Below are positions 1 through 64,000 of a stretch of 64,000 bases of DNA, in pieces (position 1 is the stretch's first letter; every line of letters starts with the position of its first letter). A program made the position numbers and the translations under genes. The notes beneath the pieces are model-generated. The model had not been told where the DNA came from. It worked only from the letters and a program-made list of their open reading frames with translations, and ran no database searches. The DNA comes from Arcuatula senhousia. Taxonomy: Eukaryota > Mollusca > Bivalvia > Mytilida > Mytilidae. The stretch lies in the NCBI GenBank assembly GCA_963971305.1, contig OZ020316.1, forward strand, positions 16,882,745-16,946,744, in the 5' to 3' direction.

Positions 1-219
1 AGTGTATACATAAAAGTACACAGAGAAGTTAGCAATCTTGTATAATATAACCAAATGATAAAGGTAATGCAAAGGCCTAAACATATGCATATAAAAGTTG
101 ACAGCAAGTTTTATGCTACAAAACCATCAGCATTTATTGTTCTGAGCTTTACAAATGTAAAACTTGAGCAGACATAACAATCAGAAAAGTCCATCAAACA
201 CATGATTTGTTTCACTTAG

Positions 220-342
220 ATATAGACGAATGCTTAGAAAACAATGGAAACTGTACAGATATATGTAAGAATGATGACGGGTCACATCATTGTGAATGTA
301 ATCCAGGTTTAGAGCTGGAAAGTGACAGAAGAACATGCAAAG
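220..342 (+). CDS. Exon: calcium-binding EGF module
   Basis: A 123-bp exon between a TTAG acceptor and a GTAAAT donor, phase 1 at both ends. It encodes one EGF-CA module beginning DIDEC, with six cysteines and the aromatic/glycine spacing typical of the family. DIDEC is the calcium-binding signature. Phase 1-1 symmetric exons are how animal EGF modules are normally shuffled. Further exons presumably lie upstream of the window. Confidence 0.85.
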
Positions 343-3300
343 GTAAATATAACATACTTTTCAATGTAAATAAATGAATATGTAGATTATATGATGGTAT
401 TACCAAGGAAGTTTACATATAGCATCTTTTTGAAAATGTTGTACGAAAACGTTTTTATATAGAAGTTCAGTTATTACACTTTGAAAAGTAGTTCATTTCT
501 CAAAAAGAAAAAAAAAACCACTTGTTTAAAAAAATGCTTTTGCTTTTATAAAATATTTTGAATTTAGACATAGACGAATGCGCCTTGAACACCACTCAAT
601 GTGACCACGTATGTGTGAATGAGCATGGATCTTTCAGATGTGAATGTAATCAAGGCTATCAACTGCAGGAAGACAAGTCTTCATGTGAAGGTTTTTTATT
701 TGATAAATTATCTTAAATTCCCTTTTTTCACAGATCATGTGAGCTATTGCCATCACTTGGCGTCCGTCATCGATAACTTTTCTTTAAAAATCTACTTCTT
801 CTCTTAAACTACTAAAGGGATTGCATTGAAACTTGGCACATATCATCTATTGGATGTCATCTACTAAGAATGCAGGTGAAAAATAGTTTTTTTTTCTTGC
901 CTATAGAATGAAAACTGTTGCAGATAGAGAATACTTTTGCTTGCTTAAACTTACAGTTCATTTTACTCTTAAAAATATCCATTAGACAGTAGTTGTTTGA
1001 TGACCCCTAATAAAAAATATTTTCCCCTTATTTATTTTTTTTGGGTTTTTGCCTTGCAAATTAAACCTAGTGTAAACAAAAGTTAACACTTAAGTATGTC
1101 TCGCTCGCCTGCCCGAACTATTGGAATACATAGTTATTCAACTATTCAATTATTAATTCTCGCCTGTTGGCATAATAAAAAAATGCATTAAAAGTTTACC
1201 AAGCCCTTGAGTTCTTTAAATCAGAGGTTAATAAAAGTAAAGATCGTGTAGCAGGTGACGTTATATAATTTTTTTCTGTGGACCAAAAAGTGATTCTAGA
1301 TATAAATATCCTTGAGAAAGACAGAACACAAAAAGCCAAGTTTACAGTCATTTAGTGTAAAATGAGGTCAAGGTCAGATGACATGGTGATAAATCCAAAC
1401 ACCTTTCGCACATTTATCAAAATCATTTCAATATGTGGATCGTGTCTTTCTGGCACATATTCCATATTCTTTCGTTTTTAATATTATTTCAGAGTTTGGC
1501 TTTAGTGCCGTGTGGAGGTCGTAGAAAGCTTCCCCGTGCTTCAGTTGTATGCTCTTATATATTTTCGAGTACTGGAATATGTGTTGGAAAGACACAGTTT
1601 ACATATTTCCAAAATTTGACAACGTTTGGCTATTTCTTTAAAACTTGATACGTTTATCTGTTTGGTCACTGTTGTAATAATTTTCGGCTTCTATTTTTGT
1701 TTTATCAAATCTAATATTCTACCGGTTTTCCAAGTTTTTTTTACTCCTAGCGTGTCTGATGAAGGTTAATCCAGAAAAGTGCTTCACACGCAGTGAAATT
1801 TTGCTTTCGCACATTTATCAAAATCATTTCAATATGTGGATCGTGTCTTTCTGGCACATATTCCATATTCTTTCGTTTTTAATATTATTTCAGAGTTTGG
1901 CTTTAGTGCCGTGTGGAGGTCGTAGAAAGCTTCCCCGTGCTTCAGTTGTATGCTCTTATATATTTTCGAGTACTGGAATATGTGTTGGAAAGACACAGTT
2001 TACATATTTCCAAAATTTGACAACGTTTGGCTATTTCTTTAAAACTTGATACGTTTATCTGTTTGGTCACTGTTGTAATAATTTTCGGCTTCTATTTTTG
2101 TTTTATCAAATCTAATATTCTACCGGTTTTCCAAGTGTTTTTTACTCCTAGCGTGTCTGATGAAGGTTAATCCAGAAAAGTGCTTCACACGCAGTGAAAT
2201 TTTGCTTTCGCACATTTATCAAAATCATTTCAATATGTGGATCGTGTCTTTCTGGCACATATTCCATATTCTTTCGTTTTTAATATTATTTCAGAGTTTG
2301 GCTTTAGTGCCGTGTGGAGGTCGTAGAAAGCTTCCCCGTGCTTCAGTTGTATGCTCTTATATATTTTCGAGTACTGGAATATGTGTTGGAAAGACACAGT
2401 TTACATATTTCCAAAATTTGACAACGTTTGGCTATTTCTTTAAAACTTGATACGTTTATCTGTTTGGTCACTGTTGTAATAATTTTCGGCTTCTATTTTT
2501 GTTTTATCAAATCTAATATTCTACCGGTTTTCCAAGTGTTTTTTACTCCTAGCGTGTCTGATGAAGGTTAATCCAGAAAAGTGCTTCACACGCAGTGAAA
2601 TTTTGCTTTCGCACATTTATCAAAATCATTTCAATATGTGGATCGTGTCTTTCTGGCACATATTCCATATTCTTTCGTTTTTAATATTATTTCAGAGTTT
2701 GGCTTTAGTGCCGTGTGGAGGTCGTAGAAAGCTTCCCCGTGCTTCAGTTGTATGCTCTTATATATTTTCGAGTACTGGAATATGTGTTGGAAAGACACAG
2801 TTTACATATTTCCAAAATTTGACAACGTTTGGCTATTTCTTTAAAACTTGATACGTTTATCTGTTTGGTCACTGTTGTAATAATTTTCGGCTTCTATTTT
2901 TGTTTTATCAAATCTAATATTCTACCGGTTTTCCAAGTTTTTTTTACTCCTAGCGTGTCTGATGAAGGTTAATCCAGAAAAGTGCTTCACACGCAGTGAA
3001 ATTTTGCTTTCGCACATTTATCAAAATCATTTCAATATGTGGATCGTGTCTTTCTGGCACATATTCCATATTCTTTCGTTTTTAATATTATTTCAGAGTT
3101 TGGCTTTAGTGCCGTGTGGAGGTCGTAGAAAGCTTCCCCGTGCTTCAGTTGTATGCTCTTATATATTTTCGAGTACTGGAATATGTGTTGGAAAGACACA
3201 GTTTACATATTTCCAAAATTTGACAACGTTTGGCTATTTCTTTAAAACTTGATACGTTTATCTGTTTGGTCACTGTTGTAATAATTTTCGGCTTCTATTT

Positions 3301-6300
3301 TTGTTTTATCAAATCTAATATTCTACCGGTTTTCCAAGTTTTTTTTACTCCTAGCGTGTCTGATGAAGGTTAATCCAGAAAAGTGCTTCACACGCAGTGA
3401 AATTTTGCTTTCGCACATTTATCAAAATCATTTCAATATGTGGATCGTGTCTTTCTGGCACATATTCCATATTCTTTCGTTTTTAATATTATTTCAGAGT
3501 TTGGCTTTAGTGCCGTGTGGAGGTCGTAGAAAGCTTCCCCGTGCTTCAGTTGTATGCTCTTATATATTTTCGATTACTGGAATATGTGTTGGAAAGACAC
3601 AGTTTACATATTTCCAAAATTTGACAACGTTTGGCTATTTCTTTAAAACTTGATACGTTTATCTGTTTGGTCACTGTTGTAATAATTTTCGGCTTCTATT
3701 TTTGTTTTATCAAATCTAATATTCTACCGGTTTTCCAAGTTTTTTTTACTCCTAGCGTGTCTGATGAAGGTTAATCCAGAAAAGTGCTTCACACGCAGTG
3801 AAATTTTGCTTTCGCACATTTATCAAAATCATTTCAATATGTGGATCGTGTCTTTCTGGCACATATTCCATATTCTTTCGTTTTTAACCTTAATGTAATC
3901 ATCGAAGTAATATTGTGTATATTACTTCCATGATCTAATCCATCAATATCCAAAATGTCACATGCCTAGCTATTACATTTTTCAAGCAATTAATTTTCCA
4001 CAATACTCCTAAATCACAGATAACAGCATGAAAAAGACCTTAGTTCACAAAGTCATTGAAGTATGAAAATGGGGTGAAGGTTACACGTAATTGTGACAGT
4101 TGCGTAGGCATTAACCCCCAACTGTCTGTATTTCACAACTCAGATGCCTAGCTATAATACATTTCAAGTGATTAGTTTTCCACAATGGTCTAACAAAGGA
4201 GTTTACGGCATGAAAAAAACCCTTTAGTTCACAAAGTTACTAAAGCGTTAAATTGGGGTCAAGGTTTGAGCAAACGTACCCCAACTGTCTGCATTTCAAA
4301 TATCAGATACCTAGCTATTATACTTTTCAAGAAATTCATTTTTCACAAAAGTCTTCCAAAGAAGTTTTTGGAATGAAAAAAGAACTTAGTTCACAGAGTC
4401 ACTGGAGTGTGAAAATGGGATCAAGGTCACAAGGCATGGTAACAAATGCGTAGACCATGACCTCAACTGTCTGTATGCCCAATATCAGAGCTATTATACT
4501 CTTTAAGCAATTCATTGTCCACGAAAGTCTTACAAAAACATTTTCGGTCTGAAAAAAAGATCTAAGTTCATAGCGTCACTGGAGCGTGAAATTGAGGTCA
4601 AGGACACACAACATAGCAATTCATTGTCCACAAAAGTCTTACAGAATATTTACGCATCGCCGGAAAGTAATACCTATGACTCGCCTTCCGCGATTAATGA
4701 TAAAATGATATGAGATCAAAAATATGATGATCCTTTATTGGTTTTTTCCTCAGATGCACACAATGTTTTTCATTCCATCAGTCAGGTCAGAGATTCAGGC
4801 TCCTGGGAGCCTCTTGTTTTCGTACCGTCTAAATTGTACATTGCATGTAATTTTCAACTTAAATTATTATACCCTTGCTAAAAAAATATAGTGCCATTCC
4901 GTCTTTCCGGAATTAATTGTGTTACACCTCTGCAATTTTTACAAACTCCTCACAGTTCCAATTCCCGTATGTAACGGTCCGTACACTAATCACTGCACCA
5001 GGCTTTCAGGGTTTCTTTTCAATAACCTCTTTTTGACCCCTAATCTCTAATTGAAAACCAAGAAAAGTACTCACATATACTTTTATGCATTACGCAACCA
5101 TATTGTTTATAATATAGCCTAAACACTTATACGTAACTTCACTTTAAAATAGTGCGTAATCATTTAAAACCGGTTTTAAACAAATTGAATTAATTTTTCT
5201 AAGAAATAATCGTTACAGAAAATTTGATGTTTTCATGGCTAACTATAGCAATGTTTTGAGAATGATAAAAAAGAAATCATTCAGAAACTTGATGGATTTC
5301 ATTCAAGACTGTAGCAGTGGGATAATCCTGGTTTTTTTGTCGGAAACGATAAACCTACTGCGAAGGAGTTTGCGTTTTCATACATATGTTCAAAAAATAT
5401 TTGGGACTTAAAATGTAAATGTGCACCTCTTATTTTAAAATTTTACCTGATTGATTTTCAGGATCTCCCATAGCTAATCAGGGACTTTGCATTCCATCCC
5501 TTCTCTTATCTGCAACGCCCTTTATACCCCCCAAAGAACTTTCATGAAATATTCACACAATGTTTGTGAGGGTTACTTTATTGTTAAAGTAAACTGCAGG
5601 GCATTCTTTTTAAAAGTAATTTTTTATCGACAAGTTAAGAGCTGATGCGGTCCTATTCTACACCAGGCTTAAAACGTATAAAAACAATTAATATTTAGAT
5701 ATCAATATGTTTACAGTATGTTTACACAAATGATTCAGTTCAGTACCTTTTATCTATCTCTTTTCCTCACCTCTTTTCGTGCAATAATAGAAAATCATTG
5801 TTAAAGATACTACAAGAATACTTTATTTTCTTCAGAATCATTACTATTTTTGTAATTTTACTTAGACGGTCACGTCTTAAGGTAATTCTGCAGTACGTTT
5901 GTATAAAGATCGCGACTTTAGTAATTATCAATGGAGTATCAGTATAGAAAGTAAAAAGTATTTCCGAAAATAATCAACCACAACCTTGACATAAAATACA
6001 AATGACATCAATCTTACGTACATAACAGTATTGGATGTACTCAGTAGACAAGAAATCAAAGTTTTGTAACCACAAAACAAATAAAACACTTATATTGTTG
6101 ACATTTTGAATAAAAAATACAAAACAGTTCGATAACCTTTCAAAAAGTAATACACAAACTCTAGCTTAGTAAATAAAAGTATGACAAAATTACGTGCTGG
6201 GGTGATTGATCTTAAATACCAAGAAGAAAAGTCAAACAATTAAGCAAAGTAAGACTAGAAAAAGAAAAATGATTGCAGAATCTCTGACATTGAACATTGA

Positions 6301-9300
6301 TTAAAACATAGTGGATGTATGGTGTTCCGGCAACCAGACATTCCTTTTTCGTTGCAATTTAAGGATTCGACAGTTACTGTAACACAAAGCATAATACGGT
6401 TGCTTAAGCTAATAAGGTAGTGAGGTAACCATCCTTATTCAATAGGCAAACGCTTATCATGTTTCATCTCATAAGAATTAATTGCAGTTGGAGTTGACAA
6501 ATGTATGTGTTATGGTCTCATGTTCATTTACCCTGTATCGTTGTCCACCAAAAGTTAAGCACCACCACATTTTAAAATGACATCCTCTTTTTATATTTCA
6601 ATGAAATATGCTGGTCTTTTGCACACAAGAACCTTTGCATATTAGAACAATTTTGCATCCAAAAATTGAAATTAAAGTAACATTTTAAAAATATGGGTAC
6701 ATCGTATTGTGTTAGTTTATCTGACCCTGAATTCAAGTTTCGGGGAGCAATAGAACAAGCAGAAAATTAAGGCAAAGCTTGCTTTCAAAGTATCTTACGC
6801 ATGACACTTCTTTAAAATGGTGTGTTGCCAATCACATCAACCGACGAATATGAGTTTTTAAAGGGTTTTGCAGTTTAAGGGGACTGCTTAAAATGCCTGC
6901 TTTTTCCTGACTTTCTGACCATGTTTATTTCCAAATACTACTTTCGCCTTAAAACCGCATGGAAATTAAAATGTGATTTTTTATGAAGATTTAGTTGGGT
7001 TTGTTTGAAAAGGGTTAGCAGAAAAATGAGGCAAAAAAATCTTTTTTCATGATTTTTCAGAAAATGTTATTTTTTTCGTAAAATTTAAAAATGAACTAAA
7101 ACTGTTTCCAGACAGACATTTCTGTCATTAAATGTGTGTGATCATGACACATATGACGTTACATTTTTGCGTGGAGAAGGAAAAACGATATGGTGAACAT
7201 TTTTAAGAATTTTAACGACATTTTCTTTCAAAATTGTTTCGACAGAAAATGAGATTTCCGAAAAGTGGCCTGTCGGACAGAGAACAAACACTATTCACAA
7301 AAAAATGATACGAGTTTCTGCAAAAATTAAGTTTCCATACCTATTCAATTTCCTAAATATACGATATTGAGATGTGGAATAAGTGAACGCGACACAACAA
7401 ACATAAACAAACAGCAATTCAAAAAATCACAACGGAAAACAGCAAGCAGTCTTCAACATGACCATAGGTCACTGCTTACCGTCTTGCATTGGCCCAAGAC
7501 TTATAATACAATACAAAAGTATCAAAACCAATCCCTAAATCATCAACGAAAGACTCAATTCTTGACATAAAACAGTTAACATAGAAAACAAGGACAAACA
7601 AAGGCTTTGGCAAAGTTTCCTGGCTTAGGACAGGCACATATAAAATGTGGCGGGGTTAAACTAGTTTTTTGGATCCAACCTTCCCCCTATTGATAAGCTT
7701 GCACAAAGCTACTTATAAAACACACTGTAAAACTCAATCGACAAAAGTTCAATTCAACAAGAGAGAACCTAAGACAAAATACTGTACGAAAACAACAAGA
7801 CAAGGAGGAACTCTCTTGAGAACACTCGAAGTTACTGACAACTAGCTAAGAAACATTTATCGATTGATGTAAAAGAATCAACTAAAGACAACACTTTCTG
7901 TCAGTTTTCGGCATAAAACTTTACAAGAAAAGAGTTCTTCCCCTTTTTAGCTCACCTGACCCGAAGGTGAGCTATTGCTATCACTTTGCGTCCGTCGTCC
8001 GTCGTCTGTCGTCCGTCGTCCGTTAGCTTTTTTTCAAACATCTTCTTCTCTGAAACTGCTTGGCCAATTGCAGCCAAACTTGATATGGTTGTTCCTTAGG
8101 GTATTGTGCAAAAAGTTTGCGTTGGAATTTATGATACGTCAAAAAACATGGCCGCTGTTACTAAAAATAGAACAGGGGGGTCAAATACAGTTTTTTGCAA
8201 ATAACTCAAAAACGGTCACAGATATCAAAATTCTGGCTAAGTAAAAGTGATCAGCACCTCAAGATCTACCTGCCCAGAAATTCTCAAAAAGATCCAACAA
8301 TGGATGTAGGAGTTATTGCCCTTTTTCTTGATTTTTTCAAAATTTTGCACTTATTTAGCCCTATATCTTGAAAACTATACAAGATATTTTAAAAGTTCAA
8401 ATTCCATATGATTAAGCACATTAAGATCTACATTTTATGTAACTAGGTCAAAGCTGAAGAACCATTTCTTTTAGGATTTATGGCCCTTAAAGCGTCAAAA
8501 TTTACCATTTTCCATTGTTTAATAGCTTATAAGCTACAACTCTATTGTCAGATTTTTTATTCCTTAAAAAAACATGGCCACCATGGCTAAATAGAACAGC
8601 ATGTTAAGATTTACCTGTCCTGAAATTACAAAAAAGATCTGACTGTTGATGTGAGAGTTATTGTTCTTTTTCCTTATTTTCGCCAAATTTGCACTTATTA
8701 AGCCCAATATCTTAAAAACTAACCAAGATATTTCAGAAATTTAAATCGCATATGGTTAAGCACAATAATATCTACAAATATATGTATCTGTGTAGTTCAG
8801 GTGAGCGATTCAGGCTCTTGGGAGCCTCTTGTTAAGCACTTGTGTAAGGTTTGTTTAATTGAAAATGTATGAACATTATTTTTCACTGTAAGACACCAAG
8901 CCAACTGAAAGAAGACACAATTTGAAGTGAACTAAATTTAATTTTTTCGTCAAAGTTTTTCTTAGAAACATTTTAGACATTAAATCATGTTCTGTTTGAA
9001 GAGTCTTTTTTCTTTATATTTCTATCGCTGGCACATACCCTGTGCAACATTACATTGAACTGTGTGTTATCAGGATACATCTTTCAAACCCATCTTGAAG
9101 TTAAATTGCGTATGCATTTTTAATCTTAAATTGTATTAATAAAAATATATAGGGAGGTGCTTAACTTATAATGGCGGACTGTATAATATCAAGTTTTCAT
9201 TTCGCTAACAATAGCAAAGCATTGCTTCGTATTTATTACAATATAAATCATGTGATGATATTACGGGGTGCTTATTTGAAGACCAATCAAATACTTTTAG

Positions 9301-12300
9301 TAAATCGGTTTCATTTAATATAATTCATTCTGCAGAAATTTAACAAAAATATCAAATTTTCGTACAACCATTTTATTTCATTCATCATTATACTTCGATA
9401 CTAAAAAAAATCCTTTTACAAAGTAATAATTTTATTTTTTCACTTAAAATCTCAATGACTGTAAACACCCCAATACTTGCAGATATTAATGAGTGCCAAG
9501 GAACCTCTAGATGTAACCAGCTATGCCACAACACCAATGGGTCTTATTACTGTAGCTGTAGTCCTGGATACTTCCTGAGCAATGACAACTACACATGCGA
9601 AGGTACATAAAACTAAATCTCTCATATTACCCAGTGCAGTGAATAGACAATGGAAAGTATTTGTATTGACCCTTTTACCTAATACATTTTAGATAAAATA
9701 AACTGAAACCGTAACTTATAGAAATGACGAAAAATTATTTTGCTGAAGTACACATTCTGAATAAAATGCTAAAAGCATAATTAACGTTGTTCATCGAAAG
9801 TGGAAAAAAAGATTAGAGAGTTCCAAAAAACTTCTTTCACATTTGTTTAAATTTGAAATTGACACACAAGGAAGGCTTTGTACAAAGCTTTATGACAAAC
9901 GTGATGACTTCAACTTTCCAATAGTTAACTTTCCCTTTCTGTGTAGCAACATTCCGTCCGCTCCAGCATATGGAGTTTACGTATCACAATTGATTCGTTA
10001 TTCCAGAGCATGTGGGGAGTACAACGACTTCCTTGATAGAGCTACACGGCTGACAAGCAAATTGTTAACACAGGGGTACGTTGCTCCCAGGTTGTTGTCA
10101 TCACTCAAGAAATTTTACGGACGACATCATGTGCTTGTTTACAAATACGGGATTTCTATCTGTCAGATGAGCACAGATGTTGGTTTGACATAGAGTTTTG
10201 TAATGTCATCCTTTCCGGATTTGACTAACACTTAATCGATTTTTGGCAACGTGACGGGTGTGCTATAGCAAGCAGGAACTGCTTACTCTTCCCGAGCACC
10301 TGAGTTCACTCTCGTTTCGACTTGAGTTCACGTTGCTGATTGCGGTTTTGTTGTTATGTGTGTGTGTTTTATGTTGTTATGTGGTTTGTTTTGTTGTGAT
10401 GAGTTTTTGTCTGCCGGTTTTGTATTTGTCTTTACGGTTTTATGATACTGATTACCCCTTTGGTACACCTTTGCTTCTTTCGTACAACGCAAAACGTTGA
10501 AGCTTTTTTTTATAAATTAAAGTGCCTTGTTAATGCAACAATGATATTGTATATCTATTACATTTGTACTAGTTGTATCATTACAAGAACTGCTCTGTTC
10601 ATGACAGCTCTCATTCTTAACAATTATTGTAGAAAATTTGTTAATCTTAAACAGTATTATTGTACAAATTTTCTTCTATGGTTACACAGATTTAACTTTG
10701 TTGCTTTTAGACATAGATGACTGTATAGGAGTAAAATGTGAGAATGATGGGCAATGTTTAGACTTTCCTGGAAGTTATCGGTGCCAGTGCACTGCAGGAT
10801 ATGAGGGAAGAAATTGTCAAACAGGTAAGTCTATATGACTTAAACTGGCGGTTTCATATCGCTGTATTCACCGATGAATTTCACGATTTCTTTCACTTAC
10901 AAATTTTGCACAAACTAGCCAATCTTTCATTAATATTAATTAGTTTTGAAACTATACATGTAAATAATGTAATAGATGAATACATGTAGTTTTCTGAAGA
11001 GATCGTTTTATTCCACTCAAATTACACCAATATTATAATAGAAAACGTTTGATCATGTTAACTATTTGCACAAAGATCAACCCATTGATGATACCTGTGT
11101 ATTTTACCATTTAAGATGTGAATGAATGTTTGTACCTGAACGGTGGATGTGAAGATGTTTGTATCAACAACCAAGGATCTTTCCAATGCCAATGCACAAA
11201 TAATACCCTAGATGATGATGGAATGTCGTGTAAAGGTCGGTGAATATAATCATTTTTTAAATAAAAGCAAATCACACCAAAAAGGTCAAAAAGACGGTTC
11301 TCTAACATCATTTTAGCTTGTTAAGCTAATTGTTAAGCTAAGTTGATTGCAGTTTATTTCTAACCGTCAAAGAGACCCAGAAATCAAATTTAACAAATTT
11401 AAAGGACTAGAGCCACGAACCCCCATATTTGGCCCTGTTAATAATCAAATATCAAAATTGGTTTGTGTTAAACCAAAGTTTGTGTACGTATAGCTGGATG
11501 TTTGTGTTAAAATAGAAAAGATTTGATAATGGTCTATAAATGAATTTTCAAGTACCCTAGCCCTTCAAAAATAGTCTAAATCAGAGATTTTTCACTTTTT
11601 GGCCAAAATGACTTGTTTTTCAGTCACAATTTTGTGATTTTCCATTTGGCGCCACCCCTCGCCCATCGAATTTTTTATTGAAATACGAAGAAAATAATGT
11701 ATTTATTAAATTTAAGCAAAAATATTTATGGGCGAGGGGTGTCGCCCATGTCATTTTCACTTAAAACCAGGTAAAAATTGTGAAATTTAGCTGAAAGTGG
11801 CATATTCTCAATTTAAGCGTCACTTTATGACGTCATTACAACGTCACAAGTACAGAAAACTTTAAAATTTACTTTTTATGTAACAATAAAGGTAATAACA
11901 AAACTACCGAACTTGAATGATCAATCTCATAGTCCAGAGAAAATGACAAAAACGAATCAGTCATTCCGGAGAATTGGTGGATCGCAATGGTCCTGACTTG
12001 GTACAGGCCTTTCAAACGAAATGGTGGGTTAACCCAGGTTTTATGGCGCCAAACCTCCCTCTTCCATTGCTATCTTAGGATCCGGTAATGACCATAGAAC
12101 ACAAAATAGTTGTGAGACACAATAGCGATATTGAGGTGATCATCTCAGTACAGCAGACCAGTCAAACACTAATTAAAACAATTAACTATCATATCTTTTA
12201 ACTCAATTTTGAACTTTTCTACTGATGGCTGATAACGAAGAAAGAATTTTTTAGTGATCCTATGAGACGTATTTTCTTATAGCCCTGCTCCAAAAGTCGG

Positions 12301-15300
12301 TCACGAAGAAATCGGTGTCTGATAAAAAAATCTGTGAAATGTGTGCAAGCTCTGGCATATCGAATAAGTTGTGAAATATAAACACCGTATGCAGGAAAAG
12401 TAGGTATATTGCTCTGTAGATTAGGAAAATTAATAATTTGAAAATTAAAATCGTCTCGTTTATCGTAAATTTTTGTACTGAGATGACCACCTGGGTCAAA
12501 TTCGGGGTGCAAATCCAAGAAAGACGTGAAGCATTTGATTCGGTGGTCTCTTTAATCTCCAATTCTGGAGGATATATTGAATGAATCCATCTACCAAATG
12601 AAGTGTTATTGACAGAAAGGACATCATCAATATATCTGAATGTAAGATTAAATGACCTTGCCTCTTTCATCTTCTTGTTCTTTACGAGTCCCTGAAGAAA
12701 TTCAGTCTCGTAAGAGTATAAAAACAAATCGGCGAGGAGAGGAGCACAGTTTGTGCCCATTGGAATGCCGATTTGTTGTTGAAAAATCTCTCCTCCGAAG
12801 GTGACAAATATGTTGTCAATGAGGAAATCAAGCATACTGCAAACTTGTTCCAGTAAATAACAAATTTTATCTTTGAAAGATGCTTTGGAAAAGAATGTAG
12901 AGTTATAACCAAAAACAACATAATTCCTAGAGTTTGAAAAGGCTTTTTCGAAAAGTTTTTTCAGGCGACATTTTAGTTTTTCGTGTGGCAAGGTAGTGTA
13001 TAAAGTTGAAAAATCGAACGTTTTCAAAGAGTGAACCTCAGAAAATGATCTAGATTTAAAATGATCTAACAAATATTTTGAATTCTTCAAAATCCACATA
13101 TGGTTAATTCAACTACGATTATAAATAGTGTCGCAGTATGCTTGATGACCTTCTTTGACAGCAGACAAGATTTAAGTTAAATGAACGGACAGCTCTGTAG
13201 TTGAAGATGATGAAGATCCAGCTATATACCTTTCTTTGTACGGATTTTTGTGAATTTTAGGTATCCAGTACAAATATGGTAACTCTTTATGTTCCTCTTT
13301 CATTGGAATATTGAAAGAGGACATAAAAGAGGTATAGTTGGCTATGATTTCATCTTTGTTAAATGTAGTCCGTTTGTATGTAGCACTAGCGGAAGTATTA
13401 CCATCAATGCCTAGTTCTTTTATTAGACAATTGTAATAATGTGCTTTACATACAAAAACTATATTATTGGAAGCCTTGTCTGCTGGTGTGACAACATACC
13501 TGTCATGTAAGGGAGAGAGACAATTGAGAGCTTCACGATCTCTAAATACAGAAGAAGGCCGTGGGTTCACACATTTGCGAAGTTTGTCTATTCGGCTTCG
13601 TACAAGAGATCGGATAGTCCTTACCCAGTCCGACAGTGATTCAAGCTCTGGTTCTTGGTCCTTTCATTCAAGTAATCATTCTAGACTACTTGGCCACAAA
13701 AATCTTATCTAACAAATGAATTTGAAAAATGGCCCGATTTAGGGCAAATATGAGGGTTCGTGGCTTTAGTCCTTTGTCTTAATGCTGTCCGTTAAGGTTA
13801 TTTTTTAAAAGCATGTCAATACTGTAAAAAGTAAGAAGATAATAATTGAACGTTGTGTTTTATTTGCAACATGCAAATAATGGATTTCATATATTCTACA
13901 GGAAATGACAATCAGCCAAATGTATTCCAAAAGAGAAAAATAGCAAGACGACGTCTTCCACGAGGGTGTGCCTACATTACCCTGACCTCTTGTAGCAGTG
14001 TAGGGGAGAGAGTAAATATCCTTTTGTCATCGACAGATTCGTGGTACAAACTAAACACAAACAGTAGCATTGTCTTTACATACGGTATTGTCTTTGCCGA
14101 GATCGGTGACTTTTATGTTCCTGTAGCTATAAGTGGATTGACAGCTTTCTCTTCGTCTAGTAGCTTCGATATAGATACAGGTACTCTAAGACACAGGACC
14201 GAGGACGGAACTGCTCTTACAGATATGCATACAGATAAGTGTTTGTTTTTCAAAACTACGTCAAAAGACATTCACGATTTTTTATCGTCCGGGTCTTTTC
14301 TTGCTACATTATTGGAAAGATTTAATGTCAAACTACCTTCCTGGCTTGAGCTCACTAAAGACGGAAGAGGAGTGATAGCCGTTAACGATTTAAGAACTGA
14401 TTTAGTATTTGGAAGTCAAATTGATAACCTCCCGGAATGTGCAGGAGCATCAGTATTTGATCAACACTTATATAACGTTTTTCGATTTGGAGCTGATATA
14501 GCTTTAAATGTCTATGGAAATCGAGTTCAGATTCCTGCGCCTCTAAAAGGGAACAAGTTTTGTCTAGTAATTGACATTTGTCAAAGTAAAGGCGGGACAG
14601 TTTTTATGATTCTACCACCGGAATCACGCGACCTGCTAGACAGAACTGAATACTTTAAATCATATACTGCAGACGGGCTTCGCTTCAGACCAAGAGGGAT
14701 AGGATTGTCTTTGACGAAAGATATTAATGTACATTATAGGACACAGTCTATACAGCTTTGGAATGGGGATGAAAAGTATCAATATAAGTATGTATTAAAG
14801 CGATGAATCTTTTATTGACTTGTTTGGTTCTGCATTGTTAGATATTTTAGATTGATATTTCTAATTTTGTTGTAACCTTTTTTTCCGATTTTTGTTCCTT
14901 TTAAGGATATGCATTTTTTCGCAATTTTGCATAAAGGCGACCAAATTTTAAACTATAATGCTATATTTGAATATAAATTCATAAAACTTGTTAAAATATT
15001 ATGCCCTCATCTCACCGTTTTTCCAAATTATCAATATAAGTATGCATTAAAGCAATAAATCTGTTATTGCATTGTTTTGTTCTGCATTGTTATATATTTT
15101 AGATTGATATTTATAATTTTGTTGTAACTATTTACTGATTTTGTTCCTTTTAAGAATATGCACTTTTTCGCAATTTTGCATAAAGGCGACAAAATTTTGA
15201 ACTATAATGCTATCGTTAGATTTATCCACTTTTTATATTTGAATATTAATTGTGTAAAACTTGTTAAAATATTATGCTCTTATCGCACTTTTTCCAAATT

Positions 15301-18300
15301 CTCTTTATGAGTCTGAACTGACCGCACAGCACTTTGTCTTAACAATGACCGACTTAACATTTATCGTTTGGACAAATTGAGAATTTACATGTATGATGCT
15401 TAAATGACGTTGAAGACCAATTTTTTATTCAGCTGCATAATATTTTTTATTATACCAAACTTTTCATAGAGTTTTCAAAGCAGCCAATATATGGATGGGA
15501 ACAGACATTGAATGGAATTCTACAAGTAAATACCTTGATCTGTCTGTGAAAGGGGAAGTAGATATGTACATGACGGTACCCAGTATTTCAAGTGTAAGTT
15601 TTATAGTCTAAGATATCTTCTATGCCAAGATAATATTACGAAAATAGTGTAGGATCTGAAACAATACAATTCAAATTTTACCTTAGTTTTGCGAATGTGT
15701 GCAGTTTCGTCGTTTGAGTTAATATAAGTGTTGCAATGTAAAGGCAGTGATATACTTGTATAGTTTTTTTCCATTTATATTGTTGCTGACTAATAAAAAA
15801 AAACCCACATGACAATGAATACATTTAAAATACTACTGTAAAATTTTGATTTAAAGCTAATAAAGTAATAAATCAAACTAAAATCAATAAGGCATGACAG
15901 TTCTTAACCAATACAAGATATGTATTCTATATTTGTTAGCTTCTTTTGGACATTTTCCTAGAAGAATGGGCTGGATTAGTGCAGTTCAATAAATTTGCAA
16001 TTACACCAACTATCAAGTTCAAGATATCGGGAAAGAATGTAGAATTAGAGCTGAAAGATCTTGGTGTTGTTAATGTGAACCTGTATTTCTCTATTGGAGG
16101 TATGTTTGTATGCCGCCTTTTTAGCTCACCTGGACCGAAGGTCCAGGTGAGCTATTGCCATCACTTGGCGTCCGTCGTCGTTTACATTTTTCAAACGTTA
16201 ACTCCTCTTACACCATAAGTCCAATGGCTTTTAAATTTGGCACAGTTGTTAATTAGCATAGGTAGACGGGTGTGCTATAGCAAGCAGGAACTGCTTACTC
16301 TTCCGGAGCACCTGAGTTCACTCTCGTTTCGACTTGAGTTCGCGTTACTGAATGCGGTTTTGTTGTTATGTGTGTGTGTTTTATGTTGTTATGTGGTTTG
16401 TTTTGTTGTCATGATTTTTTGTCTGCCAGTTTTGTCTTTGTCTTCACGGTTTTATGATACTGATTACCCCTTTGGTACACCTTTGCTTCTAGTATAAAAC
16501 TAGCGTGGGGATTTTTTATGGCTAAAAATAGAACATAGGGGTAAATTGCAGTTTTTTTTTGCAAATAACTCAAAAACGGTAACAGATATCAAAATTCTGG
16601 CATAGGGTAAAAGTGATCAGCACCTCAAGATCTACCCAGAAATTTTCAAGAAGATCCAACAACCGATGTAGGAGTTATTGGCCTTTTTCTGGATTTTTTT
16701 CAAAATTTTGCGCTTATTTAGCCCTTTATCTTGAAAACTATACAAGATATTTTAAAAATTCAAATTGCATATAATTAAGCACATCCAGATCTACATTTCA
16801 TGTAATTATGTCAAAGCTGTAGAACCATTTCTTTTAGGAGTTATGGCCCTTAAAGCGTCAAAATTTACCATTTTTCATTACTTTTACTCTGAATTTAAAA
16901 GATTAACTTGTCGGACACCATACATCCAACTTAAAACCAAACTTGGCACAGTTGTTTAATAGCATTAATGCTACGATTCTATCGTTCGGATTTTCGATTT
17001 GTCAAAAATATGGCCTCCATGGCTTAAAATAGAACATAGGGGTCATATAACAGATTTTTGCAAATAACTCAAAAACGGTAACAGATATCAAAATTCTGAT
17101 GGGAAACAAAAGTGATTATCATCTTAAGATCTACCTTCTCTGAAATTTTCAAGAAGATCCAACAAACGACATAGGAGTTATTGCCCTTTTTCTGATTTTT
17201 TTTCAAAATTTTTCACTTATTTAGCCCTTTATCTTGAAAACTATACAAGATATTTCAAAAATTCAAATTGCATATGATTAAGCACATCAAGATCTACAAT
17301 TCATGTAATTAGGTCAAAGCTGTAGAACCATTTCTTTTAAGAGTTATGGCCCTTAAAGCGTCAATATTTACCATTTTTCATTACTTTTCCCCTGACTTGT
17401 CTGAAACGGTAAGACCAACTGCATCTTAACATGGCACACTGTTTGATAGCTTATATGCTACAACTCTATCGTTCAGATTTTTGATTCGTAAAAAAACATG
17501 GCCACCATGGCTAAAAATAGAACATAGGGGCAAATTTAATTTTTTTGTTAATAACTCAAAACTGGTTTCAGATATCAAAATTGTGCAAGAATCAAAAGTG
17601 ATCAGCATATTAAGATCAGAAAATTTCAGAATAGATCTGACTGCTGATGTGGGAGTTATTGTTCTTTTTCCTAATTTTTGCCAAATTTGCACTTATTAAG
17701 CCCAATATCTTGAAAACTAACCAAGATATTTCATAAATTTAAATCGCATATGGTTAAGCACAATAATATCTACAAATATATGTATCTGTGTAGTTCAGGT
17801 GAGCGATTCAGGCTCTTGGGAGCCTCTTGTTGTAATCCCTTGCTGGTGTGTTCGTTTTGGAACAAGATAATAGAAGTGCAATTAGTGTTTTGGTGTTTGT
17901 TATTCTTTGTTAGTCTTTCTTCGACTTAAAAAAGCATACAATGAAATGACTCAGACATGTCGAATTTTTACTGGTATTCCATTTTGGATATTTGCTCTAT
18001 TCTAATGGCATGGAAGGGGGGGTTGGCGCGCCTTAAAATCTGGTTTAACCCACCATTTCTTTTGAATCAGGACCATTTGGGTCTTCAATTTTTCCGGCAT
18101 GTCTTACTTGTTTTGTGTTGTCTTATGGACATTTGAGATTGATTCTCCAAGTTCGGTTATTTTGTAATTACCTTTATTTACACACGTGATTTTACAATAC
18201 TTCTGGAAAGACATTTAATTAAAGGGGCATAATCGCCTTTCAGTAACTGACCAATCAAATGCTAGATGATGGTTGTATTGCCTCATCACATATCAATACA

Positions 18301-21300
18301 CGATCACAAAATTGTTCTTTACCACAATATCCAAATAGTACTCCACCTTTATACTTAACAATGATTTAGCAATCCTTAAAGCTGGTATTTAATATCCTTG
18401 CTACTAGTACTTTCAGTACTTTGATTTAAACCAGAAAAAAAACCAAAATACTTACATTTTCCACTTTTCAGGACAAAGTAAAAGAATATGGTGTGGGGAT
18501 GGAGCCAATCCTCCTGGATTTTTCTTTTCATTTTTAATGAGCATCAATCCTTTCCGAAACATCCCTATAGTTGGTGATTGGATATTTTCAATTGATACAG
18601 AAATTTATGCCTTTGTCACTGCAGAGGAAAGGCTCTCTGTGGAAACAAACATAGATATAGTCACCGATATTATTGACATACAAAGTATTGTTGAAAAGTT
18701 ACGATCTCTCCTTCAATGGTTTTTGACAACAATCATAGATCAACTCGAGGAAGCCGTTAAAACAGCATTGACCAAATTTGATCAGGCTTTAGACGAAATT
18801 GAAAAAGAGTTGAAAGATTTGCTTACGTATCAAAGCTTATTTAACATGAAAGGGGTTATAGATAAAATAAAGAATATGTGGAAAAAGTTTAGCTTCTTGA
18901 AAGAAATTAAAAATGACCTAGTTGATAAGCTAGAGTTTCATTCTAGTGAGCTGGCAAGTAATCTTTCTCTTCTCGTAGAACAGGAAACCGACAGAATCGA
19001 ACAAAATATTGATTTTACCATTAGAAAAATACAAGAGAAGATAATAAAACAACTGAAGGATTACACAGGAGCTGGTTTCCGATTTTCCTCACCTGTAACC
19101 GTTTTAACATTAGAATTTTCTGTCATGGAGGTAGAATTGGTATATGCAGTTAAAGGTCTTGGACAATGTAACAAATTTAAAAAGGTCTATGAACTTCTAC
19201 AAGACGATAATGCCGTCCGAGTGAGTGCACATGCCAGATTCCCAATCAAAATATACTACTTCATAACAATACAAGCAAACGTGTTTTTGAGTTTGGCAAT
19301 CGGAGATGAAAAACGATTTGTTCTTCACGTCCATGTGACATGGATAGGATTGCGGGCAGACGGAGATCTTTTGATAAATAATAAGGGTATTTACGTGTCT
19401 GTTGAGGGTAATATTTGGAACATTTTCTATGCAAGAATAGAGGCATCGGCAGAGCTTGGTAAAAAATGGTACCAACTTACATTTAAGTTGATTTTTGGCA
19501 GCATCTCCAAATGCGGTGATTACGAAAGAATCTGACTTTGAAGGTAGCTATTTAGATGGTCTTCGTACTCTCATCTCTAAAATATCAAACCAAGCCAATT
19601 TAAGACTGACTCAAGCACAAGATGGACTTACTGCAGCTCAAAATGCACTGACAAAAGCTCAAGATAAATTAAGTCGAGCTCAAGATAAAGTAAGAGCTGC
19701 AGATGAAAAGTTTGACAGAGCAATAGAAAAACTAGAAAAAGTGAAAGATAAGTTAGAGGCTGCAAAAGGTCCATTTGAAAGAGCTTTAGAAAAATTACGA
19801 AAGGCTCAAAGAAAAGTTGACAATCTATGTCGAATTAAAGAGTGCAATAAAATATGTGTCCCAGGTGTGAGGTGTAAAATGTGCAAGAAACGATGGGTAC
19901 GATACCCATGCTGTCGACGTTCTGGATGTATGTTTAGGGTTCCAAATGTTCCTTGTATAGCTCGAAACGCAGCTTGTCGCGGTGTACGAGCGCTTGCATA
20001 TGCTGCACTAGAAGCCGTTAAAATTGTTGTTAGGGTCCCAATGCTTGCTTTTGATGCAGCTAAAGCAGCAGTTTCTTTAGCTCAGGTAGTTGTTGATAAG
20101 TCCCGATATATCCTTGATGTTGCAGTTGGATTACTGGAGGTTGCAAAGGTCGGACTTGAAGCAGTTAAAGGTACTCTAGAGATATCGGAAAAGGGTTTAG
20201 AACTTATAAAGAAAACTTTAAACGCTGCTCTATATGTATTTGATCTTATAATCAAGCATGGTCTACAGAACCTACTTGATATCAGAAATTGTGGGTTTGA
20301 AGTTGAAATATCCGTTCATGATAAGGCTTTATTTAGAGTTTCCTGTGAAGTTAATGCATTCCGACTGGGATGGACTACAATAGAATTTTGGTTTGACTTT
20401 AGACATCCCCTTACTAGCATGTGGAAAATCGTAAAATCTACTGCAGATAAACTTATTAAGTCAGTAAAGAAGATTTTTAGAAAAAGAAAGAGAAGAGAAA
20501 TTTCCCTAAAAGCTATGGCAAAGTTGCATGAGATATTCAATATACATAAAAGGGATGTCTCTGACGTTTTGAACCAAACCTTTCATCTTGACGATACAAT
20601 ATATAGACAGGAAAACCAATCAGATAATAGTACGGACTTTGAATACAACAATCGTGTTTTATTGTTCAAGCAGAACTGTGAAACATTCAAACATGTTCAC
20701 AGTTTTCTGATGACTGCTATACAGATGCTTTACAATATGAGTCAAGATACTGTTCTTGCAATGGACGAGATTGTCCAGTATAAAGACAATATGACCGATA
20801 TGAATAGAGACTCTGTTGTTGAAAACATGACACTAGAATCTGCAGGTATCAGTCCAGAGTATGCTCTTAAAGATTATAATCTTACTGAAGATGAACTGAA
20901 TGCGGTGCTGAACGAGGTGAAGGCGTCACTTAAGGACGATCCACTGCTAAACGAAATTGAAAATATAACTAATGATGCAAACAATGCGATGGACACTGGA
21001 CTTGAACAAGCAAATAAACTACAAATTACTAGTCATTGGGTTTATCAAATGGAAAACGAAACTTTTGAGTATTTTAGTGAATCTGAATGCTCAGAATTTT
21101 CTGATTGTTTATTATTTGCCTTTTCAATATTGGAGGACTTGCTTTCAGATGAGTCTTTGCCTGGATTTGAAAAGAATAGAAACATAACAAAAGAAATAGA
21201 ATCAAATTTTGACATACTAAGACGTAATCGAACACTTACAGTTACATCAATCTATGAAATCAGTGGTAAGATTATCACGAATCTTAATGAACTAGAAAAT

Positions 21301-24300
21301 AGTACAATGTTCTGTGCGTCTGCACCAGAATTTGCATCATCAGTTTCTGACGTCACTGCGTTTGGTGGAACAGAAGTTCAGATTTCTTGTTTGGTTACTG
21401 GCAATCCCGTCCCAGAAGTCGTTTGGTACTATAATGGGACACTTCTACCTGATGAAAACAGCCCTGTCCTGACTTTACAACAACCTACAAGAAACATGAG
21501 CGGTCTTTACAAGTGTTCTGCTGAGAATATTGTTGCTATTATAACTTCCAGCGAAGCTTTAATTGAAATTGTTGGTAAGTATATTTGGAAATACTTTTTA
21601 TTTATAAATTAAAACATTGGTCTGCTTATGCTGTTTTTAATATGGTGCTTACAATGAAGGTATTTAATGAATGACGAGTCATGTCACTTATTCCTTTTCG
21701 AAATATCATTCTGCTTTTTTTTCTAGAAATGAACTACATTCCGTTGGTCGCGTATATACTATTAAACTTTCGATTAAAATCAATTCTCAGAATGTACGAT
21801 TATTATGCAACAAAAAAAAAAAACTAACGGGTATCTGATGTTGTATGTAAATGACATATGTGATTTAGTTCACGATTTAATAATATTTCTCTTAAATAAA
21901 AAGAACTACATCACATTGGAAACATTTGTTACTTCCATGTTAACTATAAATGTAAGTTTCCTGATAGCCCTTTGATATTAGATAGTATCAAGTATGAGTT
22001 ATTATCTTATTTTATATTTCTACCCAGAATGCCCACCTGGTACCTTTAACCAATCATTTTCCTGCGTTGACTGTCCTATTGGGTCGTATTCCACTGACTG
22101 GAATCAGATGATGTGTGAGGAGTGTGAAGAGGGCTTTACAACTGATCAATTAGGTTCTACTGAAGCTTTCGATTGCATTGGTAACTAAAGACATTTTATA
22201 GATATAACAAATATAGGAATATAATGTTTTTTGAATGTTTTGATACAATGTATTGAACTTCAAACTTTTCAGCGTTTAATTACATGCGTTTAGAGATACA
22301 AGTAGCATATGTCTTCCTAAATTTGTACAGATTTGAAAACATTAAATCATAAGAGATTCCATATACGAGATTCTAATATTAGTTTTCTGTTTAATTCAAC
22401 AAAAGCAATGTGATAAAATAAAAATATATGAATTCAAGTGCAAAAGTTTTTCGTCAACATGTTTTTTTTTCATTTGTGACAAAGGAATAACATAAGTTGA
22501 ATGCATTACTGTTAATGTGTCGTATTTCAGATATAAACGAATGCGAGATCAACAATGGTGGCTGTGAACACACTTGTGGTAACACTGAAGGGTCGTATGA
22601 ATGTTCATGTCGCCCTAGTTATACTCTTGATTCCGATACACGGTCCTGTTCAGGTAAAATGCAAATATCAAAATGAGGATTCATAATTACACAGAAAACA
22701 TAGAAATGAAATAAAAATTAAGCAAACCAAGACAACTATTTAACATTAAACTAAGGCAGTAGAAATATACTTTAAAAATCAGGTAGGTTATTTGGCGATG
22801 GTTCATGACTTTGTCCTAATAACCTATATAGTGTTATATAGCATATATAAAGCATAAAACTTCTATTATCGTCCTAAATGTATTTGTTTCAGATTCCAGA
22901 TTGACCATGAAGGTATTAGTTGGCGTCCTCTGTGGAGTTCTGTTCATCGTGATAGTTGTTATTTCATACCTCCTCTTCCGAAAAGTTCAAAGAAAGCGAA
23001 AGAATCAGAAAGACGAAAGGTATACATAGAATTTGTCACAATTTTCCTTATTAAACGCGACTATTTCAGACCTATTTGATTACACATTTCCAAGAAAACT
23101 AAAAAATTCGGCCCTGTACAACAAGTTTAATAAAAGCGAGCATTATTTTAAATTTATGTATACGGTTAAATAATAGGCAACATGTACTCTGAAGGAATAT
23201 TATAACCAAACAATTATATATAATATTTTCAGCTCACCTGGCCGAGAGCAATTGCTATCGCTTGGCGTCGTTCAACTTTCCAAAAATCTTCTTTTCTGAA
23301 CAACTTTGCCAAATGTAACCAAACTTGGTAAGGGTTGTTCTGTAGTATGTCCTTTACAAAACCGTTGCTAGAATATTACTGTACACATTGACGCATTTAG
23401 TTAAACCATAATGTCAGATGACCCCTTATTACACCTATTATCCTTTAAAATGTTAAATGACTTTAGCCTGATAGCCTATACATGTAGTTCAAGCTCGGTG
23501 AGCGAAAGCAAAGCAACATATAGGAGTCACTTTAACTTTATTTTTCGTTTTGCGTCGTCCTGCGTAATGAGGTGTCAAGAAATTTCAGTCACAGTTTTCC
23601 GGGCAACTATATGTCACAGCCTCTTGATATATAATATGTAAATCCTTTACTGTAGGGAATAAAGCGATTTTATGCCCGTAACTCATCTCAGTACTTCTTG
23701 TAGATGAATATTTTATTAAAACGAATATTTTTAGACGCAGGCGACATACGTCATCCATGAAATATATTATTATTTCAGCTTGAATGAAGATAAATTTACT
23801 GCTACCAATCCTATGTATGACTTAAAGCCTTACCAAGACTACGCCGAGGCCGTAAGTTATTTATCAAATGGCCAAGATGTACCAATGGACAAAATCTTGC
23901 AGCAGACACAGAAACAATATCAATTCTAAAAACACACTTTTCAAAGGAAAACCGCATTGGGCAATGGACACAAACCAAAACAATGGTGAACTATGGTGCT
24001 CCGGTTGGGTCAGAAGCTCTCTCTGTAATCAAATGTCAAACAAACAAGACAAAACAAGTCAAAGCACAAGCCTAAGCTCTTAAGATAACAACAAAAAGAA
24101 AGACTAAATGACACATACAAATACGAAAACAGATTAATTTAGATTAGTGGTTTGCTGATTGTTGCACTGAGATGGCCATCTTATAATCCCTATGTCTTCA
24201 CAACCGTGTTGCGTTGTGTGTCACTACCGGTCCTTAAGATCGCAATAAAAGAGGGAGGTTTGGCGCGCCATAAAACCTGTAATAACCCACCATTTTATTT

Positions 24301-26755
24301 GAAATGTCTGTACCAATTCAGGACCATTGCGATCTATAACTATTCTGGTGTGTCTTCCATGTTTTGTCTTTTCTCTAGGACATTGAGATTGATCGTCCAA
24401 AATCGGTAATTTTGTTAATACTTATATTGGTTATGTTGTATATGCATATTTTAACATGTAACATCTTAACAATAGCATTTGAACAACAAAATTTGAAAGT
24501 CAAAAACCTACCGTACACATAACCAAAAACGTTCACACAGGGAAGCCTTATCCTGCACCGAGGATATCAACCATGTCCAATACAAAAAAGAAGGAATTTT
24601 GGTGCATTAAACAATTTCAAATTAAAGCAATCGGAAATTTCAGTGATAAAAAGTTACAAATAAACACAGTCTAAATACAAATGACAACAAAGTTCCAGAC
24701 AATAAATTTTGCTACGCCTGACGCGCGTTTCGTCTATTCAAGACTCATCAGAGGTGCTCTACCAAAATATTGAAAATGCCAAACACTGTATGAATATGAA
24801 TATAAACGACAGTTGAAAACAGAATGGCAACAAAACAATGAGGGAACTTTTTATATCTTCTCTTGTACTTTTTCCCTAAAATAAACCAAGCGAATGTTTG
24901 TAAAACAGTTAAATTGATCTTATTTTGAATTTATTTTGATACATAGATTTTTTTATATGTTATTGTAATGTGAATTGGAAAGAAACAACCAAACAAATTG
25001 ATATCTTAATAATACTTTTATTTCAAATCAGCAATTACTAAAGGTTGAAATAAATTAATGAAGGTAAAACAGGTTTTAAAGCGGCATGGTAAAGATTTTC
25101 CGCGTTAGTGCTGACAGCGGGTCTTCTCGGGGAAAAATATATTCTCTGCGGAAACCCCAGTGACGGGGCATCAGGGAAATGAAATTCTCTGCGGGAGCCC
25201 CGTGAAATCGAAATGGTCCTGACTTGATTAATGGGGTCAATCTTTACCATTAATAAATTATACTTTTATTGATCTCACGCCTAATGTTTTTATGACCCTA
25301 CCACGTATGTAGAACGGCCATATAGTTTAACCCTTTTCCGTCCGTCCGTATCATTTTGGTTAAGTTCTTGGTTAAGGTCCATTACTCGGATACAATATTT
25401 CACCACCAGATGGGTCTTGAGAAGGGCTACACCACCATCTAGACATTAGGTCACTGTAACCTATAATTTATGCATAAAGAACTTTGGTTAAGTTCTTGGT
25501 TAAGGTCCATAACTTAGATACTAGATGTTGGGGGTCAATGATATCTCACAACTAGATGTGTCTTGCTAATGTGACACAACCCTTTAGATGTGGAACGGCC
25601 ATATAGTTTTACCCTTGTCCGTACGTCCGTGACACTCTGGTTAAGTTCTTGGTTAAGATCCATTACTTGGATACTATATGTTGGGGGTCAATAATACTCC
25701 ACTAGATGGGTCTTAGATAGGATGACACCACCCACTAAAAATTATGTCACTGTGACCTATATCTTATACATAAACGACTAAGGTTTAGGTCCAAAACCCA
25801 GGTTATACACATTGGGGGTCATTCTGTGGCTCAAAGGCACATTTTCTAGTTATTTTTGCTTCCTGTTCAGCCTTTATTTCATGTCATTTATGAACATCAG
25901 GATTGTTTAATGAAATCCTTGTTATCAATCACAATGATTTTAATTAAATAAAAAATAGATTTGTTAAAAAAAAAAAACATCGATATGTAACTTTTTGCTG
26001 GATATGCATATTTTAGTATAACCCTGCAAGAAAAGCATTTGAACAAAAAACAATAATAGCGAGCATAGCTCGCAAGCGGGTACGAAGTGCCCGCTCGAGC
26101 GGAGAGCTCTACGGTATTTGTTTCCGCGAGAAATTTGCTAATGCTGATTTAGATTTTTTATGGTCCGGAAAGTGTTATTATTTTTACAGGTCCGGAGTGA
26201 ATGTTAAAATAATTTATAAGAAAAGAAATAATGCTTAAAAAAAATAATAAATTGCACTTTTTACAAGAAAATAATATTCTTAAAATAATGAATACACATA
26301 AGCTGCTCGTTTCGTCTTGGTTATATGCACGTACGAAACTAACGTGTCTCGAAGCTTAATCGCCCCATACCATCTCGCCCCAAATAAGCAAATGGAAATA
26401 TTGGAAATTAAATGATAGCGATAAACTAACAAAACGTAGTCCCTTTTAGCTATGCTCGCATTTAGGCAATGCCTACTCCATATTAAAAATATCATGTAAC
26501 CGTGTACTTAAAAACCCTCAAAAACAGGAAAACAAGTAATGTTTGCTGCGATTCATTTTCTAGATCATTTTTTATTGATTTGAGTTTCTTTCTTGACTTT
26601 TCACTGACGAGCTATAATTTTTTTTATATATATTACATTTGTAAAACTTTAATCCCTTATTGTTAAAATGCATTTCTGAAAAAAAATATGTTATTCTTGA
26701 ATCAATGTAGTGATCGTTTCGACGTAAATGTTTTTTCTTCTTCTTTCAGCAATGA
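220..26755 (+). CDS. Multi-EGF/Ig type I transmembrane protein gene (5' end outside window), 14 exons seen
   Basis: Spliced gene assembled by eye from exons 220-342, 568-690, 9483-9602, 10711-10824, 11116-11235, 13902-14787, 15470-15591, 15962-16099, 18472-21574, 22028-22180, 22531-22653, 22893-23019, 23779-23851 and 26750-26755. All junctions are GT-AG and the phases agree throughout. The product (about 1,775 residues seen) has five EGF modules, a large unrecognised extracellular region, coiled-coil and Cys-rich segments, an I-set-like Ig domain, a GCC2/GCC3-like module, a sixth EGF, one transmembrane helix, a basic stop-transfer sequence and a tail of about 40 residues. This architecture suggests a cell-surface adhesion or receptor protein. 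I do not recognise an orthologue. No signal peptide is visible because the start lies upstream. The large exon needs a one-base correction or a mini-intron near 19.45 kb. Additional exons inside the long repeat-filled introns cannot be excluded. Confidence 0.8.
568..690 (+). CDS. Exon: calcium-binding EGF module
   Basis: A 123-bp phase 1-1 exon after a TTTAG acceptor. It starts DIDEC and has six cysteines, the same module type as the preceding exon. The donor is GTTTTT, which is weak by consensus, but the boundary is fixed by the module end (CEG) and by phase. Confidence 0.82.
734..1060 (+). repeat. 5' part of AGCTCACCTG-family interspersed repeat
   Basis: Starts GTGAGCTATTGCCATCACTT with the GGCGTCCGTC continuation seen in the fuller copies at 7949 and 16123. 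It then decays. A matching 3' terminus (caggctcctgggagcctctt) lies at about 4790-4822, so other repeats may have landed inside this copy. Confidence 0.6.
1063..1403 (+). repeat. Interspersed repeat, left part (family also at 63.24-64.0 kb)
   Basis: Contains the order 'taacacttaagtatgtct', 'catagttattcaac', 'ttaattctcg', then 'gaggtcaaggtcag' and 'gacatggtga'. The same order of similar phrases occurs at 63240-63730. It borders the 401-bp array on the left, and its continuation may be the 3900-4660 repeat on the right. Confidence 0.55.
1750..1791 (+). ncRNA. Hammerhead-ribozyme-like motif, array copy 1
   Basis: Stem I is GCGTGT (1750-1755) with ACACGC (1786-1791), six perfect pairs. The core CTGATGA is at 1756-1762. 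Stem II is GG/CC with loop TTAAT. GAAA is at 1774-1777. A short stem III AAG/CTT with a two-base loop ends at the cleavage triplet TTC; predicted cleavage falls between 1785 and 1786. All invariant core bases are present. The one departure is an A-A instead of a G-C closing pair in stem II. The 8-base stem III strand is self-complementary with GU pairs, so dimeric folding on tandem transcripts is plausible. Confidence 0.72.
2151..2192 (+). ncRNA. Hammerhead-ribozyme-like motif, array copy 2
   Basis: Identical in sequence and fold to the 1750 copy, exactly 401 bp downstream. Predicted cleavage between 2186 and 2187 would release a 401-nt unit. Confidence 0.72.
2552..2593 (+). ncRNA. Hammerhead-ribozyme-like motif, array copy 3
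   Basis: Identical to the 1750 copy. Same stems, core and cleavage triplet. Confidence 0.72.
2953..2994 (+). ncRNA. Hammerhead-ribozyme-like motif, array copy 4
   Basis: Identical to the 1750 copy. The upstream T-run differs slightly between units, but the ribozyme itself does not. Confidence 0.72.
3354..3395 (+). ncRNA. Hammerhead-ribozyme-like motif, array copy 5
   Basis: Identical to the 1750 copy. It lies at the head of the unit that carries the single G-to-T change at about 3574. Confidence 0.72.
3755..3796 (+). ncRNA. Hammerhead-ribozyme-like motif, array copy 6
   Basis: Identical to the 1750 copy. The unit that follows is truncated at about 3887. Confidence 0.72.
3900..4660 (+). repeat. 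Imperfect tandem repeat, about 165-180-bp units
   Basis: About four diverged units sharing 'cctagctattatac', 'ttttccacaa', 'gttcacaaagtcact' and 'ggtcaaggt', starting near 3963, 4143, 4310 and 4484. The same unit occurs at 63830-64000. It is AT-rich and non-coding, and directly abuts the right edge of the 401-bp array. Confidence 0.6.
4790..4822 (+). repeat. 3' terminus of AGCTCACCTG-family repeat
   Basis: Carries the family's terminal hairpin (GGCTCC/GGGAGCC) and the CTCTTGTT end seen at 8832 and 17831. It probably belongs with the 5' part at 734. Confidence 0.55.
7590..7690 (-). repeat. Interspersed repeat fragment, inverted copy of 33955-34060
   Basis: About 100 bp including 'cctggcttaggacaggcac' and 'tgtggcggggttaaactagt' match the reverse complement of the sequence near 33.96-34.06 kb with a few differences. 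No coding content is seen. Confidence 0.6.
7949..8832 (+). repeat. AGCTCACCTG-family interspersed repeat, full-length-looking copy
   Basis: An 884-bp copy beginning AGCTCACCTGACCCGAAGG with a foldback to GGTGAGCT, followed by a CGTCCGTCGTC run. It ends with CAGGTGAGCGATTCAGGCTC, a short hairpin and CTCTTGTT. Inside, a module of about 480 bp containing 'aaatttaccatttt' and 'aaaacatggcc' is repeated in diverged form. There is no protein-coding capacity. It is probably a non-autonomous DNA element; I cannot assign the superfamily. Confidence 0.65.
9483..9602 (+). CDS. Exon: calcium-binding EGF module
   Basis: A 120-bp phase 1-1 exon with a TTGCAG acceptor and GTACAT donor. It encodes an EGF-CA module starting DINEC, with six cysteines and N-glycosylation sequons (NGS, NYT). 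It follows an intron of about 8.8 kb that contains the ribozyme-bearing tandem array. Confidence 0.85.
9835..10500 (+). pseudogene. Penelope-like retroelement fragment (C-terminal part and 3' end)
   Basis: An open stretch at 9843-10193 encodes [17 protein letters not shown] and the [17 protein letters not shown] block that follows the reverse transcriptase in a common invertebrate Penelope-like family. The catalytic part is missing. The 3' end, starting 'gacgggtgtgctatagcaag', recurs at 16262. It lies in the same orientation as the host gene, in the intron before the EGF exon at 10711. Confidence 0.7.
10711..10824 (+). CDS. Exon: EGF module
   Basis: A 114-bp phase 1-1 exon with a TTTTAG acceptor and a consensus GTAAGT donor. 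It starts DIDDC and has the compact CxxGYxGxxC ending of a classic EGF rather than the longer EGF-CA ending. A Penelope-like fragment ends about 200 bp upstream. Confidence 0.85.
11116..11235 (+). CDS. Exon: calcium-binding EGF module
   Basis: A 120-bp phase 1-1 exon starting DVNEC, six cysteines, acceptor TTTAAG and donor GTCGGT. It is the last of the N-terminal EGF run and joins in phase to the large unrecognised extracellular exon. Confidence 0.84.
11880..12190 (-). repeat. Penelope-like 3' terminal region
   Basis: This block ('ctaccgaacttgaatgatca', 'tggtcctgacttggtacagg', 'atggcgccaaacctccctct') follows the degraded reverse transcriptase. It recurs at 29243-29740 in the same arrangement and, alone and inverted, at 17985-18190 and 24225-24420. 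That makes it the mobile family's 3' end. Confidence 0.6.
12190..13720 (-). pseudogene. Penelope-like reverse transcriptase, degraded
   Basis: The longest retroelement remnant here, antisense to the host gene. Reading right to left: an acidic/basic N-terminal region; [10 protein letters not shown] (13.2-13.3 kb); [30 protein letters not shown]; and the catalytic RYIDD (about 12.62 kb). These are the finger and palm motifs of Penelope-like reverse transcriptases. The C-terminal [16 protein letters not shown] block is at about 12.3-12.45 kb. At least two frameshifts (around 13.1 and 12.5 kb) separate the blocks, so it is inactive. No GIY-YIG endonuclease was found. The sequence at 11.88-12.19 kb is its 3' flank and recurs elsewhere. 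Confidence 0.8.
13902..14787 (+). CDS. Exon: large extracellular region of unknown fold
   Basis: An 886-bp exon, acceptor TCTACAG, donor GTATGT, phase 1 in and phase 2 out. It encodes about 295 residues. A basic cluster (KRKIARRR) near its start could be a proprotein-convertase site. The rest alternates hydrophobic beta-like strands with Ser-rich turns and an N-glycosylation sequon (NSS), and has few cysteines. I recognise no named domain. Reading on past the donor gives only a few residues before a stop, which fits a splice end rather than a gene end. Confidence 0.75.
14788..15469 (+). other. Intron with a local duplication
   Basis: About 200 bp after the donor (14780-14990) are repeated at 15030-15250 with small changes ('atcaatataagtatg', 'ttgcataaaggcgac'). 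The duplication includes the exon's last bases and donor-like GTATGC, but no exon sequence beyond that. Nothing else was identified. Confidence 0.5.
15470..15591 (+). CDS. Exon: beta-rich extracellular segment
   Basis: A 122-bp exon starting at a TCATAG acceptor. The preceding exon's two bases complete a Lys codon. It encodes a short segment around [15 protein letters not shown]. Two overlapping donors exist, at 15592 and 15594. Only the 15592 donor (GTGTAAG) leaves the phase that the next exon needs; the better-looking GTAAGT at 15594 would give a stop. Confidence 0.65.
15962..16099 (+). CDS. Exon: beta-rich extracellular segment
   Basis: A 138-bp exon with acceptor TTTCCTAG and donor GTATGT, phase 1 at both ends. 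It encodes [11 protein letters not shown] followed by alternating hydrophobic and charged residues, likely beta strands. A transposable element starts 24 bp after the donor. The frame joins exactly to the large exon at 18472 through a Gly codon. Confidence 0.7.
16123..17831 (+). repeat. AGCTCACCTG-family repeat with nested Penelope fragment
   Basis: The 5' end is an almost perfect foldback (AGCTCACCTGGACC / GGTCCAGGTGAGCT). The 3' end has the same hairpin and CTCTTGTT as 7949-8832. The interior holds about three diverged 480-bp modules. The Penelope 3' end at 16262-16492 is nested in it. It lies within the host intron before the large exon. Confidence 0.65.
16262..16492 (+). repeat. Penelope-like 3' end, solo copy
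   Basis: Nearly identical to 10250-10490 ('gtgctatagcaagcaggaac' ... 'cctttggtacacctttgctt'). It contains no coding part, so it is probably a severely 5'-truncated insertion into the surrounding repeat. Confidence 0.65.
17985..18190 (+). repeat. Solo terminal block of the Penelope-like family
   Basis: The reverse complement of the 11.88-12.09 kb block with moderate divergence ('ggtttaacccaccatttc', 'agattgattctccaagttc', 'attacctttatt'). No reverse transcriptase sequence is attached. Confidence 0.5.
18472..21574 (+). CDS. Large exon: coiled coil, Cys-rich knot, beta-rich repeats and Ig domain
   Basis: A 3.1-kb exon, acceptor TTTTCAG, donor GTAAGT. In order: amphipathic helices (18.66-19.08 kb); a beta-rich segment (19.08-19.49 kb); AQD/KAQDKL-type heptads forming a coiled coil (19.60-19.83 kb); a ten-cysteine segment (19.83-19.98 kb); Ala/Val-rich helices (to 20.27 kb); a second beta-rich segment (20.28-20.44 kb); a furin-type RKRKRR (20479-20496); an acidic region with many N-glycosylation sequons; and an Ig domain (about 21.33-21.57 kb) with ISC, VVWYY and YKC landmarks. 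The reading frame shifts near 19.49 kb: the exon is one base too long. Either one T of a five-T run is extra, or a 43-bp mini-intron is spliced out. Confidence 0.78.
22028..22180 (+). CDS. Exon: GCC2/GCC3-like Cys-rich module
   Basis: A 153-bp phase 1-1 exon, acceptor TACCCAG, donor GTAACT. It encodes ECPPGTF...CVDCPIGSY...[10 protein letters not shown]...C, the spacing of the GCC2/GCC3 (ephrin-receptor-like) cysteine module found in animal surface proteins. It sits between the Ig domain and the last EGF. Confidence 0.82.
22531..22653 (+). CDS. Exon: juxtamembrane calcium-binding EGF module
   Basis: A 123-bp phase 1-1 exon starting DINEC with six cysteines, acceptor TTTCAG, donor GTAAAA. It is the last extracellular module before the membrane exon. 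Confidence 0.85.
22893..23019 (+). CDS. Exon: transmembrane helix and stop-transfer
   Basis: A 127-bp exon, acceptor TTTCAG, donor GTATAC, phase 1 in and phase 2 out. It encodes about 22 hydrophobic residues (from VLVGVLCG to ISYLLF) followed by [11 protein letters not shown], a cytosolic basic anchor. This gives type I topology: EGF/Ig region outside, short tail inside. Confidence 0.85.
23231..23505 (+). repeat. Short AGCTCACCTG-family copy
   Basis: Begins AGCTCACCTGGCCGAGAGCA and GCTTGGCGTCG, and ends near 'gttcaagctcggtgagcga'. It is an internally deleted member of the family, in the intron between the transmembrane and tail exons. Confidence 0.5.
23506..23755 (+). repeat. MITE-like repeat, relative of 28176-28418
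   Basis: Shares 'acatataggagtcacttta', 'gggcaactatatgtcacagc' and the right end 'gcaggcgacatacgtc' with the better-preserved copy at 28176. It lies just upstream of the tail exon. Confidence 0.5.
23779..23851 (+). CDS. Exon: cytoplasmic tail with NPMYD motif
   Basis: A 73-bp exon, acceptor ATTTCAG, donor GTAAGT. It encodes a tail containing [21 protein letters not shown] fits the NPxY pattern bound by PTB domains or used for endocytosis, and there are two more tyrosines. A function in sorting or signalling is inference. Confidence 0.75.
24225..24420 (+). repeat. Solo terminal block of the Penelope-like family
   Basis: Matches the reverse complement of the 29.45-29.65 kb block ('gagggaggtttggcgcgcca', 'aataacccaccattttattt', 'aggaccattgcgatc'). 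It lies about 300 bp from the hammerhead at 24711, so the two may belong to one degraded insertion. Confidence 0.5.
24711..24760 (-). ncRNA. Hammerhead ribozyme (type I, short stem III)
   Basis: On the minus strand the order is: stem I strand (ends CACCT); CTGATGA (24751-24745); stem II GTCT/AGAC with loop TGAAT; GAAA (24731-24728); stem III CGCGCG; cleavage triplet GTC ending at 24720; then AGGCG, which pairs with CACCT with one mismatch. Every invariant core base is present, including the G-C pair closing stem II. Stem III is very short and self-complementary. This is the form reported for Penelope-associated and retrozyme hammerheads, which act best as dimers. It lies in the host gene's last intron, antisense. 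Confidence 0.8.
25245..25870 (+). repeat. Diverged repeat with internal duplications
   Basis: 'gttaagttcttggttaagg' occurs at least three times, with 'tgttgggggtcaatgat'-type phrases and 'tcactgtaacctataattta' twice. Units are irregular (about 120-280 bp). It is non-coding and lies within the last intron. Confidence 0.5.
26059..26459. mobile_element. MITE-like element, 12-bp perfect terminal inverted repeats
   Basis: GCGAGCATAGCT at 26059-26070 is exactly inverted at 26448-26459. The left end also contains nested palindromes (GCGAGC/GCTCGC, GCGGG/CCCGC). It is about 400 bp, AT-rich inside, with no open frame of note. It lies in the host's last intron, 290 bp before the terminal exon. Confidence 0.6.
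26750..26755 (+). CDS. Terminal coding exon: one Gln codon and stop
   Basis: After a strong polypyrimidine tract and TTTCAG acceptor, the in-phase sequence is CAA TGA, so the protein ends ...YAEAQ. The rest of the exon is 3' UTR. The intron before it is 2.9 kb. The alternative is read-through at 23852, which also ends soon after, so this exon rests on splice-site strength and phase. Confidence 0.6.
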   Translation, partial: Q

Positions 26756-28175
26756 AAGGAACATCAAACAGAAAATAACAGAATTGTGTTGAAACAAAAA
26801 CATTCTTAGCCATTTTTAAGTGCTAATGTACTCTGATCATTTAATTCATCATGTCTTGTGTTCTATGAACATTTGTATATATTACCATTTGCTCTTTCTC
26901 GTGTGCATTGTACATACTTGTTATAAAATGAACACCCGTGTCTTTTGTCTATAAGGAAAATTGTATTAACTAGTGTTTTAAAGATAAGTGATTTTATAAT
27001 CTTGTTTTGAGAAATAATTTTGTCCCTAAACATTGATGTGAGTCAACGAAAATATAATTGAACATCTAGTTATGTTATTTGAACTTTTTAGGAATGCAGC
27101 CAATGAATTAAATTATATTTAAATATAGACACGAGCTTTTAAAGGCAATATTGACATGATATGCAATGTCTGAACACGTCAGTTTTATCATCTTTCGGGG
27201 TTTTAAAGAAAGGCATTGTGATTGCGTTTAGTGACCGTCCATTTAACTTCAAGGGGGGCTTGGTTTTTTCCCCCAAAATACTCTGGATTTGATTTTTGAT
27301 GAAAAAAATATTTTGGCTACAATGGTGAGGAAACAAAATATTTTGCAGAAGGATTTCTTCCATATACAGAAAAGCTAATATTTGAAACAATATTTAGTCG
27401 CGACAACTTTTTTTTAAATATTAAAAAAAATAACTGCGCATTTTTTTCTGGGCAAAGCTAAACCGCCAAGCAAGTAAAATGATCAGTCACTAAAAATTCC
27501 CAGCACACTTGGAAATTCGACTGAAAGTTTTGAAAAGCAATGTCAATTTTACTTAGATTTTATTGCTATTTCAATAATGTTTATTAAACCGTTTCTTCAA
27601 AGCGATACTTTTTTTAAAACCAATGCATCGCATATTTTACAAGGAAATTGTGTTGGTTTTTTTGTCATAATTTGGATATCGCATATTAGTCCTTTTTATG
27701 GAGAAAAAGTATAAGTAAAGTTTTTCTATATTGGTAGCTAGTCAGCTATATCAAAGGTCCGGATAAAACATGTTCAGGACTATTGTAATTTATTGGTAGT
27801 CGTACAAAACTTATCGGTAATCCTTGATTGTTTAACATGTTCTCACATATCAATCATGGCGTCCTAAAACTCTAAAATAGAGACAAAATTGACGAGAATC
27901 AGTTTCATTGAATCATCCGTTTTTTTTTAACAGATGCCTTCAGTGTATGGTTTAGTAGTGGTAGATTTTTAAGATTTTCCTATAGCATTTTCGTAGTAAC
28001 ATGTACCAAAATAATAAAACAACTAGTTATCATTGTACATGTTGTATTTTGTTTTGTTGAAATTGTAATACATGCATGTTACATTTGTGTTTTGAATTAT
28101 ATGATTATTTAACATTTTGCATTTTTTGTTTTCTTTATATTTGATAAATCCTTAAACAAATGGACATCTGTCTTT
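26756..28175 (+). other. 3' UTR and downstream region
   Basis: AT-rich sequence after the stop codon. There is no clear AATAAA within the first 300 bp; an AATAAA lies near 28013. I cannot place the polyadenylation site. No coding sequence or structured repeat is evident. Confidence 0.35.
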
Positions 28176-28418
28176 ATATGTCGCCTGCAAAGAGTTGGAA
28201 AGCTACATATAGGAATCACTTTGACACTATCCGTCGTCTTACGTCGTCCTGCGGCGTCACAAAAATTTTCTTCGCATTTGCCGGGCAACTATATGACACA
28301 GCCTCTTGATATTTGGCAAGAAGCTTCCTCCTCAAGTATTTTATGGTGTAAAACGATCTTATAGTCTCAAATCATCTACTCTCTGTTTACGTAATATTTT
28401 CAGACACAGGCGACATAT
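28176..28418. mobile_element. MITE-like element with ATATGTCGCCTG inverted ends
   Basis: ATATGTCGCCTG (28176-28187) is exactly inverted at 28407-28418, giving a 243-bp element. A degenerate copy is at 23.5-23.75 kb. A GTCTT-like flank occurs on both sides, suggestive of a target duplication but not clean. Confidence 0.55.
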
Positions 28419-29242
28419 GTCTTCCAGGAGGACCGCCAGTCTAGTTTCCAACTATCAATTACATTTGTTAATATCAATGCATGAATAGTTTTTGCAATTG
28501 AATGTTTCTTGTAAAAGACATTATATGTTTGCTTCTTCGTACATTTTTTTCCTGATATTTTTTAAAATTTTACATCTCATGATTGTATATTTTTATACTC
28601 AGAAAATAAAAGATATGAGTGAGCTTTTAAAAATTGATTTTATAGTAAAAATAACCTTCAGAGACCATATTCGACTTGACTTGCCTCAAGTCACTCTCTT
28701 AGTAATATGCTCAGTTTACCCTTTCTTGTTAAGATATTATATTCCACTGATAAGAAATATCTCTGATTGTTGCGGGAGAGAGGGACTGGACTTGTCGACT
28801 TTGATTATTCTAACTTTCTACCACAAAATCTCACATTTCCCTTGTTACTTAATGGCCCTTGAATATAATTTTTAAATTAGAAAGGGACTTGTAGCAAGTC
28901 TAATATTAGACGTAATGCTATATTTTACGCGAATTTCAATGTTTTCAATATATAATGACACAAACAAGTGTTTTTTGTGTCAACTGCAAACTCCTATTTT
29001 GGCCCTAAAGTGCAAGGTGGTTTTAACGTTGCTGCCATTAAATATTCGTATACTCACACACGTTTATATGAAAGGTTATTTGGAAGTTACATGTATTCAT
29101 GTTTTTAAGGTAGAACTTGAACGGAAAGAAAATTAAAAGTGAAAACAACAAAAGTAATCTTGTTCGAGCAAGATCAAATAAATCTTCGATTTGTATATCA
29201 AGACCCTGCTCTAGCTACCACATTTTTTCCTGTGTGTAGATA
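28419..29242. other. AT-rich intergenic DNA, no gene recognised
   Basis: A 127-codon open frame (28492-28875) exists, but it is Phe/Ile/Leu/Tyr-rich without domain signals and looks like chance in AT-rich DNA. Nothing else was identified. Confidence 0.4.
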
Positions 29243-29905
29243 AAGGTAATAACAAAACTACCGAACTTGAATGATCAATCTCATATTCCAGAGAAAATGA
29301 CAAAAAACGAATCGGTCATACCGGAGAATTGGTGGATCGGAATTACAAAGTACAAAAAATAAACGAAGCATATTGTAACACTGTAAAACTTGATTGGATT
29401 TTTTAAAGTTTAAATTAAAAAGGGTTGATAAAATGAACATGAATAAATATCATCAAAAAAATTTACTGAACTTGGGGGATCAATCTCAAAAGTCTGAAAG
29501 AAAAGACAAAACAAGGCAGACTTACCGGAAATATTGAAGACCGCAATGGTCCTGACTTGGTACAGGCATTTCAAAAGTAATGGTGGGTTAAACCAAGTTT
29601 TATGGCGCCAAACCTCCCTCTTCCATTGCGATCTTAGGATCCGGTAATGACCATAGAACACATCATAGTTGTTAGACACAATAGGGATATTGAGGTGATC
29701 ATCTCAGTACAGCAGACCAGTCAAACACTAATTAAAACAATTAACCATCATATCTTTTAACTCAATTTTGACTTTTCTACTAGTGGCTGATAACGAAGAT
29801 GATTTTTTAGGGATCGTATGAGACGTATTTTCTTATAGCCCTGCTCCAAAAGTCGGTCACGAAGAAATCGGTGTCTGATAAAAAAATCTGTAAAATGTGT
29901 GCACT
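29243..29905 (-). pseudogene. Penelope-like 3' fragment
   Basis: Repeats the arrangement of 11.88-12.37 kb: terminal block, then the last codons of the C-terminal domain (29.78-29.9 kb), on the minus strand. Similarity stops near 29905. There a 66-bp direct duplication containing 'ctcttaaactcttagtttaa' begins (to about 30020). Confidence 0.6.
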
Positions 29906-30524
29906 CTTAAACTCTTAGTTTAAACTCTTCATAGACTAAATTAGTCAACTTTCTGTAAAATGTGTGCACTCTTAAACTCTTAGTTTAAACTCTTCATAGA
30001 CTAACTTAGTCAACTTTGTTACTGAGCCGTAGCTCGTAAAAATATATCCCGCTCCCTAAACTTAATAAGGAAAGAAAGAGGTTTACACCATGTTGTTTAG
30101 AATTTTTCAGAAAGATTATTTCCCTAAATAGCCATACATGCGTTGCACATTTGATCAATACCGGAAATTCCGGATATTACAATGCACTTTTGTCAAAGGT
30201 CAAGAGGATGAATAATGTCAACAAACAGGAGAGCAATGGAAGTCGAATGAATTTTTGTTTATTTCATGAATGACAATTCAAAAGTTAGTCTCGTTGGTGA
30301 ACAATATAAAACAAGTATTTCCAACAGATTGAAGACATAAATCAAATTTCAATAACTTCATTCAACAACAAATTTGAAACCGTTTTGTCACAGAATTAGA
30401 GAAAATGGCACATGTGCAACCCATGTATTGCTTGATTGAAGAGGAGGATGCGGATACATAGTGGGCTCATATTAGCCTTTCAAAAGCGCGGTTATAGCAA
30501 TCATGGTAATATCGACTTGAGCCC

Positions 30525-30950
30525 AACTTGCCAAAAGGGATATGAGCTTATACCATCACTGTGCGTCCGTGTCCGTAAAAAGTTTTAAAATCTTCTCATC
30601 TGAAACCTCTGTACCAATTTAACTTAATTAATGTCATGTCAACAACAAACAAACCTCATTTTGAAAAGATTTGACAAAAATGACCGCAGCAAAATAAAAT
30701 CTTAAAAATTTTCAAAGTGGGCTACATGTGTCTCAAAAAATATTTTTCGGAACATCCTGAAAATTGAAGAACTCAATCTTCATTCTAATGTACTCAACAG
30801 TGATGCAAAATATCATTCAAATCCCTTTGCACATTTTCAAGTTATCATCTGAAAACCTTCGGGGGACAGACAGACAGACGGACGGACAGACACCGAACGA
30901 AACTGAGGGTATAACGTATTACCTTGTCACTTTGTGTGGCGGGATATAAA
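30525..30950 (+). repeat. Interspersed repeat ending in a GACAGACGGACGG tract
   Basis: Begins near 'gggatatgagcttatacc' with 'gtgcgtccgtgtccgt', runs through low-complexity sequence, and ends with GGACAGACAGACAGACGGAC followed by 'gaaactgagggtataac'. Non-coding, with the style of common molluscan repeats. Confidence 0.4.
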
Positions 30951-31555
30951 ACAGAACATATGAGTGTAAAATTACTTAAAAGGGTATAAAACTCAGCAAC
31001 TGTAACTAATAGGACAAGAACAAAATTCCTAGGTTCCCCGCCAAGCGGCGAATTTCAAGTCCACTCACTATGCAGGAAGCTAGAAAGCGACAGGCCTGGA
31101 AACGCATCCCAACATATGCGACCATACCAAATATCAAAAATTTATCGATAATAGTAGCTGTCTGCTGAGAAATCTGTTATGAAAATTTTCCATTTGTGAC
31201 CCTTTAAAAATTTCTAGTTTAACAGGAAGTAGATGAGCGACATTCCATCATATGGGACCTCTACCTGAAGCTCCCATCCTCGGAAACACAGGTATTCTTC
31301 TCTCCCTTACTCGTTCATCACCCATTGGTCATTTCGTATGACTTTGTTCGTTTGTGCGTTCTTGGTCTGATCTTAAACTTCATAAAATTTCAATAGAGAA
31401 ACATGTAAAAATCGCATTTTAGAAGGCTAGATACAAATCATTTACACTTTCAAAAAAGGTGGTTTACGGGTGTAATGACCCAAGGGGTAATGGATGAGTA
31501 AGCGAAAGAAGAACACCTTGGTTTCCGAGGATGAAACTTTAAATAATACTTTAAG

Positions 31556-32000
31556 ATATTTAGACGACATTCTTGCACTTTTCTAATTTTATTACAGATT
31601 TCTATCCTTCCGATGAACCTTGAACAAGTCTAACGAAACCGGTGAAAGATGTCCATTTTTGGATTTAGATTTAAGTATTATTGACGGAAAATTACAAACC
31701 AAAATATATGATAAACGTGACGACTTTAATTTCCCTATGATAAATTTCCCTTTTCTTGAAAGAGATGTTCAACAAGCGCCGCCATACGAGGTTCACATTT
31801 CACAGTTAGTAAGATATGCTCGGATCTGCTGTGATTTTTTTCTGATTTTAATAACAAAACCCGTTTTATTTATACTGAAAAATATTAAAACAAGGTTATT
31901 GATAACAAAAGTTTGTAAATTTTTTTTTCCAAATTCTTCCACAAGTATCGATCTCTTATTGAAAAATTTAATTGTACACGTCGTTTTCTAATAGTGAAAG
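31556..32000 (+). pseudogene. Penelope-like fragment
   Basis: Starts with the catalytic RYLDDI motif, then after a frame break GERCPFLDLDLSI and [18 protein letters not shown] (about 31.65-31.76 kb) and QLVRYARICC. The frame then dissolves into AT-rich sequence. It is a third independent copy in the window. Confidence 0.7.
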
Positions 32001-32274
32001 GACTATCACATCCTGAATTTTATGGTAATGTTTTTTTTTTATAAAGCTTACAAGTTTATAAAAACAATCCATTGGAAAGGATATGAATTGAATATTTTGG
32101 TTAAATTTTTTAATTTAGTGTTTTTTGGTAGAAATATTGATTACTTTATACTTACTTTAAACCTTCCATAAGCCTTTTTACTAATTGTCATTTTTAAGCA
32201 TTATATATAGCGATCAAGCATGTCGTGTCATGACACGCCACCAAATCATTTACAATCGATATGTTTGATTTTTT

Positions 32275-33743
32275 ATACGACCGCAAAAAATTTGCGGACG
32301 TATTATGGTATGATGCTGTCGTCGTCGTCGTCGTCGTCGTCGTTGTCTGTTAACTTTTTAGTGTTTCCACAATAACTTTAGTTCCAGTTATCCGATTGCT
32401 ATGAAACTTTACAATGATGTTCCTTACCATAAAAGGATGCATGGGATTGATTTTGGGGGTCCCCCCATTTTTCGTTTAGAAATTAGGGGCCAAAAAAGGG
32501 CCAAAAATACTACTTTTTTGTTTGTTTCCACAATAACTTTAGTTCTAGTTATCCAATTGCTATGAAATTTGACAGTGATGTTCCTTACCATACAAGGATG
32601 AATGGGATTGATTTTGGGGGTCCCCCCTTTTTTGTTTCGAAATTAGGGGCCCAAAAGGGGAAAAAAATTCAAATATTTAATTGTTTCCACCATAACTTTG
32701 GTCCTAGTTGGCCTATTGCTGTGAAATTTGTCAAGAATGTTTCTTACAATAAAAGAATGAACCTGATGAATTTTTGCGCCCCCCTTTTTCTCCGTTGTGT
32801 AATTGGGGGCCAAAAGGGGCCAAAATAAAAACTTTTTTATTTGTGGTCCGATTTTGAATTTTTTTTTTACATGTTTGTTCTTGTCAAATAGCGGATACAA
32901 AATTAAGAATTAATTTTTGCGACCCCCCCCTTTTTCCCCCTATTACGTAATTAGGGGCCAAACGGGGCCAAAATCGAAACTTTTTTATTTGTGGTCCGCT
33001 TTTGAAATTTTTTTTTGCAAGTTTATTTTTGTCAAGTAGCGAATCCAAATTTGAGAATTTATTTTTGCGACCCCCACCCCTTTTTCACCTGTTACGTAAT
33101 AAGGGGCCAAAAGGGGCAGAAATTGAAACTTTTTTATTTCTGGTCCGATTTTGAAATTTTTTTTTGCATGTTTGTTCTTGTCAAATAGCGGATACAAAAT
33201 TAAGAATTAATTTTTGCGACCCCCCCCTTTTTCCCCTTATTACGTAATTAGGGGCCAAATGGGGCCGAAATTGAAACTTTTTTATTTCTGGTCCGATTTT
33301 GAAAATTTTTTTTTGCATGTTTGTTCTTGTCAAATAGCGAATACAAAATTAGGAATTAATTTTTGCGACCCCCCCTTTTTCCCCCTATTACGTAATTAGG
33401 GGCCAAATGAGGCTTTTTTATTTGTGGTCCGATTTTGAAATTGTTTTTTTGCAAATTTATTCTTGTCAGGTAGCGATTCTAAATTTAAGAATAATTTTTT
33501 TGGGCTGTAATCATAATTTAAAAAAATTCTGGTTCGATTTTTAATTTTTTCCCCAAACATTATTCTTTTAAAGAGTAGAATACAACATTCAAAATTTATA
33601 TTTTTAGCCCCTGGGTTGAAAGTCCATCAGAGAAGCATGTGTCAAAAACCTTTGTCAGTCCACCATGGGCTGCATGTGTCCAGAACAATAGACTATCCAT
33701 ATTAGGCCTAAAACGTACAGGGTTCAACATGTTGCGGTCGTAT
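32275..33743. mobile_element. 1.47-kb element with ATACGACCGCAA inverted ends and internal subrepeats
   Basis: ATACGACCGCAA at 32275-32286 is perfectly inverted at 33732-33743. Just inside the left end is a GTC trinucleotide run. The left third has three units of about 160 bp ('gtttccacaataactttag'). The middle has about five units of about 146 bp ('gtccgattttgaaattttt', 'tacgtaattaggggcc'). It has no coding capacity. It is probably a non-autonomous DNA element expanded by internal tandem duplication. Confidence 0.6.
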
Positions 33744-33954
33744 CATGCTGCGCTCGGCGAAGCTTTTTATTACGTCAGTCTATTGGTGATTCTCAGCTAG
33801 CTGTCAGTAACAGTGAGTGTTTTTTTTAGAGATTTCCTTTACCATTCTTTCGTTTGTTCTTGATGTCTTTTGTCCGAGGTTCTGTCTAGTGGAATTGAAC
33901 TTTAATCGATTTGATTTTTATTGTAAGTTTAGTTTTTGTGCCTTTTCTAGGAAT

Positions 33955-34250
33955 ATTTAGAGGGGGGAGGTTGGGCCCAAAAACTAGTTTAACCCCGCCA
34001 CATAATATATGTGCTTGTCCTAAGCCAGGAATCTTTGACAATGCTTTTGTTTGTACTTGTCTTTTTGATGTTTTCTGTGACTTCTTTAAGAAGGGGGTCA
34101 AGTGGCTATTTCAGGACTGAATTTGTATTTTATGCATTTTATTTAGACCATGCACCAATTGCAGAACCGGAGGCAGAGCCTACTGGCCTCGTTGAAGGCT
34201 GCTGGTGGTTGTCCATTGTGGTTTTCCTGAATTGCCCCTGATTTATCCGC
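33955..34250 (+). repeat. Interspersed repeat fragment
   Basis: The first 100 bp are the inverted copy of 7590-7690. The next 150 bp show a short open frame but nothing recognisable. It may be another retroelement 3' end. Confidence 0.4.
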
Positions 34251-34472
34251 GTTCCCGGGACCGCGATCCAGATTTTAGCAGTAGCTATAAACTTCCACGC
34301 AAATATATTTGTACATGTGTAGCATACTGAATATTACGAGCGGGGACCAGTCCACCCCTGATTGTGGGCTGTGTCGCGTACACTTATTCCACATCTCATT
34401 GTTTTTTTCTATTCAACGTTCTAACCGTGAAATGTCTTTGGGCAATGTGAAGTTGGTTACTTTTTCGTTATT

Positions 34473-34612
34473 CATTTGATATTCATTTGTTATTCATTTG
34501 ATATTCATTTGTTATTCATTTAACATTCGTTTGATATTCATTTAACTTTCGTTTAACATTCGTTTAATATTCATTTAGCATTCGTTTCATTTTCATTTAA
34601 CATTCGTATTTA
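34473..34612 (+). repeat. Minisatellite, ATTCATTTGTT-type units
   Basis: About ten imperfect units of 13 bp ('atattcatttgtt', 'acattcgtttaat') in tandem. Non-coding. Confidence 0.65.
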
Positions 34613-35770
34613 TCTTTGACTGTCATGGGGTGTTACTAAAGGACACAACGTAAACGGGACGAAATACAGAACGGAAAAATGGAAACGGAAAACGGAATTT
34701 TAAATTCTATTTTATGTATAGCAAAGTTTTTCTTTTTTATTCGTTATCTTTGTACTTGATATAAGGATTTTGGGTTTTCGTGTCATTTATTGAAGTTAAG
34801 GAAAAAATGGTGAAGATATATAAACAGATAAAAATACTTTGCTTTGGATTCTTTAAACGTAAATCAGCATGACAAAGGTCGGATAACAATAGTTCGTCTT
34901 TTTAATTAGACGAACATAGACTAAGCGAAGGATTTTTAACTATAATACTTACTTATATCATAGAACACGATTTCCTCACAAATAGAGTATTATTATGCTA
35001 CCTAAATATTCGAATGTGTACAATTGCAGCTTGCTGTCTGGTCAAGTTAAGGCGAGGAGGACCGGGGCGGCAAAACCAATTCACAACGTAAATTTTTCAG
35101 AGCATGTATATCATGGTTCAGACCGACACAAGAATTCTGCTATTCGAACATGTACATGTATGTTGTGTAATCGAAGAAAGGACATCGGGTACATTGACAT
35201 ATACGGATTTTTGGTCTTTCAGATGAGCACAATTGTTGGTTTGCTTTTATTAACATTTATGTTTTGCCTTACTTTCACGAATTGGGCTTAACCTATATGA
35301 ATCATTAGCAATGCAACTGGCGTGATTCGACAACCAGGTACAGCAGACCCTTACGAAACATTTCAGTTCACTTTTTGTTTTTGACGAGTTCGTGTGTGTT
35401 GCTTATTTCAAAACAGTTATGTTTTTTCTCTTGTGTCTTTTGCTTTTTGTTAGACAAAAAGGTTAGGATTATTTTTCTGCTTCGCCAAGTACAAATTACT
35501 TTAATAAGAAAACGGGTCTTAGCAGCACGGATGGTCCACATTAATATGAAATATTCAGTGAATTCCCCACATATCTACTACCCGAAGTATGGACATTAAG
35601 CAAGAACTCAGCCAGTGCGACGAACCTCGGACGGACAAGGGAAAATTATATACCCGTTCCACAAACACGTATGAGGGTGGAAGGGTGGGCCATAAAATTA
35701 TGAAAAAGATAGTAATTTCAAGACACTTTTGGAATGACTTACTTGATGATGTGAATCTAAAATCTGAAAC
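34613..35770. other. Intergenic, nothing firm
   Basis: Contains scattered short open frames. A phrase near 35.2 kb ('tttcagatgagcacaattgttgg') resembles the end of the Penelope fragment at 10.16 kb, so old retroelement tail sequence may be present. No gene is supported. Confidence 0.3.
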
Positions 35771-36690
35771 AAGAGGCTCCTAGTTGCCTGAATCGCTTAC
35801 CTGGTCCTATAGCTATGAGGTTCTTTTCTCCGAGCTATTACCCCTATAAGGGATCATCTGACAACTTTGATCCAACAGAGATTTTTGAATAGATTAATGA
35901 GTTGAAGGTATCAGCAGGCAGCAGCTTTTTTCTATCTTAATCAAGTTTCAGTGTTTGGGGCAAAACCATGTATACAATAACATATATACCTTTAAAGAAC
36001 CATAACCCCTATACGGGGTCATCTGATGTCTTCAACCCAAGGGAGACTTTTGTAGAGCTCAATAAGCTGAATATTATAGCAAGCAACAGCTTTTCTCTAT
36101 CTGCAACAGTTTTCTTTTTATAGGCCAAAAACATGAAAAACACTTTTTTTTACCTTTGAAGGGCCATAACCTCTTTTAGCGGTCATTTGACATCTTAGAC
36201 CCAATTAAGACTTTTGTAGAGCTCAATGAGTTGAAGGTTTAAGCAAGCAACAGCTTTTCTTTTTTCTACAATAGTTTTCATTCTATAGAGAAATAATGAA
36301 AAAAACTCTAACTTTTAACCATTAAAGGGCAATAACCCCTATAAGGGGTCATCTGACAGCTTGGACCCAACATAGACTTTTGTAGAGAGTTTGATACTAA
36401 AGAAGAAAGTTGCATGAAATTTTCTCTATCTCTTTTACTATTTGATTTATATACCAAAAACAATAGTCTGACTCCCCTGGTCTATTTTTAGCAACGGCAG
36501 CCATGTTTTTTTTTATACAAATTAAATATCGAAACACAACTGTTGTCAAGACACCCTAGAGATCAATTATATCAAATTTTATTAAACTATGTGAAGTAAA
36601 TTCAGAAGGGAACTTTAAAAAAAGATGTTAACGGAGGACAGACGACGACGACGGACGCCAAGTGATGTTAATAGTTCACCTGGGCATTCA
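35771..36690 (-). repeat. AGCTCACCTG-family repeat, inverted copy
   Basis: Read on the minus strand it starts at a GGTGAACT/CATCACTTGGCGTCCGTCG end (about 36.69 kb) and finishes with AAGCGATTCAGG...GGAGCCTCTTGTTT (35.77 kb). The inside has repeated 'gggccataacccctataagg'-like modules. Confidence 0.55.
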
Positions 36691-37215
36691 GCATCAAATA
36701 CTGAGCACTAAATCGGGATTTAGCTGCAACGAATTTATCTTGTTATTCCCCGGTATATAAGTCTTAAAACCCGTTCACGTTACCAGCTTATCCGTCGGGT
36801 ATCTTCTTGGCAATCAATATGCTCAACATCTTATGTCGGAGCTAGTTCTTTAATCAAATCGGCTCATACCTCGTCAATGGTAGACTGACGGATGAACTTA
36901 ACAGTAACGAGTGTTACTATAAAATAAAACCTTAGTATTGCATTCAGCAGGTTCAACTAAAGCCTTTTTAGCTTACCTAAGAAAGTTAAGGGGCTTGTTT
37001 TGATACCTTCAGCGTCGGCGTCAGATTTGATTAGAGCTATTTCCAGTTACTAACTAGTGCTTCATCAACCATATTGGTGTGGTAGGTGCAGCTATTTATA
37101 CTAAGAATTCTGAAAGTTTCGGATGCTGGCTGTGAGTAGTATGAAAAGGCCGATTCTGCCACAATAACCATTTTCAAGGAGAAATACTGCATAGGACCCC
37201 AGCCCCGACGGCCAG

Positions 37216-37542
37216 ATGCAAACGGATGGCATTCCTATTGAGCATAGGGTAAAAACAAGAATTATGTCTCTCGTACCAAGCGGAGATGATTTCATCAGCG
37301 AAGATGTCTTCCAGAAAAAGATTCAGGACCAGAATCAGGAAGCCCTCAACTGGACGGACTTGCCCACAGGGGTGATCTTTAGGATCTTTGAGGTTTTGAA
37401 AGTTGAAGGAAAATTTGGCAAAAGCAAAATCCTCACTCTGAAAAATCAAGAAGGAAATACTTCCAGATGGCTTGCCCCATCCTCAACAAAGAGAACAGTC
37501 CCTTGCAATGAGCTCTCATTGGGAGCACCGGATTCAAGCTGA
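37216..37542 (+). CDS. Small unrecognised protein, possibly nucleic-acid binding
   Basis: A 108-codon frame at the left edge of the viral-like region, plus strand, opposite to the structural genes. Central part: LNWTDLPTGVIFRIFEV, then KFGKSKILTL, a short-strand pattern reminiscent of compact OB-fold-like proteins. That is speculative. Only the middle looks conserved; the ends may be chance extension. It could be a remnant of a replication-side gene of the original element. Confidence 0.4.
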   Translation: MQTDGIPIEHRVKTRIMSLVPSGDDFISEDVFQKKIQDQNQEALNWTDLPTGVIFRIFEVLKVEGKFGKSKILTLKNQEGNTSRWLAPSSTKRTVPCNELSLGAPDSS

Positions 37543-37749
37543 GCAAGAAATTTGATCAGCAGTACCTCTGCTACGATCTAGTGAGGAAATAAAAAAAATC
37601 TCAGAAATTTCTCGATCCAAAACGGATCGGAAATTTTTTTTTGTCACTAGGCACTGATCTGGACGGTTTGGGAATGAGCAGGGAGCGAGGCGTAGCCGGG
37701 CGATGCGCGATTGGAAGAACCCTCCCTACGGCGCATGCGTATTCAGCTC

Positions 37750-38082
37750 TTCGCTAAATGGGGTGGAAGGTTGACGTTCTTTATGCAGATGGCAGGAGCA
37801 ACATCTTCCCCAGTGAGCTGGGACTTGTAGGATTTGCTAGTCGGACAGTATCTCGGTGCTTCTTTTTCTTCTTGGCAAGGCGGCGAGAGATCAAAGAGAG
37901 GACCCCAGATCCCATGGTACCACTGGTCAGCAGCAGACTCTCCACAGAGCACTCACCCAGAGCAATGGAGAAGACTTTATCAAATCAGTTGTAGATCTTC
38001 ATGGCATGCTCATACCTCTTGATTTCTGAAGTGAGCTCTTCCATGCATGCGATACAGCAGGCATCCACTTCAACATTCATTT
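37750..38082 (-). pseudogene. Small membrane-protein-like gene of the viral module, disrupted
   Basis: A start at 38082 (after an ATAATTAAATG context) leads to a charged helix (EELTSEIKRYEHAMKIY), an in-frame TGA, then a hydrophobic stretch (SLLLTSGTMGSGVLSLI) and a basic tail. Helix, hydrophobic hairpin and basic end resemble small membrane proteins seen in Polinton-type elements. I cannot name it with confidence. Confidence 0.4.
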
Positions 38083-38249
38083 AATTATACATAGAGGAGC
38101 ATGCCTAAGATGGTCATGCGTTTGAAATGGCTATTGGGGCCTAGGATCAGCCCTTTTCCCACGTAGAACTGACGTCCGCTCTTTAAGTACAGCTCATCGC
38201 CATATGTATTGGGCAAAGTGCCTGGCTTGAGATAAAGACCACGACCCTT

Positions 38250-38650
38250 AATTGGGTTTCACGCAGCACACTTTCCCACCTTTCTTGAGATATAATCCAG
38301 ACCCCATGGTTTTTTGGATTGCTGCACTGCCCAAACCGCTCAATGCACCCACACCCAAAGCAGGTAGCACTGTTTGGCTAGCATGGGTAGCGCAGCAGAG
38401 GCAAGATCTGCGAGCATGTGGAGGAATCCACTTTTTATCTGCACGTTATAGCTCACCTGCTTCGGACTCATCTCCAAGACCATACCACCCTTACCGCTCT
38501 GCAGAGCTTGGCGTACGCTGGATCTGCCGGTGGGTGAGGAGCATCTATTGCTCGCCGGAGAGGTTGGCATGCGGCAATCGGACGCTCAAGGGGCAGCCTT
38601 TCTTTGCCGCACACTTGATCTTTTCCGCCTGACCCTTCGTCAAGTTGAGA
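38250..38650 (-). pseudogene. Virion core (pX-like) protein, frameshifted
   Basis: Minus-strand blocks in different frames: QAEKIKCAAKKGCPLSVRL; then GKGGMVLEMSPKQVSYNV and a hydrophobic FLHMLADLASAALPML; then GSGLYLKKGG and further G-x-LYLK-type repeats toward 38.17 kb. Basic clusters, a hydrophobic helix and GLYLK repeats are characteristic of the adenovirus-pX-like core protein of Polintons/adintoviruses. At least three frame breaks are present. This gene lies outside the duplicated unit and is present once. Confidence 0.65.
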
Positions 38651-39414
38651 TCATGCTCTTTATAATCCAATTATTTATATCTCGCGCAGATGAAAGCGGA
38701 TGTGGAGATGTTCCCCCTCGTATATCAATGGGGCGACTGTCTTGATCGGTCAGATACGTCTGCAAGCGATCGTTGGTCCTCAGAGTCACGGTCAGGTAGA
38801 CTAGATTCTTTGGGGTCTTAATGATCTTCATGCCCGGATCGACTCCGGGTTAGAAGCTATAGATGATTGACTGCTGGGTGCCGTCCACATACCTTCCATC
38901 GATTGCTATTCACCAGGATGCTATTGATGCTGATAATATTGACGATATGCTCACCCTCCGTGTAGCCGTTCCTGGCTCTTTCGTATACTTCTTGCGCTCG
39001 AAATCTAGCACGTTGCTTATGCTATTGGGAACGTCAAATCCACTTGATATTTTCTGGCGAGGGTGAGGGTGGCCCTCAAAGTGGCGCGATTGGCATCGAG
39101 GTAGATCTTTGATTTGTGGCTTTGAGCTGCAGTTGCTGTAAGATCTCATTGTTGATATCGTCGACGCCGTATGACCCAGTGCTCAGCTCGACGGGAAACC
39201 ACTTAGCTCCCCTCATCGGGAGAGAAGCGGAAGGAATTATTCCCCGCATGGATATTGGGGATTGAGTAGTACGTCTCCAGATTCACGAGGGCCATCTGGT
39301 AGAGGGTGGGTTGAAGCGGGTCAAGATCTTACTATCGTTCCCGGAGACGATGAAGGAGAACCCATGTATTGGTTCGGTATTGGTGACGATTTGCCGCAGA
39401 AGTGAAGCGTCCAT
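38640..39414 (-). pseudogene. Penton-like minor capsid protein, broken
   Basis: A start ATG at 39414 follows AGATAAAT. Blocks read LRQIVTNTEPIHGFSF, then (other frame) MALVNLETYYSIPNIHAGNN, then NRATLRATLTL and YQVDLTFPI near 39.0-39.1 kb, and a C-terminal NLVYLTVTLR / YLTDQDSRPIDIRGG at 38.7-38.8 kb. The TDQD...D-RG ending is a signature of the minor capsid (penton-like) family in these elements. Several stops and frameshifts are present. The unit boundary at 38972 cuts this gene, so the two downstream copies lack the C-terminal third. Confidence 0.6.
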
Positions 39415-39419
39415 ATTTA

Positions 39420-40254
39420 TCTAAGCCACCTCAGAAGACGACGCTCATCTTCTGACCATCGGATTCAAACTGGAGGATTCGATCGGAGATGACCAAGGGG
39501 AAGGTTTGGTTATTGGCGGGAACGTTGCACACGCATTATGCTCGGATCTGGATATCCATGTTCGACTCTTTCAACCGCTCGGACTGGTTGCTGACGTCGA
39601 TGACAAAAATAGAGTTCGATGACGAAAAATAGAGATCAATGAAATCGGAGGGGTTGATGCCACCATTGCTCAGCTGACTTTCCATGCTGTAGAATTTCTT
39701 GCAAATTTGGCGGCCTCCTTATAGACCCTGGCGAGCTTGCACTGGATGAAGAAGTCGGCATTAAAATCTACGGCGGGATAGCGCTCGGCATTGAGGGTAA
39801 CGTGGATATTTTGTAATCGTTAGTGGTCGAAGACGGCGGCATTATGGAACTGGTCATTCCCCATCCATGATCCATCGCGGTTTCTCGCAACTGCTTTTAG
39901 CAGTCAAACACCAATGGAATTGCAAGGTCTGGGGCACGGCAATGGAGTCGCACTGTCTACAGTGGAAGCCATAAATCGATCTTGGTCTTGCTCTGGATGG
40001 TTCCATGAAGCTGCAGCTTCTTTTCGTTGGAAGGAATGACGTGGGGTACGACCGACGTCGTACGCAATACCATCATTCTTCTGAAGTCGCCCTTCGATTA
40101 AGAGATAGCTCTTAGCGGGGTGGAGGAAGAGGCGTATCTCCGCACCTGCGTTATTCAGCTGGGCACCGGCTTGAGGTTCGTATTCGTGAACCTGATACTC
40201 CTGAAGACTTTCATCAAAGGTCAGTCATTCGGTGAGAGAAAGCATATCAGCCAT
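39420..40254 (-). pseudogene. Major capsid protein-like gene, copy A, broken
   Basis: A start ATG at 40254 lies just after a TATAAATAAAATG context shared with the preceding gene's stop. Blocks in shifting frames include QLNNAGAEIRLFLHP, AKSYLLIEGRLQKND (40.1-40.2 kb), YPAVDFNADFFIQ, and a C-terminal VPANNQTFPLVISDRI-like stretch (39.5 kb). The N-terminal AG-E-R/SYL-EGRL pattern is typical of the Polinton/adintovirus major capsid family. At about 280 codons it is shorter than an intact capsid gene (usually over 450), so internal sequence has been lost as well as frame. Confidence 0.6.
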
Positions 40255-40275
40255 TATACATTTTATTTATAGCGC
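40255..40275 (-). promoter_or_regulatory. TATAAATAAAATG gene-junction motif
   Basis: On the minus strand, TATAAATAA contains the stop codon of the 85-aa gene and lies immediately before the capsid start. The same motif recurs before the DUF8207-like start (41511-41526). Related AT-rich forms occur before the penton-like, ATPase and core-protein starts. It is a candidate late promoter of the module. Confidence 0.5.
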
Positions 40276-40520
40276 CGGACGAAGTCGTGGATGGTGGCAA
40301 TGCCCCCGCCCGAGATAAGATTATTGAGGCGAGCTTGCTGTCTTGGGGTCCACACATACTTGGTAGGGGTTATTGGGGGAAGATTTTTCTTGCTAGTCAG
40401 TCGATGGAATACGTGGTCCACCGCCTTGCTCGCACCTTTCTCTACACCTTTCAGGGCTGCATTGGAAGCGACGCTCACAGCCTTACTTCCCAACGTCTTT
40501 GCGGCAGAAGAGATCAGCAC
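40263..40520 (-). CDS. 85-aa small virion-type protein, copy A
   Basis: An intact short frame on the minus strand. The N-terminal half is an Ala/Ser/Val amphipathic helix (SSAAKTLGSKAVSVASNAAL). The C-terminal half is basic and ends with a Gly-Gly-Gly turn and RRYK. Size, composition and place between the capsid and DUF8207-like genes suggest a minor virion or membrane-active peptide. Function is inferred from context only. Its stop codon (TATAAATAA) overlaps the putative promoter/start of the capsid gene. It is preserved unchanged in all three copies. Confidence 0.5.
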   Translation of the reverse strand: MLISSAAKTLGSKAVSVASNAALKGVEKGASKAVDHVFHRLTSKKNLPPITPTKYVWTPRQQARLNNLISGGGIATIHDFVRRYK

Positions 40521-41513
40521 TCGTCCTGCAAGACTGGCGATGGTATCGAATAGTCCACGCCCGCCGACGGCATACCTCCGCCGATTGATTTACTACTGAA
40601 GGCATCGTAAATTTATTTCGATGCAGCTGCTCGTACTCGTTCCTGCTAATGTGACTGGACCTCCTCATGGCGTCGAAAATGGCCACGATTTCGTTGCGCA
40701 CCCCATTATATCCAGCTTGGTAGGCGGCAGAGCAAAGATCGAGACGATCCAGCAGCTGGTTGAAGCATTTGGGTAGGAAAATGGTCTGCACCCCGCTCCC
40801 ATACTTATCTTGCCTATAGATGTGGGAGACGATTTCTTTCCACTTGTGGCTCTTGTTTCCTTGACACATGGCAGCGGACGCACTCATGATGTCGCCATAA
40901 TTTTCATTTTTCATCTACGTCATACGATCTAGGATCGGGACGTTTCTTGACCATGGGCTCCCATAAGCCGGGGTACCCTTATAGCACTGACCGTCGTCGA
41001 AGATATCGTCCCCATCGAAAGTGACTGGCAGATTTCCTATTATGATGGCATCGTTCTCCAGCCGCAATCCAAAGGTATGATCAGCTTTGGGAGTCATACT
41101 GAGCTGAAGATAGTGGGTTGCTCGCGGACCGAGGTTAGTCTTCAATATTGCTTGCTCGATGGGCAGTGGGTCGTCATCCTCAGCGGCAGGAGGTAGAATA
41201 GCAGGCAATGGGGCGGGTAGAGGAAGGGGGATATCTTCGATCTTTTTAGTGACTTTGGAGGTAGTCTCCTTTTGCGTCTCGAGCAAGGGCTTGAATATCT
41301 AGGAGAGATATCTTCGATCTTTTAAGTGATCTGGGAGGCTGTCTTCTTTTGCGTCTCGACCACGGACTTGAATATCTTGGAGAGATCGCGACTGAGTCCA
41401 ATATTATCTTGACGACGCTGTATATCGCTGGCCTAGATGCTACGCTTCGTCTCCTGCAAGTCCCTGGCTAGCGCCTCACGCTGTTTGGGATCGGTAATCT
41501 TGATGAACGTCAT
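40483..41513 (-). pseudogene. DUF8207-like gene, copy A, frameshifted
   Basis: A start at 41513 (TATAAATAAAATG) gives a short charged coiled coil (KITDPKQREALARDLQE) with in-frame stops. It continues through a Pro-rich linker to TFGLRLENDAIIIGNLPVT and GDDIFDDGQCYKGTP (about 41.0 kb). After a frame change come NYGDIMSASAAM and KSHKWKEIV/YGSG (40.75-40.9 kb). The FG-R-E...IGN-PV...GDDI...YKGTP signature matches a protein family widespread in Polinton-type elements, which I believe is DUF8207. It is known only as part of the structural module. An internal direct repeat of about 80 bp (41233-41388) carries the linker twice. Confidence 0.6.
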
Positions 41514-41532
41514 TTTATTTATAGCACCACCA

Positions 41533-41660
41533 ACGCATCATAGCGTTTGACGCATTGCCTCCAAACGCCCCATAGTGTTCGACGCATCGCCTCCCATCGC
41601 CTAATAGCGTTCGACGCCTCGCCTCCCAACGCCTCATAGCGTTCGTCCCATCGCTTCCAT
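41533..41660 (-). repeat. 32-bp minisatellite (4 units) inside viral-module frame, copy A
   Basis: CATAGCGTTCGACGC-type units recur with 32-bp spacing (41541, 41573, 41605, 41637). Because 32 is not a multiple of three, each added unit shifts frame. Copy B has the same array at 46865-46984. Confidence 0.6.
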
Positions 41661-42003
41661 CACCTTGCCAGTCAGCTTTTCGCACCCCCATCGTGGATGC
41701 AAAAAGCTTATTTCCCATCGCCCGGGCCCTAGCGTCTGAATATCGCCTGCCAATGAGGAGAAAGTGCATATGGACCGCCCATGCAGCATTCGGAGGAGCA
41801 AAAAGATTTGCGGCAGATCCTCTTAGCAACTTTAAGGTGAACGAACTCCCATCTCATCCGGACTTTTACGCCCGACCGGAGGGTTGCTTATTTGGAAATG
41901 CGAATTCTCTCCTCGTGGGTCCGATGCAAAGCCTTGCTGCAGGCAATCTTAACACTGATAGCATATGCCTCGTGCTTCGAATGCCTGCTGCATTTATCAC
42001 TGC

Positions 42004-42748
42004 TAAGGATTGCAACGATTAATCGGTTAACCGGTTATTCGGTCGGAAATATCGTAACCGGTTACGAATTTCAGTAATCGATTAATCGTTAAAAATTAAA
42101 AAAATAAACTTTTTTTCATTGTACATTTCAAACTCAATTAGAATAATTCAATTAGTAAACAGTAACACAAAGAAAATTGATTGAAATGGATAATTTGCGA
42201 TGATTACTCCGTCAAGACACAATTGTTTATACAAACTGTCACTAATAGTAACAAAACCATTTCAGATTTGAAGCGTTGCTAATTGCAGTTTAATTGAACC
42301 TTTTATGGTTTGGTAAAACTGTTTGTTTCTCATTATTTACTTCGTTTTTTTATCCTGTTTACTTCGTTTTTATTTCTTCGTCTTGTCCTTCTATGTCTGC
42401 TGTATTTCTCATTGCCTTTTTGGGCTTACAAAATATATTTATCCCATTTGTACTCCTTAATTGTGTGTTGAAAGTAACATTTTTGAAACGCATCGCATTC
42501 AGTGGTTTTATCCTATATTCAAACTTAAAGCCGATTCCAAGCTTATAAATGCGAATTGTTCATTTTTTTTTGCTTGCATTAACGGGAGGGCTAAGACAGT
42601 CTATTAACCATAAGTTTTTTCCGCAATTTATTTTGACTGGACGCCTAGACTTCTTTTATAGTTACACGATTCACACGGTCAACCGGTTAATCGGTCGGAA
42701 GATCTGATGATTAACCGGTTAGTGTATTTGAACAGTTTGTCATCCCTA
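42004..42748. mobile_element. Non-autonomous hAT-like element, copy A
   Basis: 745 bp bounded by an exact 8-bp target duplication ATCACTGC (41996-42003 and 42749-42756). The ends, TAAGGATTGCAAC and the inverted TAGGGATGACAAA, are imperfect inverted repeats. Subterminal AACCGGTT-rich inverted motifs lie on both sides. The interior is AT-rich and non-coding, unlike the surrounding GC-rich viral sequence. An 8-bp duplication with TAGGG-type ends points to hAT. Confidence 0.8.
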
Positions 42749-43088
42749 ATCACTGCCCGATGTGGAGGGTTGCGTGCATTGATCGCCGTGGACGGTGATG
42801 ATGCTACACTGTGGTCTGGGTGGGGGTCGGAGTTTTTGGTGGCAATGGGACTTATAGCTCCTTCCTTTGAAATCCTGATCAGCGATGCGGCGATAGTACC
42901 TTTCAGCCCCACATTTACTACCCCGGGATATCGTAAATAACGCTCTCTCCCACTGGTGCTTGCATTCAGGGGGTGGTCGTGGGGATCGGGGGCATTCTCA
43001 CGATCCAAGTCCCGTTGATTCTCAAGGAAACATTCCTGCAAGTGATCCATTCTTTATGTTAGACTCGATTGATTTCGTCTAATTTGCA

Positions 43089-43795
43089 TCAGTATTTCCC
43101 ATCCGTAGTGGGCTCGTAAGATCGACGGTCAGGAATCCATGAGGTTGGACCCAGCAGCGCTTGCACAGGACATCGAATTGGTCCGGGGTGAGATCGCCGC
43201 AATGGTCCCGGCGAATATGGTCGAGATTCTTTGCATGCTGCTCGAAGAGGCAGATGAAGTTGGCAATTGATCAATTGCCGCGGGAGCTTGAAGTAATTTT
43301 GGCAGAGGTAGAAGCAGTCCACGTTATTATGCACGTAGTAGTCTTCACACTTGCTCTGCTTGCTCAGCATCGAAGACCATGATTTTTTTGCGGGTGGGAT
43401 CGAGCTTTCGAGGATCGGGCACTTCACTCGCCTGCTCGAAAATTGAAGGTGGCTTGGTCGGTGGCTTCATCATCTGCACCACGTCGACCAAAGAGTTGGG
43501 ATAGCGATCCTTGATGGAGAGAAGGTCGCGGATATCATCTTTCGAAAACACTTTTCCAATTTCCAAGCGCCTGTCGCAGTAGCTGTTAGATAGGGTGGTG
43601 GAGCGATTTTCCGAAGACGTAGAGGCGATTGTAGTCGAGCCATCCATCGCACAGGAGAAAATTATTCAGCAGCATCGTCTTACCACAGTCCGACTTTCCG
43701 ATGATCAGACCTCGGATGGATCGCTGCGGGAGGAGAAAGTGGTTCTGCCGACGGCTCGTGTCGGGCTCATCGTAGGTAAGGTCTTCAACGTTCAT
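43089..43795 (-). pseudogene. Packaging ATPase (FtsK/A32 type), copy A, frameshifted
   Basis: The start at 43795 follows a TATAT-rich bidirectional spacer. Block 1: RGLIIGKSDCGKT (Walker A, about 43.69 kb) and GWLDYNRLYVFGKSLH. Block 2, in another frame: DIRDLLSIKDRYP and KKIMVFD (Walker B, about 43.37 kb). Block 3, in a third frame: CEDYYVHNNVDCFYLCQ and NYFKLPRQ (about 43.3 kb). The motif order is that of the DNA-packaging ATPase of Polintons, adintoviruses and other PRD1/adenovirus-lineage viruses, which pumps genome into the capsid. At least two or three frame breaks make it inactive. Confidence 0.8.
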
Positions 43796-43812
43796 TTATC
43801 TATATAAAATGG
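43786..43812. promoter_or_regulatory. Bidirectional TATA-like spacer between ATPase and phospholipase genes, copy A
   Basis: The two start codons face away from each other across only about 13 bp of CATTTATCTATATAAAATGG. Minus strand: TATATAGATAAATG. Plus strand: TATATAAAATG. A shared divergent promoter is inferred. The same layout is at 49114-49140. Confidence 0.5.
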
Positions 43813-44165
43813 AAATGTACTGCTTTATGTGTAAGAAGAAGACGAAGACGAATAATCGTTACGTGATCACCAGCGAGGACGGACGGCGGCGACGGAAGGT
43901 GGGAACCTGCTCCGAGTGCAGTGCGCGAAAATCTCAGTTCATCAAGATGGAGAGGAGAACTGGACTCGTGAATCGGCTGATAAATCGACCGCCCTTCGAA
44001 ATGCATCTGCCGGGGCATAATTTAACCGGTCCGGGGACCAGACTCTGCCAGCGACTGAATGCCGACGGCACCCCTAAACCTTGGTCGAGACTTACCAATC
44101 GAGTCGATGAGTCCGCCTGTCGCCACGATCTCCGCTATGCCAACCACAAGGATACGACTGCATGA
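43809..44165 (+). CDS. Zinc-ribbon (DUF5679-like) plus phospholipase A2-like protein, copy A
   Basis: 118 codons. The N-terminus has two CxxC pairs (CFMC ... CSEC), a small zinc ribbon of DUF5679 type. The C-terminal half has GPGT (calcium loop) and VDESACRHDLRY, the His-Asp catalytic pattern of the parvovirus VP1-type phospholipase A2, also found in adintovirus-like elements. In such viruses this activity acts on endosomal membranes. The frame meets TGA at 44163-44165, but the same frame then runs open to the unit junction (block LDALPNLTARERFE), so the original protein was longer and a nonsense mutation shortened it. This is the best-preserved gene of the module. Confidence 0.7.
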   Translation: MEMYCFMCKKKTKTNNRYVITSEDGRRRRKVGTCSECSARKSQFIKMERRTGLVNRLINRPPFEMHLPGHNLTGPGTRLCQRLNADGTPKPWSRLTNRVDESACRHDLRYANHKDTTA

Positions 44166-44295
44166 AATTCGATCTGTGATAAGACGATGCTAGCCTCGCT
44201 CGATGCCCTCCCCAATCTCACCGCACGCGAACGCTTCGAGCGTGGCATCGTCAGACCCGTCATTGACACCAAAGCACTATTTGGGATGGGCGTGG

Positions 44296-44738
44296 CTGGC
44301 TCTTTCGTATACTTCTTGCGCTCGAAATCTAGCACGTTGCTTATGCTATTGGGAACGTCAAATCCACTTATTATTTTCTGGCGAGGGTGAGGGTGGCCCT
44401 CAAAGTGGCGCGATTGGCATCGAGGTAGATCTTTGATTTGTGGCTTTGAGCTGCAGTTGCTGTAAGATCTCATTGTTGATATCGTCGACGCCGTATGACC
44501 CAGTGCTCAGCTCGACGGGAAACCACTTAGCTCCCCTCATCGGGAGAGAAGCGGAAGGAATTATTCCCCGCATGGATATTGGGGATTGAGTAGTACGTCT
44601 CCAGATTCACGAGGGCCATCTGGTAGAGGGTGGGTTGAAGCGGGTCAAGATCTTACTATCGTTCCCGGAGACGATGAAGGAGAACCCATGTATTGGTTCG
44701 GTATTGGTGACGATTTGCCGCAGAAGTGAAGCGTCCAT
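44296..44738 (-). pseudogene. Penton-like gene, copy B, truncated by the repeat junction
   Basis: The same sequence as 38972-39414 with a few substitutions. The C-terminal part is missing because the tandem junction at 44296 joins it to the end of the phospholipase-gene region. Confidence 0.6.
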
Positions 44739-44743
44739 ATTTA

Positions 44744-45578
44744 TCTAAGCCACCTCAGAAGACGACGCTCATCTTCTGACCATCGGATTCAAACTGGAGG
44801 ATGCGATCGGAGATGACCAAGGGGAAGGTTTGGTTATTGGCGGGAACGTTGCACACGCATTATGCTCGGATCTGGATATCCATGTTCGACTCTTTCAACC
44901 GCTCGGACTGGTTGCTGACGTCGATGACAAAAATAGAGTTCGATGACGAAAAATAGAGATCAATGAAATCGGAGGGGTTGATGCCACCATTGCTCAGCAG
45001 ACTTTCCATGCTGTAGAATTTCTTGCAAATTTGGCGGCCTCCTTATAGACCCTGGCGAGCTTGCACTGGATGAAGAAGTCGGCATTAAAATCTACGGCGG
45101 GATAGCGCTCGGCATTGAGGGTAACGTGGATATTTTGTAATCGTTAGTGGTCGAAGACGGCGGCATTATGGAACTGGTCATTCCCCATCCATGATCCATC
45201 GCGGTTTCTCGCAACTGCTTTTAGCAGTCAAACACCAATGGAATTGCAAGGTCTGGGGCACGGCAATGGAGTCGCACTGTCTACAGTGGAAGCCATAAAT
45301 CGATCTTGGTCTTGCTCTGGATGGTTCCATGAAGCTGCAGCTTCTTTTCGTTGGAAGGAATGACGTGGGGTACGACCGACGTCGTACGCAATACCATCAT
45401 TCTTCTGAAGTCGCCCTTCGATTAAGAGATAGCTCTCAGCGGGGTGGAGGAAGAGGCGTATCTCCGCACCTGCGTTATTCAGCTGGGCACCGGCTTGAGG
45501 TTCGTATTCGTGAACCTGATACTCCTGAAGACTTTCATCAAAGGTCAGTCATTCGGTGAGAGAAAGCATATCAGCCAT
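44744..45578 (-). pseudogene. Major capsid protein-like gene, copy B, broken
   Basis: Nearly identical to copy A with the same breaks, so the inactivation precedes the duplication. Confidence 0.6.
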
Positions 45579-45586
45579 TATACATT

Positions 45587-45844
45587 TTATTTATAGCGCC
45601 GGACGAAGTCGTGGATGGTGGCAATGCCCCCGCCCGAGATAAGATTATTGAGGCGAGCTTGCTGTCTTGGGGTCCACACATACTTGGTAGGGGTTATTGG
45701 GGGAAGATTTTTCTTGCTAGTCAGTCGATGGAATACGTGGTCCACCGCCTTGCTCGCACCTTTCTCTACACCTTTCAGGGCTGCATTGGAAGCGACGCTC
45801 ACAGCCTTACTTCCCAACGTCTTTGCGGCAGAAGAGATCAGCAC
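45587..45844 (-). CDS. 85-aa small virion-type protein, copy B
   Basis: Amino-acid identical to the 40263 copy. Confidence 0.5.
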   Translation of the reverse strand: MLISSAAKTLGSKAVSVASNAALKGVEKGASKAVDHVFHRLTSKKNLPPITPTKYVWTPRQQARLNNLISGGGIATIHDFVRRYK

Positions 45845-46837
45845 TCGTCCTGCAAGACTGGCGATGGTATCGAATAGTCCACGCCCGCCGACGGCATACC
45901 TCCGCCGATTGATTTACTACTGAAGGCATCGTAAATTTATTTCGATGCAGCTGCTCGTACTCGTTCCTGCTAATGTGACTGGACCTCCTCATGGCGTCGA
46001 AAATGGCCACGATTTCGTTGCGCACCCCATTATATCCAGCTTGGTAGGCGGCAGAGCAAAGATCGAGACGATCCAGCAGCTGGTTGAAGCATTTGGGTAG
46101 GAAAATGGTCTGCACCCCGCTCCCATACTTATCTTGCCTATAGATGTGGGAAACGATTTCTTTCCACTTGTGGCTCTTGTTTCCTTGACACATGGCAGCG
46201 GACGCACTCATGATGTCGCCATAATTTTCATTTTTCATCTACGTCATACGATCTAGGATCGGGACGTTTCTTGACCATGGGCTCCCATAAGCCGGGGTAC
46301 CCTTATAGCACTGACCGTCGTCGAAGATATCGTCCCCATCGAAAGTGACTGGCAGATTTCCTATTATGATGGCATCGTTCTCCAGCCGCAATCCAAAGGT
46401 ATGATCAGCTTTGGGAGTCATACTGAGCTGAAGATAGTGGGTTGCTCGCGGACCGAGGTTAGTCTTCAATATTGCTTGCTCGATGGGCAGTGGGTCGTCA
46501 TCCTCAGCGGCAGGAGGTAGAATAGCAGGCAATGGGGCGGGTAGAGGAAGGGGGATATCTTCGATCTTTTTAGTGACTTTGGAGGTAGTCTCCTTTTGCG
46601 TCTCGAGCAAGGGCTTGAATATCTAGGAGAGATATCTTCGATCTTTTAAGTGATCTGGGAGGCTGTCTTCTTTTGCGTCTCGACCACGGACTTGAATATC
46701 TTGGAGAGATCGCGACTGAGTCCAATATTATCTTGACGACGCTGTATATCGCTGGCCTAGATGCTACGCTTCGTCTCCTGCAAGTCCCTGGCTAGCGCCT
46801 CACGCTGTTTGGGATCGGTAATCTTGATGAACGTCAT
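45807..46837 (-). pseudogene. DUF8207-like gene, copy B, frameshifted
   Basis: The same blocks and the same breaks as copy A, with one or two substitutions. Confidence 0.6.
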
Positions 46838-46838
46838 T

Positions 46839-48378
46839 TTATTTATAGCACCACCAACGCATCATAGCGTTTGACGCATTGCCTCCAAACGCCCCATAGT
46901 GTTCGACGCATCGCCTCCCATCGCCTAATAGCGTTCGACGCCTCGCCTCCCAACGCCTCATAGCGTTCGTCCCATCGCTTCCATCACCTTGCCAGTCAGC
47001 TTTTCGCACCCCCATCGTGGATGCAAAAAGCTTATTTCCCATCGCCCGGGCCCTAGCGTCTGAATATCGCCTGCCAATGAGGAGAAAGTGCATATGGACC
47101 GCCCATGCAGCATTCGGAGGAGCAAAAAGATTTGCGGCAGATCCTCTTAGCAACTTTAAGGTGAACGAACTCCCATCTCATCCGGACTTTTACGCCCGAC
47201 CGGAGGGTTGCTTATTTGGAAATGCGAATTCTCTCCTCGTGGGTCCGATGCAAAGCCTTGCTGCAGGCAATCTTAACACTGATAGCATATGCCTCGTGCT
47301 TCGAATGCCTGCTGCATTTATCACTGCTAAGGATTGCAACGATTAATCGGTTAACCGGTAATTCGGTCGGAAATATCGTAACCGGTTACGAATTTCAGTA
47401 ATCGATTAATCGTTAAAAATTAAAAAAATAAACTTTTTTTCATTGTACATTTCAAACTCAATTAGAATAATTCAATTAGTAAACAGTAACACAAAGAAAA
47501 TTGATTGAAAAGGATAATTTGCGATGATTACTCCGTCAAGACACAATTGTTTATACAAACTGTCACTAATAGTAACAAAACCATTTCAGATTTGAAGCGT
47601 TGCTAATTGCAGTTTAATTGAACCTTTTATGGTTTGGTAAAACTGTTTGTTTCTCATTATTTACTTCGTTTTTTTATCCTGTTTACTTCGTTTTTTTTTC
47701 TTCGTCTTGTCCTTCTATGTCTGCTGTATTTCTCATTGCCTTTTTGGGCTTACAAAATATATTTATCCCATTTGTACTCCTTAATTGTGTGTTGAAAGTA
47801 ACATTTTTGAAACGCATCGCATTCAGTGGTTTTATCCTATATTCAAACTTAAAGCCGATTCCAAGCTTATAAATGCGAATTGTTCATTTTTTTTTGCTTG
47901 CATTAACGGGAGGGCTAAGACACAGTCTATTAACCATAAGTTTTTTCCGCAATTTATTTTGACTGGACGCCTAGACTTCTTTTATAGTTACACGATTCAC
48001 ACGGTCAACCGGTTAATCGGTCGGAAGATCTGATGATTAACCGGTTAGTGTATATTTGAACAGTTTGTCATCCCTAATCACTGCCCGATGTGGAGGGTTG
48101 CGTGCATTGATCGCCGTGGACGGTGATGATGCTACACTGTGGTCTGGGTGGGGGTCGGAGTTTTTGGTGGCAATGGGACTTATAGCTCCTTCCTTTGAAA
48201 TCCTGATCAGCGATGCGGCGATAGTACCTTTCAGCCCCACATTTACTACCCCGGGATATCGTAAATAACGCTCTCTCCCACTGGTGCTTGCATTCAGGGG
48301 GTGGTCGTGGGGATCGGGGGCATTCTCACGATCCAAGTCCCGTTGATTCTCAAGGAAACATTCCTGCAAGTGATCCAT
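46839..48378 (-). pseudogene. Unrecognised viral-module gene(s), copy B, interrupted by a hAT element
   Basis: Same organisation as copy A, with the hAT element at the identical site. Confidence 0.4.
47328..48076. mobile_element. Non-autonomous hAT-like element, copy B
   Basis: 749 bp at the same site, with the same 8-bp duplication (47320-47327, 48077-48084). It differs from copy A by two 2-bp insertions and a few substitutions. It was duplicated with the viral segment rather than inserted independently. Confidence 0.8.
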
Positions 48379-48416
48379 TCTTTATGTTAGACTCGATTGA
48401 TTTCGTCTAATTTGCA

Positions 48417-49123
48417 TCAGTATTTCCCATCCGTAGTGGGCTCGTAAGATCGACGGTCAGGAATCCATGAGGTTGGACCCAGCAGCGCTTGCACAGGACA
48501 TCGAATTGGTCCGGGGTGAGATCGCCGCAATGGTCCCGGCGAATATGGTCGAGATTCTTTGCATGCTGCTCGAAGAGGCAGATGAAGTTGGCAATTGATC
48601 AATTGCCGCGGGAGCTTGAAGTAATTTTGGCAGAGATAGAAGCAGTCCACGTTATTATGCACGTAGTAGTCTTCACACTTGCTCTGCTTGCTCAGCATCG
48701 AAGACCATGATTTTTTTGCGGGTGGGATCGAGCTTTCGAGGATCGGGCACTTCACTCGCCTGCTCGAAAATTGAAGGTGGCTTGGTCGGTGGCTTCATCA
48801 TCTGCACCACGTCGACCAAAGAGTTGGGATAGCGATCCTTGATGGAGAGAAGGTCGCGGATATCATCTTTCGAAAACACTTTTCCAATTTCCAAGCGCCT
48901 GTCGCAGTAGCTGTTAGATAGGGTGGTGGAGCGATTTTCCGAAGACGTAGAGGCGATTGTAGTCGAGCCATCCATCGCACAGGAGAAAATTATTCAGCAG
49001 CATCGTCTTACCACAGTCCGACTTTCCGATGATCAGACCTCGGATGGATCGCTGCGGGAGGAGAAAGTGGTTCTGCCGACGGCTCGTGTCGGGCTCATCG
49101 TAGGTAAGGTCTTCAACGTTCAT
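48417..49123 (-). pseudogene. Packaging ATPase (FtsK/A32 type), copy B, frameshifted
   Basis: Same blocks and same frame breaks as copy A; essentially identical protein pieces. There is no third copy of this gene because copy C is truncated before it. Confidence 0.8.
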
Positions 49124-49136
49124 TTATCTATATAAA

Positions 49137-49493
49137 ATGGAAATGTACTGCTTTATGTGTAAGAAGAAGACGAAGACGAATAATCGTTACGTGATCACCA
49201 GCGAGGACGGACGGCGGCGACGGAAGGTGGGAACCTGCTCCGAGTGCAGTGCGCGAAAATCTCAGTTCATCAAGATGGAGAGGAGAACTGGACTCGTGAA
49301 TCGGCTGATAAATCGACCGCCCTTCGAAATGCATCTGCCGGGGCATAATTTCACCGGTCCGGGGACCAGACTCTGCCAGCGACTGAATGCCGACGGCACC
49401 CCTAAACCTTGGTCGAGACTTACCAATCGAGTCGATGAGTCCGCCTGTCGCCACGATCTCCGCTATGCCAACCACAAGGATACGACTGCATGA
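49137..49493 (+). CDS. Zinc-ribbon (DUF5679-like) plus phospholipase A2-like protein, copy B
   Basis: Identical to copy A except for one residue in the segment before the calcium loop (Leu in A, Phe in B). The same TGA ends the frame, and the same open continuation follows. Confidence 0.7.
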   Translation: MEMYCFMCKKKTKTNNRYVITSEDGRRRRKVGTCSECSARKSQFIKMERRTGLVNRLINRPPFEMHLPGHNFTGPGTRLCQRLNADGTPKPWSRLTNRVDESACRHDLRYANHKDTTA

Positions 49494-49623
49494 AATTCGA
49501 TCTGTGATAAGACGATGCTAGCCTCGCTCGATGCCCTCCCCAATCTCACCGCACGCGAACGCTTCGAGCGTGGCATCGTCAGACCCGTCATTGACACCAA
49601 AGCACTATTTGGGATGGGCGTGG

Positions 49624-50066
49624 CTGGCTCTTTCGTATACTTCTTGCGCTCGAAATCTAGCACGTTGCTTATGCTATTGGGAACGTCAAATCCACTTATT
49701 ATTTTCTGGCGAGGGTGAGGGTGGCCCTCAAAGTGGCGCGATTGGCATCGAGGTAGATCTTTGATTTGTGGCTTTGAGCTGCAGTTGCTGTAAGATCTCA
49801 TTGTTGATATCGTCGACGCCGTATGACCCAGTGCTCAGCTCGACGGGAAACCACTTAGCTCCCCTCATCGGGAGAGAAGCGGAAGGAATTATTCCCCGCA
49901 TGGATATTGGGGATTGAGTAGTACGTCTCCAGATTCACGAGGGCCATCTGGTAGAGGGTGGGTTGAAGCGGGTCAAGATCTTACTATCGTTCCCGGAGAC
50001 GATGAAGGAGAACCCATGTATTGGTTCGGTATTGGTGACGATTTGCCGCAGAAGTGAAGCGTCCAT
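49624..50066 (-). pseudogene. Penton-like gene, copy C, truncated by the repeat junction
   Basis: The third copy, truncated at the same junction as copy B. That shows the B-C junction arose by the same event, or by unequal exchange between existing repeats. Confidence 0.6.
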
Positions 50067-50071
50067 ATTTA

Positions 50072-50918
50072 TCTAAGCCACCTCAGAAGACGACGCTCAT
50101 CTTCTGACCATCGGATTCAAACTGGAGGATTCGATCGGAGATGACCAAGGGGAAGGTTTGGTTATTGGCGGGAACGTTGCACACGCATTATGCTCGGATC
50201 TGGATATCCATGTTCGACTCTTTCAACCGCTCGGACTGGTTGCTGACGTCGATGACAAAAATAGAGTTCGATGACGAAAAATAGAGATCAATGAAATCGG
50301 AGGGGTTGATGCCACCATTGCTCAGCAGACTTTCCATGCTGTAGAATTTCTTGCAAATTTGGCGGCCTCACCCTGGCGAGCTTGCACTGGATGAAGAAGT
50401 CGGCATTAAAATCTACGGCGGGATAGCGCTCGGCATTGAGGGTAACGTGGATATTTTGTAATCGTTAGTGGTCGAAGACGGCGGCATTATGGAACTGGTC
50501 ATTCCCCATCCATGATCCATCGCGGTTTCTCGCAACTGCTTTTAGCAGTCAAACACCAATGGAATTGCAAGGTCTGGGGTACGGCAATGGAGTCGCACTG
50601 TCTACAGTGGAAGCCATAAATCGATCTTGGTCTTGCTCTGGATGGTTCCATGAAGCTGCAGCTTCTTTTCGTTGGAAGGAATGACGTGGGGTACGAACCA
50701 GGAGACCTTGTTCAACCGACGTCGTACGCAATACCATCATTCTTCTGAAGTCGCCCTTCGATCAAGAGATAGCTCTCAGCGGGGTGGAGGAAGAGGCGTA
50801 TCACCGCACCTGCGTTATTCAGCTGGGCACCGGCTTGAGGTTCGTATTCGTGAACCTGATACTCCTGAAGACTTTCATCAAAGGTCAGTCATTCGGTGAG
50901 AGAAAGCATATCAGCCAT
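50072..50918 (-). pseudogene. Major capsid protein-like gene, copy C, broken
   Basis: Differs from A and B by a small deletion near 50.37 kb and a 19-bp insertion near 50.70 kb relative to them. The insertion may be ancestral sequence lost in A and B. The gene is still broken. Confidence 0.6.
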
Positions 50919-50926
50919 TATACATT

Positions 50927-51184
50927 TTATTTATAGCGCCGGACGAAGTCGTGGATGGTGGCAATGCCCCCGCCCGAGATAAGATTATTGAGGCGAGCTT
51001 GCTGTCTTGGGGTCCACACATACTTGGTAGGGGTTATTGGGGGAAGATTTTTCTTGCTAGTCAGTCGATGGAATACGTGGTCCACCGCCTTGCTCGCACC
51101 TTTCTCTACACCTTTCAGGGCTGCATTGGAAGCGACGCTCACAGCCTTACTTCCCAACGTCTTTGCGGCAGAAGAGATCAGCAC
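50927..51184 (-). CDS. 85-aa small virion-type protein, copy C
   Basis: Amino-acid identical to the other two copies, even though the flanking genes of copy C have diverged. Confidence 0.5.
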   Translation of the reverse strand: MLISSAAKTLGSKAVSVASNAALKGVEKGASKAVDHVFHRLTSKKNLPPITPTKYVWTPRQQARLNNLISGGGIATIHDFVRRYK

Positions 51185-51740
51185 TCGTCCTGCAAGACTG
51201 GCGATGGTATCGAATAGTCCACGCCCGCCGACGGCATACCTCCGCCGATTGATTTACTACTGAAGGCATCGTAAATTTATTTCGATGCAGCTGCTCGTAC
51301 TCGTTCCTGCTAATGTGACTGGACCTCCTCATGGCGTCGAAAATGGCCACGATTTCGTTGCGCACCCCATTATATCCAGCTTGGTAGGCGGCAGAGCAAA
51401 GATCGAGACGATCCAGCAGCTGGTTGAAGCATTTGGGTAGGAAAATGGTCTGCACCCCGCTCCCATACTTATCTTGCCTATAGATATGGGAGACGATTTC
51501 TTTCCACTTGTGGCTCTTGTTTCCTTGACACATGGCAGCGGACGCACTCATGATGTCGCCATAATTTTCATTTTTCATCTACGTCATACGATCTAGGATC
51601 GGGACGTTTCTTGACCATGGGCTCCCATAAGCCGGGGTACCCTTATAGCACTGACCGTCGTCGAAGATATCGTCCCCATCGAAAGTGACTGGCAGATTTC
51701 CTATTATGATGGCATCGTTCTCCAGCCGCAATCCAAAGGT
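51147..51740 (-). pseudogene. DUF8207-like gene, copy C, cut by satellite
   Basis: The sequence follows copies A and B up to 'ccaaaggt' at 51740, just inside the TFGLRLEN block, and then switches directly to satellite DNA. The N-terminal half is absent. Confidence 0.6.
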
Positions 51741-54700
51741 ACACTTTATAACAAAATCGCTATCATTATACCTCCCCTTTCTATGCCACCTAGTCCCTAT
51801 GCCACCCAAAATAGCCATCGGGGTCAAATCCGGGGTCGAAAGGACCCACCCAGGCACACTTTATAACAAAATCGCTATCATTATCAGACCGGAACCGGAA
51901 GTCGTGGCCAACTTTTGAGACTTGGGTCATGCACCTCTATACCTCCCCTTTCTATGCCACCTAGTCCCTATGCCACCCAAAATAGCCATCGGGGTCAAAT
52001 CCGGGGTCGAAAGGACCCACCCAGGCACACTTTATAACAAAATCGCTATCATTATCAGACCGGAACCGGAAGTCGTGGCCAACTTTTGAGACTTGGGTCA
52101 TGCACCTCTATACCTCCCCTTTCTATGCCACCTAGTCCCTATGCCACCCAAAATAGCCATCGGGGTCAAATCCGGGGTCGAAAGGACCCACCCAGGCACA
52201 CTTTATAACAAAATCGCTATCATTATCAGACCGGAACCGGAAGTCGTGGCCAACTTTTGAGACTTGGGTCATGCACCTCTATACCTCCCCTTTCTATGCC
52301 ACCTAGTCCCTATGCCACCCAAAATAGCCATCGGGGTCAAATCCGGGGTCGAAAGGACCCACCCAGGCACACTTTATAACAAAATCGCTATCATTATCAG
52401 ACCGGAACCGGAAGTCGTGGCCAACTTTTGAGACTTGGGTCATGCACCTCTATACCTCCCCTTTCTATGCCACCTAGTCCCTATGCCACCCAAAATAGCC
52501 ATCGGGGTCAAATCCGGGGTCGAAAGGACCCACCCAGGCACACTTTATAACAAAATCGCTATCATTATCAGACCGGAACCGGAAGTCGTGGCCAACTTTT
52601 GAGACTTGGGTCATGCACCTCTATACCTCCCCTTTCTATGCCACCTAGTCCCTATGCCACCCAAAATAGCCATCGGGGTCAAATCCGGGGTCGAAAGGAC
52701 CCACCCAGGCACACTTTATAACAAAATCGCTATCATTATCAGACCGGAACCGGAAGTCGTGGCCAACTTTTGAGACTTGGGTCATGCACCTCTATACCTC
52801 CCCTTTCTATGCCACCTAGTCCCTATGCCACCCAAAATAGCCATCGGGGTCAAATCCGGGGTCGAAAGGACCCACCCAGGCACACTTTATAACAAAATCG
52901 CTATCATTATCAGACCGGAACCGGAAGTCGTGGCCAACTTTTGAGACTTGGGTCATGCACCTCTATACCTCCCCTTTCTATGCCACCTAGTCCCTATGCC
53001 ACCCAAAATAGCCATCGGGGTCAAATCCGGGGTCGAAAGGACCCACCCAGGCACACTTTATAACAAAATCGCTATCATTATCAGACCGGAACCGGAAGTC
53101 GTGGCCAACTTTTGAGACTTGGGTCATGCACCTCTATACCTCCCCTTTCTATGCCACCTAGTCCCTATGCCACCCAAAATAGCCATCGGGGTCAAATCCG
53201 GGGTCGAAAGGACCCACCCAGGCACACTTTATAACAAAATCGCTATCATTATCAGACCGGAACCGGAAGTCGTGGCCAACTTTTGAGACTTGGGTCATGC
53301 ACCTCTATACCTCCCCTTTCTATGCCACCTAGTCCCTATGCCACCCAAAATAGCCATCGGGGTCAAATCCGGGGTCGAAAGGACCCACCCAGGCACACTT
53401 TATAACAAAATCGCTATCATTATCAGACCGGAACCGGAAGTCGTGGCCAACTTTTGAGACTTGGGTCATGCACCTCTATACCTCCCCTTTCTATGCCACC
53501 TAGTCCCTATGCCACCCAAAATAGCCATCGGGGTCAAATCCGGGGTCGAAAGGACCCACCCAGGCACACTTTATAACAAAATCGCTATCATTATCAGACC
53601 GGAACCGGAAGTCGTGGCCAACTTTTGAGACTTGGGTCATGCACCTCTATACCTCCCCTTTCTATGCCACCTAGTCCCTATGCCACCCAAAATAGCCATC
53701 GGGGTCAAATCCGGGGTCGAAAGGACCCACCCAGGCACACTTTATAACAAAATCGCTATCATTATCAGACCGGAACCGGAAGTCGTGGCCAACTTTTGAG
53801 ACTTGGGTCATGCACCTCTATACCTCCCCTTTCTATGCCACCTAGTCCCTATGCCACCCAAAATAGCCATCGGGGTCAAATCCGGGGTCGAAAGGACCCA
53901 CCCAGGCACACTTTATAACAAAATCGCTATCATTATCAGACCGGAACCGGAAGTCGTGGCCAACTTTTGAGACTTGGGTCATGCACCTCTATACCTCCCC
54001 TTTCTATGCCACCTAGTCCCTATGCCACCCAAATAGCCATCGGGGTCAAATCCGGGGTCGAAAGGACCCACCCAGGCACACTTTATAACAAAATCGCTAT
54101 CATTATCAGACCGGAACCGGAAGTCGTGGCCAACTTTTGAGACTTGGGTCATGCACCTCTATACCTCCCCTTTCTATGCCACCTAGTCCCTATGCCACCC
54201 AAAATAGCCATCGGGGTCAAATCCGGGGTCGAAAGGACCCACCCAGGCACACTTTATAACAAAATCGCTATCATTATCAGACCGGAACCGGAAGTCGTGG
54301 CCAACTTTTGAGACTTGGGTCATGCACCTCTATACCTCCCCTTTCTATGCCACCTAGTCCCTATGCCACCCAAAATAGCCATCGGGGTCAAATCCGGGGT
54401 CGAAAGGACCCACCCAGGCACACTTTATAACAAAATCGCTATCATTATCAGACCGGAACCGGAAGTCGTGGCCAACTTTTGAGACTTGGGTCATGCACCT
54501 CTATACCTCCCCTTTCTATGCCACCTAGTCCCTATGCCACCCAAAATAGCCATCGGGGTCAAATCCGGGTCGAAAGGACCCACCCAGGCACACTTTATAA
54601 CAAAATCGCTATCATTATCAGACCGGAACCGGAAGTCGTGGCCAACTTTTGAGACTTGGGTCATGCACCTCTATACCTCCCCTTTCTATGCCACCTAGTC

Positions 54701-57700
54701 CCTATGCCACCCAAAATAGCCATCGGGGTCAAATCCGGGGTCGAAAGGACCCACCCAGGCACACTTTATAACAAAATCGCTATCATTATCAGACCGGAAC
54801 CGGAAGTCGTGGCCAACTTTTGAGACTTGGGTCATGCACCTCTATACCTCCCCTTTCTATGCCACCTAGTCCCTATGCCACCCAAAATAGCCATCGGGGT
54901 CAAATCCGGGGTCGAAAGGACCCACCCAGGCACACTTTATAACAAAATCGCTATCATTATCAGACCGGAACCGGAAGTCGTGGCCAACTTTTGAGACTTG
55001 GGTCATGCACCTCTATACCTCCCCTTTCTATGCCACCTAGTCCCTATGCCACCCAAAATAGCCATCGGGGTCAAATCCGGGGTCGAAAGGACCCACCCAG
55101 GCACACTTTATAACAAAATCGCTATCATTATCAGACCGGAACCGGAAGTCGTGGCCAACTTTTGAGACTTGGGTCATGCACCTCTATACCTCCCCTTTCT
55201 ATGCCACCTAGTCCCTATGCCACCCAAAATAGCCATCGGGGTCAAATCCGGGGTCGAAAGGACCCACCCAGGCACACTTTATAACAAAATCGCTATCATT
55301 ATCAGACCGGAACCGGAAGTCGTGGCCAACTTTTGAGACTTGGGTCATGCACCTCTATACCTCCCCTTTCTATGCCACCTAGTCCCTATGCCACCCAAAA
55401 TAGCCATCGGGGTCAAATCCGGGGTCGAAAGGACCCACCCAGGCACACTTTATAACAAAATCGCTATCATTATCAGACCGGAACCGGAAGTCGTGGCCAA
55501 CTTTTGAGACTTGGGTCATGCACCTCTATACCTCCCCTTTCTATGCCACCTAGTCCCTATGCCACCCAAAATAGCCATCGGGGTCAAATCCGGGGTCGAA
55601 AGGACCCACCCAGGCACACTTTATAACAAAATCGCTATCATTATCAGACCGGAACCGGAAGTCGTGGCCAACTTTTGAGACTTGGGTCATGCACCTCTAT
55701 ACCTCCCCTTTCTATGCCACCTAGTCCCTATGCCACCCAAAATAGCCATCGGGGTCAAATCCGGGGTCGAAAGGACCCACCCAGGCACACTTTATAACAA
55801 AATCGCTATCATTATCAGACCGGAACCGGAAGTCGTGGCCAACTTTTGAGACTTGGGTCATGCACCTCTATACCTCCCCTTTCTATGCCACCTAGTCCCT
55901 ATGCCACCCAAAATAGCCATCGGGGTCAAATCCGGGGTCGAAAGGACCCACCCAGGCACACTTTATAACAAAATCGCTATCATTATCAGACCGGAACCGG
56001 AAGTCGTGGCCAACTTTTGAGACTTGGGTCATGCACCTCTATACCTCCCCTTTCTATGCCACCTAGTCCCTATGCCACCCAAAATAGCCATCGGGGTCAA
56101 ATCCGGGGTCGAAAGGACCCACCCAGGCACACTTTATAACAAAATCGCTATCATTATCAGACCGGAACCGGAAGTCGTGGCCAACTTTTGAGACTTGGGT
56201 CATGCACCTCTATACCTCCCCTTTCTATGCCACCTAGTCCCTATGCCACCCAAAATAGCCATCGGGGTCAAATCCGGGGTCGAAAGGACCCACCCAGGCA
56301 CACTTTATAACAAAATCGCTATCATTATCAGACCGGAACCGGAAGTCGTGGCCAACTTTTGAGACTTGGGTCATGCACCTCTATACCTCCCCTTTCTATG
56401 CCACCTAGTCCCTATGCCACCCAAAATAGCCATCGGGGTCAAATCCGGGGTCGAAAGGACCCACCCAGGCACACTTTATAACAAAATCGCTATCATTATC
56501 AGACCGGAACCGGAAGTCGTGGCCAACTTTTGAGACTTGGGTCATGCACCTCTATACCTCCCCTTTCTATGCCACCTAGTCCCTATGCCACCCAAAATAG
56601 CCATCGGGTCAAATCCGGGGTCGAAAGGACCCACCCAGGCACACTTTATAACAAAATCGCTATCATTATCAGACCGGAACCGGAAGTCGTGGCCAACTTT
56701 TGAGACTTGGGTCATGCACCTCTATACCTCCCCTTTCTATGCCACCTAGTCCCTATGCCACCCAAAATAGCCATCGGGGTCAAATCCGGGGTCGAAAGGA
56801 CCCACCCAGGCACACTTTATAACAAAATCGCTATCATTATCAGACCGGAACCGGAAGTCGTGGCCAACTTTTGAGACTTGGGTCATGCACCTCTATACCT
56901 CCCCTTTCTATGCCACCTAGTCCCTATGCCACCCAAAATAGCCATCGGGGTCAAATCCGGGGTCGAAAGGACCCACCCAGGCACACTTTATAACAAAATC
57001 GCTATCATTATCAGACCGGAACCGGAAGTCGTGGCCAACTTTTGAGACTTGGGTCATGCACCTCTATACCTCCCCTTTCTATGCCACCTAGTCCCTATGC
57101 CACCCAAAATAGCCATCGGGGTCAAATCCGGGGTCGAAAGGACCCACCCAGGCACACTTTATAACAAAATCGCTATCATTATCAGACCGGAACCGGAAGT
57201 CGTGGCCAACTTTTGAGACTTGGGTCATGCACCTCTATACCTCCCCTTTCTATGCCACCTAGTCCCTATGCCACCCAAAATAGCCATCGGGGTCAAATCC
57301 GGGGTCGAAAGGACCCACCCAGGCACACTTTATAACAAAATCGCTATCATTATCAGACCGGAACCGGAAGTCGTGGCCAACTTTTGAGACTTGGGTCATG
57401 CACCTCTATACCTCCCCTTTCTATGCCACCTAGTCCCTATGCCACCCAAAATAGCCATCGGGGTCAAATCCGGGGTCGAAAGGACCCACCCAGGCACACT
57501 TTATAACAAAATCGCTATCATTATCAGACCGGAACCGGAAGTCGTGGCCAACTTTTGAGACTTGGGTCATGCACCTCTATACCTCCCCTTTCTATGCCAC
57601 CTAGTCCCTATGCCACCCAAAATAGCCATCGGGGTCAAATCCGGGGTCGAAAGGACCCACCCAGGCACACTTTATAACAAAATCGCTATCATTATCAGAC

Positions 57701-60700
57701 CGGAACCGGAAGTCGTGGCCAACTTTTGAGACTTGGGTCATGCACCTCTATACCTCCCCTTTCTATGCCACCTAGTCCCTATGCCACCCAAAATAGCCAT
57801 CGGGGTCAAATCCGGGGTCGAAAGGACCCACCCAGGCACACTTTATAACAAAATCGCTATCATTATCAGACCGGAACCGGAAGTCGTGGCCAACTTTTGA
57901 GACTTGGGTCATGCACCTCTATACCTCCCCTTTCTATGCCACCTAGTCCCTATGCCACCCAAAATAGCCATCGGGGTCAAATCCGGGGTCGAAAGGACCC
58001 ACCCAGGCACACTTTATAACAAAATCGCTATCATTATCAGACCGGAACCGGAAGTCGTGGCCAACTTTTGAGACTTGGGTCATGCACCTCTATACCTCCC
58101 CTTTCTATGCCACCTAGTCCCTATGCCACCCAAAATAGCCATCGGGGTCAAATCCGGGGTCGAAAGGACCCACCCAGGCACACTTTATAACAAAATCGCT
58201 ATCATTATCAGACCGGAACCGGAAGTCGTGGCCAACTTTTGAGACTTGGGTCATGCACCTCTATACCTCCCCTTTCTATGCCACCTAGTCCCTATGCCAC
58301 CCAAAATAGCCATCGGGGTCAAATCCGGGGTCGAAAGGACCCACCCAGGCACACTTTATAACAAAATCGCTATCATTATCAGACCGGAACCGGAAGTCGT
58401 GGCCAACTTTTGAGACTTGGGTCATGCACCTCTATACCTCCCCTTTCTATGCCACCTAGTCCCTATGCCACCCAAAATAGCCATCGGGGTCAAATCCGGG
58501 GTCGAAAGGACCCACCCAGGCACACTTTATAACAAAATCGCTATCATTATCAGACCGGAACCGGAAGTCGTGGCCAACTTTTGAGACTTGGGTCATGCAC
58601 CTCTATACCTCCCCTTTCTATGCCACCTAGTCCCTATGCCACCCAAAATAGCCATCGGGGTCAAATCCGGGGTCGAAAGGACCCACCCAGGCACACTTTA
58701 TAACAAAATCGCTATCATTATCAGACCGGAACCGGAAGTCGTGGCCAACTTTTGAGACTTGGGTCATGCACCTCTATACCTCCCCTTTCTATGCCACCTA
58801 GTCCCTATGCCACCCAAAATAGCCATCGGGGTCAAATCCGGGGTCGAAAGGACCCACCCAGGCACACTTTATAACAAAATCGCTATCATTATCAGACCGG
58901 AACCGGAAGTCGTGGCCAACTTTTGAGACTTGGGTCATGCACCTCTATACCTCCCCTTTCTATGCCACCTAGTCCCTATGCCACCCAAAATAGCCATCGG
59001 GGTCAAATCCGGGGTCGAAAGGACCCACCCAGGCACACTTTATAACAAAATCGCTATCATTATCAGACCGGAACCGGAAGTCGTGGCCAACTTTTGAGAC
59101 TTGGGTCATGCACCTCTATACCTCCCCTTTCTATGCCACCTAGTCCCTATGCCACCCAAAATAGCCATCGGGGTCAAATCCGGGGTCGAAAGGACCCACC
59201 CAGGCACACTTTATAACAAAATCGCTATCATTATCAGACCGGAACCGGAAGTCGTGGCCAACTTTTGAGACTTGGGTCATGCACCTCTATACCTCCCCTT
59301 TCTATGCCACCTAGTCCCTATGCCACCCAAAATAGCCATCGGGGTCAAATCCGGGGTCGAAAGGACCCACCCAGGCACACTTTATAACAAAATCGCTATC
59401 ATTATCAGACCGGAACCGGAAGTCGTGGCCAACTTTTGAGACTTGGGTCATGCACCTCTATACCTCCCCTTTCTATGCCACCTAGTCCCTATGCCACCCA
59501 AAATAGCCATCGGGGTCAAATCCGGGGTCGAAAGGACCCACCCAGGCACACTTTATAACAAAATCGCTATCATTATCAGACCGGAACCGGAAGTCGTGGC
59601 CAACTTTTGAGACTTGGGTCATGCACCTCTATACCTCCCCTTTCTATGCCACCTAGTCCCTATGCCACCCAAAATAGCCATCGGGGTCAAATCCGGGGTC
59701 GAAAGGACCCACCCAGGCACACTTTATAACAAAATCGCTATCATTATCAGACCGGAACCGGAAGTCGTGGCCAACTTTTGAGACTTGGGTCATGCACCTC
59801 TATACCTCCCCTTTCTATGCCACCTAGTCCCTATGCCACCCAAAATAGCCATCGGGGTCAAATCCGGGGTCGAAAGGACCCACCCAGGCACACTTTATAA
59901 CAAAATCGCTATCATTATCAGACCGGAACCGGAAGTCGTGGCCAACTTTTGAGACTTGGGTCATGCACCTCTATACCTCCCCTTTCTATGCCACCTAGTC
60001 CCTATGCCACCCAAAATAGCCATCGGGGTCAAATCCGGGGGTCGAAAGGACCCACCCAGGCACACTTTATAACAAAATCGCTATCATTATCAGACCGGAA
60101 CCGGAAGTCGTGGCCAACTTTTGAGACTTGGGTCATGCACCTCTATACCTCCCCTTTCTATGCCACCTAGTCCCTATGCCACCCAAAATAGCCATCGGGG
60201 TCAAATCCGGGGTCGAAAGGACCCACCCAGGCACACTTTATAACAAAATCGCTATCATTATCAGACCGGAACCGGAAGTCGTGGCCAACTTTTGAGACTT
60301 GGGTCATGCACCTCTATACCTCCCCTTTCTATGCCACCTAGTCCCTATGCCACCCAAAATAGCCATCGGGGTCAAATCCGGGGTCGAAAGGACCCACCCA
60401 GGCACACTTTATAACAAAATCGCTATCATTATCAGACCGGAACCGGAAGTCGTGGCCAACTTTTGAGACTTGGGTCATGCACCTCTATACCTCCCCTTTC
60501 TATGCCACCTAGTCCCTATGCCACCCAAAATAGCCATCGGGGTCAAATCCGGGGTCGAAAGGACCCACCCAGGCACACTTTATAACAAAATCGCTATCAT
60601 TATCAGACCGGAACCGGAAGTCGTGGCCAACTTTTGAGACTTGGGTCATGCACCTCTATACCTCCCCTTTCTATGCCACCTAGTCCCTATGCCACCCAAA

Positions 60701-62600
60701 ATAGCCATCGGGGTCAAATCCGGGGTCGAAAGGACCCACCCAGGCACACTTTATAACAAAATCGCTATCATTATCAGACCGGAACCGGAAGTCGTGGCCA
60801 ACTTTTGAGACTTGGGTCATGCACCTCTATACCTCCCCTTTCTATGCCACCTAGTCCCTATGCCACCCAAAATAGCCATCGGGGTCAAATCCGGGGTCGA
60901 AAGGACCCACCCAGGCACACTTTATAACAAAATCGCTATCATTATCAGACCGGAACCGGAAGTCGTGGCCAACTTTTGAGACTTGGGTCATGCACCTCTA
61001 TACCTCCCCTTTCTATGCCACCTAGTCCCTATGCCACCCAAAATAGCCATCGGGGTCAAATCCGGGGTCGAAAGGACCCACCCAGGCACACTTTATAACA
61101 AAATCGCTATCATTATCAGACCGGAACCGGAAGTCGTGGCCAACTTTTGAGACTTGGGTCATGCACCTCTATACCTCCCCTTTCTATGCCACCTAGTCCC
61201 TATGCCACCCAAAATAGCCATCGGGGTCAAATCCGGGGTCGAAAGGACCCACCCAGGCACACTTTATAACAAAATCGCTATCATTATCAGACCGGAACCG
61301 GAAGTCGTGGCCAACTTTTGAGACTTGGGTCATGCACCTCTATACCTCCCCTTTCTATGCCACCTAGTCCCTATGCCACCCAAAATAGCCATCGGGGTCA
61401 AATCCGGGGTCGAAAGGACCCACCCAGGCACACTTTATAACAAAATCGCTATCATTATCAGACCGGAACCGGAAGTCGTGGCCAACTTTTGAGACTTGGG
61501 TCATGCACCTCTATACCTCCCCTTTCTATGCCACCTAGTCCCTATGCCACCCAAAATAGCCATCGGGGTCAAATCCGGGGTCGAAAGGACCCACCCAGGC
61601 ACACTTTATAACAAAATCGCTATCATTATCAGACCGGAACCGGAAGTCGTGGCCAACTTTTGAGACTTGGGTCATGCACCTCTATACCTCCCCTTTCTAT
61701 GCCACCTAGTCCCTATGCCACCCAAAATAGCCATCGGGGTCAAATCCGGGGTCGAAAGGACCCACCCAGGCACACTTTATAACAAAATCGCTATCATTAT
61801 CAGACCGGAACCGGAAGTCGTGGCCAACTTTTGAGACTTGGGTCATGCACCTCTATACCTCCCCTTTCTATGCCACCTAGTCCCTATGCCACCCAAAATA
61901 GCCATCGGGGTCAAATCCGGGGTCGAAAGGACCCACCCAGGCACACTTTATAACAAAATCGCTATCATTATCAGACCGGAACCGGAAGTCGTGGCCAACT
62001 TTTGAGACTTGGGTCATGCACCTCTATACCTCCCCTTTCTATGCCACCTAGTCCCTATGCCACCCAAAATAGCCATCGGGGTCAAATCCGGGGTCGAAAG
62101 GACCCACCCAGGCACACTTTATAACAAAATCGCTATCATTATCAGACCGGAACCGGAAGTCGTGGCCAACTTTTGAGACTTGGGTCATGCACCTCTATAC
62201 CTCCCCTTTCTATGCCACCTAGTCCCTATGCCACCCAAAATAGCCATCGGGGTCAAATCCGGGGTCGAAAGGACCCACCCAGGCACACTTTATAACAAAA
62301 TCGCTATCATTATCAGACCGGAACCGGAAGTCGTGGCCAACTTTTGAGACTTGGGTCATGCACCTCTATACCTCCCCTTTCTATGCCACCTAGTCCCTAT
62401 GCCACCCAAAATAGCCATCGGGGTCAAATCCGGGGTCGAAAGGACCCACCCAGGCACACTTTATAACAAAATCGCTATCATTATCAGACCGGAACCGGAA
62501 GTCGTGGCCAACTTTTGAGACTTGGGTCATGCACCTCTATACCCTCCCCCTTTCTATGCCACCTAGTCCCTATGCCACCCAAAATAGCCATCGGGGTCAA
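51741..62600 (+). repeat. 171-bp satellite array, about 63 monomers
   Basis: Strict 171-bp period from about 51856 to the gap. Landmarks in each monomer: 'acactttataacaaaatcgc', 'gaccggaaccggaagtc', 'acttttgagacttgggtc', 'ctatgccacctagtccctat'. The first monomer (51741-51855) lacks 56 bp, with a TAT microhomology at the deletion. Only single-base indels were seen in the rest (near 54029, 54567, 56607, 60039 and 62542). GC is about half, like the viral region and unlike the host. No frame stays open across monomers in regular copies. The array is truncated by an assembly gap, so its true size is unknown. Confidence 0.92.
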
Positions 62601-62700
62601 NNNNNNNNNNNNNNNNNNNNNNNNNNNNNNNNNNNNNNNNNNNNNNNNNNNNNNNNNNNNNNNNNNNNNNNNNNNNNNNNNNNNNNNNNNNNNNNNNNNN
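62601..62700. other. Assembly gap (100 Ns)
   Basis: A fixed-size run of N placed at the end of the satellite, as assemblers do for gaps of unknown length. Linkage between the two sides is therefore weaker than elsewhere. Confidence 0.98.
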
Positions 62701-62830
62701 CATTTATTTATCCTGGATTGGGAAAGCTATCAGTTTGCGAGTATGGCCTTTGCAGCGGCCCCCATTGAGCCTACTCTTATCGAACTCTACAAAGGGGTCT
62801 TTAACGTGCATGTGGTATTACTCTCCATAT
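62701..62830 (-). pseudogene. Possible viral-module fragment after the gap
   Basis: GC-richer than the DNA that follows. A minus-strand frame from 62810 of about 36 codons (charged, ending FPIQDK) stops at TAA directly followed by ATG (AAATAAATG), the same stop/start overlap seen in the Polinton-like module. No domain is recognised. Confidence 0.3.
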
Positions 62831-62861
62831 ACACGGGACAACCTTTTTTCGTCTCTTCCTA

Positions 62862-63012
62862 AGGACTAGCATCGTTTCTTGAGACCATCTTCGCAAATGG
62901 TGTCAAGAGAGAGTCGGAAAATTGGTTCATGAAATTTTCACCCCGGACGAGGATCGAACCACGAACCTTGGTGTTAGCAGCCCGACGCGTTAACCACTCC
63001 ACCACCGGCTCA
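62862..63012 (-). repeat. tRNA-derived SINE-like sequence
   Basis: On the minus strand 63012-62941 resembles a tRNA: A-box-like TGGTGGAGTGGTTAACGCG, a CTGCTAA anticodon-like loop (GCT), and B box GGTTCGATCCT. The T stem has a mismatch, the anticodon stem is poor and the acceptor ends do not pair, so it is not a functional tRNA. About 80 bp of unrelated sequence follows, as in a SINE body. SINE versus tRNA pseudogene is undecided. Confidence 0.55.
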
Positions 63013-63239
63013 CGTTATAGATTAAAAATCTTTGGATGATAATCTCGTTAAAGAGGTTTTTTCCGCAGCGATTAACTTTCGCTATATTATCGAGCGACCA
63101 ATACCAGTACGCGAATATTATATCATTTTCAAATATTAGAACGAAATCTAGATTTTTAAGTGGCAGAAATACTTCTTCAGAATATTTTTATTCTTAATCT
63201 ATGCTGCCAATTTTTTGTTCGTCAAAAACCATATTCAAA

Positions 63240-64000
63240 ATATTTTTAGGAACAAGAGCTAACACTAAAGTATGTCTGGTCTGATAGCACCATCGGGATA
63301 CCTAGTTATTGAACTTTTCATTCATTAATTCTCGACATTTTCCTGTGGAACAACTAAATTGACTTCTCATGGGGTTTTTGATTACATGATTCCCAGGCCA
63401 TTTTAAAGGTGATTACTTGATTACAAGAGCAAATAATTAATGATTATTAGATAACCAAAGTTTTAATTATTGATTACTTAATTCCCATTGGGAAAAAGTT
63501 TTTGATTACATTTCTAAAAAAATATATGATTATTTGATTACTTTGGCAAAAAATGCTGATTACTTGATTCCTGGTTTCCCCCATGAGGAGCTTCACTAAA
63601 ATGATTCTGGATATCATAGTCAATTGAGAAACAGACTAATCATAAAAGATTGAACACAAATATACAGTAACAGTCATTGAGTGTAGAAAAGAGGTCAAGG
63701 TAAGTTGACATGGTGACGGACACAAAAACCCTAATTTATTTCATCGAAATCCTAGATATGAGATGCTTAGCTATTATATTTCCAAGAAATGACAAATAAG
63801 TTTACAGCCTGAAACAAATTAAAGACCTATAAGTTACTTTTATGTAATTTTTGTTTCAAAAAGTCACTGGAGCGTGAAATAGGGGTAAATGTCCCATGTC
63901 ATGGTAACTGTTGCATAGACCATTACCTCAACTGTCTGTATGCCAAATATCAGATGCCTAGTTATTATACTGTGTGAGAAATTCATTTTCCACAAAAGTC
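63240..64000 (+). repeat. Interspersed repeat, second copy of the 1063-1403 / 3900-4660 family
   Basis: 'agctaacactaaagtatgtc', 'ctagttattgaac' and 'ttaattctcgac' correspond to 1.08-1.16 kb. 'tcactggagcgtgaaat', 'cctcaactgtctgtatgcc' and 'cagatgcctagttattatac' correspond to the 3.9-4.66 kb units. Between them, 63365-63560 is a run of imperfect TGATTACTTGATT phrases that the first copy lacks. The window ends inside this repeat. Confidence 0.6.

Follow-up and report, generated by a model that had tools for sequence, protein, structure and literature searches.

A 401-bp tandem array with hammerhead-like motifs, intronic to an EGF-domain gene, is probably an animal non-LTR retrozyme-type repeat

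A stretch of 64,000 nucleotides (64 kb, the window) from Arcuatula senhousia contains a tandem array of 401-bp units, each repeating a hammerhead-like motif, which is probably an animal non-LTR retrozyme-type repeat and, as such, a member of an already known kind. Animal retrozymes are described in PMC7229834 as tandem units of 150–450 bp with a GC content below 50% and a type I hammerhead, and with no LTR, PBS, or PPT. The array agrees with this definition in unit length (401 bp), GC content (34.7%), and tandem layout (6.2 copies), but its hammerhead misses the 10.1–11.1 pair. Further traits of the kind are copies dispersed through the genome, linear as well as circular RNAs of unit length, and a unit RNA with extensive self-pairing. 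The earlier note had read the array as a candidate retrozyme; that reading is in keeping with the length, GC content, and tandem arrangement of the units, the type I architecture with its complete core, the palindromic loop III, the plus-strand fold, and the insertion in an intron, whereas the Rfam covariance search was negative.

Tandem Repeats Finder (TRF) placed the array at 1403–3887 on the plus strand (2,485 bp, period 401, 6.2 copies, 99% matches), in agreement with the earlier call of 1404..3887. Its five full units are preceded on the left by a partial one of 383 nt and followed on the right by another of 97 nt. A complete unit, taken as the predicted release product between two cleavage sites, is 1786..2186 (+), 401 nt with 34.7% GC. 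Measured from cleavage site to cleavage site, the full units (n = 5) differ at unit positions 352 and 185 only: position 352 is G in two of the five, which are neighbors, and T in the other three as well as in the left partial unit; position 185 has a variant in one of the five. The array is young, with units more than 99% identical. Its first base corresponds to unit position 19 and its last to unit position 97; neither outer end falls on a ribozyme cleavage site, which corrects the earlier view of hammerheads as delimiters. Neither strand of the unit has a Pol III box A or box B pattern, the octamer, or AATAAA, and a 122-aa stop-to-stop frame running across the units was not taken as a gene. 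No further copy of the 401-bp unit was present elsewhere in the 64-kb window. A search of the literature on retrozymes and hammerheads in molluscs, bivalves, and animals, by title and abstract opening, returned no report about this repeat.

The 30-nt core of the motif occurs six times, starting at 1756, 2157, 2558, 2959, 3360, and 3761, with all five spacings exactly 401, as the earlier note had claimed; it is absent from the minus strand. The six hammerhead-like copies, all on the plus strand, span 1739..1798, 2140..2199, 2541..2600, 2942..3001, 3343..3402, and 3744..3803, with predicted cleavage at 1785/1786, 2186/2187, 2587/2588, 2988/2989, 3389/3390, and 3790/3791, respectively. In copy 1, the elements follow each other as outer stem I, a CCTA bulge, 6-bp stem I, CTGATGA, stem II (GG/CC with A.A at its base), GAAA, stem III (2 bp with a GTGC loop), and TTC. 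Compared with the consensus given in PMC3088659, the type I core (C3 U4 G5 A6 N7 G8 A9, G12 A13 A14, A15.1-U16.1, and H17) is complete in six of six copies. The motif is identical in all of them and consequently carries no covariation signal.

Stem I is open and has six Watson–Crick pairs, as noted earlier, but the helix is longer than was then stated: beyond a 4-nt CCUA bulge on the 5' side, with no gap on the 3' side, seven more pairs (UUUUACU/AGUGAAA) form an outer helix, and one as good arose in 1.5% of 20000 random 20-mer pairs drawn from the unit. Stem III adjoins the core with the pairs A15.1-U16.1 and A15.2-U16.2. In the monomer it has 2 bp (AA/UU) closed by the tetraloop GUGC, and not the three previously assigned, because three pairs would leave a loop of only 2 nt. 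The 8-nt stem III strand is palindromic, and only a dimer allows its full 8-bp self-pairing, in line with the self-complementarity reported before; the retrozyme-type hammerhead here probably works in dimeric form. At its base (10.1–11.1), stem II has an A.A mismatch followed by GG/CC, where a type I hammerhead is expected to have paired bases. The earlier caveat about this mismatch is a serious one, since the survey in PMC3088659 rejected candidates mispaired at 10.1–11.1 unless activity was measurable, U-U being the best tolerated.

A type I hammerhead descriptor matched the six sites of the array and nothing else in the 64 kb on both strands, and it gave 0 matches in 100 dinucleotide shuffles of the window; a looser descriptor without stem II and stem III pairing returned the same six sites. 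Both descriptors were written after the motif had been seen, and one mismatched pair at the stem II base was tolerated on that account. Random first-order sequence totalling 3.1e9 nt, with the dinucleotide make-up of the unit, gave 111 matches to the loose descriptor and one to the as-observed descriptor, which corresponds to 2.9e-5 and 2.6e-7 matches expected per 401-nt unit on both strands. The covariance-model check was negative at all three Rfam settings: the hammerhead families gave no match at the gathering score in the window, at E<=5 in 2.9 kb, or at E<=10 in 71 nt, each without a positive control for weak-stem animal hammerheads. Two weak Rfam snoRNA matches (13.4 and 10.9 bits) were set aside as far under their cut-offs (40 and 43). 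That an ordinary satellite merely resembles a hammerhead by chance would suit the Rfam result and the after-the-fact descriptors; we nevertheless reject it as extremely improbable on the random-sequence expectation, which was computed before the outer helix and the palindromic loop III were counted. In viral contigs, a close form of the motif was found 0 times, and the eight stretches that matched a looser form were discarded, all eight being without a single stem I pair.

We compared the array with known hammerhead systems from the literature (PMC7229834, PMC7761336, PMC11167929, PMC7492417, PMC3088659, and PMC6155905). The non-LTR retrozyme of Mytilus galloprovincialis has repeats of ~350–390 bp (Cervera and de la Pena 2020, PMC7229834) and, like this array, a type I hammerhead that lacks most canonical loop–loop nucleotides; compared by description, the present array differs in its 401-bp unit and in the A.A at the base of stem II. 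The axolotl retrozyme HHR_Amex2 (~350 bp, ~60,000 motifs) shares with it a helix III of two pairs plus a tetraloop and a mismatched first pair in helix II, and is described as still cleaving, better as a dimer (PMC7229834); the mismatch there is U.U in contrast to A.A here, the axolotl element belongs to a vertebrate, and its many motifs contrast with the one locus seen here in 64 kb. Type I hammerheads associated with repeats in Aedes and newt are reported to have a palindromic stem/loop III that allows a dimer, as here (Perreault 2011, PMC3088659), and helix I extensions with internal loops have been described in newt and salamander hammerheads.

Under the retrozyme-type reading, transcripts spanning at least two units would fold with neighboring hammerheads paired through their palindromic stem III strands, and the paired hammerheads would cut after TTC and release 401-nt RNAs. 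These would then be circularized (for which the published model invokes a host RNA ligase), copied into tandem cDNA by the reverse transcriptase (RT) of another element, and inserted elsewhere in the genome. Given the A.A mismatch that opens stem II, self-cleavage is the least certain of these steps for this array. Folded as a circle, the plus-strand unit reached −91.5 kcal/mol (z −3.6), with 0 of 150 shuffles as low, compared with z −2.0 for the minus strand, and the paired fraction of its bases (0.60) equals that of shuffles (0.586, sd 0.029). The main hairpin of the unit RNA is a long imperfect inverted repeat at 1831..2008 (+), with 35-nt arms that are 80% complementary, and it recurs in the other units. 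Locally, the minimum-energy structure pairs differently from a hammerhead (−12.9 vs −7.1 kcal/mol for the hammerhead), and the stability of the 75-nt hammerhead region is ordinary (z −0.12). In constrained folds, the dimeric hammerhead in cis (−124.1 kcal/mol) was better by 6.6 kcal/mol than two monomers (−117.5 kcal/mol); left unconstrained, the 540-nt stretch with two ribozymes folds 5 kcal/mol under the dimer.

That the minimum-energy fold is not a hammerhead, together with the A.A at a highly conserved stem II pair, would fit a decayed or passive hammerhead, namely a small satellite descended from a retrozyme and spreading at the DNA level (through unequal exchange or rolling-circle DNA amplification) with a ribozyme that no longer cuts; the near-identical units and the G variant common to two neighbors also fit local duplication. 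We consider this explanation unlikely, though a serious contender: all other core bases are intact in six of six copies, the plus-strand fold is stronger than the minus, and the axolotl ribozyme, mismatched at the same place, works, best as a dimer. Returning to the retrozyme-type reading, we suggest, quite tentatively, a lineage whose hammerhead, with A.A at the stem II base and a two-pair stem III, cannot cut alone and needs a tandem partner to form a working dimer. Arrays, and never single copies, would then yield transcripts that are processed into 401-nt circles, in this case from inside an intron of the host gene in sense orientation. If active, the array would extend the animal cases studied at the bench by an element that makes circles with an unusual hammerhead, and would be a natural test of whether 10.1–11.1 may be mispaired when two ribozymes join.

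The array lies in an intron at 691..9482 (+) of a gene with EGF domains, between EGF_CA exons that end at ~690 and start at ~9483, which bears out the intronic position given in the earlier note; the splice sites were read by eye, and the intron may hold further exons. The array is in sense orientation to this host gene. RT remnants occur 6–10 kb away in the window, as might be expected if the units were part of a Penelope-like element (PLE), with its minimal hammerheads in pseudo-LTRs (pLTRs), and not a separate retrozyme. Published PLE hammerheads are likewise type I and in tandem context, and some PLEs have tails of 30–40 bp, comparable to the 40 nt at 3888–3927. The hallmark of PLEs is described as an RT ORF (usually with GIY-YIG) flanked by hammerhead-bearing pLTRs, and their hammerheads as minimal, mostly without helix III. 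In contrast, the 401-bp units have helix III and no RT reading frame in them or joined to them, on which ground membership was rejected; at thresholds as lax as E = 1 the RT remnants did not match the unit, and they reached Pfam RVT_1 only below the cut-off (17.9 vs 29.6 bits) and are not shown to be PLE. We regard a PLE origin as very improbable.

Comparison with a paralogous stretch 60 kb away that has no array indicates that the array is inserted into an old degenerate repeat. The left flank (1317..1402, +) is 81% alike to 63645–63716 over 1317–1389; local alignment identifies it as target sequence to within 8–13 nt of the array, and the last 13 nt are roughly collinear with the paralogue in a global alignment. 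The left junction is AC|CT. The right boundary is ambiguous, at either 3888 or 3928. Alignment over 38 nt favors a join at 3928 (score 61 vs 51, with 42 identical letters each), which leaves the 40 nt at 3888..3927 (+) absent from the paralogue, whereas a hand-chosen 27-nt stretch reads 3888–3927 as target. These 40 nt may have come with the insertion as its tail, or may be target sequence duplicated locally. The array-free paralogue and the target-like 40 nt on the right offer a handle on which machinery inserts animal retrozymes. No target site duplication (TSD) was seen next to the array, the longest word common to the 25 nt on each side being 4; this also suits the passive satellite, and the TSD of animal non-LTR retrozymes is described as optional and longer than 4 bp when present.

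Helentron-type non-autonomous elements (HINEs), which commonly carry satellite-like arrays in oysters, offer another origin, in which the array would be the tandem core of such an element and the hammerhead a passenger. The Cg_HINE elements of oysters resemble it in their short satellite-like arrays of 100–500-bp units; they are described as making no TSD and as having a 3' palindrome about 60 bp or less past the array (PMC7492417). A 37-nt imperfect palindrome is present here at 3898–3934, mostly inside 3888..3927 and partly target-like, and the better empty-site alignment puts 3888–3927 inside the insertion. A HINE is also described as needing a left flank with a subTIR, an inverted repeat, and a microsatellite, and as preferring TT sites; the subTIR or microsatellite and the TT site are absent at the array, where target sequence comes so close to the AC|CT junction, and we therefore reject membership as improbable. 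Also against a HINE, the first 22 nt of 3888..3927 again resemble the target piece; two target-like stretches are present, both to the right of the array.

The earlier note had described an intronic 401-bp tandem array, and this description held. Tandem Repeats Finder gave a period of 401, 6.2 copies, and 99% matches at 1403–3887 on the plus strand; the array starts with a 383-nt partial unit, followed by five complete units and a 97-nt partial unit. The complete units (n = 5) vary at two positions only, and GC content is 34.7% in the unit versus 40.3% in the window. Plus-strand EGF_CA exons (Pfam) flank the array, ending at about 690 and restarting at about 9483, and GT and AG were found at the intron borders near these positions; therefore, the array is intronic and lies in sense orientation.

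Each unit carries one type I hammerhead-like motif, which consists of CTGATGA, an 11-nt stem-loop II, GAAA, an 8-nt stem-loop III (its first base being the final A of GAAA), and C17, all enclosed by a 6-bp stem I. The previously claimed stem I, CTGATGA, and GAAA were thus seen in every unit, and stem I gains seven further pairs past a 4-nt bulge in its 5′ strand; seven pairs arise in 6.2% of random 20-mer pairs from the unit (n = 20,000) within the allowed gaps, and in 1.5% without a 3′-side gap. A hammerhead descriptor, drawn up only once the motif had been seen, found six matches on both strands of the 64 kb, all of them the array motifs, and none in 100 shuffles. Chance was estimated from 3.1 billion random nucleotides with the dinucleotide make-up of the unit: a loose descriptor had 111 matches and a descriptor drawn as tightly as the observed motif had a single one, i.e., 2.9e-5 and 2.6e-7 expected matches per unit on both strands. 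By eye, 1734–1750 and its equivalents in the other units (a pyrimidine run, then CTAG) make a fair 3′ splice site; judging by these bases upstream of the hammerheads, the array could serve as a splice decoy.

Stem III had been described as 3 bp long and self-complementary with GU pairs. The self-complementarity was found, as the strands of two copies form 8 bp together (2/8 G-U), but the monomer stem has only two A-U pairs, with a GUGC loop. When a 540-nt stretch with two hammerheads was folded, the double-hammerhead dimer reached −124.1 kcal/mol, two monomers −117.5, and the free minimum −129.1. Among animal hammerheads associated with repeats, both a palindromic loop III and dimers have been described (PMC3088659), and axolotl HHR_Amex2, like the motif here, combines a two-pair helix III capped by a tetraloop with a mismatched helix II base (PMC7229834).

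The A-A noted at the stem II closing pair is indeed present (10.1–11.1); it counts against an active ribozyme, as do the Rfam results and the local folds below. In one survey, candidates mispaired here were rejected unless activity was measurable, and U-U was the best tolerated mispair (PMC3088659). The proposed covariance-model search was negative: Rfam returned no hammerhead match for the whole window at gathering scores, for a 2.9-kb stretch with E-values of up to 5, or for 71 nt with E-values of up to 10, although its models may also miss other weak-stem animal hammerheads. Locally, the minimum-energy fold is one in which GAAG and CUUC are paired across the core; it beats the monomer hammerhead by 5.8 kcal/mol, in energies that leave out tertiary contacts. 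The 75-nt ribozyme region has no excess stability (85/200 shuffles at least as stable). Since the motif is identical in 6/6 copies, no covariation can be read from them. As a 401-nt circle, the plus strand of the unit folds at −91.5 kcal/mol (shuffles −72.3, sd 5.3; 0/150 as low) and the minus strand at −68.5 kcal/mol (z −2.0, 100 shuffles); the main hairpin is formed by an inverted repeat whose 35-nt arms match imperfectly, and the paired-base fraction is not higher than in shuffles.

The left flank (1317–1389) is 81% alike to 63645–63716, part of an old-repeat paralogue that is taken up again by the right flank; the window thus also contains an array-free related stretch. On the left, local alignments stop 13 nt (63.6-kb paralogue) and 8 nt (4.4-kb copy) short of the array. 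On the right, 3888–3909 and 3928–3951 both match one and the same piece of the target with equal scores, each above all 5000 random placements; the flank join, scored over 38 nt, gave 61 at 3928 versus 51 at 3888. With these two candidate boundaries, the inserted DNA either is the array by itself or includes 40 nt more. A 37-nt imperfect palindrome (3898–3934) overlaps both copies of the target piece and runs from within these 40 nt into the beginning of the sequence that follows. The longest word common to the flanking 25 nt per side is 4 nt; thus, an ordinary target-site duplication (TSD) was not seen.

The target-like repeat right of the array is possibly a tail like that of Penelope-like elements (PLEs) or a Helentron-like end. 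PLE hammerheads are minimal motifs, most of which lack helix III, and lie next to a reverse transcriptase (RT) gene; here, an RT remnant at 12219–13663 (minus strand) gave a weak RVT_1 match under the cut-off and has no link to the array. Oyster Helentron-type elements (HINEs) have left-flank structures and TT sites that the array lacks; they also carry a right-flank palindrome and make no TSD (PMC7492417). Animal non-LTR retrozymes (PMC7229834) are 150–450-bp tandem repeats of low GC with type I hammerheads, without LTRs and with optional TSDs; in mussel, about 5000 hammerhead copies lie mostly in 350–390-bp repeats, and the RNA is expressed as circles. All structural features examined were found here except the stem II base and the Rfam score. 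The hammerhead-bearing tandem insertion is real and well formed; it is most likely an animal retrozyme, whose variant hammerhead may cut, perhaps only as a dimer.

Broken RT-like frames lie at 12219–13663 (minus strand) and 9765–10193 (plus strand) in introns of the host gene; the latter looks similar to the former and is presumably of its class. A region over the 3′ end of the former (11885–12347) has an 89% copy at 29442–29903. At 51767–62600, there is a satellite-like array (171-bp unit, about 63 copies, 99%), whose first 514 nt gave no Rfam match at E up to 5. It adjoins the end of a block (38972–51741) with a direct duplication (38972–46401 versus 44296–51741, 99.4%, spacing about 5.3 kb) and a further partial copy. 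Dispersed repeat pairs (10253–10478/16265–16490 and 8161–8516/16522–16879, 90–96% alike) sit between exons in the same stretch of genes.
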